Positions 1 to 43,112 of a stretch of DNA of 43,112 nt are shown piece by piece. Made by a program: the position numbers and the translations under genes. The notes below the pieces were generated by a model. The model saw only the letters and a list, made by a program, of their open reading frames with translations. It made no database searches and was not told where the DNA came from. Location of the stretch: NCBI GenBank assembly GCA_015478725.1, contig JADMIG010000022.1, positions 1-43,112 of the forward strand. Direction: 5' to 3'. Source of the stretch: Chloroflexota bacterium (lineage in GTDB: Bacteria > Chloroflexota > Limnocylindria > Limnocylindrales > CSP1-4). Each line of letters opens with the position of its first letter. Position 1 is the stretch's first letter.

Positions 1-153
1 CCGAGCCTGCGGGGCGTGGAGACGCTCACGCTCCCTGGTCAATCGACGACGCTGACGATGACGTTCGATCACCCGGGCGCCTACCAGTTCCTCTGCACGA
101 TCCCGGGCCACGCCGCAGCCGGGATGACCGGTGCGGTGTTCGTCACGCCGTAG
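1..153 (+). CDS. Cupredoxin, C-terminal part (cut by window edge)
   Basis: The first 50 codons in frame 1 encode the end of a plastocyanin-like type 1 copper protein and stop at a TAG at 151-153. The copper-site motif CTIPGHAAAGM supplies the Cys, His and Met ligands; the first His ligand lies upstream of the window. The fragment closely resembles the end of the complete cupredoxin at 13025-13417, including the loop GHAAAGMTGA, so the two are paralogs. Such proteins are normally exported and carry electrons or bind copper at the membrane surface. Its presence left of the fatty-acid operon suggests that copper genes continue beyond the window. The fold call is secure; the function is not. Confidence 0.85.
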   Translation, partial: PSLRGVETLTLPGQSTTLTMTFDHPGAYQFLCTIPGHAAAGMTGAVFVTP

Positions 154-182
154 CTCCCCGATCCCGGCCGCAGGCGGGCTGC

Positions 183-210
183 GACATCGGGCGGGCGGAC
201 ATCGGGCGGG
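183..210. repeat. 13-bp direct repeat
   Basis: GACATCGGGCGGG occurs at 183-195 and again at 198-210, a 15-bp period, just upstream of the fatty-acid operon promoter. It may be a regulatory site or simple slippage; nothing decides between these. Confidence 0.5.
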
Positions 211-218
211 GGCGACCC

Positions 219-247
219 TTGACCCGACTCCCGAGCACCGCTAGTCT
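219..247 (+). promoter_or_regulatory. Promoter of the TetR/fatty-acid operon
   Basis: TTGACC at 219-224 and TAGTCT at 242-247 are separated by exactly 17 bp, a near-consensus sigma-70-type layout. Transcription would begin near 254, directly at the inverted repeat at 256-269, about 60 nt before the TetR start codon. This is the clearest promoter in the window. Confidence 0.7.
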
Positions 248-255
248 GTCTCAAC

Positions 256-269
256 CAAACGTTCGTTTG
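256..269. promoter_or_regulatory. Likely TetR operator (inverted repeat)
   Basis: CAAACG-TT-CGTTTG is a perfect inverted repeat with 6-bp arms, located at the predicted transcription start and 48 bp before the TetR gene. TetR-family repressors of fatty-acid degradation usually bind such short palindromes and are released by acyl-CoA. A second, non-concentric pair (GTCTGTC 244-250 and GACAGAC 269-275) flanks it. Autorepression is inferred from the position. Confidence 0.7.
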
Positions 270-316
270 ACAGACGCAGGGACGTCGGTTCGCCACGGAC
301 CCGGACCGGAGCCGCG

Positions 317-940
317 ATGACCCTCACCCGCCCTCGGGAAGCGGCGCTCCACGGAGCCGCCACGCGGCTCTTCCGTGAGCGCGGCTTCCACGCCACCTCG
401 ATGCAGGATCTCGCAGAGGCGCTGGGCATGAACCGCGGCAGCCTCTATCACTACATCGAGTCCAAGGACGACCTGCTCTGGACGATCGTCAGCGGCGCGC
501 TCGAGCGGCTCGACGCGAGCGTTCGTCCCGAGATCGAGGCCGACGCATCGGCCGGCGAGCGACTCTGCCGCGCCATCGACGCCCATCTCGCCTTCGCGGT
601 CGAGCACGGCGACGAGCTGGCGCTCATCCAGATCGAGCTGCGCTCGCTCAACGACGAGCGCCGTCGCGAGATCATCCGTCGGCGAGACGCCTACGAGGCT
701 GCGTGGCGGCGCGTCGTCAACGACGGCATCGCTGCGGGCGAGCTGCGCCCGATGAACGTGACGCTCGCAACGATCGCGATCCTCTCGGCCTGCAACTGGT
801 TCACCCAGTGGTACCGGTCCGACGGCCCGCTCAGCGCCGGGGAGATCGGTTCCGTCTTTGCCGAGCTCTACCTGGACGGCATGCGCGCGACCGGGGGATC
901 CTCGACCCACGACTCGCCCTGGCCGGCGGCCGCTCGATGA
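317..940 (+). CDS. TetR-family transcriptional regulator of fatty-acid degradation
   Basis: 207 residues, the usual TetR size. The N-terminal helix-turn-helix is plain at about residues 8-53 (ATRLFRERGFHATSMQDLAE followed by LGMNRGSLYHYIESKDDLLW). The C-terminal ligand domain is helical and charged. The gene ends in an ATGA overlap with the FadN-like gene, so the regulator is the first cistron of the beta-oxidation operon and probably represses it through the palindrome at 256-269. By analogy with FadR/KstR-type TetR repressors the inducer should be a long-chain acyl-CoA; this is inferred from context and not visible in the sequence. Confidence 0.9.
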   Translation: MTLTRPREAALHGAATRLFRERGFHATSMQDLAEALGMNRGSLYHYIESKDDLLWTIVSGALERLDASVRPEIEADASAGERLCRAIDAHLAFAVEHGDELALIQIELRSLNDERRREIIRRRDAYEAAWRRVVNDGIAAGELRPMNVTLATIAILSACNWFTQWYRSDGPLSAGEIGSVFAELYLDGMRATGGSSTHDSPWPAAAR

Positions 941-3255
941 TCCCCCGCATCCGCTCTGCGGTGGTCCTCGGGGCGGGCACCATGGGCGCCCAGATCGCGT
1001 GCCTGCTCGCCACCGCCGGGGCCGGGGTCCGCCTGCTCGATCTCGATGCCGACATCGCCGCCCGAGGCCTCGAACGAGCGCTCAAGCTCCGCCCGAGCCC
1101 GGTCCACCGGGCCATCGACGCCGAACGGATCCGGACGGGCGGCTTCGATGAGTTGGCCGACGCCGTCGCGGACGCCGACTGGGTGCTCGAGGCGATTGTC
1201 GAACAGCTCGCCCCGAAGCGCGAGCTGTTCGCTCACCTCGAGGCTGCCCTCGCCCCCCGCGCCATCGACACCTGGCCCATCGTGAGCACGAACACGAGCG
1301 GCATCAGCATCCACGCCATCGAGGAGGGTCGCTCCGATGTCTTCCGCCGCGCCTTCCTCGGCACACACTTCTTCAACCCGCCGCGCTACGCGCGACTCCT
1401 GGAGCTGATTCCGACCGAGTCGACCGACCCGGCCACGATCGAGCGTCTGGAGGCCTACGCCAGCCGCCATCTCGGCAAGGGCACGGTGCGCGCCAGGGAT
1501 ACGCCGGCCTTCATCGCCAATCGCCTCGGCGTGTACGCGATGCAGCGGGCGTTGAGCCTGGCCCAGGAGCTGGGGCTCGGGGTCGACGAGGTCGACGAGC
1601 TGACGGGGACCCTCATCGGCCGGCCGCGGAGCGCGACCTTCCGCACCCTCGACCTGGTCGGTCTCGATGTCGCGGTCACCGTCGCCGATCACTGCCACGC
1701 CGACCTGCCCGACGATCCCGAGCGGGAGGTCTTCGCCGTCGCACCCGTGCTCCGCCAGCTCGTCGAGCGGGGGGCGCTGGGGGAGAAGACCGGGGCCGGC
1801 TTCTTTCGGCGCGAGGGGGCGGAGATCCTCGCCTTCGACCTCGAGACCGCTGCGTACCGGCCGCGGCGGCGCGTCGCTTCGACGGCGCTGGAGCTGGCCA
1901 GGAACGAGCCCGACCTGCGCCGGCGCCTGTCCCTGCTGCTCGCCGCCGACGATCGCGCCGGCACGTACCTGCGACGGCTCTTCGACGCGACGCTCGGCTA
2001 CGCCGCGACGGTCGGACCCGGGATCGCCGACGGCGCGGCCGATGTCGATTCGGCGATGCGCCGGGGCTTCGGCTGGCAGCTCGGGCCGTTCGAGACCTGG
2101 GACGCTCTGGGCGTGGAGCGGGTCGCGATGCGGCTCCCCGTGGTCCCCGCGCTCGTTCAGCAGGTCCTGGCCGGCCCCGGTGCCTTCTACCGCGACCGTG
2201 CTGCGCTCGACTTCAGCAGCGGCCAGCTCCGTCCGATCCCCGAGCGCCCCGGCACGCTCGACCTCGATGCGCGCTCGGCCGCCGATCCGGGACTCCCCTC
2301 CAACGCCTCGGCTTCGCTGCTCGACCTGGGCCGGGGCATCCTTGGTCTCGAGTTGCACGGCAAGCTCAACGTGCTGGGGATGGACGTCATCGAGCTCGTG
2401 ACGCGCGCCTGTGAGCTGGCCTCGCGCGCCTACGACGGCCTCGTCATCGGCACGCGCGCCAACGATTTCTCGGCCGGCGCGAACCTCGCGCTCATCCTCG
2501 TGGAGGCCGAGGAGGGCGACTGGGATGGGCTCGACCTCGCGGTCCGGCGCTTCCAGGCGGCGACGCGAGCGATCCGCTACGCCGGTGTACCGGTCGTCGT
2601 GGCGGCACGCGGTCTGACGCTCGGCGGCGGCGCGGAGTTCTGCCTCGCGGCGACGCGCTGCCAGCCGCTCGGCGAGACGTACATCGGGCTCGTGGAGACG
2701 GGTGTCGGGCTGCTGCCCGCCGGCGGCGGCTCGACCGCCATGACACGCCGCGCCACCGAGGGCGTCCCCGAGGGCTCGAACGCCGACCTCTTTGCCTTCT
2801 TCCAGCATGCGCTCGAGACGATCGCCCTGGCGCGGGTCGCGACGAGCGCGGAGGAGGCGGTTTCGTGGGGACTCTTCACGCCTGCCGACCTCGTGACGGC
2901 GGACCCCGACCGGCAGTGGGCGGATGCGGCGGCCACCGCCCGGCATCTCGCCGAGGTCGGCTACCACCCGCCCCTGCCGCGGTCGATCCCCGTCGTGGGC
3001 CGGCGCGGCATCGCCGCCGCGGAGGCACTCACGTTCAATCAACTCGGTGGCGGCTATCTCTCGGAGCACGACCGGAAGGTGGTCCTCGAGTTGGCCGGGG
3101 TCATGAGCGGCGGCGATCTCGCGGAGGGGACGCCGGTCGCGGAGGCGTACCTGCTCGACCTGGAGCGCGAGGCCTTCCTGCGCCTCCTCGGCGAGCCGAA
3201 GACGCGCGACCGGATCCGCCACACGCTCAAGACCGGCAAGCCGCTCCGCAACTGA
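937..3255 (+). CDS. fadN: 3-hydroxyacyl-CoA dehydrogenase / enoyl-CoA hydratase, FadN type
   Basis: 772 residues. An N-terminal NAD-binding Rossmann motif (VVLGAGTMGAQIA, residues 9-21) begins the hydroxyacyl-CoA dehydrogenase half; the HFFNPP segment at about 143 is typical of the family. The C-terminal third (from about 465) is a crotonase fold with the oxyanion-hole segment NDFSAGANL near 508, GLTLGGGAEF near 558 and ETGVGLLPAGGG near 586. Dehydrogenase first and hydratase last is the order of Bacillus FadN, reversed relative to E. coli FadB. The enzyme hydrates enoyl-CoA and oxidises 3-hydroxyacyl-CoA with NAD. An open frame extends back to 703, but the ATG at 937 in the ATGA overlap fits the Rossmann start exactly. 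A thiolase follows after 22 bp. Confidence 0.93.
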   Translation: MIPRIRSAVVLGAGTMGAQIACLLATAGAGVRLLDLDADIAARGLERALKLRPSPVHRAIDAERIRTGGFDELADAVADADWVLEAIVEQLAPKRELFAHLEAALAPRAIDTWPIVSTNTSGISIHAIEEGRSDVFRRAFLGTHFFNPPRYARLLELIPTESTDPATIERLEAYASRHLGKGTVRARDTPAFIANRLGVYAMQRALSLAQELGLGVDEVDELTGTLIGRPRSATFRTLDLVGLDVAVTVADHCHADLPDDPEREVFAVAPVLRQLVERGALGEKTGAGFFRREGAEILAFDLETAAYRPRRRVASTALELARNEPDLRRRLSLLLAADDRAGTYLRRLFDATLGYAATVGPGIADGAADVDSAMRRGFGWQLGPFETWDALGVERVAMRLPVVPALVQQVLAGPGAFYRDRAALDFSSGQLRPIPERPGTLDLDARSAADPGLPSNASASLLDLGRGILGLELHGKLNVLGMDVIELVTRACELASRAYDGLVIGTRANDFSAGANLALILVEAEEGDWDGLDLAVRRFQAATRAIRYAGVPVVVAARGLTLGGGAEFCLAATRCQPLGETYIGLVETGVGLLPAGGGSTAMTRRATEGVPEGSNADLFAFFQHALETIALARVATSAEEAVSWGLFTPADLVTADPDRQWADAAATARHLAEVGYHPPLPRSIPVVGRRGIAAAEALTFNQLGGGYLSEHDRKVVLELAGVMSGGDLAEGTPVAEAYLLDLEREAFLRLLGEPKTRDRIRHTLKTGKPLRN

Positions 3256-3277
3256 CCGCGAACCGAGGACCCGCATC

Positions 3278-4510
3278 ATGCGCGACGCCGTCATCGTCTC
3301 AGCCGCCAGGACTGCCGTCGGCAGAGCGCCCCGCGGCGCCCTCCGCGAAACGAGCCCCGAGCAGCTGGCGATCGCCGCCGTGCGCGAGGCGCTGGCCCGC
3401 GTCCCGGCCCTCGACAGCGCGGAGGTCGAGGATCTCATCCTCGGTTGCGCCATGCCCGAGGGAGCCCAGGGCCTCAACATCGCCCGCCAGGTCGGGCTCG
3501 CGTCGGGACTGCCGGTCGGCTCGAGCGCCATGACCGTCAACCGCTTCTGCGCCTCCGGACTGCAGGCGCTGGCCCTGGCGACGCAGTCGGTCGCGTCGGG
3601 CGTCACCGACGTGGTCGTCGCCGGGGGCATGGAGTCGATGAGCTTCGTGCCCATGACCGGCTTTCACTTCGCGCCGGGGCCCGCGATCGCCGCCCAGTGG
3701 CCGCAGGTGTTCATGAATATGGGCCTGACCGCCGAGGAGGTCTCCCGCCGCTACGGCGTCAGCCGCGACGACCAGGACGCCTGGGCGCTGCGCTCGCATC
3801 AGCGCGCGGCAGCGGCCCAGGATGCCGGCCGCTTCACGGACGAGATCGTGTCGGTCGAGGCCGTCCAGACGACACTCACCGATGGGCGACCCGGCGTCTC
3901 GCATCGGCCCTTCGACGCCGACGAGGGGATCCGCCGCGACAGCGACGCCGCGGCGCTCGCCCGGCTGCGTCCCGCCTTCGCGCTCGACGGCACCGTCACC
4001 GCCGGCAACAGCTCGCAGATGAGCGACGGCGCCGCCGCGCTCGTGGTCATGAGCGGCGAGCGGGCGGCCCAGCTGGGCATCGAGCCGCTGGGGCGGCTGG
4101 CGGCCTTCGCGACGGTGGGTGTGGCGCCCGAGATCATGGGCGTCGGTCCCGTCGGCGCCGTCCCCAGGGCCTTGAAGAAGGCCGGCCTCTCGCTCGCCGA
4201 CATCTCGGCCATCGAGCTCAACGAGGCCTTCGCCGCACAGGTCGTGGCGGTGGTGCGCGAGCTGGGACTCGACGAAGAGCGGGTCAACCCCAACGGCGGA
4301 GCGATCGCGCTCGGGCATCCCCTCGGTGCGACCGGGGCGAAGCTCAGCGTTCAGCTGCTCAACGAGCTGGCCCGCCGGGAGGCCCGCTACGGGATCGTCA
4401 CCATGTGCGTGGGCGGTGGCCAGGGCGCGGCCGGCATCATCGAGTGGCTGGGTGGCCGCATGCGGCCGGCCGGCGCGGCACGCGCCGCGGACGAGGAGGC
4501 GGCGCGATGA
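3278..4510 (+). CDS. fadA: Acetyl-CoA acyltransferase (3-ketoacyl-CoA thiolase)
   Basis: 410 residues, full length for a degradative thiolase. The nucleophilic Cys91 lies in NRFCASGLQAL, His347 in GGAIALGHPLGATGA and the second catalytic Cys377 in TMCVGGGQGAAG; NEAFAAQ precedes them. It cleaves 3-ketoacyl-CoA with CoA to release acetyl-CoA, the last step of the beta-oxidation spiral, and should partner the FadN-like protein encoded just upstream. The start ATG at 3278 follows a GAGGA ribosome-binding site. The 3' end overlaps the next gene by ATGA, so translation is probably coupled. Confidence 0.95.
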   Translation: MRDAVIVSAARTAVGRAPRGALRETSPEQLAIAAVREALARVPALDSAEVEDLILGCAMPEGAQGLNIARQVGLASGLPVGSSAMTVNRFCASGLQALALATQSVASGVTDVVVAGGMESMSFVPMTGFHFAPGPAIAAQWPQVFMNMGLTAEEVSRRYGVSRDDQDAWALRSHQRAAAAQDAGRFTDEIVSVEAVQTTLTDGRPGVSHRPFDADEGIRRDSDAAALARLRPAFALDGTVTAGNSSQMSDGAAALVVMSGERAAQLGIEPLGRLAAFATVGVAPEIMGVGPVGAVPRALKKAGLSLADISAIELNEAFAAQVVAVVRELGLDEERVNPNGGAIALGHPLGATGAKLSVQLLNELARREARYGIVTMCVGGGQGAAGIIEWLGGRMRPAGAARAADEEAAR

Positions 4511-6363
4511 TGGCCGGGATCGATCCACGACCGCCGACCGCGGTGACCGCTCCGGCGGGCGGCGCCTTCCTCGTCGCGCCCGTCGCGACAGGGAGCGTCT
4601 TCACCCCCGAGCGTCTCTCTCCCCAGCACCTCGCCATCCGCGAATCGATCGGCGAGTTCGTTGCCCGGGAGGTCGAGCCGCGCCGCGAGCGGCTCGAGGC
4701 GAGGGACTACGCGACGCACCGCGAGCTGATGGCGATCCTCGGGCACGATGGCTTCGTGGGCATCGAGGTCCCCGAAGCGTACGGCGGTGCGGGACTCGAC
4801 CATGTCACCGCGGTCGTCGTCATCGAGGCGCTCTCGCCGGCCGGTGCGCTGGCCGTCACGTACGCGGCGCACGCCGGTATCGGGACGCTGCCGACGGTCT
4901 TCTTCGGCACGGACGAACAGAAACGCCGTCACCTGCCGGGCCTCGCCGCTGGGAGGACCATCGCCGCCTATGCCCTGACGGAGCCGGGCACCGGCTCGGA
5001 CGCGCAGGCGATCCGGACGCTGGCGGTCCGCCAGACGGATGGGAGTTACCGCCTCGACGGCGCCAAGCAGTTCATCACCAATGCGGGCTTCGCCGACCTC
5101 TTCACGGTCTACGCCCGCGTCGAGGGCGTCGAGGGCGTCGAAAGCGTCGGCGAGGGCGTCGAGGGCGTCGGCGAGCCGCGGGGGATCGCCGCCTTCCTCG
5201 TCGAGCGCGGGACGCCGGGCCTCGAGGTCGGGGCGGAAGAGCACAAGCTCGGCATCCACGGCAACTCGACCTGCCCCCTCACGCTCGACGGCGTCATCGT
5301 CCCGGCGGAGAACCTGCTGGGCACCATCGGCGAGGGCCACAGGATCGCCTTCAACGTCCTCAACGTGGGGCGCTTCAAGCTGGCGGCGGCAGCTCTCGGC
5401 GGCATGCGCCCGGCAGTGCGCACGGCCCTCGAATACGCGCAGGGGCGGGTCGCCTTCGGCCGGCCCATCTTCGGGTTCCCGCTGGTGGCCGAGAAGATCG
5501 CGGGCATGGCCGTCCGAACCTACGCGATCGAATCGATGGTGTACCGGATCGCGGGGCTCATCGACGGGCGGCTCGGCGGCGTCGAGGCTGGCGGCTCGGC
5601 GGAGGCGGTCCGGGCTGCCCTCGAGGAATATGCAGTCGAGTGCTCGATCGCCAAGGTCGCCGCCAGTGAGGACCTCGACTGGGTGGTCGACGAGCTCGTG
5701 CAGGTCCACGGTGGCTACGGCTACATCGAGGGATATCCGGCCGCGCAGGCCTACCGCGATGCGCGGATCAACCGCATCTGGGAAGGCACCAACGAGATCA
5801 ACCGTCTGCTCGTACCGGGGACCCTCATCCGCCGTGCCGTGAAGGGCCGGCTCGACCTCCTGGGGCCGGCCAGACGGGCCCAGGAGGCGCTCCTGGCCCC
5901 GTCGACGGCGGGACTCGATCGCGCCGCAGATGATCCGCTGGGGTCCGAGGCGGTGCTCGTCGAGGGGCTGCGCCAGGTCACGCTCCTGCTCGCCGGTGGC
6001 GCGGTCCAGCGCTACGGGACGACGCTGGAGGAGGAGCAGGAGGTGCTGGCGGGACTGGCCGACCTGGCCATCGCGCTCTTCACCACCGAGAGCGCCCTCG
6101 TCCGCGCCCGCCAGGCACGTGGCGAGACGGACGCGGCGACGGCCTCCCGCCACCTGGACCTGGCGCGACTGGTCGTCCTCGAGCGCGTCGGGCCGGCCGA
6201 GCTGATCGCCCGCTCACTCGCCACCCGCGTCGCGGATGGCGATGAGGCGCGGATGCTCCAGTCCGGGATCCGACGCCTGCTGCGCGGCGAACCCGTCGAT
6301 CGGATCGCCATCGCGCGGCGCGTCGCGGCGGCCGTCGAGACGGCCGGCGGCTATCCGGTCTGA
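4507..6363 (+). CDS. fadE: Acyl-CoA dehydrogenase, FadE (Bacillus) type
   Basis: 618 residues, longer than the usual 380-residue acyl-CoA dehydrogenase because of a C-terminal extension of about 170 residues, as in Bacillus FadE. FAD- and substrate-binding motifs are present (AYALTEPGTGSDA, KQFITNAGFAD, VHGGYGYIEGYPAAQAYRDA), and the catalytic base is Glu426 in RIWEGTNEINR. It oxidises acyl-CoA to 2-enoyl-CoA and passes electrons to electron-transfer flavoprotein. The start is the ATG in the ATGA overlap with the thiolase; a second ATG follows at once. An unusual run of VEG/VGE repeats sits in the central beta domain at residues 205-223. The gene order matches fadN-fadA-fadE. Confidence 0.94.
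   Translation: MMAGIDPRPPTAVTAPAGGAFLVAPVATGSVFTPERLSPQHLAIRESIGEFVAREVEPRRERLEARDYATHRELMAILGHDGFVGIEVPEAYGGAGLDHVTAVVVIEALSPAGALAVTYAAHAGIGTLPTVFFGTDEQKRRHLPGLAAGRTIAAYALTEPGTGSDAQAIRTLAVRQTDGSYRLDGAKQFITNAGFADLFTVYARVEGVEGVESVGEGVEGVGEPRGIAAFLVERGTPGLEVGAEEHKLGIHGNSTCPLTLDGVIVPAENLLGTIGEGHRIAFNVLNVGRFKLAAAALGGMRPAVRTALEYAQGRVAFGRPIFGFPLVAEKIAGMAVRTYAIESMVYRIAGLIDGRLGGVEAGGSAEAVRAALEEYAVECSIAKVAASEDLDWVVDELVQVHGGYGYIEGYPAAQAYRDARINRIWEGTNEINRLLVPGTLIRRAVKGRLDLLGPARRAQEALLAPSTAGLDRAADDPLGSEAVLVEGLRQVTLLLAGGAVQRYGTTLEEEQEVLAGLADLAIALFTTESALVRARQARGETDAATASRHLDLARLVVLERVGPAELIARSLATRVADGDEARMLQSGIRRLLRGEPVDRIAIARRVAAAVETAGGYPV
5119..5175 (+). repeat. In-frame GTCGAGGGC minisatellite inside acyl-CoA dehydrogenase
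   Basis: Imperfect 9-base units (GTCGAGGGC and the GTCGGCGAG variant) run for 57 bases and encode VEGVEGVESVGEGVEGVGE at residues 205-223, between the beta-domain strands ending TVYARVEG and beginning GIAAFLVERG. The unit length keeps the frame, so copy number could vary without breaking the enzyme. It lies where other acyl-CoA dehydrogenases have a short surface loop. Confidence 0.85.
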
Positions 6364-6389
6364 GGAGTACCCGCAAGGGAGCACGCGGG

Positions 6390-8195
6390 ATGAACGCACC
6401 GACCTCCGTTCCGCCGACCGGTGTGCCAACCGGCCAGTCGCCGGACCTGCTCGAGGAGCGGCCCTGGCTGGCCCACTACGAGCCCGGCGTCCCGGCCGAG
6501 ATCGAAGTGCCGCCCGTCACCCTCGACCGGCTGCTGCGGGACGCGGCGACCCGTTGGCCGGCCCGCGTTGCGCTCGTCTTCCTCGGTGCGCGGACGACCT
6601 ACGCGGAGCTCGACCGGGCCGTCGACCGGATGGCGGCTGCCCTGCACCAGATGGGCGTCGCGCCGGGTGACCGGGTGAGCATCCACCTGCCGACCACGCC
6701 GGCCTTCGTCATCGGCTTCCTGGGCACCCTGCGCGCCGGTGCGATCGCGGCACCCGTCAGTCCGCTCTCGGTGGAGCGGGAGATCCGCGAGCTCCTCGCC
6801 CAGACGCGGCCGCGTGTCTCGATCTGCCTGGACCTGCTCGTGCCGCGGGTGCGGGCCGCCCGTGCCGAACTGGGCGATGTTCTCCCCGCCGCGACCGGCA
6901 CCTCGGGCGTCATCTCGACCGGCATCCAGGACTCTCTCCCGCGCCTCCTGCGGATGCTCTACCCGCTGAAGGCGCGCCGCGAGGGACGCTGGAGGCCCGT
7001 TCCGCACTCCGCGGAGACACCCAACCTCTTCCGGCTCCTGTCGGCCTCGCCGGCCGAGCGGATCGACTCGCCCGCCCGGTCCGTGGACCCGGCGGTCCTG
7101 CAGCCGACCGGCGGCACCACCGGCACCCCCAAGGCGGCGACCCTCACCCACCGCAACCTCGTCGCCAACGCGATCCAGGTGGCGGCCTGGTTCCCCGGCG
7201 CCCGGCCGGGCGAGGCCACCGTGCTCTGCGCGCTGCCCTACTTCCACATCTACGGCCTGACCGTCGCGCTCGACTATGCGCTGCTGATGGGCGCCACCCA
7301 GATCCTCCACCCACGCTTTGACCCGCACGCGGTCCTCAAGTCCATCGCGCGCTATCGGCCACAGCTGTTCCCGGGCGCACCGATGTTCTACGCGACGCTG
7401 CTGCAGCTGCCGGAGACGCAGAAGTACGATCTGCACTCGGTGGATGCCTGTATCAGCGGCTCGGCGCCGCTGCCCGGTCCGGTGCAGGACGGCTTCGAGG
7501 CGCTCACCGGCGGGCGCGTCTCGGAGGGTTACGGTCTGACCGAGGCGAGCCCGGTCACCCACTGCAACCCCGTTCACGGGGAGCGTCGGCTGGGCACGGT
7601 CGGTCTGCCCTTCCCCTCGACCGAAGCCCAGGTCGTTGACCTCGAGGCCGGCGCGCGCGTCCTGCCGCCCGGTGAGGTGGGCGAGCTGCGCGTCCGCGGC
7701 CCCCAGGTGATGAGCGGCTACTGGGAGCGACCTGAGGAGACAGCGACGGCCCTGCGGGACGGCTGGCTCTACACCGGCGACATCAGCTCGATGGACGCCG
7801 AGGGCTACTTCCGCATCGTCGACCGACGCAAGGACATGATCATCGTCAGCGGCGTGAACGTCTACCCGCGCGAGATCGAGGATGTACTGCACGAGCACCC
7901 GGCGGTGGTCGAGGCGGCGGTCATCGGGGAGCCCCATCCGCTCAAGGGCGAGGTTCCGCACGCGTTCGTGGTGCTCCGCGCGGGCACGACCGTCACGCCC
8001 GAGGAGCTCATCGCTCACTGCCACCAGAACCTCTCCCCGTACAAGGTGCCGGCGATCGTCGAGGTGCGCGCGGAGTTGCCGCGTTCCTTCGTGGGCAAGG
8101 TCCTGCGGCGGGTCCTCGCCGAGGAAGCGGCGGCGGCAGGCGGGTCCGCAGGGGCGGCCGCGCCCGCCACCGGGAGCGCCGGTCCGCCGGACTGA
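6390..8195 (+). CDS. fadD: Long-chain fatty-acid--CoA ligase
   Basis: 601 residues with the full set of adenylate-forming motifs: the phosphate loop TGGTTGTPKAATLTH near residue 240, YGLTEASPVTHCNP near 381, the ATP-binding aspartate in WLYTGDISSMD near 461, the hinge RRKDMIIVSGVNVYPREIE near 480, and the C-terminal catalytic lysine in SFVGKVLRR near 570. It activates free fatty acids to acyl-CoA with ATP, feeding the three beta-oxidation enzymes encoded upstream. The ATG is preceded by AAGGGAG and the gene starts 26 bp after the acyl-CoA dehydrogenase, so it should be the last cistron of the operon. The Ala/Gly-rich tail is dispensable-looking. Confidence 0.93.
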   Translation: MNAPTSVPPTGVPTGQSPDLLEERPWLAHYEPGVPAEIEVPPVTLDRLLRDAATRWPARVALVFLGARTTYAELDRAVDRMAAALHQMGVAPGDRVSIHLPTTPAFVIGFLGTLRAGAIAAPVSPLSVEREIRELLAQTRPRVSICLDLLVPRVRAARAELGDVLPAATGTSGVISTGIQDSLPRLLRMLYPLKARREGRWRPVPHSAETPNLFRLLSASPAERIDSPARSVDPAVLQPTGGTTGTPKAATLTHRNLVANAIQVAAWFPGARPGEATVLCALPYFHIYGLTVALDYALLMGATQILHPRFDPHAVLKSIARYRPQLFPGAPMFYATLLQLPETQKYDLHSVDACISGSAPLPGPVQDGFEALTGGRVSEGYGLTEASPVTHCNPVHGERRLGTVGLPFPSTEAQVVDLEAGARVLPPGEVGELRVRGPQVMSGYWERPEETATALRDGWLYTGDISSMDAEGYFRIVDRRKDMIIVSGVNVYPREIEDVLHEHPAVVEAAVIGEPHPLKGEVPHAFVVLRAGTTVTPEELIAHCHQNLSPYKVPAIVEVRAELPRSFVGKVLRRVLAEEAAAAGGSAGAAAPATGSAGPPD

Positions 8196-8274
8196 GCGTC
8201 GGCCACCGGGCGCTCCGTTCACATGGCTCTCAGGCTGCTCCGCACCTGAGCTGCGACAGGCCCCTCCGTCGGAC

Positions 8275-9195
8275 CTACCGCGGGAGGATCTGGCGGAGCG
8301 CGAAGAGGACGTTCGCCGGACGCTCCGCGAGGCGGCGCATGTACCACGGGTACCAGTGCTCGCCGTAGGCGATGAGGCAGCGGACGTCGAAGCCGCGCCC
8401 GGCGAGCTGACGCTGGCGGTCTGCCCGGATCCCGTAGAGCATCTGGACCTCGATCCGCGCCGGCGCGAGACCGATCGCCGCCGCGAAGCGGGCGAACTGC
8501 TCGATGAGGTCCACGTCGTGGGTCGCCGCGATGAACCGGGCGCGGCCGTCGCGGACCGCCGGGGCGAGGGTCGCCGCGATCGCGAGGTAGGCCGCGTCGA
8601 CTTCGCCCCGGGTCCGGTAGGCGATCGAGGCCGGCTCGTCGTAGGCCCCCTTGACGAGCCGGATCGCCGGCCGCAGGGGGAGCAGCCGCTGGACGTCGGC
8701 CGGGGTCCGGTGGAGGTAGGCCTGGAGGCACAGGCCGACGTTCTCGTGGGCGGCGCGCACGCGTTCGTAGAAGGCGATCGTGCCCTCGACGTACGGGCTG
8801 CCCTCCATGTCGATCCATGCCCAGGTGCCCAGCTCCGCGGCGTGTCGGGCCAGGCCGTCGACGTGGGCCTGGGCCGCCTCGACGTCGAGGTCGTAGCCGA
8901 GCTGGGTGAGCTTGACCGAGATCTCGGCGTTCAGCTTCTGTGACGCGATCTCGTCCAGGACGGCGTGGTAGTGGTCGGCGACGGCCTGTGCCTCGGAGAG
9001 GTCCGTGACATTCTCGCCGAGCCTCGTGAAGACGGCGTGTACGCCGTCCGCGGCGTCCGCCTCCGCGGCCGCCATCGCGGCCGCGAGGTCCTCGCCCGGC
9101 ATGAAGCTGCGGACGGCCCGCCGAACGAACGCGAGTCGGGGCAGTCGCTCCCGGAGCCACGGGTTGCGTGCCATCCAGAGCAGGATCGTCCGCAC
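8275..9195 (-). CDS. putB: Proline dehydrogenase (monofunctional)
   Basis: 306 residues, the normal size of a stand-alone FAD-dependent proline dehydrogenase. The barrel motifs are recognisable: AEISVKLTQLGYDLD, WIDMEGSPYVE, RLVKGAYDEP, FIAATHDVDLI, EVQMLYGIR and the terminal YGEHWYPWYMRRLAERPAN containing the paired arginines that bind the proline carboxylate. It oxidises proline to pyrroline-5-carboxylate and delivers electrons to quinone at the membrane. No P5C dehydrogenase gene lies next to it. It converges with the ligase gene across a 79-bp gap in which I see no convincing terminator. Confidence 0.93.
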   Translation of the reverse strand: MRTILLWMARNPWLRERLPRLAFVRRAVRSFMPGEDLAAAMAAAEADAADGVHAVFTRLGENVTDLSEAQAVADHYHAVLDEIASQKLNAEISVKLTQLGYDLDVEAAQAHVDGLARHAAELGTWAWIDMEGSPYVEGTIAFYERVRAAHENVGLCLQAYLHRTPADVQRLLPLRPAIRLVKGAYDEPASIAYRTRGEVDAAYLAIAATLAPAVRDGRARFIAATHDVDLIEQFARFAAAIGLAPARIEVQMLYGIRADRQRQLAGRGFDVRCLIAYGEHWYPWYMRRLAERPANVLFALRQILPR

Positions 9196-9319
9196 CGCTG
9201 GTGAACCTCCGCTTTGCCTGTCCTCGACCGATGAGCGAAGGGTAGTCCCGGGCGGGCGACCCGTGCGGCCGGCTCATTGGCTCGTTGGCGTCACCCGGCT
9301 CGGTCCGCGTTCCCGGCGG

Positions 9320-9547
9320 TCAGTCGCAGCGCCACTCGCTCGCCGGCGAGCCGTCATGCGGCGGGCAGCGATCGGGATCGGCCTCGAACCGTGCAGCGCA
9401 ACCCGGGCACTTGAAGCGGAGGGTGCGGTCCTGGTATCTGGCCGTGACGCCCTCACCTGCCGCGATGTCGTTGCCGCACACGACGCACTGCGCGGCGGCC
9501 TCGTGGCGCGAGTCGAGGACGATGAGCTCTTGAAGAACAGCCATCAT
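9320..9547 (-). CDS. Small zinc-ribbon / YHS-like protein
   Basis: 75 residues with a CVVCGND knuckle followed by FKCPGCAARFEADPDRC, which recalls YHS/TRASH metal-binding domains where FCS.GC..RFEADP is typical. Extra cysteines lie near the C terminus. It is probably a cytoplasmic metal- or zinc-binding protein. Two adjacent ATGs exist; the first (9547) forms an ATGA overlap with the truncated cupredoxin upstream and is preferred. It is the last cistron of a run reaching back to 11465. The true substrate is unknown. Confidence 0.65.
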   Translation of the reverse strand: MMAVLQELIVLDSRHEAAAQCVVCGNDIAAGEGVTARYQDRTLRFKCPGCAARFEADPDRCPPHDGSPASEWRCD

Positions 9548-9687
9548 GCAGCCTCCACGACGATCCGACCCCGGAGCATTCCCATCTGGCAGGTGAACGC
9601 GTGCTCGGAGCAGGCGGCCGTCTCCTCGCGACGGAAGAGGAGCCGGACCGGCCGGTCAGTGGCACCCGTGCGAGCGGTGCTCGTCAT
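9544..9687 (-). pseudogene. Cupredoxin with internal deletion
   Basis: A 47-codon frame that aligns with both ends of the 128-residue cupredoxin at 10888-11274 but lacks its middle. RREETAACSEH matches RREDDDACSER, and AFTCQMGMLRGRI matches RFTCGMGRYRGRI; about 31 residues between them are missing and the join is in frame. The core beta strands are lost, so a folded cupredoxin is unlikely, although Cys and Met ligands remain. It overlaps the end of the upstream His-rich gene and the start of the zinc-ribbon gene. It is either a decayed duplicate or a retained short metal-binding peptide that keeps translational coupling. Confidence 0.7.
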
Positions 9688-10060
9688 GATCCTGTGTCTC
9701 GCTGGCCTTCGGGTCGTTCGTGGCTCGATCATCGAGCCCCGCGGTGGAGCCTGATCGCTCCGGCTGAGCGCCATGTGAGCGGTGGCTGAGATCCTCCGAG
9801 TCCGGCGGCATGTCGTCCTCGCGATCTCGCGCCGACCCACCGCCGCCATGACCGCCATGACCACCTGCGTGCATGAGGAGCATGCCGCCGAAGAGGCCGA
9901 TGTAGAGCACCGCCGAAAGCGGGACGACGCCAGCGAGGACAAGCCCCGCGACAACGACCGCGGCGGTCAGTCCGGGGAGCAGCCACCGAGGAGCGGTGGC
10001 CCGCGGCGCGGCACGCTGGTCGACGGTGTGCCTCGAATGGTCCTGAGCCTGTGGTGTCAT
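9656..10060 (-). CDS. Small membrane protein with His/Gly-rich tail
   Basis: 134 residues. Two hydrophobic stretches (about residues 26-45 and 46-62: LLPGLTAAVVVAGLVLAGVV, then LSAVLYIGLFGGMLLM) are followed by HAGGHGGHGGGG and a polar C terminus ending in HDEHRSHGCH. The layout recalls small DUF2933-like proteins found with copper genes. The start codon lies in an ATGA overlap with the Lgt-like gene, so it is translated from the same message. Metal binding by the His-rich parts is plausible but unproven. The C-terminal 30 codons overlap the truncated cupredoxin in another frame. Confidence 0.7.
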   Translation of the reverse strand: MTPQAQDHSRHTVDQRAAPRATAPRWLLPGLTAAVVVAGLVLAGVVPLSAVLYIGLFGGMLLMHAGGHGGHGGGGSARDREDDMPPDSEDLSHRSHGAQPERSGSTAGLDDRATNDPKASETQDHDEHRSHGCH

Positions 10061-10878
10061 GGTCGGCTGACCTCCAGCTGGATCGAACGTGGCTGGACCG
10101 GACGCGCCTGACGGCGCGCGACGATGAACAGGGCGACCGCGAAGGCCGCGATCCCGAGACCGAACCACTGCGCGGTCTTGAGCCCGAGGAAGACGGCCGG
10201 CTCGTCGCGAAGGAAGAAGAGCCCGAACCGGATGACGGCGAGCCCGAGGAGGTAGCCGCTCGCGAGGACCCCATCGCCGATCCCGGCCAGGCGCCGTCGC
10301 CCGAACCAGAGGCCGACGAAGAGCGCCGCCAGGAGGATCGCCTCATAGGCCTGGGTCGGATGCAGCGGGAGGTTCAGCGGCGCCATCGCGCCAGGGTTCC
10401 GGTAGATCACCGCCCACGGCAGATCGGTCGGGATCCCGGACGAATCGCCGCCGATCAGGCAGCCGAGGTGCCCGATCGCCTGGCCGATCGCCGCCGCCGG
10501 CGCGACGATGTCGAGCGCGGGCAGCAGCGAGATCCGCCGCCGCCGCGCGAAGACGACCAGCGCGACGACGGCCCCGATCAGGCCACCGTAGAAGGAGAGG
10601 CCGCCGGTCCAGGCCATGAACACATGGGCCGGGTGGTCGGCGAGCGTCGCCAGCTCGTTTTGAACCACATAGAGGGCCCGGCCACCGATGAGCGCAGCGA
10701 CGCCCACCCAGACGGCTCCGTCTCCGATGAGATCAGGCGCGATCCCGTGCCGCCGTCCCTCGCGTTGGGCGAGCCAGAACGCCACCGCGACCGCGACGGC
10801 CAGGGTGAGTCCGTACCAGCGGATCGGGATCCCGAGGAGGGAGAACGCGACGGGGTCGATGTCAATGACGAAGGGCAT
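10057..10878 (-). CDS. lgt: Prolipoprotein diacylglyceryl transferase family protein (divergent)
   Basis: 273 residues with seven predicted membrane helices and the Lgt hallmarks PIRWYGL near residue 18, GGLSFYGGLIGA near 91, TDLPWAV and HPTQAYE. Canonical Lgt transfers diacylglyceryl from phosphatidylglycerol to the lipobox cysteine of prelipoproteins. Several family residues differ here: the His of the HGG motif is Tyr, and the GRxGNFxNGE signature reads GHLGCLIGGD, so the arginine and asparagine are replaced. This may be a divergent subfamily with altered activity. It sits between a cupredoxin gene (9 bp upstream) and a His-rich membrane protein (ATGA overlap), an unusual place for a housekeeping gene. 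AGGAG precedes the ATG. Confidence 0.82.
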   Translation of the reverse strand: MPFVIDIDPVAFSLLGIPIRWYGLTLAVAVAVAFWLAQREGRRHGIAPDLIGDGAVWVGVAALIGGRALYVVQNELATLADHPAHVFMAWTGGLSFYGGLIGAVVALVVFARRRRISLLPALDIVAPAAAIGQAIGHLGCLIGGDSSGIPTDLPWAVIYRNPGAMAPLNLPLHPTQAYEAILLAALFVGLWFGRRRLAGIGDGVLASGYLLGLAVIRFGLFFLRDEPAVFLGLKTAQWFGLGIAAFAVALFIVARRQARPVQPRSIQLEVSRP

Positions 10879-10887
10879 CCGGGACTC

Positions 10888-11274
10888 CTACCTGGATCGA
10901 TGAGAGCCGCGGGAGGCCCACCGGCGGCTGGCCGCGGCGCGGATCCGCGTGACGAGCGACGCTGTGCGGTCGTCGACGAACTCGATCCGGCCGCGGTAGC
11001 GGCCCATGCCGCACGTGAAGCGGATCTCGCCCGCCGGCTGTCCGGGCAGATCGATCGTGGTCATGCCGGTGGGCGTGAGTCGGCGATCCAGCCTTGGGGC
11101 GGAGAAGACGACCCGCTCGGAGCAGGCGTCATCGTCCTCGCGCCGGAAGACGATCCGCAGCGGCACGCCCGCCTGCGCACGGATCGAGGCCGGCTGATAG
11201 CCGCGATGGACGGTGACGTCAACGATCTGGTGGCCGCTCGGATCGAATCGCGCCTGGACTCGCTGCTCCAGCAT
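10888..11274 (-). CDS. Cupredoxin-like protein
   Basis: 128 residues, without a clear signal peptide. The fold is recognisable by VTVHRGYQPASIRAQAGVPLR, the FRREDDDACSE segment (Cys51) and the FTCGMGRYRGRI end (Cys88, Met90). This is the cupredoxin subtype often fused to metal-transporting ATPases or found beside them, in which two Cys and a Met are likely copper ligands. A basic tail follows. The gene begins 2 bp after the small membrane protein stop and is followed after 9 bp by the Lgt-like gene, so it is part of the operon controlled from 11489-11526. Confidence 0.8.
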   Translation of the reverse strand: MLEQRVQARFDPSGHQIVDVTVHRGYQPASIRAQAGVPLRIVFRREDDDACSERVVFSAPRLDRRLTPTGMTTIDLPGQPAGEIRFTCGMGRYRGRIEFVDDRTASLVTRIRAAASRRWASRGSHRSR

Positions 11275-11276
11275 GG

Positions 11277-11465
11277 CTACCTCGCACCCCCGGCGAGGAG
11301 CACGAGAACGGCGAGGAGGACGACGAGCGCGCCCGCAGCGAGCGGATGGGCGACCGCGCCTCCCATCGCAGACATCCCCGTCATCGTCATCGCGCCGCCC
11401 GCGAGGAGCAGGTCGGCGACGACGAGGATGGCGGCGACCACGAGGAGCGCGACGAGCAGATCCAT
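11277..11465 (-). CDS. Small hydrophobic membrane protein
   Basis: 62 residues made almost entirely of two hydrophobic helices (about 2-23 and 38-60) joined by a Met-rich turn (GGAMTMTGMSAMGG). It is the first cistron of the cupredoxin/Lgt-like operon. The ATG lies only 23 bp from the nearest repeat of the operator array and lacks a good ribosome-binding site, so the message may be leaderless. The Met-rich loop would face one side of the membrane and could bind Cu(I); this is inferred from composition. No family was recognised. Confidence 0.6.
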   Translation of the reverse strand: MDLLVALLVVAAILVVADLLLAGGAMTMTGMSAMGGAVAHPLAAGALVVLLAVLVLLAGGAR

Positions 11466-11488
11466 GACGTCCAGTTCAGCGCGCCGAC

Positions 11489-11526
11489 CTGAGCGTCCCC
11501 TGAGCGGCTCCTAACGCCGTGCTGAG
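11489..11526 (-). promoter_or_regulatory. 11-bp-period CTCAG operator array A (4 copies)
   Basis: In gene orientation the pentamers are CTCAG, GTTAG, CTCAG, CTCAG, starting on the plus strand at 11522, 11511, 11500 and 11489, each exactly 11 bp apart. The most upstream copy reads TTCTCAG. The array fills the gap between the CcdA-like stop and the small membrane protein start. This is the pattern bound by OmpR/PhoB-type regulators. Confidence 0.75.
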
Positions 11527-11530
11527 AACT

Positions 11531-12394
11531 TCAGACGGTCAGGAGGATGGCGAAGCCGAGGGCGAGCACGACCACCGCGAGGACGAGCTTCGTCCCGCCC
11601 GCGTGCTCGAGGTGCCAGCGGTTGACGACCCGGATGAGCCCCGGCCGGCTGGCGAGGACGAGGAGCGCGACGAGCGGCGTGATGTAGGCGAGGTTGTAGA
11701 GCGCGAGCCCGCCGAGACCGGCGGCGACCGTCCCGCCCGAGCCGAGGAGGGCAACGACGCCGAGATAGACCGCGCCGCTGCAGGGGACCGTGCACAGCCC
11801 GATGAGGATCCCGCCGCCGAACAACGCGACCGGCGAGCTCGAACGTGCCCAGTCGCGCATCCGCCCATGAAGGGCGTGTGGCGCCTCGAGCCTCCAGCTG
11901 GCGTCGGGCAGGAGGACGTCGCGCACCATCCAGAGCCCCATGCCGATCGCGATCAGGGCCGCGACCCGGCTCGGGAGGTGGTTTCCACCGAAGTTCGTCA
12001 GCGAGGCGACCGCGGTGAGGAGCCCGAGCCCGAGCAGGAAGTAGGTGACGAGCACGCCGACGACGAAGAAGGCGCCGAGGCCGAGGACGGTTCGGCTCGC
12101 CGAGCGCGCATCGGGCGCGCCGCTCGCCCCCTCGGTCGCGAGCGACTGTCGTGTCGCCAGCCCGAGAGCGAACGTCGCGAACAGGATGAGGACGCCGAAG
12201 GCGCACGGATTGAAGCCGTCGAGAACGCCGGCGGCCACGATCGCGGGCACGCTGAGCTCGGAGATCGCCTGGTGGTCCGCCATCCGGGGAGAGGCGACGA
12301 GGATCGCTGCCGCGGATGCCGCGATGACCGTGCCGCCGATGAGCGCGAGGAGCAGCCGGGGGCGGGCGACGACGGTGCCGACTGACGCCCGCAT
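11531..12394 (-). CDS. CcdA/DsbD-like cytochrome c biogenesis membrane protein
   Basis: 287 residues with about seven membrane helices. The paired cysteine motifs of thiol-shuttling CcdA/DsbD proteins are present: GFNPCAFGVLILF near residue 58 and GLCTVPCSGAVYLG near 195. Such proteins move reducing equivalents from cytoplasmic thioredoxin to exported cysteine proteins and heme or copper chaperones. The start codon overlaps the stop of the CuA-like cupredoxin gene (TGATG), which supports a role in keeping that protein's cysteines reduced for copper loading. The frame is open further upstream, but this ATG is favoured by the overlap. Confidence 0.85.
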   Translation of the reverse strand: MRASVGTVVARPRLLLALIGGTVIAASAAAILVASPRMADHQAISELSVPAIVAAGVLDGFNPCAFGVLILFATFALGLATRQSLATEGASGAPDARSASRTVLGLGAFFVVGVLVTYFLLGLGLLTAVASLTNFGGNHLPSRVAALIAIGMGLWMVRDVLLPDASWRLEAPHALHGRMRDWARSSSPVALFGGGILIGLCTVPCSGAVYLGVVALLGSGGTVAAGLGGLALYNLAYITPLVALLVLASRPGLIRVVNRWHLEHAGGTKLVLAVVVLALGFAILLTV

Positions 12395-12903
12395 CAGGCG
12401 GTCACCGTGAGCTTGCCGACCATCGAGGGGTTCTCCTTGCCGCCGCAGCAGATGTTGCAGTAGAACGTGTAGGTGCCGGCCGTCGCGGGTGCCGTGAACC
12501 CGAAGACCTTGCTGCTCTGGGGGCCGACCTTCCAGTCGATGCCGAGGGCATCGATCGCGAGCTCGTGCCAGCCGCCTCCGTCGCTGTGGAATGAGGAGTC
12601 CATGCTGCTGAGCTCGATCTGGACTGCCTGCCCCGCCTTGACGGTCAGGCCGGGCGGATCGAAGCCGCCCATGCTCGCGTGGACCTGGATCGCCGCCACG
12701 TCGCTCCCGCCGGGGCCCTGCAACCGGCTCACGACCAGGCCGATCGCCAACCCGCCGACGACGAGCGCGATCGTCGCAAACGCGGCGAGTCGGAGGGGCC
12801 GCGACTGAAGTCCGCCCGGCCGCGACTCGGGAGGCGTGGCCGCGCGGTGGCCGGCTGCAGGTGGCTGGCCCGCGAGGCGGGTGGCCCTGGATCGACGAGT
12901 CAT
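12394..12903 (-). CDS. Membrane-anchored CuA-like cupredoxin (COX2-like)
   Basis: 169 residues: a polar N terminus, one membrane helix at about 38-58, then a cupredoxin domain. The metal loop is FYCNICCGGKENPSM (Cys149, Cys152, Cys153, Met161), reminiscent of the CuA loop C-x3-C-x3-H-x2-M of cytochrome oxidase subunit II and nitrous oxide reductase, but the loop His is absent and three cysteines are present. His106 and His113 lie in the upstream strand region. The ATG at 12903 has GAAGGGA at a good distance; the frame extends to 13011 without support. It is coupled to the CcdA-like gene. The protein may carry electrons or deliver copper. Confidence 0.82.
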   Translation of the reverse strand: MTRRSRATRLAGQPPAAGHRAATPPESRPGGLQSRPLRLAAFATIALVVGGLAIGLVVSRLQGPGGSDVAAIQVHASMGGFDPPGLTVKAGQAVQIELSSMDSSFHSDGGGWHELAIDALGIDWKVGPQSSKVFGFTAPATAGTYTFYCNICCGGKENPSMVGKLTVTA

Positions 12904-13024
12904 GGCGTGGTCCCTTCTGTGAACTGAGGATGGGATGGAGCACCTACCCGTGCCCGACGAACGCGGATGCCGCTCCGCGCGGGCGCGCTCCCGACGGCGC
13001 CTCGCTCGCAAGATGCCGGGACGG

Positions 13025-13417
13025 TCATCGCGTCACATAGGCCGCGCCGGTCATGCCGGCGGCCGCGTGTCCGGCCAGCGTGCAGATGAAGACGTGCGCC
13101 CCGGGCTGGTCGAAGGTGAGCGTGATCGAGCGGGTCTCGCCCGGGTTCAGGATCGACTCGACGCCGCCGAGACCCGGCATGTGGATGGACTGGAAGTTCA
13201 GGTCGTGGCGTTCGGTGCCCCGGTTCGTGAGCCACACCGTGAGCGGCACGCCGACCTTCGCGTCGATCCGGTTGGGCGTGAACCGGAAGTCCTCGAGGAC
13301 GACCGTCGCCGACCGGTTGACCGCGACCGGGCCGCTGAACCGCGCCCCGGTCGCGACCACCGCAACGAGGACGACCGCGACGAGTCCCACTCCGAGCAGA
13401 CAGCCAATGGCCTTCAC
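13025..13417 (-). CDS. Plastocyanin-like cupredoxin
   Basis: 130 residues: an N-terminal hydrophobic signal or anchor (residues 4-24) and a type 1 copper domain with His71 (ERHDL), Cys112 and His117 (ICTLAGH) and Met122 (AAAGM). It is probably exported and serves as an electron carrier or copper-binding protein. It is a paralog of the protein cut by the left edge of the window. The array at 13463-13500 lies 45 bp upstream. The CuA-like cupredoxin gene follows after 121 bp on the same strand and may be co-transcribed, since I see no separate array in that gap. Confidence 0.88.
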   Translation of the reverse strand: MKAIGCLLGVGLVAVVLVAVVATGARFSGPVAVNRSATVVLEDFRFTPNRIDAKVGVPLTVWLTNRGTERHDLNFQSIHMPGLGGVESILNPGETRSITLTFDQPGAHVFICTLAGHAAAGMTGAAYVTR

Positions 13418-13462
13418 GTCAAACGATCTCCCTGCGCCTGCCGGCGAGCCTGGCCGTGCGCG

Positions 13463-13500
13463 GTGAGCCGGTCGTGAGCCGGGGCTGAGTGCCGGCTGAG
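13463..13500 (-). promoter_or_regulatory. 11-bp-period CTCAG operator array B (4 copies)
   Basis: In gene orientation the copies read CTCAG, CTCAG, CTCAC, CTCAC with plus-strand starts 13496, 13485, 13474 and 13463, each 11 bp apart. The most upstream copy is TTCTCAG. It ends 45 bp before the cupredoxin ATG. Confidence 0.78.
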
Positions 13501-13511
13501 AATCAGCCGGC
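13491..13511. other. 9-bp inverted repeat overlapping array B
   Basis: GCCGGCTGA and TCAGCCGGC pair perfectly around a 3-base loop. It overlaps the upstream repeat of array B and lies 45 bp beyond the stop of the gene ending at 13556, so it could be a terminator stem for that gene or a second operator. No T tract follows. Confidence 0.5.
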
Positions 13512-13555
13512 GCGGCACCTGAGAGATCGCGGAGCCATGGGTGAGAGCTCGACGA

Positions 13556-14083
13556 TCAGCCCTGGGCTGGACCCCGGAAGCGCTCGGCGCGCCAGATGAG
13601 GAGGACGCCGGCGATGGCCGCGAGAGCGGCGAACGCGAGGATCAACGAAAGGTCGATCGGCGAGCGGTCGCGAGCGACCACCATCTCGGTCGCCGGGTTC
13701 GACGGCGACGACCCTTGCGCGGCGCCCGCGGCCGCTGTGACGGCCAGCGGCGTCGTCAGCGTCTCGTCGCCGATGGCGCGCAGCTCGTAGGCGCCGGTCG
13801 GCAGGTGACTCGGGATCGTGAGCGTCCTGGAGAACATCCCCTCGGCGTCGGTCCTGACCGTGCCGAACTCGACGGTCAGGCCTTCGCCGGCCAGGACCAG
13901 GACGCGGTCGGCGTCGGGCTCGAGTCCGCTCCCGGCGAGGATGACCGTGCCGCCAGCGGTGACACTGGCCGGCTCGACGCCGATCGTCGGGGTCCCGCTG
14001 CCTGAGTGAGCCATCCCGGACGTGGCGGTCACGAATGAAAGTCCGAGACCGAGAACCATGGCGAACGGTACAGACTTACGCAT
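13556..14083 (-). CDS. Exported IPT/TIG-like domain protein with C-terminal anchor
   Basis: 175 residues. A signal peptide (1-25, MRKSVPFAMVLGLGLSFVTA) is followed by an Ig-like beta domain (PTIGVEPASVTAGGTVILAG and on), a Ser/Pro linker and a single C-terminal membrane helix at about 145-165 with a basic end. This topology places the beta domain outside the cell, tethered to the membrane. The start overlaps the end of the 68-residue membrane protein gene by 8 bp, so it belongs to the cytochrome b unit. The biochemical role is unknown; a structural or protein-interaction role is likely. Confidence 0.75.
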   Translation of the reverse strand: MRKSVPFAMVLGLGLSFVTATSGMAHSGSGTPTIGVEPASVTAGGTVILAGSGLEPDADRVLVLAGEGLTVEFGTVRTDAEGMFSRTLTIPSHLPTGAYELRAIGDETLTTPLAVTAAAGAAQGSSPSNPATEMVVARDRSPIDLSLILAFAALAAIAGVLLIWRAERFRGPAQG

Positions 14084-14282
14084 CGGTGGAGCCTTTCTGT
14101 CGCCCTCTGCCGAGCAGAGGGCCGATGAAGCCGGCCGAGCCGGCGACGATCGCTGGAAGCCCGATGAGGAGCACGAGCGCCCATCCGGTGAGGGAGTGCT
14201 CGACGAGGGCGCTCCCGAGGCCGATCTCGACGGCGCCCATGCCGATCGTCAGCAGCGCCAGTCGGAAGACGACCGCGGCCAT
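14076..14282 (-). CDS. Small two-helix membrane protein in the cytochrome b operon
   Basis: 68 residues with two hydrophobic helices (about 4-22 and 32-57), ending in a basic tail. The start codon overlaps the cytochrome b stop (TGATG) and the 3' end overlaps the next gene, so it is firmly embedded in the operon. It could be an accessory subunit of the cytochrome b complex. No family was recognised. Confidence 0.65.
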   Translation of the reverse strand: MAAVVFRLALLTIGMGAVEIGLGSALVEHSLTGWALVLLIGLPAIVAGSAGFIGPLLGRGRQKGSTDA

Positions 14283-15370
14283 CACATCGCCCCCTGGATG
14301 TGCGCCTGCGGAACCGTGACGAGCGCGTAGATCACGAGGGCGACCGCGGCGACCGCGACGACGACGCCGATCCCGACGACGACCCGACGGCGGGCCGGCG
14401 AGCGGTACGGGCTTCGGTCGATGAAGGGTACGAGTGCGAGAGCCCCGAAGAGGATCGCCGGCGCCCAGAGCAGGGCGGGCAGGCCGAACCAGTCCTCGAA
14501 TGGATAGAACACGAGGAACATCCACGGTGGCTTCGTGGTCTCCGTCCCGGGGATCGGTCGTGGGCCGATTCCGGCCGGCACCACCAGCGCGAGCACCGTC
14601 GCGAGGGCCAGCATGACGAGCCCGAACCCCGCCATCCGGACGAGATGCGCCGTGAACGTCGAGCCGCCCTTCGCGGGGAGCGGCCCGCCGCCGACCGCAG
14701 CGTCGGCCTGTGCCGGCAGGGCGGAGATCCCGTGCCGCTTGACGAGCAGGAAGTGGGCGACGAGCAGCAGGGTCCCAAGGGCCGGCAGGATGACGATGTG
14801 GGCCATGTACAGGCGGCCGAGGATCGGCAGGCTCGCCGCGAAATCCGCCGAGAACCAGAATCCGAAGGCGCCGAGGAGATTGCCGATCTCGACGTTGTGC
14901 CCGAGGGCCTCGTAGCCCTCCTGGTCCCACTTGAGGACGGTGCCGGTGAAGATCAAGCCGAGGGTGACCGCGAGGAGCCCGAGTCCGATGAGCCAGTTCG
15001 CCTCCCGCGGACGCTTGTAGGAGCCCGTCACGAATATCCGGCCCATGTGGAGGAGCACCGTCGCCATGACCACGTTCGCCACCCAGAAGTGGATCCCGCG
15101 GACGACGTCTCCGAGCGGCGCCACGTTCATGATGTAGACGACACTCTCGCGGGCCGTCGAGGGCGTGGGGTGGTAGAACTGGGCGAGCCAGACGCCGGTC
15201 GCGGCCAGGATGAGGAATCCGAAGAACGTGATCCCGCCCAGGATGTAAGCGAGGCCGTTGGCGTGGGCCGGCACCGGGTACGCGAGCCCGCTCAGGCCGA
15301 GGCGCTCGTCGACCGCCTCCCACATCCTGCGCCAGCGCCCTCCCCGGGTCGCGGTCGCGCCGGCTGCCAT
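14282..15370 (-). CDS. Cytochrome b (bc-type, fused N- and C-terminal domains)
   Basis: 362 residues with about eight helices. Helix B carries GIHFWVANVVMATVLLHMGR and helix D carries MAHIVILPALGTLLLVAHFL, giving the two His pairs for b-type hemes. The Qo-site motif reads PPWMF instead of PEWY. The protein would oxidise quinol and pass electrons to a cupredoxin or cytochrome. No Rieske iron-sulfur protein is encoded nearby, so the complex must use a distant partner or a different acceptor. The ATG at 15370 matches the start of the family's amphipathic helix; the frame is open to 15526. Two small genes follow with overlaps. Confidence 0.88.
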   Translation of the reverse strand: MAAGATATRGGRWRRMWEAVDERLGLSGLAYPVPAHANGLAYILGGITFFGFLILAATGVWLAQFYHPTPSTARESVVYIMNVAPLGDVVRGIHFWVANVVMATVLLHMGRIFVTGSYKRPREANWLIGLGLLAVTLGLIFTGTVLKWDQEGYEALGHNVEIGNLLGAFGFWFSADFAASLPILGRLYMAHIVILPALGTLLLVAHFLLVKRHGISALPAQADAAVGGGPLPAKGGSTFTAHLVRMAGFGLVMLALATVLALVVPAGIGPRPIPGTETTKPPWMFLVFYPFEDWFGLPALLWAPAILFGALALVPFIDRSPYRSPARRRVVVGIGVVVAVAAVALVIYALVTVPQAHIQGAM

Positions 15371-15455
15371 GTCCCACTCCTCGCTGCCTGCGATCGTTCC
15401 GCGTCGGCACCGCGCCGACGGCCGGTCACCTGCATCGGTATTGGACGCCCGACGC

Positions 15456-15493
15456 CTGAGAGCCACATGAGGCCAATCTGGGGACTTCCTGAG
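15456..15493 (-). promoter_or_regulatory. 11-bp-period CTCAG operator array C (4 copies)
   Basis: In gene orientation the copies read CTCAG, CCCAG, CTCAT, CTCAG with plus-strand starts 15489, 15478, 15467 and 15456, all 11 bp apart. The array ends 85 bp before the cytochrome b ATG. Its upstream copy lacks the TT prefix seen elsewhere. Confidence 0.7.
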
Positions 15494-15601
15494 CGGCCTC
15501 GGATCCCTCACCGCACGCCGCTGCATCGCTCCCGGTATCCTGCGGCTCAGGAGCCTGACAACCGAAACTCCCCAACGACACCTGCATGGCGAAGCACCAC
15601 C

Positions 15602-15976
15602 TTGAGCGGTTCACCTGCGTTGGACGGGATCCATCGCCTCCTCGCCTTTGCCATCGTCGCCCTCACCGTGATCGGGATCGGCTGGTCGATGTTCTCCGTC
15701 GTCACCCGGCGGCCCGGCGGACCCGCCTTCGAACGGTTCCAGGCCGCGATGGTCAGCGCGCTCGTCGTGGGCGCTGCGAGCGGGTTGGTCCTCCTCGCCA
15801 CCGGCGCGAGACCGGCCGATGGGTTGCACCTGCTGTACGCGGTCGTGGCCATCGCGCTCATACCGCTGGCCCGCTCGTTTGTCGGTCGGGAGAGCGCCCA
15901 CAGGGCTGCTGCGTTGCTCCTCGTCGCGTTCGTCGCGCTCGGGGCCGTCATCTACCGCCTCTTCGCGACCGGCTGA
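15602..15976 (+). CDS. Four-helix membrane protein
   Basis: About 124 residues with four hydrophobic helices. GIHRLLAFAIVALTVIGI and DGLHLLYAVVAIALIPLA put a His at the start of helices 1 and 3, an arrangement compatible with heme or quinone binding. The frame remains open far upstream because it is antisense to cytochrome b, so the start is uncertain; TTG at 15602 or 15620 is the nearest candidate and neither has a strong ribosome-binding site. It is transcribed away from the cytochrome b gene and towards the metal ATPase. Function unknown. Confidence 0.55.
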   Translation: MSGSPALDGIHRLLAFAIVALTVIGIGWSMFSVVTRRPGGPAFERFQAAMVSALVVGAASGLVLLATGARPADGLHLLYAVVAIALIPLARSFVGRESAHRAAALLLVAFVALGAVIYRLFATG

Positions 15977-16025
15977 GCTTCGTTCCGGCGATCCGAGCGG
16001 GCAGCACCGCATCGACGTCGACCTT

Positions 16026-16052
16026 CTCAGGCAGCGCTCATCGATCCCTCAT
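16026..16052 (+). promoter_or_regulatory. 11-bp-period CTCAG operator array D (3 copies) with -10 element
   Basis: CTCAG, CTCAT and CTCAT start at 16026, 16037 and 16048, each 11 bp apart; the first is TTCTCAG. TACGAT at 16068-16073 is a possible -10 box, 15 bp after the last repeat, placing the transcript start near 16080. This argues against the ATG at 16072 as the ATPase start. Confidence 0.72.
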
Positions 16053-16167
16053 TCGCCACGGCGACGATACGATGAAGACGAACCAGCCGGTCGAGCCGAC
16101 TGAGGTGTTCACGGCACGGCCCGCCGTGGTTCGACCATCCTCAACGATCGCGAAACGGAGAACGCGT

Positions 16168-18569
<2,402 letters not shown>

Positions 18570-18573
<4 letters not shown>

Positions 18574-19271
18574 CGCCGGGCACAAGCCGTGCGCGGCACG
18601 GCAACGCCCTCCGGGCCGGGGTGCTCGGCTCAACGGACGGGCTCGTCTCGAACCTGAGCCTCGTCATGGGCGTCGCCGGCTCCGGCGCGCCACGAGAAGC
18701 GATCATCGTCGCCGGTCTTGCCGGCCTCGTGGCGGGATCGCTGTCGATGGCTCTCGGTGAATACCTCTCCGTGCAGAGCGCCCGCGAGCTCTTCGCCAAC
18801 GAGCTGGCGATCGAGGAACGCGAGCTCGCGGAGTCGCCGGATGCCGAGGTTGCCGAGCTCCGCGAGATCTACGAGCGAAAGGGGGTGCCGGGCCCGATGG
18901 CACGGGACCTCGCCGAGCACATGGTCCGGAGCGATCCGCGTCTTGCCCTCGATACGATGGCTCGCGAGGAACTGGGGTTCGACCCCGATGAGCTCGGCGG
19001 TTCGGCCTGGGTAGCGGCCGGGACCTCGCTAGCCCTGTTCGCACTCGGCGCGCTCGTCCCCCTGGTGCCGTTCCTCGTCGGCGGCGCACCGGCCGCCCTG
19101 ATCGCGGCAGCCGTCCTGAGCGGCACCGCCCTCTTCGCGCTCGGCGCCGGGATCACCCGGCTCACCGGCACGCATCCCATCCGGTCGGGGCTCCGGCAGC
19201 TCGCCTTTGGCGCCGTCGCAGCCACGATCACGTACGGGATCGGCGTAGTGGTCGGAACGGCGCTGCGCTGA
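18570..19271 (+). CDS. VIT1/CCC1-family iron/manganese transporter
   Basis: 233 residues. Helix 1 has the family motif LGSTDGLVSNLSLVMGVAG, helix 2 includes GSLSMALGEYLSVQS, and the acidic cytoplasmic stretch (ELAIEERELAESPDAEV) is the metal-binding domain between helices 2 and 3. Three further helices follow. Members move Fe(II) or Mn(II) out of the cytoplasm, driven by protons. The start overlaps the ATPase stop by ATGA, so both should respond to array D. Pairing with a P1B ATPase suggests a joint role in metal detoxification, or metal exchange during copper stress. Confidence 0.9.
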
Positions 19272-19274
19272 CGG

Positions 19275-20003
19275 ATGGCGCCGCGCAGCGGGTTCGGGTC
19301 GACGGCCTTCGTCGTACTGGCGTACGGGGTCGCGATGGGCTATCTCGAGGCAGCCGTCGTCGTCTACCTCCGCGCGGCTATCGGGCTGACACCGGCCGGG
19401 ATGGTCCCCATCCACGACCCGACCGCGTTCCGGGCCTTTGCCGATGTCGAGGTTGCCCGCGAATTCGCCACTCTCGTCATGATCGCCGCCGTCGGCTGGC
19501 TCGCTGGCCGCCGCGGGCTCGAACGGCTCGCGTGGGCGGCTGTCGTGTTCGGAGTCTGGGACATCGTCTACTACCTCGGTCTCCGGCTCCTGATCGGCTG
19601 GCCCCCGTCGCCGGCGGCATGGGATGTGCTGTTCCTCTCGCCGATGCCCTGGCTCGCGCCCGTGTGGGCTCCGTTCGTGGTGAGCTCCGCCCTTGTCGGG
19701 TTCGGCCTGGCGGGGGCGCACCGGCTGCGAACCGGCCGGCCGATCGCCGTCGGGCGTGGCCGACTGCTCGCGGCGCTCGCCGGCGGCGGCCTTGTGATCC
19801 TGAGCTTTCTCGTCGACTCGAACCGGGTCCTCAGCGGTGACACGTCTGGCTGGACCGGCTGGCCGTTGTTCTGGAGCGGCATGGTTCTCGCGGCATTGAC
19901 GACCGCGACGGCGCTCGCTCGACCACCGCGAGCTACACCTCCCGGAGGTGGTCCGCTCGGAAACGGAACCGGAGGCCGGCCAGCGGCTCGCGCTCCGGAC
20001 TGA
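19275..20003 (+). CDS. Conserved multi-helix membrane protein
   Basis: 242 residues with about six membrane helices and a Pro/Gly-rich tail. Recognisable conserved-looking segments are GYLEAAVVVYLR, REFATLVMIAAVGWLAG, WDIVYYLGLRLLIGWPPSP and WDVLFLSPMPWLAPVWAP. I have no name or function for it. It starts 3 bp after the VIT stop and is probably the third cistron of the ATPase operon. Charged and aromatic residues at helix ends suggest an integral membrane enzyme or transporter component. Confidence 0.72.
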   Translation: MAPRSGFGSTAFVVLAYGVAMGYLEAAVVVYLRAAIGLTPAGMVPIHDPTAFRAFADVEVAREFATLVMIAAVGWLAGRRGLERLAWAAVVFGVWDIVYYLGLRLLIGWPPSPAAWDVLFLSPMPWLAPVWAPFVVSSALVGFGLAGAHRLRTGRPIAVGRGRLLAALAGGGLVILSFLVDSNRVLSGDTSGWTGWPLFWSGMVLAALTTATALARPPRATPPGGGPLGNGTGGRPAARAPD

Positions 20004-20063
20004 CCCTGGCGCTCGATCCGCGACGGCGATCCGTCCCGGGGCGTGGTTTCTCAGCGGATTGTC

Positions 20064-20436
20064 ATGCCGCGAACGGCGATCCTTCGGCCCGCTTCGGTCG
20101 ATCGGCCGTCGGCGCCGCGGGCCCGGGACGGCGTCCACCTCTGGCCACTCCCGATTCGAGGAGACCTGACGCGCCGGTTCTCGTCGGCGCACCCGGGGAT
20201 CGACATCGCGGCACCCCTGAGGACGCCCGTCCGGGCGATCGCCGGGGGGACCACACCCGGACGGGATGTGCTCGACCTACAACCACAACAGCAAGGTCAC
20301 CGTCGAGCGCGGTGACAAGGTCGTCGGAGGCGAGACCATCGCCTTCATCGGGTCGACCGGCTGGTCCACTGGTCCGCACCTCGACCTTCGGATCAGGATG
20401 GACGGCGGTCTCGTCGCTCCGCTCGGCCTCTATTGA
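20064..20436 (+). pseudogene. M23 (LytM-type) peptidase remnant, deleted and frameshifted
   Basis: The first part (from ATG 20064) reads WPLPIRGDLTRRFSSAHPGIDIAAPLRTPVRAIAGG, the start of an M23 metallopeptidase domain including the HPGID zinc region. After about 20255 the frame is lost; a second frame from 20263 continues MCSTYNHNSKVTVERGDKVV and on to SGWSTGPHLDLRI-like sequence, ending at 20436. About 15 residues between the halves are missing, and the zinc-ligand HLH appears as HLD. The gene is dead on two counts. Its end overlaps the end of the convergent EamA gene by 44 bp. Confidence 0.75.
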
Positions 20437-21358
20437 TCGGGTCCGCCGATGCCGGCGCGGTCGAGCCGCCGACCGAGACGATCGCGAGCCCGACGAGCAC
20501 GACCGCGATGCCGGCCAGCCCGACGGGCGCAGGGCGGTCCCCGGTGACGATCGCGGCGATGACGCCCACGACCGGGACGAGGAAGAGGGCCGCGCCGAGC
20601 CCGACCAGCGAGACGCGGTCGAGCAGCCAGAACCAGGCCACGTACGCGAGCCCCGTTCCGAGGACACCGAGGACGAGGAGCCCGGCGAGGATCGCCGGGG
20701 ACCACGTGACAGTGGCCCACGGCTCGAGCACCGCGCTGACCGCCAGGAGGATGGCTCCGCCGAGCAGGAACTGGACGCCGGTCGTGACGAGCAGGTCCAC
20801 CGATGGCGCGAGTCTCCGCATGAGGATGGTGCCGGCGGCTGGGGCGACCGAGGCGAGCACGGCGAGGACCACCCCTTCCAGGGTCGTCACGCCCGAGCTC
20901 GCGCCCGCGACGAGGACGACGCCGAACATGGCGACCACGAGCCCCGTCAGGGTGCGCGCCGCGAGTCGCTCGCCGAACAGGGTCCACCCGGCAACGGCCA
21001 GGATGAGCGGCTGACCAGCGGCGAGGATCGACGCGACCGCCGCCTCGGCCCGGCCGGCGGCGAGGTACATAGCGCCGAGGGCGAGGGCGGCGTTGGTCAG
21101 GGCGAGCACGAAGAGCAGGGAGATCGACGGTAAGCCTGGAAGCCATGAACGCTGGACTGGCGGCCTGGCCGGTCGAAGCGTCCCGGGTCGCCGCCGGCTC
21201 ACCGCGATCCAGGCCACCACCGCGCCCCCGCCGATGAGCGCTCGCAGCGCCGCCAGAAGGAGCGGGGTCGAGCTCGGCAGCGACGCCTGAATGAGCACGA
21301 AGCACAATCCCCAGACGATCGCCACGAGCCCGGCGAGGCTCGTCGCTCGACCGCTCAT
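20393..21358 (-). CDS. EamA-family (DMT) transporter
   Basis: 321 residues with ten predicted helices in two EamA repeats: the first starts ATSLAGLVAIVWGLCFVLIQ, the second contains TLEGVVLAVLASVAPAAGTI and LAYVAWFWLLDRV. Members export amino acids, nucleobases or drugs; the substrate cannot be read from sequence. The ATG at 21358 directly follows AGGAGG with almost no spacer, so a start a few codons off is possible. The frame extends to 21538 without typical protein sequence. Its 3' end runs into the M23 remnant. Confidence 0.85.
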   Translation of the reverse strand: MSGRATSLAGLVAIVWGLCFVLIQASLPSSTPLLLAALRALIGGGAVVAWIAVSRRRPGTLRPARPPVQRSWLPGLPSISLLFVLALTNAALALGAMYLAAGRAEAAVASILAAGQPLILAVAGWTLFGERLAARTLTGLVVAMFGVVLVAGASSGVTTLEGVVLAVLASVAPAAGTILMRRLAPSVDLLVTTGVQFLLGGAILLAVSAVLEPWATVTWSPAILAGLLVLGVLGTGLAYVAWFWLLDRVSLVGLGAALFLVPVVGVIAAIVTGDRPAPVGLAGIAVVLVGLAIVSVGGSTAPASADPINRGRAERRDRRPS

Positions 21359-21482
21359 CCTCCTCTTGACCCGTGCGGCGGAGCGCCGGACCGACCAGAC
21401 CGCCGGCGCGACGTTCGAGGAGGGCAGGTCGGTTCCGTGACTGCGACCTGAGTGACAGCTGGCGAATCCTCGAGAGCACCGC

Positions 21483-21716
21483 TCACGCCTCGATCGGGCC
21501 GGCGGTGCGATAGCCCGCCTTCTCCACCGCTCGGACAAGCGACCAGGCGTCGGTCTCAGCCGGGTCGTAGTCGATGTAGGCCATCTCGGTCGCCGGGTTC
21601 ACATAGACGCGGACCACGCCGTCGGTCGCGGCCAGCGCGCGCCCGATCGTCGTCACTCCCGCTCCGCCGCAACCGAGGCCATGGATCGGGATCCGCAGCC
21701 CACGCTTGACGTCCAT
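21483..21716 (-). CDS. HMA-like metal-binding protein with a single cysteine
   Basis: 77 residues with the ferredoxin-like pattern of heavy-metal-associated domains: GLRIPIHGLGCGGAGVTTIG, RVYVNPATEMAYIDYDP and AWSLVRAVEKAGY. The usual GMTCxxC loop is GLGCGGAG, so only one of the two copper-binding cysteines remains. It may dimerise through the Cys or use another ligand. Array E ends 22 bp before the ATG and no good ribosome-binding site is seen, suggesting a leaderless message. It follows the pattern of cytoplasmic copper chaperones such as CopZ but with an altered site. Confidence 0.8.
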   Translation of the reverse strand: MDVKRGLRIPIHGLGCGGAGVTTIGRALAATDGVVRVYVNPATEMAYIDYDPAETDAWSLVRAVEKAGYRTAGPIEA

Positions 21717-21738
21717 GCGGCAAGCCTGGCGTCGGAGG

Positions 21739-21765
21739 CTGAGCCGAGGGTGAGTCGCGCCTGAG
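21739..21765 (-). promoter_or_regulatory. 11-bp-period CTCAG operator array E (3 copies)
   Basis: In gene orientation the copies read CTCAG, CTCAC, CTCAG; plus-strand starts are 21761, 21750 and 21739, each 11 bp apart. The array ends 22 bp before the HMA-like gene's ATG. It is back to back with array F, which serves the opposite strand. Confidence 0.75.
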
Positions 21766-21850
21766 ACTTGAGCCTGGGGCGCGCAGGCGACGCGGGCTCG
21801 TGCGTCGCCTGACGGCTCCAGACGCACATTCGCAGTCTCCGGTCGAGATT

Positions 21851-21888
21851 CTCAGCCCTGGCTCAGCCCGCCCACGCGTCGGCCTCAG
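21851..21888 (+). promoter_or_regulatory. 11-bp-period CTCAG operator array F (3 strong + 1 weak copy)
   Basis: CTCAG starts at 21851, 21862 and 21884; the intermediate 11-bp position (21873) holds a degenerate CACGC. The first copy is TTCTCAG. GATAAC at 21908-21913 is a plausible -10 box 19 bp beyond the last repeat, and the first gene starts at 21952. Confidence 0.75.
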
Positions 21889-21951
21889 ATCGCCACTCCA
21901 TGATCCGGATAACCCAGGAGCGACGAGCTCGATGGGCGGAGGTTCGAACGG

Positions 21952-22131
21952 ATGCACAACCACACGCTTGAGCCGCAGTCACGCCCGACGATCGACGGAC
22001 CCGACGGCCCACGATCAGACGGGGCTGGCGAGCCCGAGCCGTCCCACTCGATGTGGTGGATGGTCGTGTGCTGCGCGCCGATGGTCCTCATCGCACTCGC
22101 GCTTCTGTTGGATGTGTTCGGGCCCCGGTAG
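21952..22131 (+). CDS. 59-residue single-helix membrane peptide with CC motif
   Basis: A short frame with a textbook GGAGG at 21938-21942. The product starts MHNHTLEPQ, has a polar, Pro/Asp-rich half, then one membrane helix SMWWMVVCCAPMVLIALALLL (about 35-54) containing adjacent cysteines, and ends DVFGPR. The His-x-His start, Met residues and Cys pair suggest metal binding at the membrane. It is the first gene after array F. No family was recognised. It is small, but the ribosome-binding site, promoter and operator all point to a real gene. Confidence 0.7.
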   Translation: MHNHTLEPQSRPTIDGPDGPRSDGAGEPEPSHSMWWMVVCCAPMVLIALALLLDVFGPR

Positions 22132-22158
22132 GGTTCCTGCCAACGAAAGGATCGAACG

Positions 22159-22266
22159 ATGTCGTCCACATCCACAGCCGACCGGCGCCGCGGCGGCCTT
22201 GGCCCCATCGAACGTGCCGTCCGGATCGTGGGCGGCGGGCTGCTCGCGAGGTTGGCTGGTGGATGA
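22159..22266 (+). CDS. Short 35-residue ORF, possibly a truncated DUF2892-like protein
   Basis: Starts at ATG 22159 after GAAAGG and encodes a basic N terminus followed by GPIERAVRIVGGGLLARLAGG. The RxVRIVGG segment recalls the first helix of small DUF2892 membrane proteins, but the frame stops before a second helix. Its last 8 bases overlap the GTG start of the methyltransferase gene, so it may act as a translational leader. It could also be a decayed gene. Confidence 0.45.
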   Translation: MSSTSTADRRRGGLGPIERAVRIVGGGLLARLAGG

Positions 22267-22906
22267 CTCGGCCTACGGGCTCTGGCTCCTGGTCCTGATC
22301 AACTCGGCCATCTTCATCATCTTCGCGGTCGGCTTCTTTCACCCGAAGAGCAAGCGTGACTGGCGGGCGATGGGCGCCTTCTCGGCCTTCATCGTCGCCC
22401 TCTTCACCGAGATGTACGGCTTTCCGCTCACGATCTACCTGCTCTCCGGGTGGCTCGGAAGCGCATTCCCGGCGCTCAGCCTGACCCACGGCGGCGGCCA
22501 TCTCTGGAACGACCTCATCGGCTGGACGGGCGACCCACACCTCAGTCCGTTCCACCTCGCCAGTTACGTCCTCATCGGGGCTGGGTTCTGGTTGATCACC
22601 GCGGCCTGGCGGATCCTCTGGGACGCGCAACGGGGCGGGCGGCTCGCGGTGGCTGGTCCCTATGCGCGGCTCCGGCATCCGCAGTACGCCGGCTTTCTGC
22701 TGATCATGGTCGGCTTCCTGCTTCAGTGGCCAACGTTGGCGACCCTGGTCATGTTCCCGGTGCTCGTCCTCGTCTACCGGAGGCTGGCGATCGAGGAGGA
22801 GCGCGAGGTCCGCGAGCGCTTCGGCGCTGAATGGGACAGCTACGCAGCGAGCACGCCGCGGTTTCTTCCCCAGCTCGGTCGTCCGTCGGCTGTCGCGCCT
22901 GGCTGA
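22259..22906 (+). CDS. Isoprenylcysteine carboxyl methyltransferase (ICMT) family membrane protein
   Basis: 215 residues. Several helices lead to the conserved C-terminal SAM-binding region GPYARLRHPQYAGFLLIMVG and EEEREVRERFGAEWDSYAA, the signature of the ICMT/phospholipid methyltransferase superfamily. The middle contains EMYGFPLTIYLLSGWLG and a His-containing loop (THGGGHLWNDL). The open frame extends upstream to 21800, but GTG 22259 with GAGG at 8 bp and the product start VDDSAYGLWLLVLIN fit the family best. In bacteria these enzymes methylate small molecules or lipids; the substrate here is unknown. Placement behind array F links it to the copper regulon. Confidence 0.82.
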   Translation: MDDSAYGLWLLVLINSAIFIIFAVGFFHPKSKRDWRAMGAFSAFIVALFTEMYGFPLTIYLLSGWLGSAFPALSLTHGGGHLWNDLIGWTGDPHLSPFHLASYVLIGAGFWLITAAWRILWDAQRGGRLAVAGPYARLRHPQYAGFLLIMVGFLLQWPTLATLVMFPVLVLVYRRLAIEEEREVRERFGAEWDSYAASTPRFLPQLGRPSAVAPG

Positions 22907-22975
22907 GCCGCCCCGAGCGGCCGGACCGACGAGGCGCTCGCCTCGCGGACCCATCGCGCGCGGCCCGACGTCCGG

Positions 22976-23191
22976 TCACTCGTTCGGAGAGGGCGGTACT
23001 CCGAGCATCCTGAGGATCTCCGCATGCGACAGAGCGGTCCGACGCTCGATGAGTCGGGCCACTCGACGCGGATCGCCGCACGATCGCGTCAACTTCTTCC
23101 GGTCGAGCCCGGGCCAGAGCAGGAGCGCCCTGTCCCGGACATCTCGGTGTGCCCACGCCGCATTGTGGGATCGACCTCCGGCGCTGCTCAC
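22976..23191 (-). CDS. Small conserved-looking hypothetical protein
   Basis: 71 residues from a GTG start: a soluble, basic, helical protein with AWAHRDVRDRALLLWPGLDRKKL and CGDPRRVARLIERRTALSHA as its most protein-like parts. No family name was recognised. It is read as real because codon use and composition are ordinary and because array G lies 84 bp upstream on the same strand. The exact start is uncertain. It is convergent with the ICMT gene. Confidence 0.6.
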   Translation of the reverse strand: MSSAGGRSHNAAWAHRDVRDRALLLWPGLDRKKLTRSCGDPRRVARLIERRTALSHAEILRMLGVPPSPNE

Positions 23192-23275
23192 GACACTCGA
23201 CCTCCATGGCTGGCGCCTCCGCGGCGTACGTGAGTCTGGCGCCTCGGATCGAGACCACCACGTTCGGCTGACGCG

Positions 23276-23302
23276 CTGAGACCGACCTGAGGTGGAGCTA
23301 AG
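23276..23302 (-). promoter_or_regulatory. 11-bp-period CTCAG operator array G (3 copies)
   Basis: In gene orientation the copies read CTTAG, CTCAG, CTCAG; plus-strand starts are 23298, 23287 and 23276, each 11 bp apart. The first copy has the TT prefix (TTCTTAG). It sits between the CCxHH membrane protein stop and the 71-residue gene. Confidence 0.7.
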
Positions 23303-23329
23303 AACCGCGCGGCGCGCAGCGGCTTCGCA

Positions 23330-23827
23330 TCAGCCGAAACCGGAGCGCTCGACCACGGCGCAGACGCGCCGAGCCTTGCGGAGCCGGCGGCCGATCACGG
23401 CGATCCCGAGCAGGTTCATGGCGATGCCGACCAGGAAGAGCGGGGTCCGGTAGGCGTTGAGGAAGACGGCCGCGGCCGAGAGGCCCACGAGCGGCAGCAG
23501 GTCCACGAGGTGGTGAGCGCAACAGGCGAGCATCGCCGCCGCGCTCGTACCGGTACCCACCGCAGTGACGGCGGCCGCGGCCCGGTGGCGCCGATCGATC
23601 GCCCGGAGCTCCACGAACAGGGCGATCTGCGCGCCGAAGCCCGCCGCGATGAGCCCGACGAACAGTGCATCCGTCGTGAGTTGCTCGACGGCGTGCTCGA
23701 ATCCCTGGGCAATGCCGACGATGGCGAGGTAGGTACCGAGGAGGGATGCCGCACCGGCCATGCCCGCGGCGATCGATCGGGGAGCGATCGGCAGGGTCCG
23801 CCGGACGGGCCGGGCGATGGTTGTCAC
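23330..23827 (-). CDS. Membrane protein with CCxHH motif
   Basis: 165 residues with four to five helices. The striking feature is AMLACCAHHLVDLLPLVGLS at about residues 93-112, where two adjacent Cys and two adjacent His occur within a membrane helix; AVFLNAYRTPLFLVGIAMNL follows. Such a cluster could bind copper or another soft metal in the membrane. The GTG start at 23827 is in a GTGA overlap with the lipoprotein gene, so both are translated from one message under array H. The frame is open to 23980 without protein-like sequence. No family name is assigned. Confidence 0.75.
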   Translation of the reverse strand: MTTIARPVRRTLPIAPRSIAAGMAGAASLLGTYLAIVGIAQGFEHAVEQLTTDALFVGLIAAGFGAQIALFVELRAIDRRHRAAAAVTAVGTGTSAAAMLACCAHHLVDLLPLVGLSAAAVFLNAYRTPLFLVGIAMNLLGIAVIGRRLRKARRVCAVVERSGFG

Positions 23828-24276
23828 GAGCCGATCGTCCAGCGGAACGTCCGCTCGGGGACGGTACCCACGCCGACGAGGTTCAGTTCGATCCACCTCG
23901 CGCCGGCGAGGAAGCGCGGAGTGTCGCCCCCGAACGTGAGCGCACCCTCGCGATGGTGTCCGCCCTTCGCCGCCGCCCACGGCCGGGCCGTCAGGGTCTC
24001 ACCACGGTCGTTGCGCAGGACGGCGGCCGCGAGGTCGAGCGCGTCGAGATCCACCGAGTGGGTGTCGAGCCTGATGTCGAAGGTCGCGCCGACGGCCGGT
24101 CCACCCCAGGTGGCCTCCACGGTGACCTGCCCGCCCTCGCTCGACTTCGTCATGCCCACCGACGCTGGGTTCGCGACGCCGCTCGGCGCCAGGGTCGGCG
24201 TCACGGGCGTGCCCGTGCAGGACGCGACGGCCAGGGGAATGGCGAGGAGAGCGGTGCGAAGCACGTGCATGTTCAT
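23824..24276 (-). CDS. Putative exported lipoprotein
   Basis: 150 residues. The N terminus MNMHVLRTALLAIPLAVASC is a lipoprotein signal with the lipobox VASC at Cys20. The mature part is beta-rich and soluble (TVEATWGGPAVGATFDIRLD, WIELNLVGVG) and contains HSVDLDALDL and KGGHHREG, possible metal ligands. It resembles small exported proteins found with copper genes but has no certain family. ATG 24276 is chosen because it gives a correct signal peptide; the frame extends to 24321. The ATG is 22 bp from array H and lacks an obvious ribosome-binding site. Confidence 0.75.
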   Translation of the reverse strand: MNMHVLRTALLAIPLAVASCTGTPVTPTLAPSGVANPASVGMTKSSEGGQVTVEATWGGPAVGATFDIRLDTHSVDLDALDLAAAVLRNDRGETLTARPWAAAKGGHHREGALTFGGDTPRFLAGARWIELNLVGVGTVPERTFRWTIGS

Positions 24277-24298
24277 GGCCAGACGATCGGGGTTCGAG

Positions 24299-24325
24299 AT
24301 GAGAGTCGGCTGAGCGGGCACTGAA
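24299..24325 (-). promoter_or_regulatory. 11-bp-period CTCAG operator array H (3 copies)
   Basis: In gene orientation the copies read TTCAG, CTCAG, CTCAT; plus-strand starts are 24321, 24310 and 24299, each 11 bp apart. The array ends 22 bp before the lipoprotein ATG, the same distance as arrays A and E to their genes within 1 bp. Confidence 0.68.
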
Positions 24326-24365
24326 ACCCGCCTGGCAGGACCGTCTCCACATGACCGTCTCCAAT

Positions 24366-24400
24366 GGAGCGCGCCGCGCCGTTGGGTCGCGGCGCGCTCC
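24366..24400 (-). terminator. GC-rich hairpin, likely terminator
   Basis: GGAGCGCGCCGCG (24366-24378) pairs perfectly with CGCGGCGCGCTCC (24388-24400) around a 9-base loop. It begins 15 bp beyond the stop of the Met-rich protein gene and would end that message. No T tract follows, which is usual in this GC-rich sequence. A direct repeat GACCGTCTCCA lies next to it. Confidence 0.7.
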
Positions 24401-24414
24401 CGAACGAAGCCGGC

Positions 24415-24735
24415 TCAGCGGTTGGGGCGCACCTGCGGGTGCATAGCACGCATCCGGGTCGGGTCGCAGGTGCCGTTCGTCGCCATGGACTGGTGCAACC
24501 CGGCCATCGCCTTCATGTCGGCCGCGTCCATCCGGCCCATCATCCCGGCCGCCCCGGAACCGCCCATCATCCCGACCGTCCCGCCCCCGCCCATCATCCC
24601 GACCGATCCGGACCAGGTGGCGTTCGGCGACGGTGAGGCGGTCGGATCCTGGGCCGCGACCAGTCCGGCCGACCCGAGCAGGAGGCTGCCCGCCAGGACG
24701 CTGCCAATGATCAGTCCACGTCGCTTCGAGGTCAT
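24415..24735 (-). CDS. Exported Met-rich protein
   Basis: 106 residues. A signal peptide (about 1-28, ending VAAQ) precedes a Ser/Pro stretch and then GMMGGGG and GMMGGSG-type repeats followed by MMGRMDAADMKAMAGLHQSMA. Met-rich exported segments of this kind bind Cu(I) or Ag(I). A single Cys and a His occur near the end. The gene is 17 bp downstream of the SHOCT gene and ends before a strong hairpin. Copper buffering outside the membrane is the likely role, inferred from composition and context. Confidence 0.75.
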   Translation of the reverse strand: MTSKRRGLIIGSVLAGSLLLGSAGLVAAQDPTASPSPNATWSGSVGMMGGGGTVGMMGGSGAAGMMGRMDAADMKAMAGLHQSMATNGTCDPTRMRAMHPQVRPNR

Positions 24736-24752
24736 GTCGATGCTCCTTCTGT

Positions 24753-24974
24753 TCAGATGCCGAGCAGGCGACGGGCCTGCTCGTATTCCGGCGCGCTGAT
24801 CTCGCCGCGCGCGAAGCGCGCCTTGAGGATCCGGGCGGCGTCCTCAGCCGCCGGACGATCTTTCGTCGGGACGGCCGCGACGAGTGCCCAGACGATCACG
24901 ACCACCAGGACGATCCCCACGACCATCCACAGCCAGCCGCCCAGGCCCATGTCCCAGCCGAAGCCGGTCATCAT
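24753..24974 (-). CDS. Small SHOCT-domain membrane protein
   Basis: 73 residues: a Met/Trp/Gly-rich N terminus (MMTGFGWDMGLGGW), one helix (about 15-36) and a C-terminal SHOCT motif, ILKARFARGEISAPEYEQAR. SHOCT segments are short oligomerisation modules common at the ends of small bacterial membrane proteins. It heads a two-gene unit with the Met-rich protein. The paired CTTGA repeats at 25065-25080 lie about 90 bp upstream. Confidence 0.82.
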   Translation of the reverse strand: MMTGFGWDMGLGGWLWMVVGIVLVVVIVWALVAAVPTKDRPAAEDAARILKARFARGEISAPEYEQARRLLGI

Positions 24975-25064
24975 CGCGTCACCTCCGTGATCGCCAGCCG
25001 TGCGTTCGACGCCTGACAGGCCCCATCGTGGGCGTCGGACGTCAAGCGGTCGTGCCCGCGAACT

Positions 25065-25080
25065 TCAAGTTCACATCAAG
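25065..25080 (-). promoter_or_regulatory. Paired CTTGA repeats, 11 bp apart
   Basis: In gene orientation CTTGA occurs twice with an 11-bp period (plus-strand TCAAG at 25065 and 25076), upstream of the SHOCT/Met-rich unit. The spacing matches the CTCAG arrays but the sequence differs, so the second response regulator in the island may bind it. A third CTTGA at 25042 is out of phase. Confidence 0.5.
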
Positions 25081-25134
25081 AAACGGCTGGCCCGGCGCCA
25101 GCCCTCTGCCGTCGGCGCGTGAGCCCGGGGGAGG

Positions 25135-26244
25135 TCAGCGGGCGAGGGGCAGTGCCACCCGGAACGTCGCGCCGCGTCCGGGACCGTCGCTTTCCGCCCA
25201 GATCCGCCCATCCATGACCTCGACGAGCGCCCTGGCGATCGCCAGGCCGATCCCCGACCCCCCGAGGGCTCGGGACCGCGACGGGTCGACCCGGTAGAAC
25301 CGTTCGAAGACCCTCACCCGTTGCTCCTCCGTGAGACCGGGTCCCTCGTCGGCGACCGAGAGTGTCACGAACGCACCGTCACCCCGGACTCCGACGGTCA
25401 CTGTCGAGCCTTCGGCCGTGTAGCGGACCGCGTTGCTGAGGAGGTTGTCCAGCACCTGCGTCAGCCGCTCCCGATCGGCTCGCGCGGATGGTGGCCGTGG
25501 AGCCGACCCGAGATGGATCGCCACCCCGCGCTCGGCGGCCATCGCCGTGAACCGCTCCACCGCGGCCGATGCCACCGCGGCGACGTCCACCGGTTCCATG
25601 GTCAACGGCAGCTGGCGTGCCTCCGCCCGCCAGAGCGCCTGGAGGTCGTCGACAAGGCGAGCCAATCGGGCGGTCTCGAGCCGGAGCAGCGTCCAGGTGG
25701 CGGCACGCGGCTCGACGATTCCGTCCTCCAGTCCCTCGAGATAGCCGTCCAGCGTCGCGAGCGGCGTCCGCAGTTCGTGCGCCACGTCGCCGACGAGCTC
25801 GAGGCGGCGCCGCTCGGTCGATTCCAGGGCCGCCGCCATCCGGTTGAACGAGTCGGCGAGCTCGCCGATCTCGTCGGTGGACGTCACCTCGACGCGTTCG
25901 GCGTACCGACCGGTCGCGATCCGCCGGCTCGCCTGCGCCAGGCGGCTGATCGGCCTCGACAGGCGGGCGGACAGCGCCACGCTGACGATCACGGCCGCGA
26001 TCGACGCGGCGAGCACGGCGATGAGCAGCGACGTCCGGACGGAGTCCTGGAAGGCCGCCTGGACGAGATTGCCCATCATCCCGTTCATGCCGCCCATGCC
26101 AGACATGGCATGACCCATCGCGGCGTCGAACGCGCCGGGCGCCACGAGTCCGACCGTCAGGAAGAGCGTGACGCTGCCGACGGCCACGACGGCGAGGTGG
26201 GCGAGGAGCAGTCGGGTGCGGAGCCGCCCCCCGCGCCTGGTCAC
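25135..26244 (-). CDS. Sensor histidine kinase with Met-rich extracytoplasmic loop
   Basis: 369 residues. Helix 1 (about 10-35) and helix 2 (about 70-92) enclose a loop of some 35 residues containing AMGHAMSGMGGMNGMMGN, with six Met and one His in 15 residues (43-57). HAMP follows, then the phospho-accepting His156 in DVAHELRTPL, an N box (DNLLSNAVRY) and the G boxes (DEGPGL, GGSGIGLAIA). The loop is too small for a folded sensor domain and looks like a direct Cu(I)/Ag(I) site. The GTG start overlaps the response regulator stop by GTGA. It is the last cistron of a five-gene unit. Confidence 0.92.
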   Translation of the reverse strand: MTRRGGRLRTRLLLAHLAVVAVGSVTLFLTVGLVAPGAFDAAMGHAMSGMGGMNGMMGNLVQAAFQDSVRTSLLIAVLAASIAAVIVSVALSARLSRPISRLAQASRRIATGRYAERVEVTSTDEIGELADSFNRMAAALESTERRRLELVGDVAHELRTPLATLDGYLEGLEDGIVEPRAATWTLLRLETARLARLVDDLQALWRAEARQLPLTMEPVDVAAVASAAVERFTAMAAERGVAIHLGSAPRPPSARADRERLTQVLDNLLSNAVRYTAEGSTVTVGVRGDGAFVTLSVADEGPGLTEEQRVRVFERFYRVDPSRSRALGGSGIGLAIARALVEVMDGRIWAESDGPGRGATFRVALPLAR

Positions 26245-26939
26245 GCGCGGTCCTCGCGCAAGCGGTATCCGACGCCGCGGACCGTCTCGATGAACCTCGG
26301 GGTGACGGCATCGTCGCCGAGCTTGCGGCGCAGGTTCGCCAGGTGGACATCGACGACATGCTCGTCCCCGACGTAGTCCGTACCCCACACGCGGTCGAGG
26401 AGTCGCTGGCGCCCGAGCACGATCCCGGGCTCTTCGGCGAGGGCGAGGAGGAGGTCGAACTCGATCGTCGTGAGGGCGATCGATCGGCCGCCGACGGTCA
26501 CCTGCCGTCGCCTCGGGTCGATCGCCAGGTCATCGCGCTCGAGGACCCCGTCGACGCCCGCTCGGTTGGCCGGTCTCGGGCGGCGGAGCAGTGCCTTGAC
26601 GCGCGCGACGAGTTCGCGCGGCGAGAACGGCTTGACGAGGTAGTCGTCGGCTCCGACCGAGAGGCCGACGATCCGGTCGATCTCCTCGGCACGGGCGCTG
26701 AGCATGATCACGTACGCGTCGGAGAACTCCCGTGCGCGGCGGAGGACCTCGAAGCCGTCGATGCCCGGCAGCATGACGTCGAGAATGACCACGTCCGGGG
26801 CTCGCTCGCGGATGAGCTGGAGTCCGACGTGGCCGTCGACGGCCGCGATCACCTCCATCCCCTCGCGCTCGAGATAGCCGCGGACGAGCTCGATGATCGG
26901 CGCCTCGTCGTCCACGACGAGCACCCGCGTCGCGGTCAC
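26241..26939 (-). CDS. OmpR-family response regulator (partner of the Met-loop kinase)
   Basis: 232 residues. The receiver has the acidic pair in VVDDEAP, phospho-acceptor Asp54 in VILDVMLPG and KPFSPRELVARV; the C-terminal winged helix is complete (TTIEFDLLLALAEEPG, then DVHLANLRRKLGDD and VRGVGYRL). It binds DNA as a head-to-tail dimer, which suits direct repeats with 11-bp spacing. The GTG start overlaps the kinase gene upstream by GTGA and the stop overlaps the Met-loop kinase start by GTGA, so the four signalling genes are translationally coupled. Confidence 0.95.
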   Translation of the reverse strand: MTATRVLVVDDEAPIIELVRGYLEREGMEVIAAVDGHVGLQLIRERAPDVVILDVMLPGIDGFEVLRRAREFSDAYVIMLSARAEEIDRIVGLSVGADDYLVKPFSPRELVARVKALLRRPRPANRAGVDGVLERDDLAIDPRRRQVTVGGRSIALTTIEFDLLLALAEEPGIVLGRQRLLDRVWGTDYVGDEHVVDVHLANLRRKLGDDAVTPRFIETVRGVGYRLREDRA

Positions 26940-28345
26940 GACTGGCGCAGGGGCAGCGTGACTTCCGCCACCGTGCCACCTCCCTCACGATTCGCGAGCT
27001 CGATCGTCCCCGCGTGCGACTCGACGATCCAGTGAGCGATCGCCAGGCCGAGCCCGGTCCCCGACGGTCGCATCTCACGCGCCCGAGCTCCGCGATAGAG
27101 TCGCTCGAAGATCCGCTCCCGGTCGGTCGCCTCGAGGCCGATGCCCGTGTCCTCGACCCTGACGATCGCGCGGCCAGCGCGGACCTCCAGGTTGGCCGTG
27201 ACGGTCCCGCCGTCCGGCGTATAGCGCGCGGCGTTGTCGAGGAGGATACCGAACAGCTCGCGCAGCCGGTCACGGTCGCCGTCGACGACCGCCGGCTCCA
27301 CGGTGGCCACGCTCATCCGGACCCGCCGGGCGGCCTGGCGCTGGCGCCGCACCGACTCGACGAGCACGGCGTCGAGCTCGACCGGACCGAACTCGAGCCG
27401 TGCCCCCGACTCGGCGCGGGCGAGCGAGAGGAGATCGCCGATGAGCCTGCCCATCCGCTCGGCCTCGTCGCGTGCGTCGGACAGGATCGCCTCCCGCTCG
27501 CCGGCGGGCAGGTTCGACCGTTCCGCGAGATCCAGGTTCGCACGGATCGTCGTCAGCGGCGTCCGGAGCTGGTGCGATGCGTCGCCGAGGAACCGCTGCA
27601 GGGCCTGATGGTTCTGCTCGAGCGCCGCGAGCATCTCGTTGAAGGCGACGGCCAGCTCGCCGACTTCGTCGCCGGGTCGACCCGCCTCGACCCGCGCCGC
27701 AACGTCGCCGGACAGCGAGATCGCGCGGGCCGTCTCGGTGACGTCGGAGACCGGAGCCAGGGCGCGCCGCGCCAGGACGAGTCCGCCGACGAGCGCGAGC
27801 CCGATGAGCATGGTGCCGCCGATGACCAGGGCGGCACTGACCGTGGTGAGGAGGTCGCGCAATGGACGGGTCGAGTCGGCCCATGCCACGTATCCCACCC
27901 GGCTGCCGCTCGTGACGACGACGGGCTCGACCGTCAACCGGAGGACGTCACCACCGGTGGTCAGCTCGCGAATCGCGTGGGCGTGGCGATCCGCGGCCGC
28001 CAGATCCTCGGGCCCGATCGACAGCCCCGGGCTCCGGGCCGGAGCGGAATCGGCGAGCACGGCGCCGTTCGCGTCGAGGACGACGACCCGGCCACCGGTC
28101 GAGGCGAACTGCTCGATCATCCGCGCCGCCGGGCGCAGTCGGCCGCTCGCGTCGGCGTCCTGAGCGAATGCGCCCGCGGCGTGTTCGGCGTTCGCAAGCA
28201 GCCCCGCGTCGAACGACACCTCGAGCTCGGTGCGAAGGACGAGATACATGCCCGTGCCGAAGGCGACGAGGGCCGCCGCGAGGAGCCCGGTGTAGATGAG
28301 GGCCAGCCGCGTCCTGATCGACAGCCGTCGCGGAGAACTCCTCAC
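26936..28345 (-). CDS. Sensor histidine kinase with large extracytoplasmic domain
   Basis: 469 residues. Two helices (about 12-36 and 165-192) flank an extracytoplasmic domain of about 130 residues with no Met cluster and no cysteine. A HAMP domain follows, with phospho-accepting His258 in [10 protein letters not shown], the N box ([11 protein letters not shown]) and G boxes ([18 protein letters not shown]). It pairs with the regulator encoded just upstream, whose stop overlaps its GTG start by GTGA. The signal is unknown; the different sensor suggests a second input into the same operon. Confidence 0.93.
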
Positions 28346-29022
28346 GCTTTCAGGACGTAACCGGCGCCGCGGACCGTGTGGAGGAGGCGCGCCTCGCCGT
28401 TCGCCTCGAGCTTGTTCCGCAGGTACCGCACGTACACCTCGAGGACGTTGGACTCACCTTCGAAGTCGTACGACCAGACGTGCTCCATGATCACGTCGCG
28501 GGTGAGCACCTTGCGCGGATGGCGCATGAACAGCAGGAGCAGGCTGAACTCGGTCGTGGTCAGCTCGATCGTCCGCCCGTCCCGGCGAGCCTCCCTCGCG
28601 TCCACGTCGAGCTCGAGGTCGCCGAACCGGAGGACTTCGCCCGCGGGGGCCGTCCGCCGGCGCAACAGCGCATGGACGCGGGCGAGGAGCTCCTCGAAGC
28701 TGAACGGCTTGACGAGGTAATCGTCGGCGCCGATCTCGAGTCCCTCGACCCGGTCCTTGACGTCGTCGCGGGCGGTGAGCATGAGGATCGCGACCTCGTC
28801 GCCGGCCAAGCGCAGTCGGCGCGTCACCTCGAGGCCGTCCATGCCGGGCATCATGACGTCGAGGACGATGAGGTCGGGCAGGTGCTCGCGAGCCTTTTCC
28901 AGGCCCTCCTCACCCGAGGCCGCCTCCACCACGCGGTAACCCTCGTAGGCGAGGCCGCGGCGGACGACCGTCCGGATCTTCGGATCGTCGTCGACGACGA
29001 GGATGCGAGCGGCCTCGCTCAT
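28342..29022 (-). CDS. OmpR-family response regulator (MprA-like)
   Basis: 226 residues. Receiver motifs are VVDDDPKIR, Asp55 in [18 protein letters not shown] and [12 protein letters not shown]; the winged-helix domain has [15 protein letters not shown], then [12 protein letters not shown] and VRGAGYVLK. It resembles regulators of envelope or metal stress of the MprA/CopR kind. It starts 16 bp after the multicopper oxidase stop and is the first signalling gene of the operon. Either this or the second regulator is the likely ligand of the CTCAG arrays; the sequence alone does not say which. Confidence 0.94.
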
Positions 29023-29038
29023 GGCGACGTGGCCTCCG

Positions 29039-30166
29039 TCAGTGGGTCATCCCGGGCATCGAGCTCATTCCCGGCATCGCGGTCATGTCCGGCGCCATCG
29101 TATGGCCCGGGACCTGACTCGGGCTCGGGCTCGTCGACCCGGCAGGCGCGGGCGAGGAGGTCCCGCCCTTGGCTCGCACGTTCACGACGACGATGAGCCC
29201 GCCCGGTTCCTGGCCGTTGTTCGAGGCGTGGTGGAGATCGTGACAGTGGAGGAGCCAGGCGCCGGGATTGTCGGCTCGGAAGACGACGTCGTACGTCTCG
29301 CCCGGCAGGATGGACAAGGTGTTCAGCCGCTGAGGCGCCGCCAGCCGTTCGCCATCCTTGGCCACGACCGCCATGTCCGTCCCGTGAAGGTGCATCGGAT
29401 GGATCGTCTGGCTCGGGTTGATGAACCGCAGCCGAACCAGATCGCCCTCGGTCACGTCGATCGGCGCGGTGGCGGGGTAGGACTTGCCGTTGATCGTGAA
29501 GTAGTCGTACGCCATGCCCATCGCGTCCATGCCGGCCATCCCGGCCCCGACCATCCAGTTGCCGATGGCGAGCACATACTCACGATCTGCCGCGATCGGA
29601 TCGGCACCCTGCGGGTCGATGATGAACGGAGCATAGAGTCCCTGATCGATCTGCCCGCGACTGTTCGGACCGTGGGCGTGGTACATGAACGTGCCCGCAT
29701 GCGGCGCCGTGAAGCGGTAGGTGAACGTCGCGCCCGGCGCGATCGGAGGCTGCGTGATGCCCGCGACGCCGTCCTGGTCGTTCGGCACGTGGAGGCCATG
29801 CCAGTGAACGGAGGTGGCCTCGGCGAGTGCGTTCCGGACGACGACCTCGACCGTGTCCCCTTCGGTCACCCGGATCGCCGGGCCCGGGACCGTCCCGTTG
29901 AACGTGATCGCCTCGGTCGCGAGGCCCGGGAGGAGCTCCCAGGCGGCTTTCGTCACCGTGAGGTCGAACCGCCGTGTCTCGCCGGTCGGCTTCACCGTGA
30001 CGTTGGCGAGGAGTCGCTCGAGGGACGCGCGCTCGACCGACGAGACGCCCGTCGGCGCTGTGGGCGTCGCGCGAAGCGAGTAGGCGCCGACGGTCCCGGC
30101 GACACCGAGCGCGAGTCCGGAAACCAGGGCGAAGGCGATGAACCGGCGCTGAGACGGTGGACGCAT
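29039..30166 (-). CDS. Two-domain multicopper oxidase
   Basis: 375 residues. The N terminus [20 protein letters not shown] is a Tat-like export signal. All four copper motifs are present: HWHG (121-124), HAH (163-165), HPMHLHG (256-262) and HCHDLHH (307-313). The length and spacing fit a two-domain laccase or copper oxidase, which assembles as a trimer in this class. The C terminus is Met/His-rich ([20 protein letters not shown]), as in enzymes that oxidise Cu(I). It probably detoxifies Cu(I) outside the membrane. It is the first gene of the unit that includes both two-component systems. Confidence 0.95.
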
Positions 30167-30220
30167 GGAGGAACCTCAAAGGTCGGGGAAGCGGCACGAC
30201 CCACAGGCTCGCTCACGTAC

Positions 30221-30247
30221 CTGAGCGCCGGGTGAGTGCGACCTGAG
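30221..30247 (-). promoter_or_regulatory. 11-bp-period CTCAG operator array I (3 copies)
   Basis: In gene orientation the copies read CTCAG, CTCAC, CTCAG; plus-strand starts are 30243, 30232 and 30221, each 11 bp apart. The first copy is TTCTCAG. It ends 54 bp before the multicopper oxidase ATG. As the response regulators follow in the same unit, this array would give autoregulation. Confidence 0.75.
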
Positions 30248-30291
30248 AACTGCGTCGTCCGAGCGCGGACCGCCTACGTGACCGGGACCGC

Positions 30292-30780
30292 CTACGTTTC
30301 GAACTTCCTGGCCAGGCGGGCGACGAGCGCGCCCGCGGTGCGGCGGGCGACCAGGTGCAGGAGGGTCTGGTCGAGGAGGAGGCCGACCTTCCCGAGCGGC
30401 GGCGCGTAGCGACCGTCGAGGACGATGTCGTGCGCCGAGATGGAGAGCTCGCCGGCGAAGACCGGGAATAGCGGGGCGAAGCTCGCCGACCGCCAGGCGA
30501 TCTCGACGAGCACCCGATCGCCGACATGTCGGGCGGGCCCGAGGTCGATGAACGCGGCCTTCCGCACGGGTCCGGTCGAGCTGCCGTCGAGGATCGGAAG
30601 GTCGAGGTCGGTCGCGATGTGGCGGAGCTGCGGGTCGCCCGGCGGTCCGTCGGTCGGTCGGCCGAGCCAGGCGAGATCCCCGAGTGCGAGGATCGCCCGA
30701 TCGAGGTCGATGGAGCCAGGCCGACGGACGCGCAGCGGGATCGTCATCGGCTCGCTGGCGGCTGTGGCATCGGTCTCCAT
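30292..30780 (-). CDS. Hypothetical protein, possibly SRPBCC-like
   Basis: 162 residues, soluble, without signal or helices. The C-terminal half (RVLVEIAWRSASFAPLFPVF, then GELSISAHDIVLDGRYAPPLG) reads like alternating strands followed by a helix (LLLDQTLLHLVARRTAGALV), which recalls helix-grip SRPBCC proteins. This is a weak structural guess. It is divergent from the ArsR-rhodanese gene. Two ATGs compete: 30780 and one 11 codons later. Confidence 0.6.
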   Translation of the reverse strand: METDATAASEPMTIPLRVRRPGSIDLDRAILALGDLAWLGRPTDGPPGDPQLRHIATDLDLPILDGSSTGPVRKAAFIDLGPARHVGDRVLVEIAWRSASFAPLFPVFAGELSISAHDIVLDGRYAPPLGKVGLLLDQTLLHLVARRTAGALVARLARKFET

Positions 30781-30915
30781 CGGACATCGGACGGTGCGCG
30801 GCGTGGTGCTTCGGCGCTAGGGTCGTTCGGCCTGCCCGGGGCCTGCCGATCCGCCCTGCCGCTCGTCACCGCAATTCACGCGCGAGACCGCAGTGCCCGA
30901 TCGTCAAAGACTCGT

Positions 30916-30921
30916 TAGACT
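30916..30921 (+). promoter_or_regulatory. -10 box of a probable leaderless transcript
   Basis: TAGACT ends 6 bp before the ATG at 30928. With the usual 6-7 bp to the start of transcription, the message would begin at that ATG. No ribosome-binding site precedes it. This makes the earlier in-frame ATG at 30922 an unlikely start. Confidence 0.55.
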
Positions 30922-30927
30922 ATGCGA

Positions 30928-31614
30928 ATGACCACCGAGCGCACCGCGACCACGGCGCTCAACGAACAGTTTGCCCGGATTGGCAAGGCACTTTCGAGCC
31001 CCCGCCGGATCGAACTGCTCGATCTGCTTGCCCAGGGCGAGCGTCCGGTCGAGTCGCTCGCCGCCGCCAGCGACATGAGCGTCGCCCTCGCTTCCTCGCA
31101 CCTCCAGGCGCTCCGGGCGGCTCGCCTGGTCGAGACCCGTCGGGACGGGCAGCGGGTTCACTACCGGCTCGCGGGCGACGATGTCTATCGACTCCTCAGC
31201 GTCCTTCGCGGCGCGGCACGAGCGCGGCTCGCCGAACTCGAGGTGGCCGTCGTCGCGTACCTGGAAACGCCCGACGAGCTCGAACCCGTCACGCGCGGGG
31301 AGCTCTGGGATCGCGCTCGATCGGGCGCGGTCACCATCCTCGACGTCCGTCCCCGTGAGGAGTACCTCGCGGGCCACATCCCGGGTGCGCTGTCGGTTCC
31401 GCTCGCCGAACTCGGCGATCTGCTCACCCGCCTGCCGCGGGACGCCGAGATCGTCGCCTATTGTCGAGGTCCCTACTGCGTCCTCGCCCCCCAGGCGGTC
31501 GCACTGCTCCGCAGCCACGGTCGTTCCGCGCGGCGTCTCGCGGACGGCTTCCCCGAGTGGCGCCTGGCTGGCCTGCCGATCGCCGTCGGCCCGGCAGCAG
31601 GGATGCCCGCGTGA
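30928..31614 (+). CDS. ArsR-type regulator fused to a rhodanese domain
   Basis: 228 residues from ATG 30928. The N-terminal winged helix (about 10-95) has SSPRRIELLDLLAQGERPVE, SHLQALRAARLVETRRDGQR and VHYRLAG. The C-terminal rhodanese (about 105-218) has LDVRPREEYLAGHIPGA and the active loop YCRGPYCVLA with the catalytic Cys. Such fusions regulate sulfur-oxidation genes and probably sense persulfide. The two genes that follow (DsrE family and a sulfide:quinone-oxidoreductase-like flavoprotein) fit that role. The stop overlaps the next start by GTGA. Confidence 0.93.
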   Translation: MTTERTATTALNEQFARIGKALSSPRRIELLDLLAQGERPVESLAAASDMSVALASSHLQALRAARLVETRRDGQRVHYRLAGDDVYRLLSVLRGAARARLAELEVAVVAYLETPDELEPVTRGELWDRARSGAVTILDVRPREEYLAGHIPGALSVPLAELGDLLTRLPRDAEIVAYCRGPYCVLAPQAVALLRSHGRSARRLADGFPEWRLAGLPIAVGPAAGMPA

Positions 31615-31961
31615 ACGCCCTCGTCATCCTCAACGATCCGCCGTACGGCACGGAGCGCTCGTACAACGGCCTCCGACTCGCGCTCAGCCTGGCGAAGGAG
31701 CGCGAGGTCGAACTCCGCCTCTTCCTCATGGCCGATGCGGTTCGCTGTGGGCAGCGCGGTCAGGAGACCCCCGAGGGCTACTACAACATCGAGCGGATGC
31801 TCACCGGGCTCAGGGTCAAGGGGGTGCCCATCGGTGCCTGCGGGACGTGCATGGCGGCCCGCGGGATGCACGACGAGGCACTCATCGAGGGTGCCCATCG
31901 CTCATCGATGGCCGAGCTGACCACCTGGACGCTGTGGGCGGACAAGGTCCTGAGCTTCTAG
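31611..31961 (+). CDS. DsrE/DsrF-family sulfur-carrier-like protein
   Basis: 116 residues from a GTG in the GTGA overlap. The fold is recognisable by VNALVILNDPPYGTERSYNG, ELRLFLMADAVRCG and VKGVPIGACGTCMAARG. Cys46, Cys77 and Cys80 are candidate persulfide carriers. DsrE-like proteins pass sulfane sulfur between enzymes in the cytoplasm. Between a persulfide-sensing regulator and an SQR-like enzyme it probably accepts sulfur from one of them. The frame is open further upstream inside the regulator gene, but the overlap fixes the start. Confidence 0.9.
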   Translation: MNALVILNDPPYGTERSYNGLRLALSLAKEREVELRLFLMADAVRCGQRGQETPEGYYNIERMLTGLRVKGVPIGACGTCMAARGMHDEALIEGAHRSSMAELTTWTLWADKVLSF

Positions 31962-31978
31962 CCGGCAGGAGGCCGACC

Positions 31979-33190
31979 ATGGCGACGGTTCTCGTTCTCG
32001 GGGGCGGTATCGGCGGTGCCGCGGCGGCGAACGCCCTCCGCGGCCGACTGAGCCGCCAGCACCGCGTCGTCGTCGTGGACCGCGACGCCGACCAGGTCTT
32101 CGCGCCGTCGCTCCTGTGGCTCATGGTCGGCCGGCGCCGGCCGGCGGCCATCTCGCGCCCGCTGGCGAAGATGCTCCAGCCGGGGATCGAGGTCGTGCGG
32201 AGCCATGTTCGCGGGCTCGACCCGGTCGCGCGACGCGTGTCGACCGATGCCGGCGAGTTCACCGCCGATGCGGTCGTCGTCGCCCTCGGCGCCGAGCTCG
32301 CCCCGGAGGCGATCGCGGGCTATGCCGATGCCGCCCACGACTTCTTCACGCTCGAGGGGGCCGGGCGGTTCGCGAACGCGTTCGCAGGGTTCTCCGGCGG
32401 CCGCGTCATCGTGGCCGTCAGCGGATTGCCCTTCAAGTGCCCGGCGGCGCCCTACGAGGCCGCCTTCCTCATCGACGCCGACCTCCGGCGACGGGGTCTT
32501 CGCGACCGGAGCACGATCGAGCTCCACATGCCCGAGCCAGCGCCGATGCCGGTGGCCGGCCCCGTCCTGGGCCGGGCCGTGGTGGACCTCCTCAAGGAAC
32601 GAGGCATCGGCTACTTCCCAGGGCATCCGATCGAGGCCTACGACGGGGCGCCGCGCCAGGTCCGATTCGCGGACGGGTCGGTCGCCGGCTATGACCTGCT
32701 CGCGGCAGTCCCGCCCCATCGCCCACCCGCGGTGGTCGCCACCTCCGGTCTGGCCGGTCCGACGGGCTGGATCCCGGTTGACCGCGAAACGCTCGAGACG
32801 AGCGCGCCGAACGTCTTCGCCATCGGCGACGTGACGGCGATCATGCTTGCCAACGGCAAGCTCCTGCCGAAGGCCGGCGTCTTCGCCCACGCCGAGGCGG
32901 AGGTTGCGGCCGCCCAGATCGCATCACGGATCGAGGGTGGACCGGCCGGCCGGTTCGATGGTCACGGCTACTGCTGGGTGGAACTCGGTGCCGGAGTGGC
33001 GGGCTTCGCCGCGGGCGACTTCTTCGCCGATCCGGAACCGGCCGTCGCCCTGCGTCGTCCGGGCCGAACCTGGCACGCGGGGAAAGTCCTGTTCGAGCGC
33101 TACTGGCTCAGCCGGGGTCTCGAGCACGAACTGGCCGGCGCCGGTCTGCGCCTCGGCAGCGCGCTCCTTCGCGTTCCCGGCCGGCTCTGA
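31979..33190 (+). CDS. Sulfide:quinone oxidoreductase-like flavoprotein
   Basis: 403 residues. FAD binding is shown by VLVLGGGIGGAAAANALRG (4-22) and NVFAIGDVTAI (277-287). The redox Cys154 lies in LPFKCPAAPYEAAFL, the typical SQR context, and Cys331 lies in HGYCWVELGAG near the C terminus; these are the only two cysteines. The usual third Cys of membrane SQR is missing, as in some flavocytochrome c-like relatives. It would oxidise sulfide to persulfide or polysulfide and reduce quinone at the membrane. AGGAGG precedes the ATG, 17 bp after the DsrE gene. Confidence 0.9.
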   Translation: MATVLVLGGGIGGAAAANALRGRLSRQHRVVVVDRDADQVFAPSLLWLMVGRRRPAAISRPLAKMLQPGIEVVRSHVRGLDPVARRVSTDAGEFTADAVVVALGAELAPEAIAGYADAAHDFFTLEGAGRFANAFAGFSGGRVIVAVSGLPFKCPAAPYEAAFLIDADLRRRGLRDRSTIELHMPEPAPMPVAGPVLGRAVVDLLKERGIGYFPGHPIEAYDGAPRQVRFADGSVAGYDLLAAVPPHRPPAVVATSGLAGPTGWIPVDRETLETSAPNVFAIGDVTAIMLANGKLLPKAGVFAHAEAEVAAAQIASRIEGGPAGRFDGHGYCWVELGAGVAGFAAGDFFADPEPAVALRRPGRTWHAGKVLFERYWLSRGLEHELAGAGLRLGSALLRVPGRL

Positions 33191-33256
33191 CGTGAAACCG
33201 ATGAAGGTGACGACGTTCATCCCGGAGTCGGCTCACTGCCGGCCCACGGGCTCGAG

Positions 33257-33913
33257 TCAGCTGCCGGTCCAGGCCTGCCCGTGGCCGACCGCGAGGCCGC
33301 GGAGGGTGTCGAGACGGCTGCGAGCGTCCCTCGCCATGGCCGTCGCCGCGGAAGCGACGCCGACACCGAGGCGGTAGTCGTCGGCGATGTGGCCCTCAAG
33401 GGTCGCGGTGGCCGCATCGAGGGTATCCCAGGCGAAGCGGAAGCCCGGACGGTCGATCTGGGCAGGGAACTCCGCGCCCCGTGGGAACGCGGCGTTGGTC
33501 CGGTCGACGAGCGCCATGCTCTCCGCCAGCTCGGCGGTCAGTGGCGGGTCGACGTGCACCTCTTCTGGATCTCGCTCGGTCCCGCCGAGCGCGATCAGGA
33601 GGAGCCGGCCGGACCGGCCGGGCGCGACCAGCCGGACGATCAGGACGACGATCCACATGAGGACGGCGAGCACGGTCAGAAGCACGATGTACAGGGGCAC
33701 CCACGCGATCCCGCCGGCCTGGCCCGCGGCCGCGGCCGGCTCGATGAGCGACCCGAGCGCGATCGGGGGCAGGACCAGGAACGCCAGCATGAAGGCGAGC
33801 CTGCGTCTGCCCTCCGGGAGTGGCGTCCGGCCGACATGCTCGCGGGCCAATCGCAGCATCGCGAGGCCGATCGTGGCGGCGATCGCGAAGACCAACAGTT
33901 GCAGGAACAACAT
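33257..33913 (-). CDS. Membrane protein with cytoplasmic helical tail
   Basis: 218 residues. Three helices (about 2-20, 36-55 and 65-90; MLFLQLLVFAIAATIGLAML starts the first) are followed by a soluble tail of some 110 residues with alternating charged helices. The ATG has GAAAGG at 9 bp. No family was recognised. It is convergent with the SQR-like gene over a 66-bp gap and stands alone. Confidence 0.65.
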   Translation of the reverse strand: MLFLQLLVFAIAATIGLAMLRLAREHVGRTPLPEGRRRLAFMLAFLVLPPIALGSLIEPAAAAGQAGGIAWVPLYIVLLTVLAVLMWIVVLIVRLVAPGRSGRLLLIALGGTERDPEEVHVDPPLTAELAESMALVDRTNAAFPRGAEFPAQIDRPGFRFAWDTLDAATATLEGHIADDYRLGVGVASAATAMARDARSRLDTLRGLAVGHGQAWTGS

Positions 33914-34039
33914 CGGACACGACCTTTCGCCTGGCGGGGCTTCGGTGACGTCACCCTGGGGGACACCAGGACCTCCGCCGGGCGACGCTCCGGCCGCTGC
34001 CGTGCTTGCAGTCAACCACGGGGCCGGTGTATTGGCAAC

Positions 34040-34213
34040 TGTGGTTATCGACATCCACTGAGCAAGCTCGAGAATGACGCCGTCAAGCGCCCCTCGCCGC
34101 ACGTCCTCCACCAGCTGAGCGAAGCCCTGGCCCTGCGGTATGCCGACCTCAAGTACCTCGCCTGGTATCGCGCCCGACGGCGATCGGGTCGTGGCGCGGA
34201 TCGCGCGACCTGA
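34040..34213 (+). pseudogene. Remnant of an XRE-type helix-turn-helix regulator
   Basis: The frame from about 34058 reads LSKLENDAVKRPSPHVLHQL then SEALALRYADLKYLAW, which is the last two helices of an XRE/HipB-type domain (family pattern LS.LEnG..k.Ps...L..La.aL...y..L). The first helices and recognition helix start are missing or out of frame, and no start codon with a ribosome-binding site precedes it. It lies in the 457-bp stretch 33914-34370, where I see no intact gene. Confidence 0.55.
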
Positions 34214-34306
34214 GCTGGGAGCCACTCGCGATCGGCGATGGGGGCGAGGCGCGACGGAGATGCGACGTCCGAGTCGCCTGGCGCCGCGAGTACGCGGAGC
34301 GGTGGG

Positions 34307-34330
34307 TATCATCGACACGTTCCCACGTGG
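34307..34330 (+). promoter_or_regulatory. Possible promoter element and palindrome before the glucan synthase gene
   Basis: TATCAT at 34307-34312 could be a -10 box, with no good -35 box at the right distance. CCACGTGG at 34323-34330 is a perfect 8-bp palindrome between it and the ATG at 34371. Both are weak on their own. Confidence 0.35.
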
Positions 34331-34370
34331 AGGCGACGGCAGGCCGGATCAGGCCATGCCCTGAGAACGG

Positions 34371-37300
34371 ATGATGAGATCGAACCAGCCCGTCCGAGAC
34401 CCGCTCGGCCGCGATCGCCGACGGGTTCGCCCGCAGGCGGAGCTCGATGAGCCGATCGTCGCGGAGCTCTTCAGCGTGGAGCGGCTGGAGCAGCACGCGC
34501 AGACTCTCGCCGCCGCCCAGACGGTCACTGCCACGCCCCGTCGGGGGCACGCCGTCCGGCCCCGCATCGCCGAGAACGGCCGCGTCCTGGTGGAGTCGTA
34601 TCGCATCCTCGCCCGGGCGATCAAGGACGAACGTTCCATCACCCCGGCCGCCGAATGGCTCGTCGACAACTTCCACATCGTCGACGAGCAGCTCCGTGAG
34701 ATCCGCGACGACCTGCCCCCGGACTACTACCGCGAGCTTCCCAAGCTGGCCGAGGGCCATCTCGCGGGCTACCCGCGGGTCCTCGGTCTGGCCTGGGCCT
34801 ACGTCGCGCACACGGACAGCCGCCTGGACCCGGAGAGCCTGCGGCGCATGGTGCACGCCTATCAGGAGGTGCAGCCGCTGACGATCGGCGAGCTCTGGGC
34901 GATCGCGATCAGCCTCCGGATCCTCCTCGTCGACAACCTCCGCCGCGTCGCGGAGGAGATCGTACGCAGCCGGGCGGCGCGCCAGAAGGCGGACGAGCTC
35001 GCCGACGGCCTGCTCGGCCTCGGTACGGACAGCCCGGAGGTCGCGGCGGCATCGCTGCGTCGGCTCTCGCGTGCGGCGCTCCCGACGGCCGCCCGTGTCC
35101 AGCTCTTCCAGCGCCTGCGTGATCAGGACCCTGCGGTCACGCCCGCTCTCCGCTGGCTCGAACAGCTCCTCGCGGCGCAGGGGACCACCGCCGAGGAGGT
35201 GGTCCGTCTCGAGCACCAGCGCCAGGCGACGATGAACGTCACGGTCCGCAACGTGATCACGAGCATGCGCCTCATCTCGTGGTTCGACTGGGCCAAGTTC
35301 GTCGAAAGCGTGAGCCTGGTCGACGAGGTCCTTCGGGCAGGAAGTCCGTTCGGGGAGATGGACTTCGCGACTCGAGATCGCTACCGGCACGCCATCGAGG
35401 AGCTGGCCCGGGGTTCGCGCCTGACCGAGGTCGAGGTCGCCCGGAAGGCCGCGGCCCTGGCGGACGCCCCGCCCTCGACTGATGACGTCGAGGCGTCCCC
35501 GCCAGCGGGCCGTCGAGATCCCGGCTACTTCCTTGTCTCCGACGGCCGCTTCGCGTTCGAGCGTGCTCTCGGCGTTCGGGTGCCATTGGCGGGCCGGCTG
35601 AGGCGTGCCTACGTGCGGCACGCCACGAGTCGCTACGTCGGTACGTTCGCGCTCGTCGCGGGGCTCATCCTCGCCATACCTGTCCTCCTGTCCGGCGATC
35701 GTGGCGCCACGGGTGGGGGCATCCTCGTCGTCGCGATCCTCGCGCTCGGCCCGGCCTCCGACCTCGCGATGGCCCTCGTCAACCGGGAGGTCACCCGGGT
35801 CCTGGGCCCGAGACCGCTGCCCCGGCTCGATCTTGACGACGGCGTGCCGTCCGGGCTGCGGACGCTCGTCGTCGTGCCGACGCTCCTCACAAGCGAGGCG
35901 GATGTGGAAGCTCAGGTCGGCGGCCTGGAGGTCCACTACCTGGGGAACCGTGAGGGCGATCTCCGGTTCGCCCTGCTTTCGGACTGGCTCGACGCCCCGA
36001 GCGAGCGTGCCCCGGGCGACGACGAGCTGCTGGCGGCGACGGCGGCGGCGATCGATCGCCTCAACGAGCGCCACGGCGCGGCTCCCGGTGGAGGTGCCCG
36101 GTTCCTGCTCCTCCACCGGAAGCGACGCTGGAACGAGGCCCAGGGCTGCTGGATGGGCTGGGAGCGCAAGCGCGGCAAGCTTCACGAGCTGAACGCCCTG
36201 CTCCGCGGCTCTGCGACGACGAGCATCCTCACCACCGGGCGGGCCGCGTCGACCCCGCCGACGGACGTGCGCTACGTGGTCACGCTCGACGCCGACACGC
36301 GGCTGCCCCGGGGCGCGGTGGGGCGCCTCGTCGGGACGATCGCCCATCCGCTCAACCAGGCGACGTTCGATCCCCGGGCAGGCCGGGTGACCCACGGCTA
36401 CGGCGTGCTCCAGCCACGGATCACCTCGACCCTCCCGGCCGAGCACGAGGCATCGATCTTCCAGCGGATCTACTCCGGATCGGCCGGGATCGACCCCTAT
36501 GCATCGGCGGTTTCCGACGTCTACCAGGACCTGTTCGGCGAAGGGAGCTTCACCGGCAAGGGGATCTACGACCTCGACGCCTTCGCCGCGGCGATGGCGG
36601 AGCGGGTGCCCGAGAACGCGCTCCTCAGCCATGACCTGTTCGAGGGCGTCTTCGCCCGGGCCGGACTGGTGACCGATGTCGAGCTGTTCGATGAATTTCC
36701 TTCCAACTACCTCGTCTCGGCGGCCCGCCAGCACCGCTGGGCGCGGGGCGACTGGCAGCTCCTGCCGTGGATCCTTGGTCGAGCCCGCGACGCGACGGGC
36801 CGGTCGAGCCGCCGATCCATGCCCGGCATCGCGCGCTGGAAGATGATCGACAACCTGCGCCGGACTATGTCCGCCCCGCTCACACTGGCCACGCTCGTCG
36901 CGGCCTGGACACTCCCGTCGGTCTCGGCCGTCCTGTGGACCTCGTTCGTTCTCGCCTCGGTCATCCTCCCCGCGGCGCTGCCCGTCCTCGCGGGACTGCT
37001 GCCACGACGGAAGGGCATCTCCAAGCGCAGCCACCTGCGAGCCGTGGGCGCGGACCTCACGCTCGCCGCGGCTCACGTGGGCGTCGGCCTCACGCTCCTC
37101 GCGCATCAGGCCTGGCTCATGGTCGACGCGATCGTGCGGACCCTGGTGCGGCTCTATGTCACGCGGCGGAACCTCCTTGAATGGACGACCGCCGCACAGG
37201 CGAAGGCGAGCAACGACCTCGACCTCGCGGGGTTCTATCGCCAGATGGCGGGCGGTGTCGCGATCGCGGCCGCCACCGCGGTCCTCGTCCTCGCGATGAA

Positions 37301-40300
37301 GCCGGGGGCGCTCTGGATCGCCGCGCCGTTCGTCCTCTTGTGGCTGATCTCGCCCCTCGTCGCCCGATGGATCAGCCGACCATCCCCGGACTCGGCTGCG
37401 GAGCAGCTCTCTTCCGGCGACATCCAGGCCCTCCGCCTGACCGCCCGCCGGACCTGGCGATTCTTCGAGGCCTTCGTGGGCCCGGAGGACCACGGGCTGC
37501 CACCCGACAATTTCCAGGACGATCCCAGCCCGGTCGTCGCGCATCGGACCTCGCCGACGAACATCGGGATGTACCTGCTGGCGACCGTTACGGCTCGCGA
37601 CTTCGGGTGGATCGGGACGCTCGAGATGGTGGAGCGCCTGGAGGTGACGCTCGCGACTGTCAGGAGTCTCGACCGCTTTCGGGGGCACCTGTATAACTGG
37701 TACGACACGCGTGACCTGCGCCAGCTCGAGCCGGCGTACGTGTCCTCGGTGGACAGTGGCAACCTCGCCGGCCATCTCCTCGTGCTGTCCAACGCCTGCC
37801 GCCAGATGATCGACCAGCCGCTTCCGGTGGCGGCGGCGCTGGCCGGGATCGGTGACGCGATCGCGCTGACCCGGGAGGCCGCCGGCGCGGTCGTCGACGA
37901 CCGCAGAAGTCAGACGCTCACCCAGCGGAACCTCGACGAAGCCCTCGAGCCGCCTGCAGGGGCGAGTGCCGCCGTCCCCACGACGCCCGAGGCCTGGGTG
38001 ACCCGCCTGGGCGAGCTCGCCGCGCACACCCGGACGCTGTCGGACGTTGCCGCGGCGCTCACCGCAGAGCGTGGAGCGGGAGCGAATGGCGAGCTCGCGA
38101 CGTGGGCCGAGGCAGCGCGGCTGGCCGTGAGCAGCCACGCTCGCGACCTCGCGCTGCTCCAGCCTCCTCCGCTCCAACCCTCCGTGCGATCGTCGGCCAT
38201 GCCGACGATCGCCGAGCTCTCCGATCCGCCGGTCAGCGACGCCGCCGCGAGTCCGCCGGCCGCGGCGGTGCTCGTTCGGCGGCTCCAGGCGATCGCCGAC
38301 CAGGCCCAGCAGCTCTTTCGCGAGACCGACTTCGGCTTCCTCTTCGACCCCACCCGCAAGCTCTTCTCGATCGGGTTCCGGGTCCGGGACGGCACGCTGG
38401 ATCCGAGCTACTACGACCTCCTCGCCTCGGAGGCCCGCCTCGCCAGCTTTCTCGCCATCGCCAAGGGGGATGTCGCCCCGGAGCACTGGTTCCGGCTCGG
38501 TCGCGCCCTGACGCCGGTCGGCCGTGGATCCGCCCTCATCTCGTGGTCCGGGTCCATGTTCGAGTACCTCATGCCCGTCCTCGTGATGCGCGCTCCCGCC
38601 CTCAGCCTGCTCGACCACACGTACCGGCTCGTGGTCGCCCGCCAGATGAGCTACGCCGCCGAGCTCGGCGTCCCCTGGGGCATCTCCGAGTCGGCCTTCA
38701 ACGCGCGCGACCTCGGCCAGACGTACCAGTACTCGAGCTTCGGCGTGCCCGGCCTCGGGCTGAAGCGCGGCCTGAGTGAGGATGTCGTCGTCGCCCCGTA
38801 CGCGACCGCCCTCGGAGCGATGATCCAGCCCGAGGCCGCAGTCCGGAACTTCGCGCGGTTGGAGCGCGCCGGAGCGCTCGGACCCTTCGGTTTTCGCGAG
38901 GCGCTCGACTACACGCCGCGCCGGCTGCCCGAAGGGGAGTCGGTCGCGATCGTGAAGAGCTACATGGCCCACCACCAGGGGATGGCGCTGGTGGCCCTCG
39001 GCAACGTCCTCAACGACCGCGCGATGGTGGAGCGCTTCCATGCCGACCCGATCGTCGAGGCGACGGAGCTGCTGCTCCAGGAGCGGATGCCGCGCGATGT
39101 GCTCGTGGCCCGCCCACGTGCCGAAGAGGTCAAGAGTGCCGCCGACGTGCGCGACCTCGTGCCGCCGGTCCTCCGTCGCTTCACCTCGCCCCATGACGCG
39201 ATCCCGCGCACGCATGTGCTGTCGAACGGGCGCTACGCGGTCATGGTGACCGCGGCCGGATCCGGCTACAGCCGCTGGCGCGACGTGGCGGTCACCCGCT
39301 GGCGCGAGGACGTGACGCGCGACTCGTGGGGCAGCTACCTCTTCCTGCGCGACATGCACAGCGGGGTGGTGTGGTCGGCGGGTCATCAGCCAAGCGGCAC
39401 CGAAGCGGACAGCTACGAGGTCACGTACGCGGAGGACCACGCCGAGTTCTCCCGCCGCGACGGCTCGATCGCGACGAGCCTGACCATCGTCGTGTCCGCC
39501 GAGCACGACGCGGAGATCCGCCGCGTGTCGCTGACCAATCTCGGCTCGCACAGTCGCGAGATCGAGCTGACGTCCTATGCGGAGATCGCACTCGCACCGC
39601 AGGCGGCCGATGTCGCTCACCCGGCCTTCCAGAACCTCTTCGTGGAGACCGAATTCGCCCCCGAGATCGGTGCCCTCCTCGCGACGCGTCGTCCACGATC
39701 CAGGGACGAGCAGCCGATCTGGGCCGCCCATGTCGCGGCGGTCGAGGGGGAGGCTGGCGGGGTCATCCAGTACGAAACGGATCGCGCCCGCTTCCTCGGC
39801 CGGGGCCGGGCGGTCCGCTCGCCGGTCGCGGTCATCGACGGGCGTCCGCTCTCGAACACGGTGGGAGCGGTGCTGGATCCGATCTTCAGCCTCCGCTGTC
39901 GGGTCCGGCTCGACCCCGGCGCGACGGCCCACGCGATCTACTCCACGGTCGTCGCCGAATCGCGCGACCAGGTCCTGGACCTGGCCGACAAGTACCGAGA
40001 GGCGGCCACCTTCGAACGCGCCGCGACCCTGGCCTGGACGCAGGCGCAGGTCCAGCTCCATCACCTCGGGATCGAGTCCGACGAGGCCCACCTCTTCCAG
40101 CGGCTGGCCAACCGGATCCTCTACTCGGACCCGTCGCTGCGGCCACCCGCAGGCCTGCTGGCCAGCAACGAGCGGGGAGCACCCGGCCTGTGGGCCCACG
40201 GCATCTCGGGCGACCTGCCGATCGTCCTGGTGCGGATCGACGAAGCCGAGGACCTTGACATCGTCCGGCAGCTCCTCCGCGCACACGAGTACTGGCGGCT

Positions 40301-43061
40301 GAAACTCATCGACGTCGACCTCGTGATCCTCAACGAGCATGGCGCCACCTACGCACAGAGCCTCCACGATTCGCTCGAGACCCTGGTCCGGACGAGCCAG
40401 TCCATCCTCGTCCACGACGGCCATGCGGGCCGCGGCGGGGTGTACATCCTCCGCGGCGACCAGCTGTCCGCGGAGGACCGCACGCTCCTCCAGACCGCCG
40501 CCCGGGCCGTCCTGCTGAGCCGACGAGGCAGCCTCGCCGATCAGGTCATCCGCCTCGAACGTCCCGAGCGGATCGCGCGGCCCGCGCCTCCTCCCGCAGC
40601 GCCGCCTGGTTCGCGGGAGACGTCGAGCGATGCGTCCGCGCCGCGTCCGGAGCTCGAGTTCTTCAATGGACTCGGTGGCTTCGCCGAACGGGGGCGTGAG
40701 TACGTGGCGATCCTCGGCCCCGGACAATCCACTCCGGCGCCCTGGTCGAATGTGATCGCCAACACGTCATTCGGCTTCCTGGTCTCCGAGTCGGGGTCGG
40801 GCTACACCTGGGCCGGGAACAGCCGCGAGAACCAGCTCACCCCCTGGTCCAACGACCCCGTCAGCGACCCGGTGAGCGAGGCGATCTACGTCCGGGATGA
40901 CGACAATGGCGAGCTGTGGGGTCCGACGATCCTGCCGATCCGCCGCGAGGCATCGACGTACGTCGCCCGTCACGGTGCCGGATACAGCCGCTTCGAGCAC
41001 CTGCACGACGGCATCCAACTCGACCTCGTCCAGTTCGTGCCGCCCGACGACCCCCTGAAGATCTCCGTGCTGACCATCGAGAACCGATCCGGTCGCTCCA
41101 GGCGCCTGTCCGTGACCGCCTACGCCGAGTGGGTGCTCGGCACCTCGCGCGGGGCCAGCGCGCCCGGGATCGTCACCGCGCTGGAGCCGGAGACCCGGGC
41201 GCTCCTCGTGCGCAACCCGTGGAATACCGAATTCGGCGGCCGGGTCGCCTTCCTCGACCTTGGCGGACGGCAGACGGCGTGGACGGCGGATCGGACCGAA
41301 TTCCTCGGCCGCAATGGCGCTCCGGACCGGCCGGCCGCGATGGACCGCGGTCACCGTCTCCAGGGAGCCACCGGTGCCGGCATGGATCCGTGCGCCGCCC
41401 TGCAGACGAGCTTCGAGCTCGCCGCCGGGGCGCGGACCCAGGTGCTCGTGCTCCTCGGCGAGGCGGACGACGCCGCGGCGGCGGCCAACCTCATCCAGCG
41501 CGGGCGAAGGGCCGACCATGAGGCGACGCTGCGCGACGTGGTGCGCCGCTGGGACGATACCCTGGGCACCGTCCAGGTGCGGACGCCGGACCGCTCGATG
41601 GACATCATGCTCAACGACTGGCTCATCTACCAGACGCTCGCGTGCCGGCTGTGGGCGAGGACGGCGTTCTACCAGGCTGGCGGCGCCTACGGGTTCCGGG
41701 ACCAGCTCCAGGACGTCATCGCCCTCGTGACCTCGAGGCGCGAGCTCACCCGGGAACACCTCCTGCGAGCCGCGGCACATCAGTTCGCCGAAGGTGATGT
41801 CCAGCACTGGTGGCATCCGCCATCGGGTCGAGGCGTCCGCACCCGGATCTCGGACGATCGGCTCTGGCTGCCGTACGCGGTGGATCGCTACCTTGCGGTC
41901 ACGGGCGACACGGCGGTCCTCGACGAGACCGTCCCGTACATCGATGGGCCGGAGCTGCGGCCGGACCAGACGGACGCCTACTTCCAGCCGGAACGCTCAT
42001 CGGCGTCGGCTTCGCTGTTGGAGCACTGTGCGGGGGCTCTCGACCGGAGCCTAGCGCTCGGCGTGCACGGATTGCCGCTCATCGGGTCGGGTGACTGGAA
42101 CGACGGCATGAATCGGGTGGGCCGTGAGGGCCGCGGCGAGAGCGTCTGGCTGGGCTGGTTCCTGCACACGGCCCTGGCCGGCTTCGTGCCGATCGCGGAG
42201 GCCCGCGGTGAGCGTCCTCGTGCGGAGCGCTGGCGCGCCCACATGAAGGCGCTCCGGCGGGCCCTCGAGCGCCACGGCTGGGACGGCGACTGGTATCGCC
42301 GAGCGTTCTTCGACGATGGCACACCGCTCGGCTCCGCGATGAACGCCGAGTGCCGGATCGACTCGATCGCCCAATCGTGGAGCGTCCTGTCGGGAGCAGC
42401 CAATCCTCCCCACGCCGAGCGGGCGATGGCCGCGGTCGAGGAATTCCTCGTTCGACGTGGCGATGGTCTCGTTCTCCTGTTCACTCCGCCGTTCGATCAT
42501 TCCGACGTCGATCCGGGCTACGTCAAGGGGTATCTGCCGGGCATCCGGGAGAACGGCGGCCAGTACACCCACGGGGCGATCTGGTCGGTCCTCGCCTTCG
42601 CCGCCCTGGGCGACGGAGACAAGGCGGGCGAACTGTTCTCCATCCTGAACCCGATCAACCACGCCAGCACCCGGGCCGGGGTCCATCGGTACAGGGTGGA
42701 ACCCTACGTCATGGCGGCCGACGTCTACACCGAACCGCCGCATGTCGGTCGCGGCGGCTGGACCTGGTACACCGGGTCGGCGGGCTGGATGTACCAGGCC
42801 GGTGTCGAATGGATCCTGGGATTCCGGCTGCGCGGAACGACGCTCCTGCTCGATCCCTGCATCCCCCGCGCGTGGCCGCACTACGAGATCGACTTCCGCT
42901 ATCACTCCGCACGGTACGAGATCGTCGTGGAGAACCCGCAGGGGGTCAGCCGCGGGGTGGCGTCGGCGGAGCTCGACGGACTCGTACTGAGCGCAGGCGG
43001 CGCCGCGATCCCGCTCGTGGACGACGGCGCCACGCACCGGGTCCGGGTCGTGCTTGGCTAG
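34371..43061 (+). CDS. ndvB: Cyclic beta-1,2-glucan synthase-like giant protein (GT84 + glycoamylase-like + GH94)
   Basis: 2896 residues, the size of NdvB/ChvB. Order: helical N-terminal domain (1-390); two helices (about 420-465); a GT-A glycosyltransferase with VVTLDADTRLP near 638, SHDLFEG near 756 and QHRWARGDWQ near 787; helices at about 835-885, 900-930 and 960-1005; a glycoamylase-like domain (about 1318-1550) with GWSTF-like replaced by SWSGSMFEYLMP and GISESAFN; then two GH94-like beta sandwiches (about 1600 and 2095 on) and the catalytic barrel with GSGDWNDGMN near 2573 and HVGRGGWTWYTGSAGWMYQ near 2790. In NdvB the transferase builds the beta-1,2 chain and the phosphorylase domain trims it before cyclisation. 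It stands alone; its export partner is not in the window. Confidence 0.93.
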   Translation: MMRSNQPVRDPLGRDRRRVRPQAELDEPIVAELFSVERLEQHAQTLAAAQTVTATPRRGHAVRPRIAENGRVLVESYRILARAIKDERSITPAAEWLVDNFHIVDEQLREIRDDLPPDYYRELPKLAEGHLAGYPRVLGLAWAYVAHTDSRLDPESLRRMVHAYQEVQPLTIGELWAIAISLRILLVDNLRRVAEEIVRSRAARQKADELADGLLGLGTDSPEVAAASLRRLSRAALPTAARVQLFQRLRDQDPAVTPALRWLEQLLAAQGTTAEEVVRLEHQRQATMNVTVRNVITSMRLISWFDWAKFVESVSLVDEVLRAGSPFGEMDFATRDRYRHAIEELARGSRLTEVEVARKAAALADAPPSTDDVEASPPAGRRDPGYFLVSDGRFAFERALGVRVPLAGRLRRAYVRHATSRYVGTFALVAGLILAIPVLLSGDRGATGGGILVVAILALGPASDLAMALVNREVTRVLGPRPLPRLDLDDGVPSGLRTLVVVPTLLTSEADVEAQVGGLEVHYLGNREGDLRFALLSDWLDAPSERAPGDDELLAATAAAIDRLNERHGAAPGGGARFLLLHRKRRWNEAQGCWMGWERKRGKLHELNALLRGSATTSILTTGRAASTPPTDVRYVVTLDADTRLPRGAVGRLVGTIAHPLNQATFDPRAGRVTHGYGVLQPRITSTLPAEHEASIFQRIYSGSAGIDPYASAVSDVYQDLFGEGSFTGKGIYDLDAFAAAMAERVPENALLSHDLFEGVFARAGLVTDVELFDEFPSNYLVSAARQHRWARGDWQLLPWILGRARDATGRSSRRSMPGIARWKMIDNLRRTMSAPLTLATLVAAWTLPSVSAVLWTSFVLASVILPAALPVLAGLLPRRKGISKRSHLRAVGADLTLAAAHVGVGLTLLAHQAWLMVDAIVRTLVRLYVTRRNLLEWTTAAQAKASNDLDLAGFYRQMAGGVAIAAATAVLVLAMKPGALWIAAPFVLLWLISPLVARWISRPSPDSAAEQLSSGDIQALRLTARRTWRFFEAFVGPEDHGLPPDNFQDDPSPVVAHRTSPTNIGMYLLATVTARDFGWIGTLEMVERLEVTLATVRSLDRFRGHLYNWYDTRDLRQLEPAYVSSVDSGNLAGHLLVLSNACRQMIDQPLPVAAALAGIGDAIALTREAAGAVVDDRRSQTLTQRNLDEALEPPAGASAAVPTTPEAWVTRLGELAAHTRTLSDVAAALTAERGAGANGELATWAEAARLAVSSHARDLALLQPPPLQPSVRSSAMPTIAELSDPPVSDAAASPPAAAVLVRRLQAIADQAQQLFRETDFGFLFDPTRKLFSIGFRVRDGTLDPSYYDLLASEARLASFLAIAKGDVAPEHWFRLGRALTPVGRGSALISWSGSMFEYLMPVLVMRAPALSLLDHTYRLVVARQMSYAAELGVPWGISESAFNARDLGQTYQYSSFGVPGLGLKRGLSEDVVVAPYATALGAMIQPEAAVRNFARLERAGALGPFGFREALDYTPRRLPEGESVAIVKSYMAHHQGMALVALGNVLNDRAMVERFHADPIVEATELLLQERMPRDVLVARPRAEEVKSAADVRDLVPPVLRRFTSPHDAIPRTHVLSNGRYAVMVTAAGSGYSRWRDVAVTRWREDVTRDSWGSYLFLRDMHSGVVWSAGHQPSGTEADSYEVTYAEDHAEFSRRDGSIATSLTIVVSAEHDAEIRRVSLTNLGSHSREIELTSYAEIALAPQAADVAHPAFQNLFVETEFAPEIGALLATRRPRSRDEQPIWAAHVAAVEGEAGGVIQYETDRARFLGRGRAVRSPVAVIDGRPLSNTVGAVLDPIFSLRCRVRLDPGATAHAIYSTVVAESRDQVLDLADKYREAATFERAATLAWTQAQVQLHHLGIESDEAHLFQRLANRILYSDPSLRPPAGLLASNERGAPGLWAHGISGDLPIVLVRIDEAEDLDIVRQLLRAHEYWRLKLIDVDLVILNEHGATYAQSLHDSLETLVRTSQSILVHDGHAGRGGVYILRGDQLSAEDRTLLQTAARAVLLSRRGSLADQVIRLERPERIARPAPPPAAPPGSRETSSDASAPRPELEFFNGLGGFAERGREYVAILGPGQSTPAPWSNVIANTSFGFLVSESGSGYTWAGNSRENQLTPWSNDPVSDPVSEAIYVRDDDNGELWGPTILPIRREASTYVARHGAGYSRFEHLHDGIQLDLVQFVPPDDPLKISVLTIENRSGRSRRLSVTAYAEWVLGTSRGASAPGIVTALEPETRALLVRNPWNTEFGGRVAFLDLGGRQTAWTADRTEFLGRNGAPDRPAAMDRGHRLQGATGAGMDPCAALQTSFELAAGARTQVLVLLGEADDAAAAANLIQRGRRADHEATLRDVVRRWDDTLGTVQVRTPDRSMDIMLNDWLIYQTLACRLWARTAFYQAGGAYGFRDQLQDVIALVTSRRELTREHLLRAAAHQFAEGDVQHWWHPPSGRGVRTRISDDRLWLPYAVDRYLAVTGDTAVLDETVPYIDGPELRPDQTDAYFQPERSSASASLLEHCAGALDRSLALGVHGLPLIGSGDWNDGMNRVGREGRGESVWLGWFLHTALAGFVPIAEARGERPRAERWRAHMKALRRALERHGWDGDWYRRAFFDDGTPLGSAMNAECRIDSIAQSWSVLSGAANPPHAERAMAAVEEFLVRRGDGLVLLFTPPFDHSDVDPGYVKGYLPGIRENGGQYTHGAIWSVLAFAALGDGDKAGELFSILNPINHASTRAGVHRYRVEPYVMAADVYTEPPHVGRGGWTWYTGSAGWMYQAGVEWILGFRLRGTTLLLDPCIPRAWPHYEIDFRYHSARYEIVVENPQGVSRGVASAELDGLVLSAGGAAIPLVDDGATHRVRVVLG

Positions 43062-43112
43062 CCCGAACTTCCAACGCCCGGTGGGCACATTCGAGCACGA
43101 GAGCGGCTGGTG

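Follow-up and report, generated by a model that had tools for sequence, protein, structure and literature searches.

The window, by which we mean the whole stretch of DNA analysed here (43,112 nucleotides), is one whole contig of a 3.45 Mb genome. On its minus strand lie the gene of a lipoprotein (23824-24276; 150 aa, ATG start at 24276, stop TGA at 23824-23826, lipobox VASC) and that of a membrane protein with a CC-x-HH motif (23330-23827; 165 aa, GTG start at 23827, stop TGA at 23330-23332). Start and stop of the two genes overlap in the sequence GTGA (23824-23827, minus strand), as an earlier note on this DNA had described, and the two Cys and two His which that note had placed within five residues of one helix were recovered as C102, C103, H105 and H106 in the third long helix of the membrane protein (CCAHH in the context LACCAHH; codons C102 C103 A104 H105 H106 at 23510-23524, minus strand). 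The predicted mature N-terminus of the lipoprotein is the lipobox Cys, and residues 42 to 147 form its all-beta domain. The HH also reported for this protein is present as H107 and H108 in the motif GGHHREG (codons at 23953-23958, minus strand), both invariant together with H73 in the motif DTHSVDLD (codon at 24058-24060, minus strand), whereas the acidic clusters reported with it turned out to be a weaker feature, namely one DTHSVDLDALDL stretch, in which D81 is nearly invariant. Neither protein exceeds any Pfam cut-off, NCBIfam gave sub-threshold matches only, and PDB sequence searches returned two matches (E 0.65 and 0.71) for one of them and none for the other.

A protein search of 61 near genomes found relatives in 8, one of them the window's own genome. 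A scan of a larger collection gave 187 relatives; the best 80 of these 187, which were used here, come, by record title, from Chloroflexota, Actinomycetota, Bacillota and Roizmanbacteria (Patescibacteria), and further from Woesearchaeota, the archaeon Pyrohabitans and one member of the Rhodospirillales. Lentzea, Actinokineospora and Amycolatopsis tucumanensis are among the carriers named, and these can be cultured. No relative was found on plasmids or viral contigs. The non-redundant set comprises 81 loci, i.e. the window, L010-L016 and 73 of L018-L097; L020, L022, L027, L037, L044, L052 and L058 were left out as duplicates of L010-L016, as was the fragment L017. From the alignment of the membrane protein (A2, 79 rows) L031 (contig edge) and L095 (broken frame) were also left out, and from that of the lipoprotein (A3, 72 rows) L042 (partial) and L073.

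A lipoprotein relative is encoded in 74 of the 81 loci. It is adjacent on the same strand in 71, lies farther from the membrane gene in two (L040 and L053), and in one (L077) is naturally fused with the membrane protein in a single open reading frame of 310 aa, which by inspection has an extra hydrophobic segment at the signal-peptide position. A joint alignment of this fusion with both families (A4) set the lipoprotein HH on CCAHH, looked misaligned and was dropped. Three of the seven loci without a lipoprotein match start at the contig start (L031, L062, L065), a fourth (L051) has its lipoprotein about 12 kb away, and for L038, L048 and L054 no lipoprotein was found on the stretch examined. 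Of 301 genomes of the same phylum, 27 matched the membrane-protein profile at E ≤ 0.001 and 31 that of the lipoprotein; with the cut set at E below 1e-20, 25 and 27 remain, and all 25 are among the 27 (Fisher p 1.6e-34, for genomes that are not independent of each other). Two genomes, G074 and G086, have fragmentary membrane-protein matches and no lipoprotein match. The two genomes with the lipoprotein only are G120, where its gene by inspection directly precedes a multicopper-oxidase-like gene, and G134, where it lies near a cupredoxin-like gene, again by inspection. The co-occurrence of the CC-x-HH family with the lipoprotein, which had been proposed as a check, thus holds in the 72 of 81 loci with adjacent or fused genes and in all 25 genomes with strong matches. 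No description of the pair was found with a few search terms in the open-access literature examined, and within the limited library used no open-access paper combined CCAHH, copper and a membrane protein.

In the membrane protein, C102, C103 and H105 are conserved in 80 of 80 relatives and H106 in 78 of 80, Tyr replacing it in L067 and L085; this set was retrieved by pattern. As one search pattern contained ACC-H, the conservation of the motif was checked for bias: 12 of the 79 rows of A2 could not have been retrieved by the motif-containing pattern, and 10 of these 12 have CC-x-HH, as do 26 of 28 profile-retrieved matches from whole genomes, the other two being fragments without the region. 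The motif is hence conserved across homologs, also outside the rows that the motif pattern could retrieve. Q67 and F64 (82/82 each) and M99 (81/81) are likewise invariant, and Asp or Glu occupies position 109 in 99% of the relatives. No other Cys column and no cytosolic His is invariant or nearly so in A2. In the 72 lipoprotein rows H73, L77, H107 and H108 are invariant, and no Met column of A3 is invariant or nearly invariant.

Four long helices are predicted for the membrane protein, and by the charge rule both termini are predicted to lie inside, because the N-terminus, loop 2 and the C-terminus are rich in Lys and Arg and loop 1 is acidic (K+R averages over 79 relatives: 2.6 at the N-terminus, 0.8 with 2.5 acidic residues in loop 1, 1.9 in loop 2 and 4.1 at the C-terminus). 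Residues 88-108 and 110-123 are uncharged, a polar turn follows at 124-129 with Lys or Arg at 127 in 92%, and charges resume at 147; the AF2 model has helices at 94-125 and 127-163 with an outer turn near 126. This would place CC-x-HH 18-22 residues before the conserved outer turn, tentatively in the middle or the inner half of the bilayer, and fits the soft-metal site in the bilayer that had been suggested earlier; the placement is tentative because the pLDDT of the model (mean 85) is 60-74 over residues 81-120. With segments set by hand (loop 3 at 107-118) the motif had come to lie at the outer end of TM3, a placement which was rejected because of the per-residue profile with its polar turn at 124-129 and the model helix 94-125. 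No convincing PDB match was obtained for this model, and Foldseek gave none at E ≤ 0.001. The AF2 model of the lipoprotein has eight strands (mean pLDDT 87, block means 93-98 over residues 41-140), and again Foldseek gave no match at E ≤ 0.001. With VIA-align Helicobacter pylori CrdA came out on top in its silver-bound and apo forms (Z 9.3 and 9.1), about 2 above unrelated antibody domains (about 7), with FetP at 7.4 and P19 at 7.3; for a CrdA-like fold of the modelled domain this ranking is no more than suggestive.

Both proteins were compared with known metal systems. Among the families listed for the relatives, MerE (two, best E 0.025) and Cation_efflux are the only copper or mercury families; neither MerT (PF02411) nor CopD (PF05425) occurs in the 25 of 26 families listed for the 79 membrane proteins at E ≤ 0.1, and CopC (PF04234) is not among the 21 families listed for the 72 lipoproteins at the same threshold. 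Cation_efflux (PF01545) is sub-threshold in 19 of 79 members (best E 2.6e-5; 18.6 versus 26.6 bits for the window protein), and the weak alignment puts H105-x3-D109 on the H-x3-D of the second helix of cation diffusion facilitators; a relation to this family is unsupported by hhalign (probability 1.1, with one of ten facilitator rows left out for stops). The NCBIfam model merT_RC607 matches the window's membrane protein at E 0.017 with 15.5 bits, the cut-off being 130. In hhalign the C-terminal half of the membrane protein was aligned with MerT at probability 46 and E 2e-4 in one comparison, CC on CC, and at 20-32 in four further forward comparisons, whereas reversed profiles gave 0.5-3.7 and the N-terminal half 2.6-3.8; the MerT alignment had six rows, three annotated MerT and three MerT-like sequences below the cut-off. 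A common origin with MerT is possible.

Like the mercury-uptake system MerP-MerT (and MerE, MerF), the pair combines a presumed extracytoplasmic metal protein with a membrane protein that has vicinal Cys inside a helix. Unlike MerT, the family has an extra N-terminal helix pair, CC-x-HH in place of the CC-x-G-P of the three annotated MerT rows, and lacks the second conserved Cys pair on the cytosolic side; its copper neighbourhood also sets it apart from MerP-MerT, and the lipoprotein is presumably unlike MerP, given the MerP fold. According to an excerpt of PMC5715351, the Cys pair of MerE lies roughly halfway along a helix, and an adjacent His is needed for Hg(II) transport; the CC-x-HH of our membrane protein, with His beside the Cys pair, is tentatively placed in the middle or the inner half of the bilayer. 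CopC and CopD are described in the part of PMC13344008 consulted as acting together and as fused in YcnJ, the outside domain feeding the membrane domain, and in the terms of that excerpt the pair resembles this PcoCD family as a putative extracytoplasmic copper-binding domain with a polytopic protein, sometimes in one chain, beside copper genes. It differs from CopC-CopD by the CC-x-HH site of the membrane protein, and from CopC in that the mature N-terminus of the lipoprotein is predicted to be Cys and would thus form no N-terminal His brace. The likeness to CrdA, a copper resistance determinant, extends over 96 residues with an rmsd of 2.8 at Z 9.3, but with 6% identity. For CrdA, which lacks His, copper binding through Met has been proposed (PMC9182242, in excerpt), whereas the lipoprotein family has three invariant His and no conserved Met column. 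YtkA/CtaK, implicated in CuA assembly in the same excerpt of PMC13344008, is a membrane-anchored lipoprotein as well; a relation of our lipoprotein to YtkA (PF13115) is unsupported at an hhalign probability of 0.7, with reversed controls at 0.5 and 1.1. The copper-binding partners of iron permeases, FetP and P19, gave Z 7.4 and 7.3 for copper-bound chains, values within the range of unrelated beta proteins. Systems of this kind consist of a secreted protein and a membrane permease, and we take their membrane partners to be different from the membrane protein of the window.

Upstream of the pair, on the minus strand, follow a secreted Met/Gly-rich (MMGG) protein without a Pfam family (24415-24735), a SHOCT-domain protein (24753-24974; PF09851, E 8.7e-7), a sensor histidine kinase (25135-26388, where the listed start may be too far upstream), an OmpR-type response regulator (26241-26939; Response_reg and Trans_reg_C), a second sensor histidine kinase (26936-28345), a second OmpR-type regulator (28342-29022) and a multicopper oxidase (29039-30166; PF07732, E 4.7e-44). 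On the other side lie an HMA-domain protein (21483-21716, minus strand; PF00403, E 9.2e-8; start inferred, listed frame from 21827), a P-type ATPase with the motif ACPDALGLATP (16072-18573, plus strand; start inferred, listed frame from 15586) and, by inspection, a cupredoxin-like secreted protein (13025-13417, minus strand), next to which a gene with a Cupredoxin_1 match is found (12394-12984).

Array H, which the two genes of the pair had been said to share, is real and also precedes copper genes. It consists of 11-bp direct repeats, TTCA-N7-CTCA-N7-CTCA, at 24300-24325 on the minus strand, 23 nt before the ATG of the lipoprotein. Two 14-nt repeats at 24336-24363 had been considered in its place and were dropped, as the upstream sequences of close relatives gave the 11-bp CTCA pattern, from which YTCA-N7-YTCA-N7-YTCA was derived. 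In the window this pattern has seven exact matches at six sites, none being expected by chance (0.00 in 100 dinucleotide shuffles), and no YTCA triples occur there at periods 7-10 or 12-17. Besides array H the sites are those before the multicopper oxidase (30222-30247, minus strand), the HMA protein (21740-21765, minus strand) and the P-type ATPase (16026-16051, plus strand), one of four units before the cupredoxin-like gene starting at 13417 (13464-13500, minus strand), and one upstream of short open reading frames that are cupredoxin-like and YHS-like by inspection (9765-9790, minus strand). Genome-wide (3.45 Mb) there are 10 matches, 7 of them within the 43-kb window, against 3 for the backward control pattern. 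Direct repeats of 11 bp are typical of OmpR/PhoB-type regulators, and two OmpR-type regulators are encoded near the pair.

The 81 loci (917 kb) contain 80 triples at period 11, distributed over 36 loci; periods 8-10 and 12-15 have at most one triple each. In 20 arbitrary regions (250 kb) period 11 accounts for 4 triples and period 9 for 1; the rate is thus about five times higher near the pair, yet above zero elsewhere. The lipoprotein gene is preceded by 24 of the 80 sites, P-type ATPases by 7, response regulators by 5 and HMA genes by 4. A cupredoxin group, YHS, the membrane gene and an unnamed cluster have 3 sites each, kinases and methyltransferases have 2 each, and each of four further groups has one; 5 sites went to other open reading frames, and 15 were assigned to none. 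For 9 of the 24 sites at the lipoprotein gene, the 5' end lies 49-50 nt before the start. An array falls within -150 to +60 of the lipoprotein start in 20 of 71 loci; 71 of the 72 upstream regions were used, at least one reading N being left out. In L048, L051 and L040, where the lipoprotein gene is not adjacent, the array precedes the membrane gene. The array, the motif and the pairing are hard to explain by chance.

For the neighbourhood, the 81 loci (842 kb within 6 kb, some ended by contig ends) were compared with 20 control regions of 12.5 kb, placed by position in six of the carrier genomes, ten of them in one genome. The neighbour representatives were matched with Pfam (P-type ATPase, YHS, three groups of cupredoxins, DsbD-type, DUF1573, PCYCGC), and a thioredoxin-CcdA-like and a DUF2933-like group, having no Pfam match at E ≤ 1e-4, were named by inspection. 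P-type ATPases are neighbours in 35 of 81 loci and none of the 20 controls, HMA proteins in 21 (1/20), the three cupredoxin groups in 17, 27 and 26 (0/20), multicopper oxidases in 11 (0/20), YHS proteins in 35 (1/20), histidine kinases in 35 (3/20) and response regulators in 39 (4/20), while ABC ATPases (26/81 versus 6/20) and methyltransferases (18/81 versus 4/20) show no enrichment. A strict copper set (P-type ATPase, cupredoxins, HMA, multicopper oxidase) is represented in 56 of 81 loci against 1 of 20. Adding YHS, DUF2933 and PCYCGC raises this to 68 of 81 within 6 kb against 1 of 20, so that the neighbours are indeed related to metals, although the profiles were chosen and built from clusters of the same 81 loci, which in itself accounts for part of the enrichment. 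The choice of profiles does not explain why the families that recur are copper families. A thiol and cytochrome-c-maturation set (CcdA, thioredoxin-like, CcmH, CcmF) is found within 6 kb in 33 of 81 loci and 0 of 20 controls; 74 loci against 1 control have a neighbour of either type and 7 have neither. In some loci cytochrome-c maturation genes stand in place of copper neighbours.

The profile count of 35 P-type ATPase neighbours was adopted over 26 by the motif DKTGT and 29 from cleaned clusters, and a count of 60 of 81 by single-linkage clustering was discarded as a chaining artefact. A CsoR-like regular expression matched neither loci nor controls and was too strict, one CsoR-like sequence being visible in L062. 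The suggested link to oxidase genes was not borne out, COX1 being present in 23 of the 25 genomes that encode the membrane protein and in 230 of the 276 others (p = 0.39). Replacement of CopD by the pair is unsupported as well (CopD in 16 of 25 versus 190 of 276 genomes, p 0.66). The window's own genome has COX1 and no match to CopD or YtkA, which makes the pair a candidate for the missing copper route in this one genome.

Taken together, the lipoprotein and the membrane protein probably form a copper-carrying pair, and it is very likely that copper is what they handle. The identity of the metal is inferred from the context, and its binding, its transport and the direction are inferences too. 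In the reading that we prefer, to which we give an even chance, the two work as a single functional unit, a copper relay belonging to a two-component copper regulon, from the lipoprotein to the membrane protein and then inward as Cu(I). The lipoprotein, anchored outside the cytoplasmic membrane, would bind copper with H73, H107 and H108 in an all-beta, CopC/CrdA-like domain and exchange it with the membrane protein, whose third helix would hold a buried soft-metal site of C102, C103, H105 and H106, with M99 and D109 a turn away. Through this site the membrane protein may carry Cu(I) across the membrane, much as MerT does with the Hg(II) it receives from MerP; the direction would most probably be inward, to the HMA protein and the P-type ATPase with the same operator. 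Such a relay would most likely work like CopC-CopD or MerP-MerT, from different parts. It is supported by the pairing, the one fusion, the motifs, the charge-rule topology, the copper neighbourhood and the shared operator, and further by the resemblances to CrdA and MerT and the precedents of MerE and CopC-CopD. Against it count the weakness of the resemblances to MerT and CrdA, the counter-intuitive co-regulation of an importer with an apparent copper-stress set, the lack of any further nearly invariant Cys or of a nearly invariant cytosolic His, the absence of a relation to CopD or COX1, the fragmentary matches in G074 and G086, and the 7 loci with neither type of neighbour. Inward movement across the membrane appears about as probable as all other mechanisms together and is the best single one; it is preferred to outward movement by precedent only.

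The hand-over could also be outward or extracytoplasmic, the membrane protein accepting Cu(I) from the cytoplasm or the P-type ATPase, and the lipoprotein passing it on to cupredoxins and multicopper oxidase for detoxification or metallation. Both the multicopper oxidase and the P-type ATPase have the array in front, which agrees with this, as do the cupredoxin, YHS and multicopper oxidase neighbours, the gene order in G120, where no membrane protein is matched and the lipoprotein gene abuts what by inspection is a multicopper oxidase gene, and the lack of a conserved cytosolic ligand in the membrane protein. However, a P-type ATPase match is missing within 6 kb in 46 of 81 loci (some ended by contig ends), and the predicted position of CC-x-HH in the middle of the bilayer makes this direction less likely, since a site at the outer helix end would have favoured it; we regard it as rather unlikely. 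Less probable still is an assembly factor for cytochrome c or oxidases, with a redox-active CC pair or with delivery of copper or thiol chemistry to cytochrome maturation. The thiol and cytochrome-c neighbours of the 33 loci would speak for such a factor, together with L038 and L054, which lack a lipoprotein match and have CcmF and CcmH within 6 kb, but the conservation of the two His equals that of the Cys and would be needless for a thiol-redox role, the membrane-protein gene shows no association with COX1, and copper genes are the more frequent neighbours.

That the metal is mercury or another soft metal (Ag, Au, Cd) instead of copper would suit the MerT-like C-terminal half of the membrane protein, and CC pairs, like P-type ATPases, serve for Hg, Ag and Cd as well. 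It is nevertheless highly improbable, given that cupredoxins and multicopper oxidases recur as neighbours, that the multicopper oxidase has the same operator, and that MerT (PF02411) exceeds its cut-off in none of 151 genomes of the phylum, with three weaker matches. Least probable of all is a sensory accessory of the two-component system which reports external copper to the histidine kinase and transports nothing; the enrichment of kinases and response regulators fits this role, yet a kinase match is missing within 6 kb in 46 of 81 loci, and sensors would rarely be expected to have a polytopic partner in which CC-x-H is invariant.

The pair may represent a hitherto undescribed class of prokaryotic copper transporter, a view that we hold at somewhat short of an even chance. 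It would combine a MerT-type helix pair with vicinal Cys, retooled with two His and an added helix pair, with a nearly constant three-His lipoprotein partner and, in Chloroflexota, an 11-bp CTCA operator, and would be spread over Chloroflexota, Actinomycetota, Bacillota, Patescibacteria and archaea. Further bacterial copper importers likely exist and are little characterised, as stated in an excerpt of PMC7558416. The inward passage of copper over the bacterial cytoplasmic membrane is poorly known, and it is on this route that the pair would bear. The pair is widespread although it lies below Pfam cut-offs, and with its compact, conserved putative soft-metal site, its own partner, a fusion and an operator its role is directly testable. 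In little-studied phyla, the CTCA operator would also help to recognise copper regulons.

The HMA protein of the window (21483-21716, minus strand) carries GLGCGGAGV where a CxxC motif for copper would normally be, and yet its gene is preceded by the same array as the pair, which consists of the lipoprotein gene and the gene of the CC-x-HH membrane protein. The P-type ATPase (16072-18573, plus strand) contains the motif ACPDALGLATP and hence CPD, whereas CPC is the usual motif in copper ATPases. CPD was also found in 7 of the 30 neighbouring ORFs containing DKTGT at the 81 non-redundant loci with relatives of the membrane protein.

The membrane protein itself shows H105-x3-D109 (residues 105-109; window 23501-23515, minus strand), which resembles the H-x3-D metal motif in helix 2 of the cation diffusion facilitators; a profile comparison between the two gave no match. 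A different partner of the lipoprotein is suggested by locus L124 of genome G120 (4822-6532), where a relative of the lipoprotein is directly followed by a multicopper-oxidase-like gene and where a match to the membrane protein is absent from the genome, so that the multicopper-oxidase-like protein is possibly a second partner. On the contigs G065:C1, G077:C21 and G171:C6 and C15 (genome:contig), the pair has YtkA-family genes at a distance of no more than about 4 kb, although profile comparison shows no relationship between YtkA and the lipoprotein.

Lgt (prolipoprotein diacylglyceryl transferase) genes, a cluster named by inspection, occur near the pair in 11/81 loci, a recurrence consistent with a lipoprotein-rich copper system; the confirmed copy of the window (10057-10878, minus strand) lies 13 kb from the pair and outside those 11 loci. 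Adjoining the copper cluster, at 30922-33190 on the plus strand, an ArsR-rhodanese fusion, a DsrE protein and a flavoprotein-like ORF (the last by inspection) form a sulfur-handling set.

Between the array of the pair and the upstream gene for a secreted Met/Gly-rich protein lies a perfect 13-nt inverted repeat with a 9-nt loop and without a T run (24366-24400), followed by two 14-nt direct repeats (24336-24363), whose sequence is absent from the readable upstream regions of close relatives. The CTCA operator with its 11-bp period, in turn, has 6 sites in the window and is present in 36 of the 81 loci. It is the mark of a compact copper regulon and could serve as a search handle for more copper genes in Chloroflexota.
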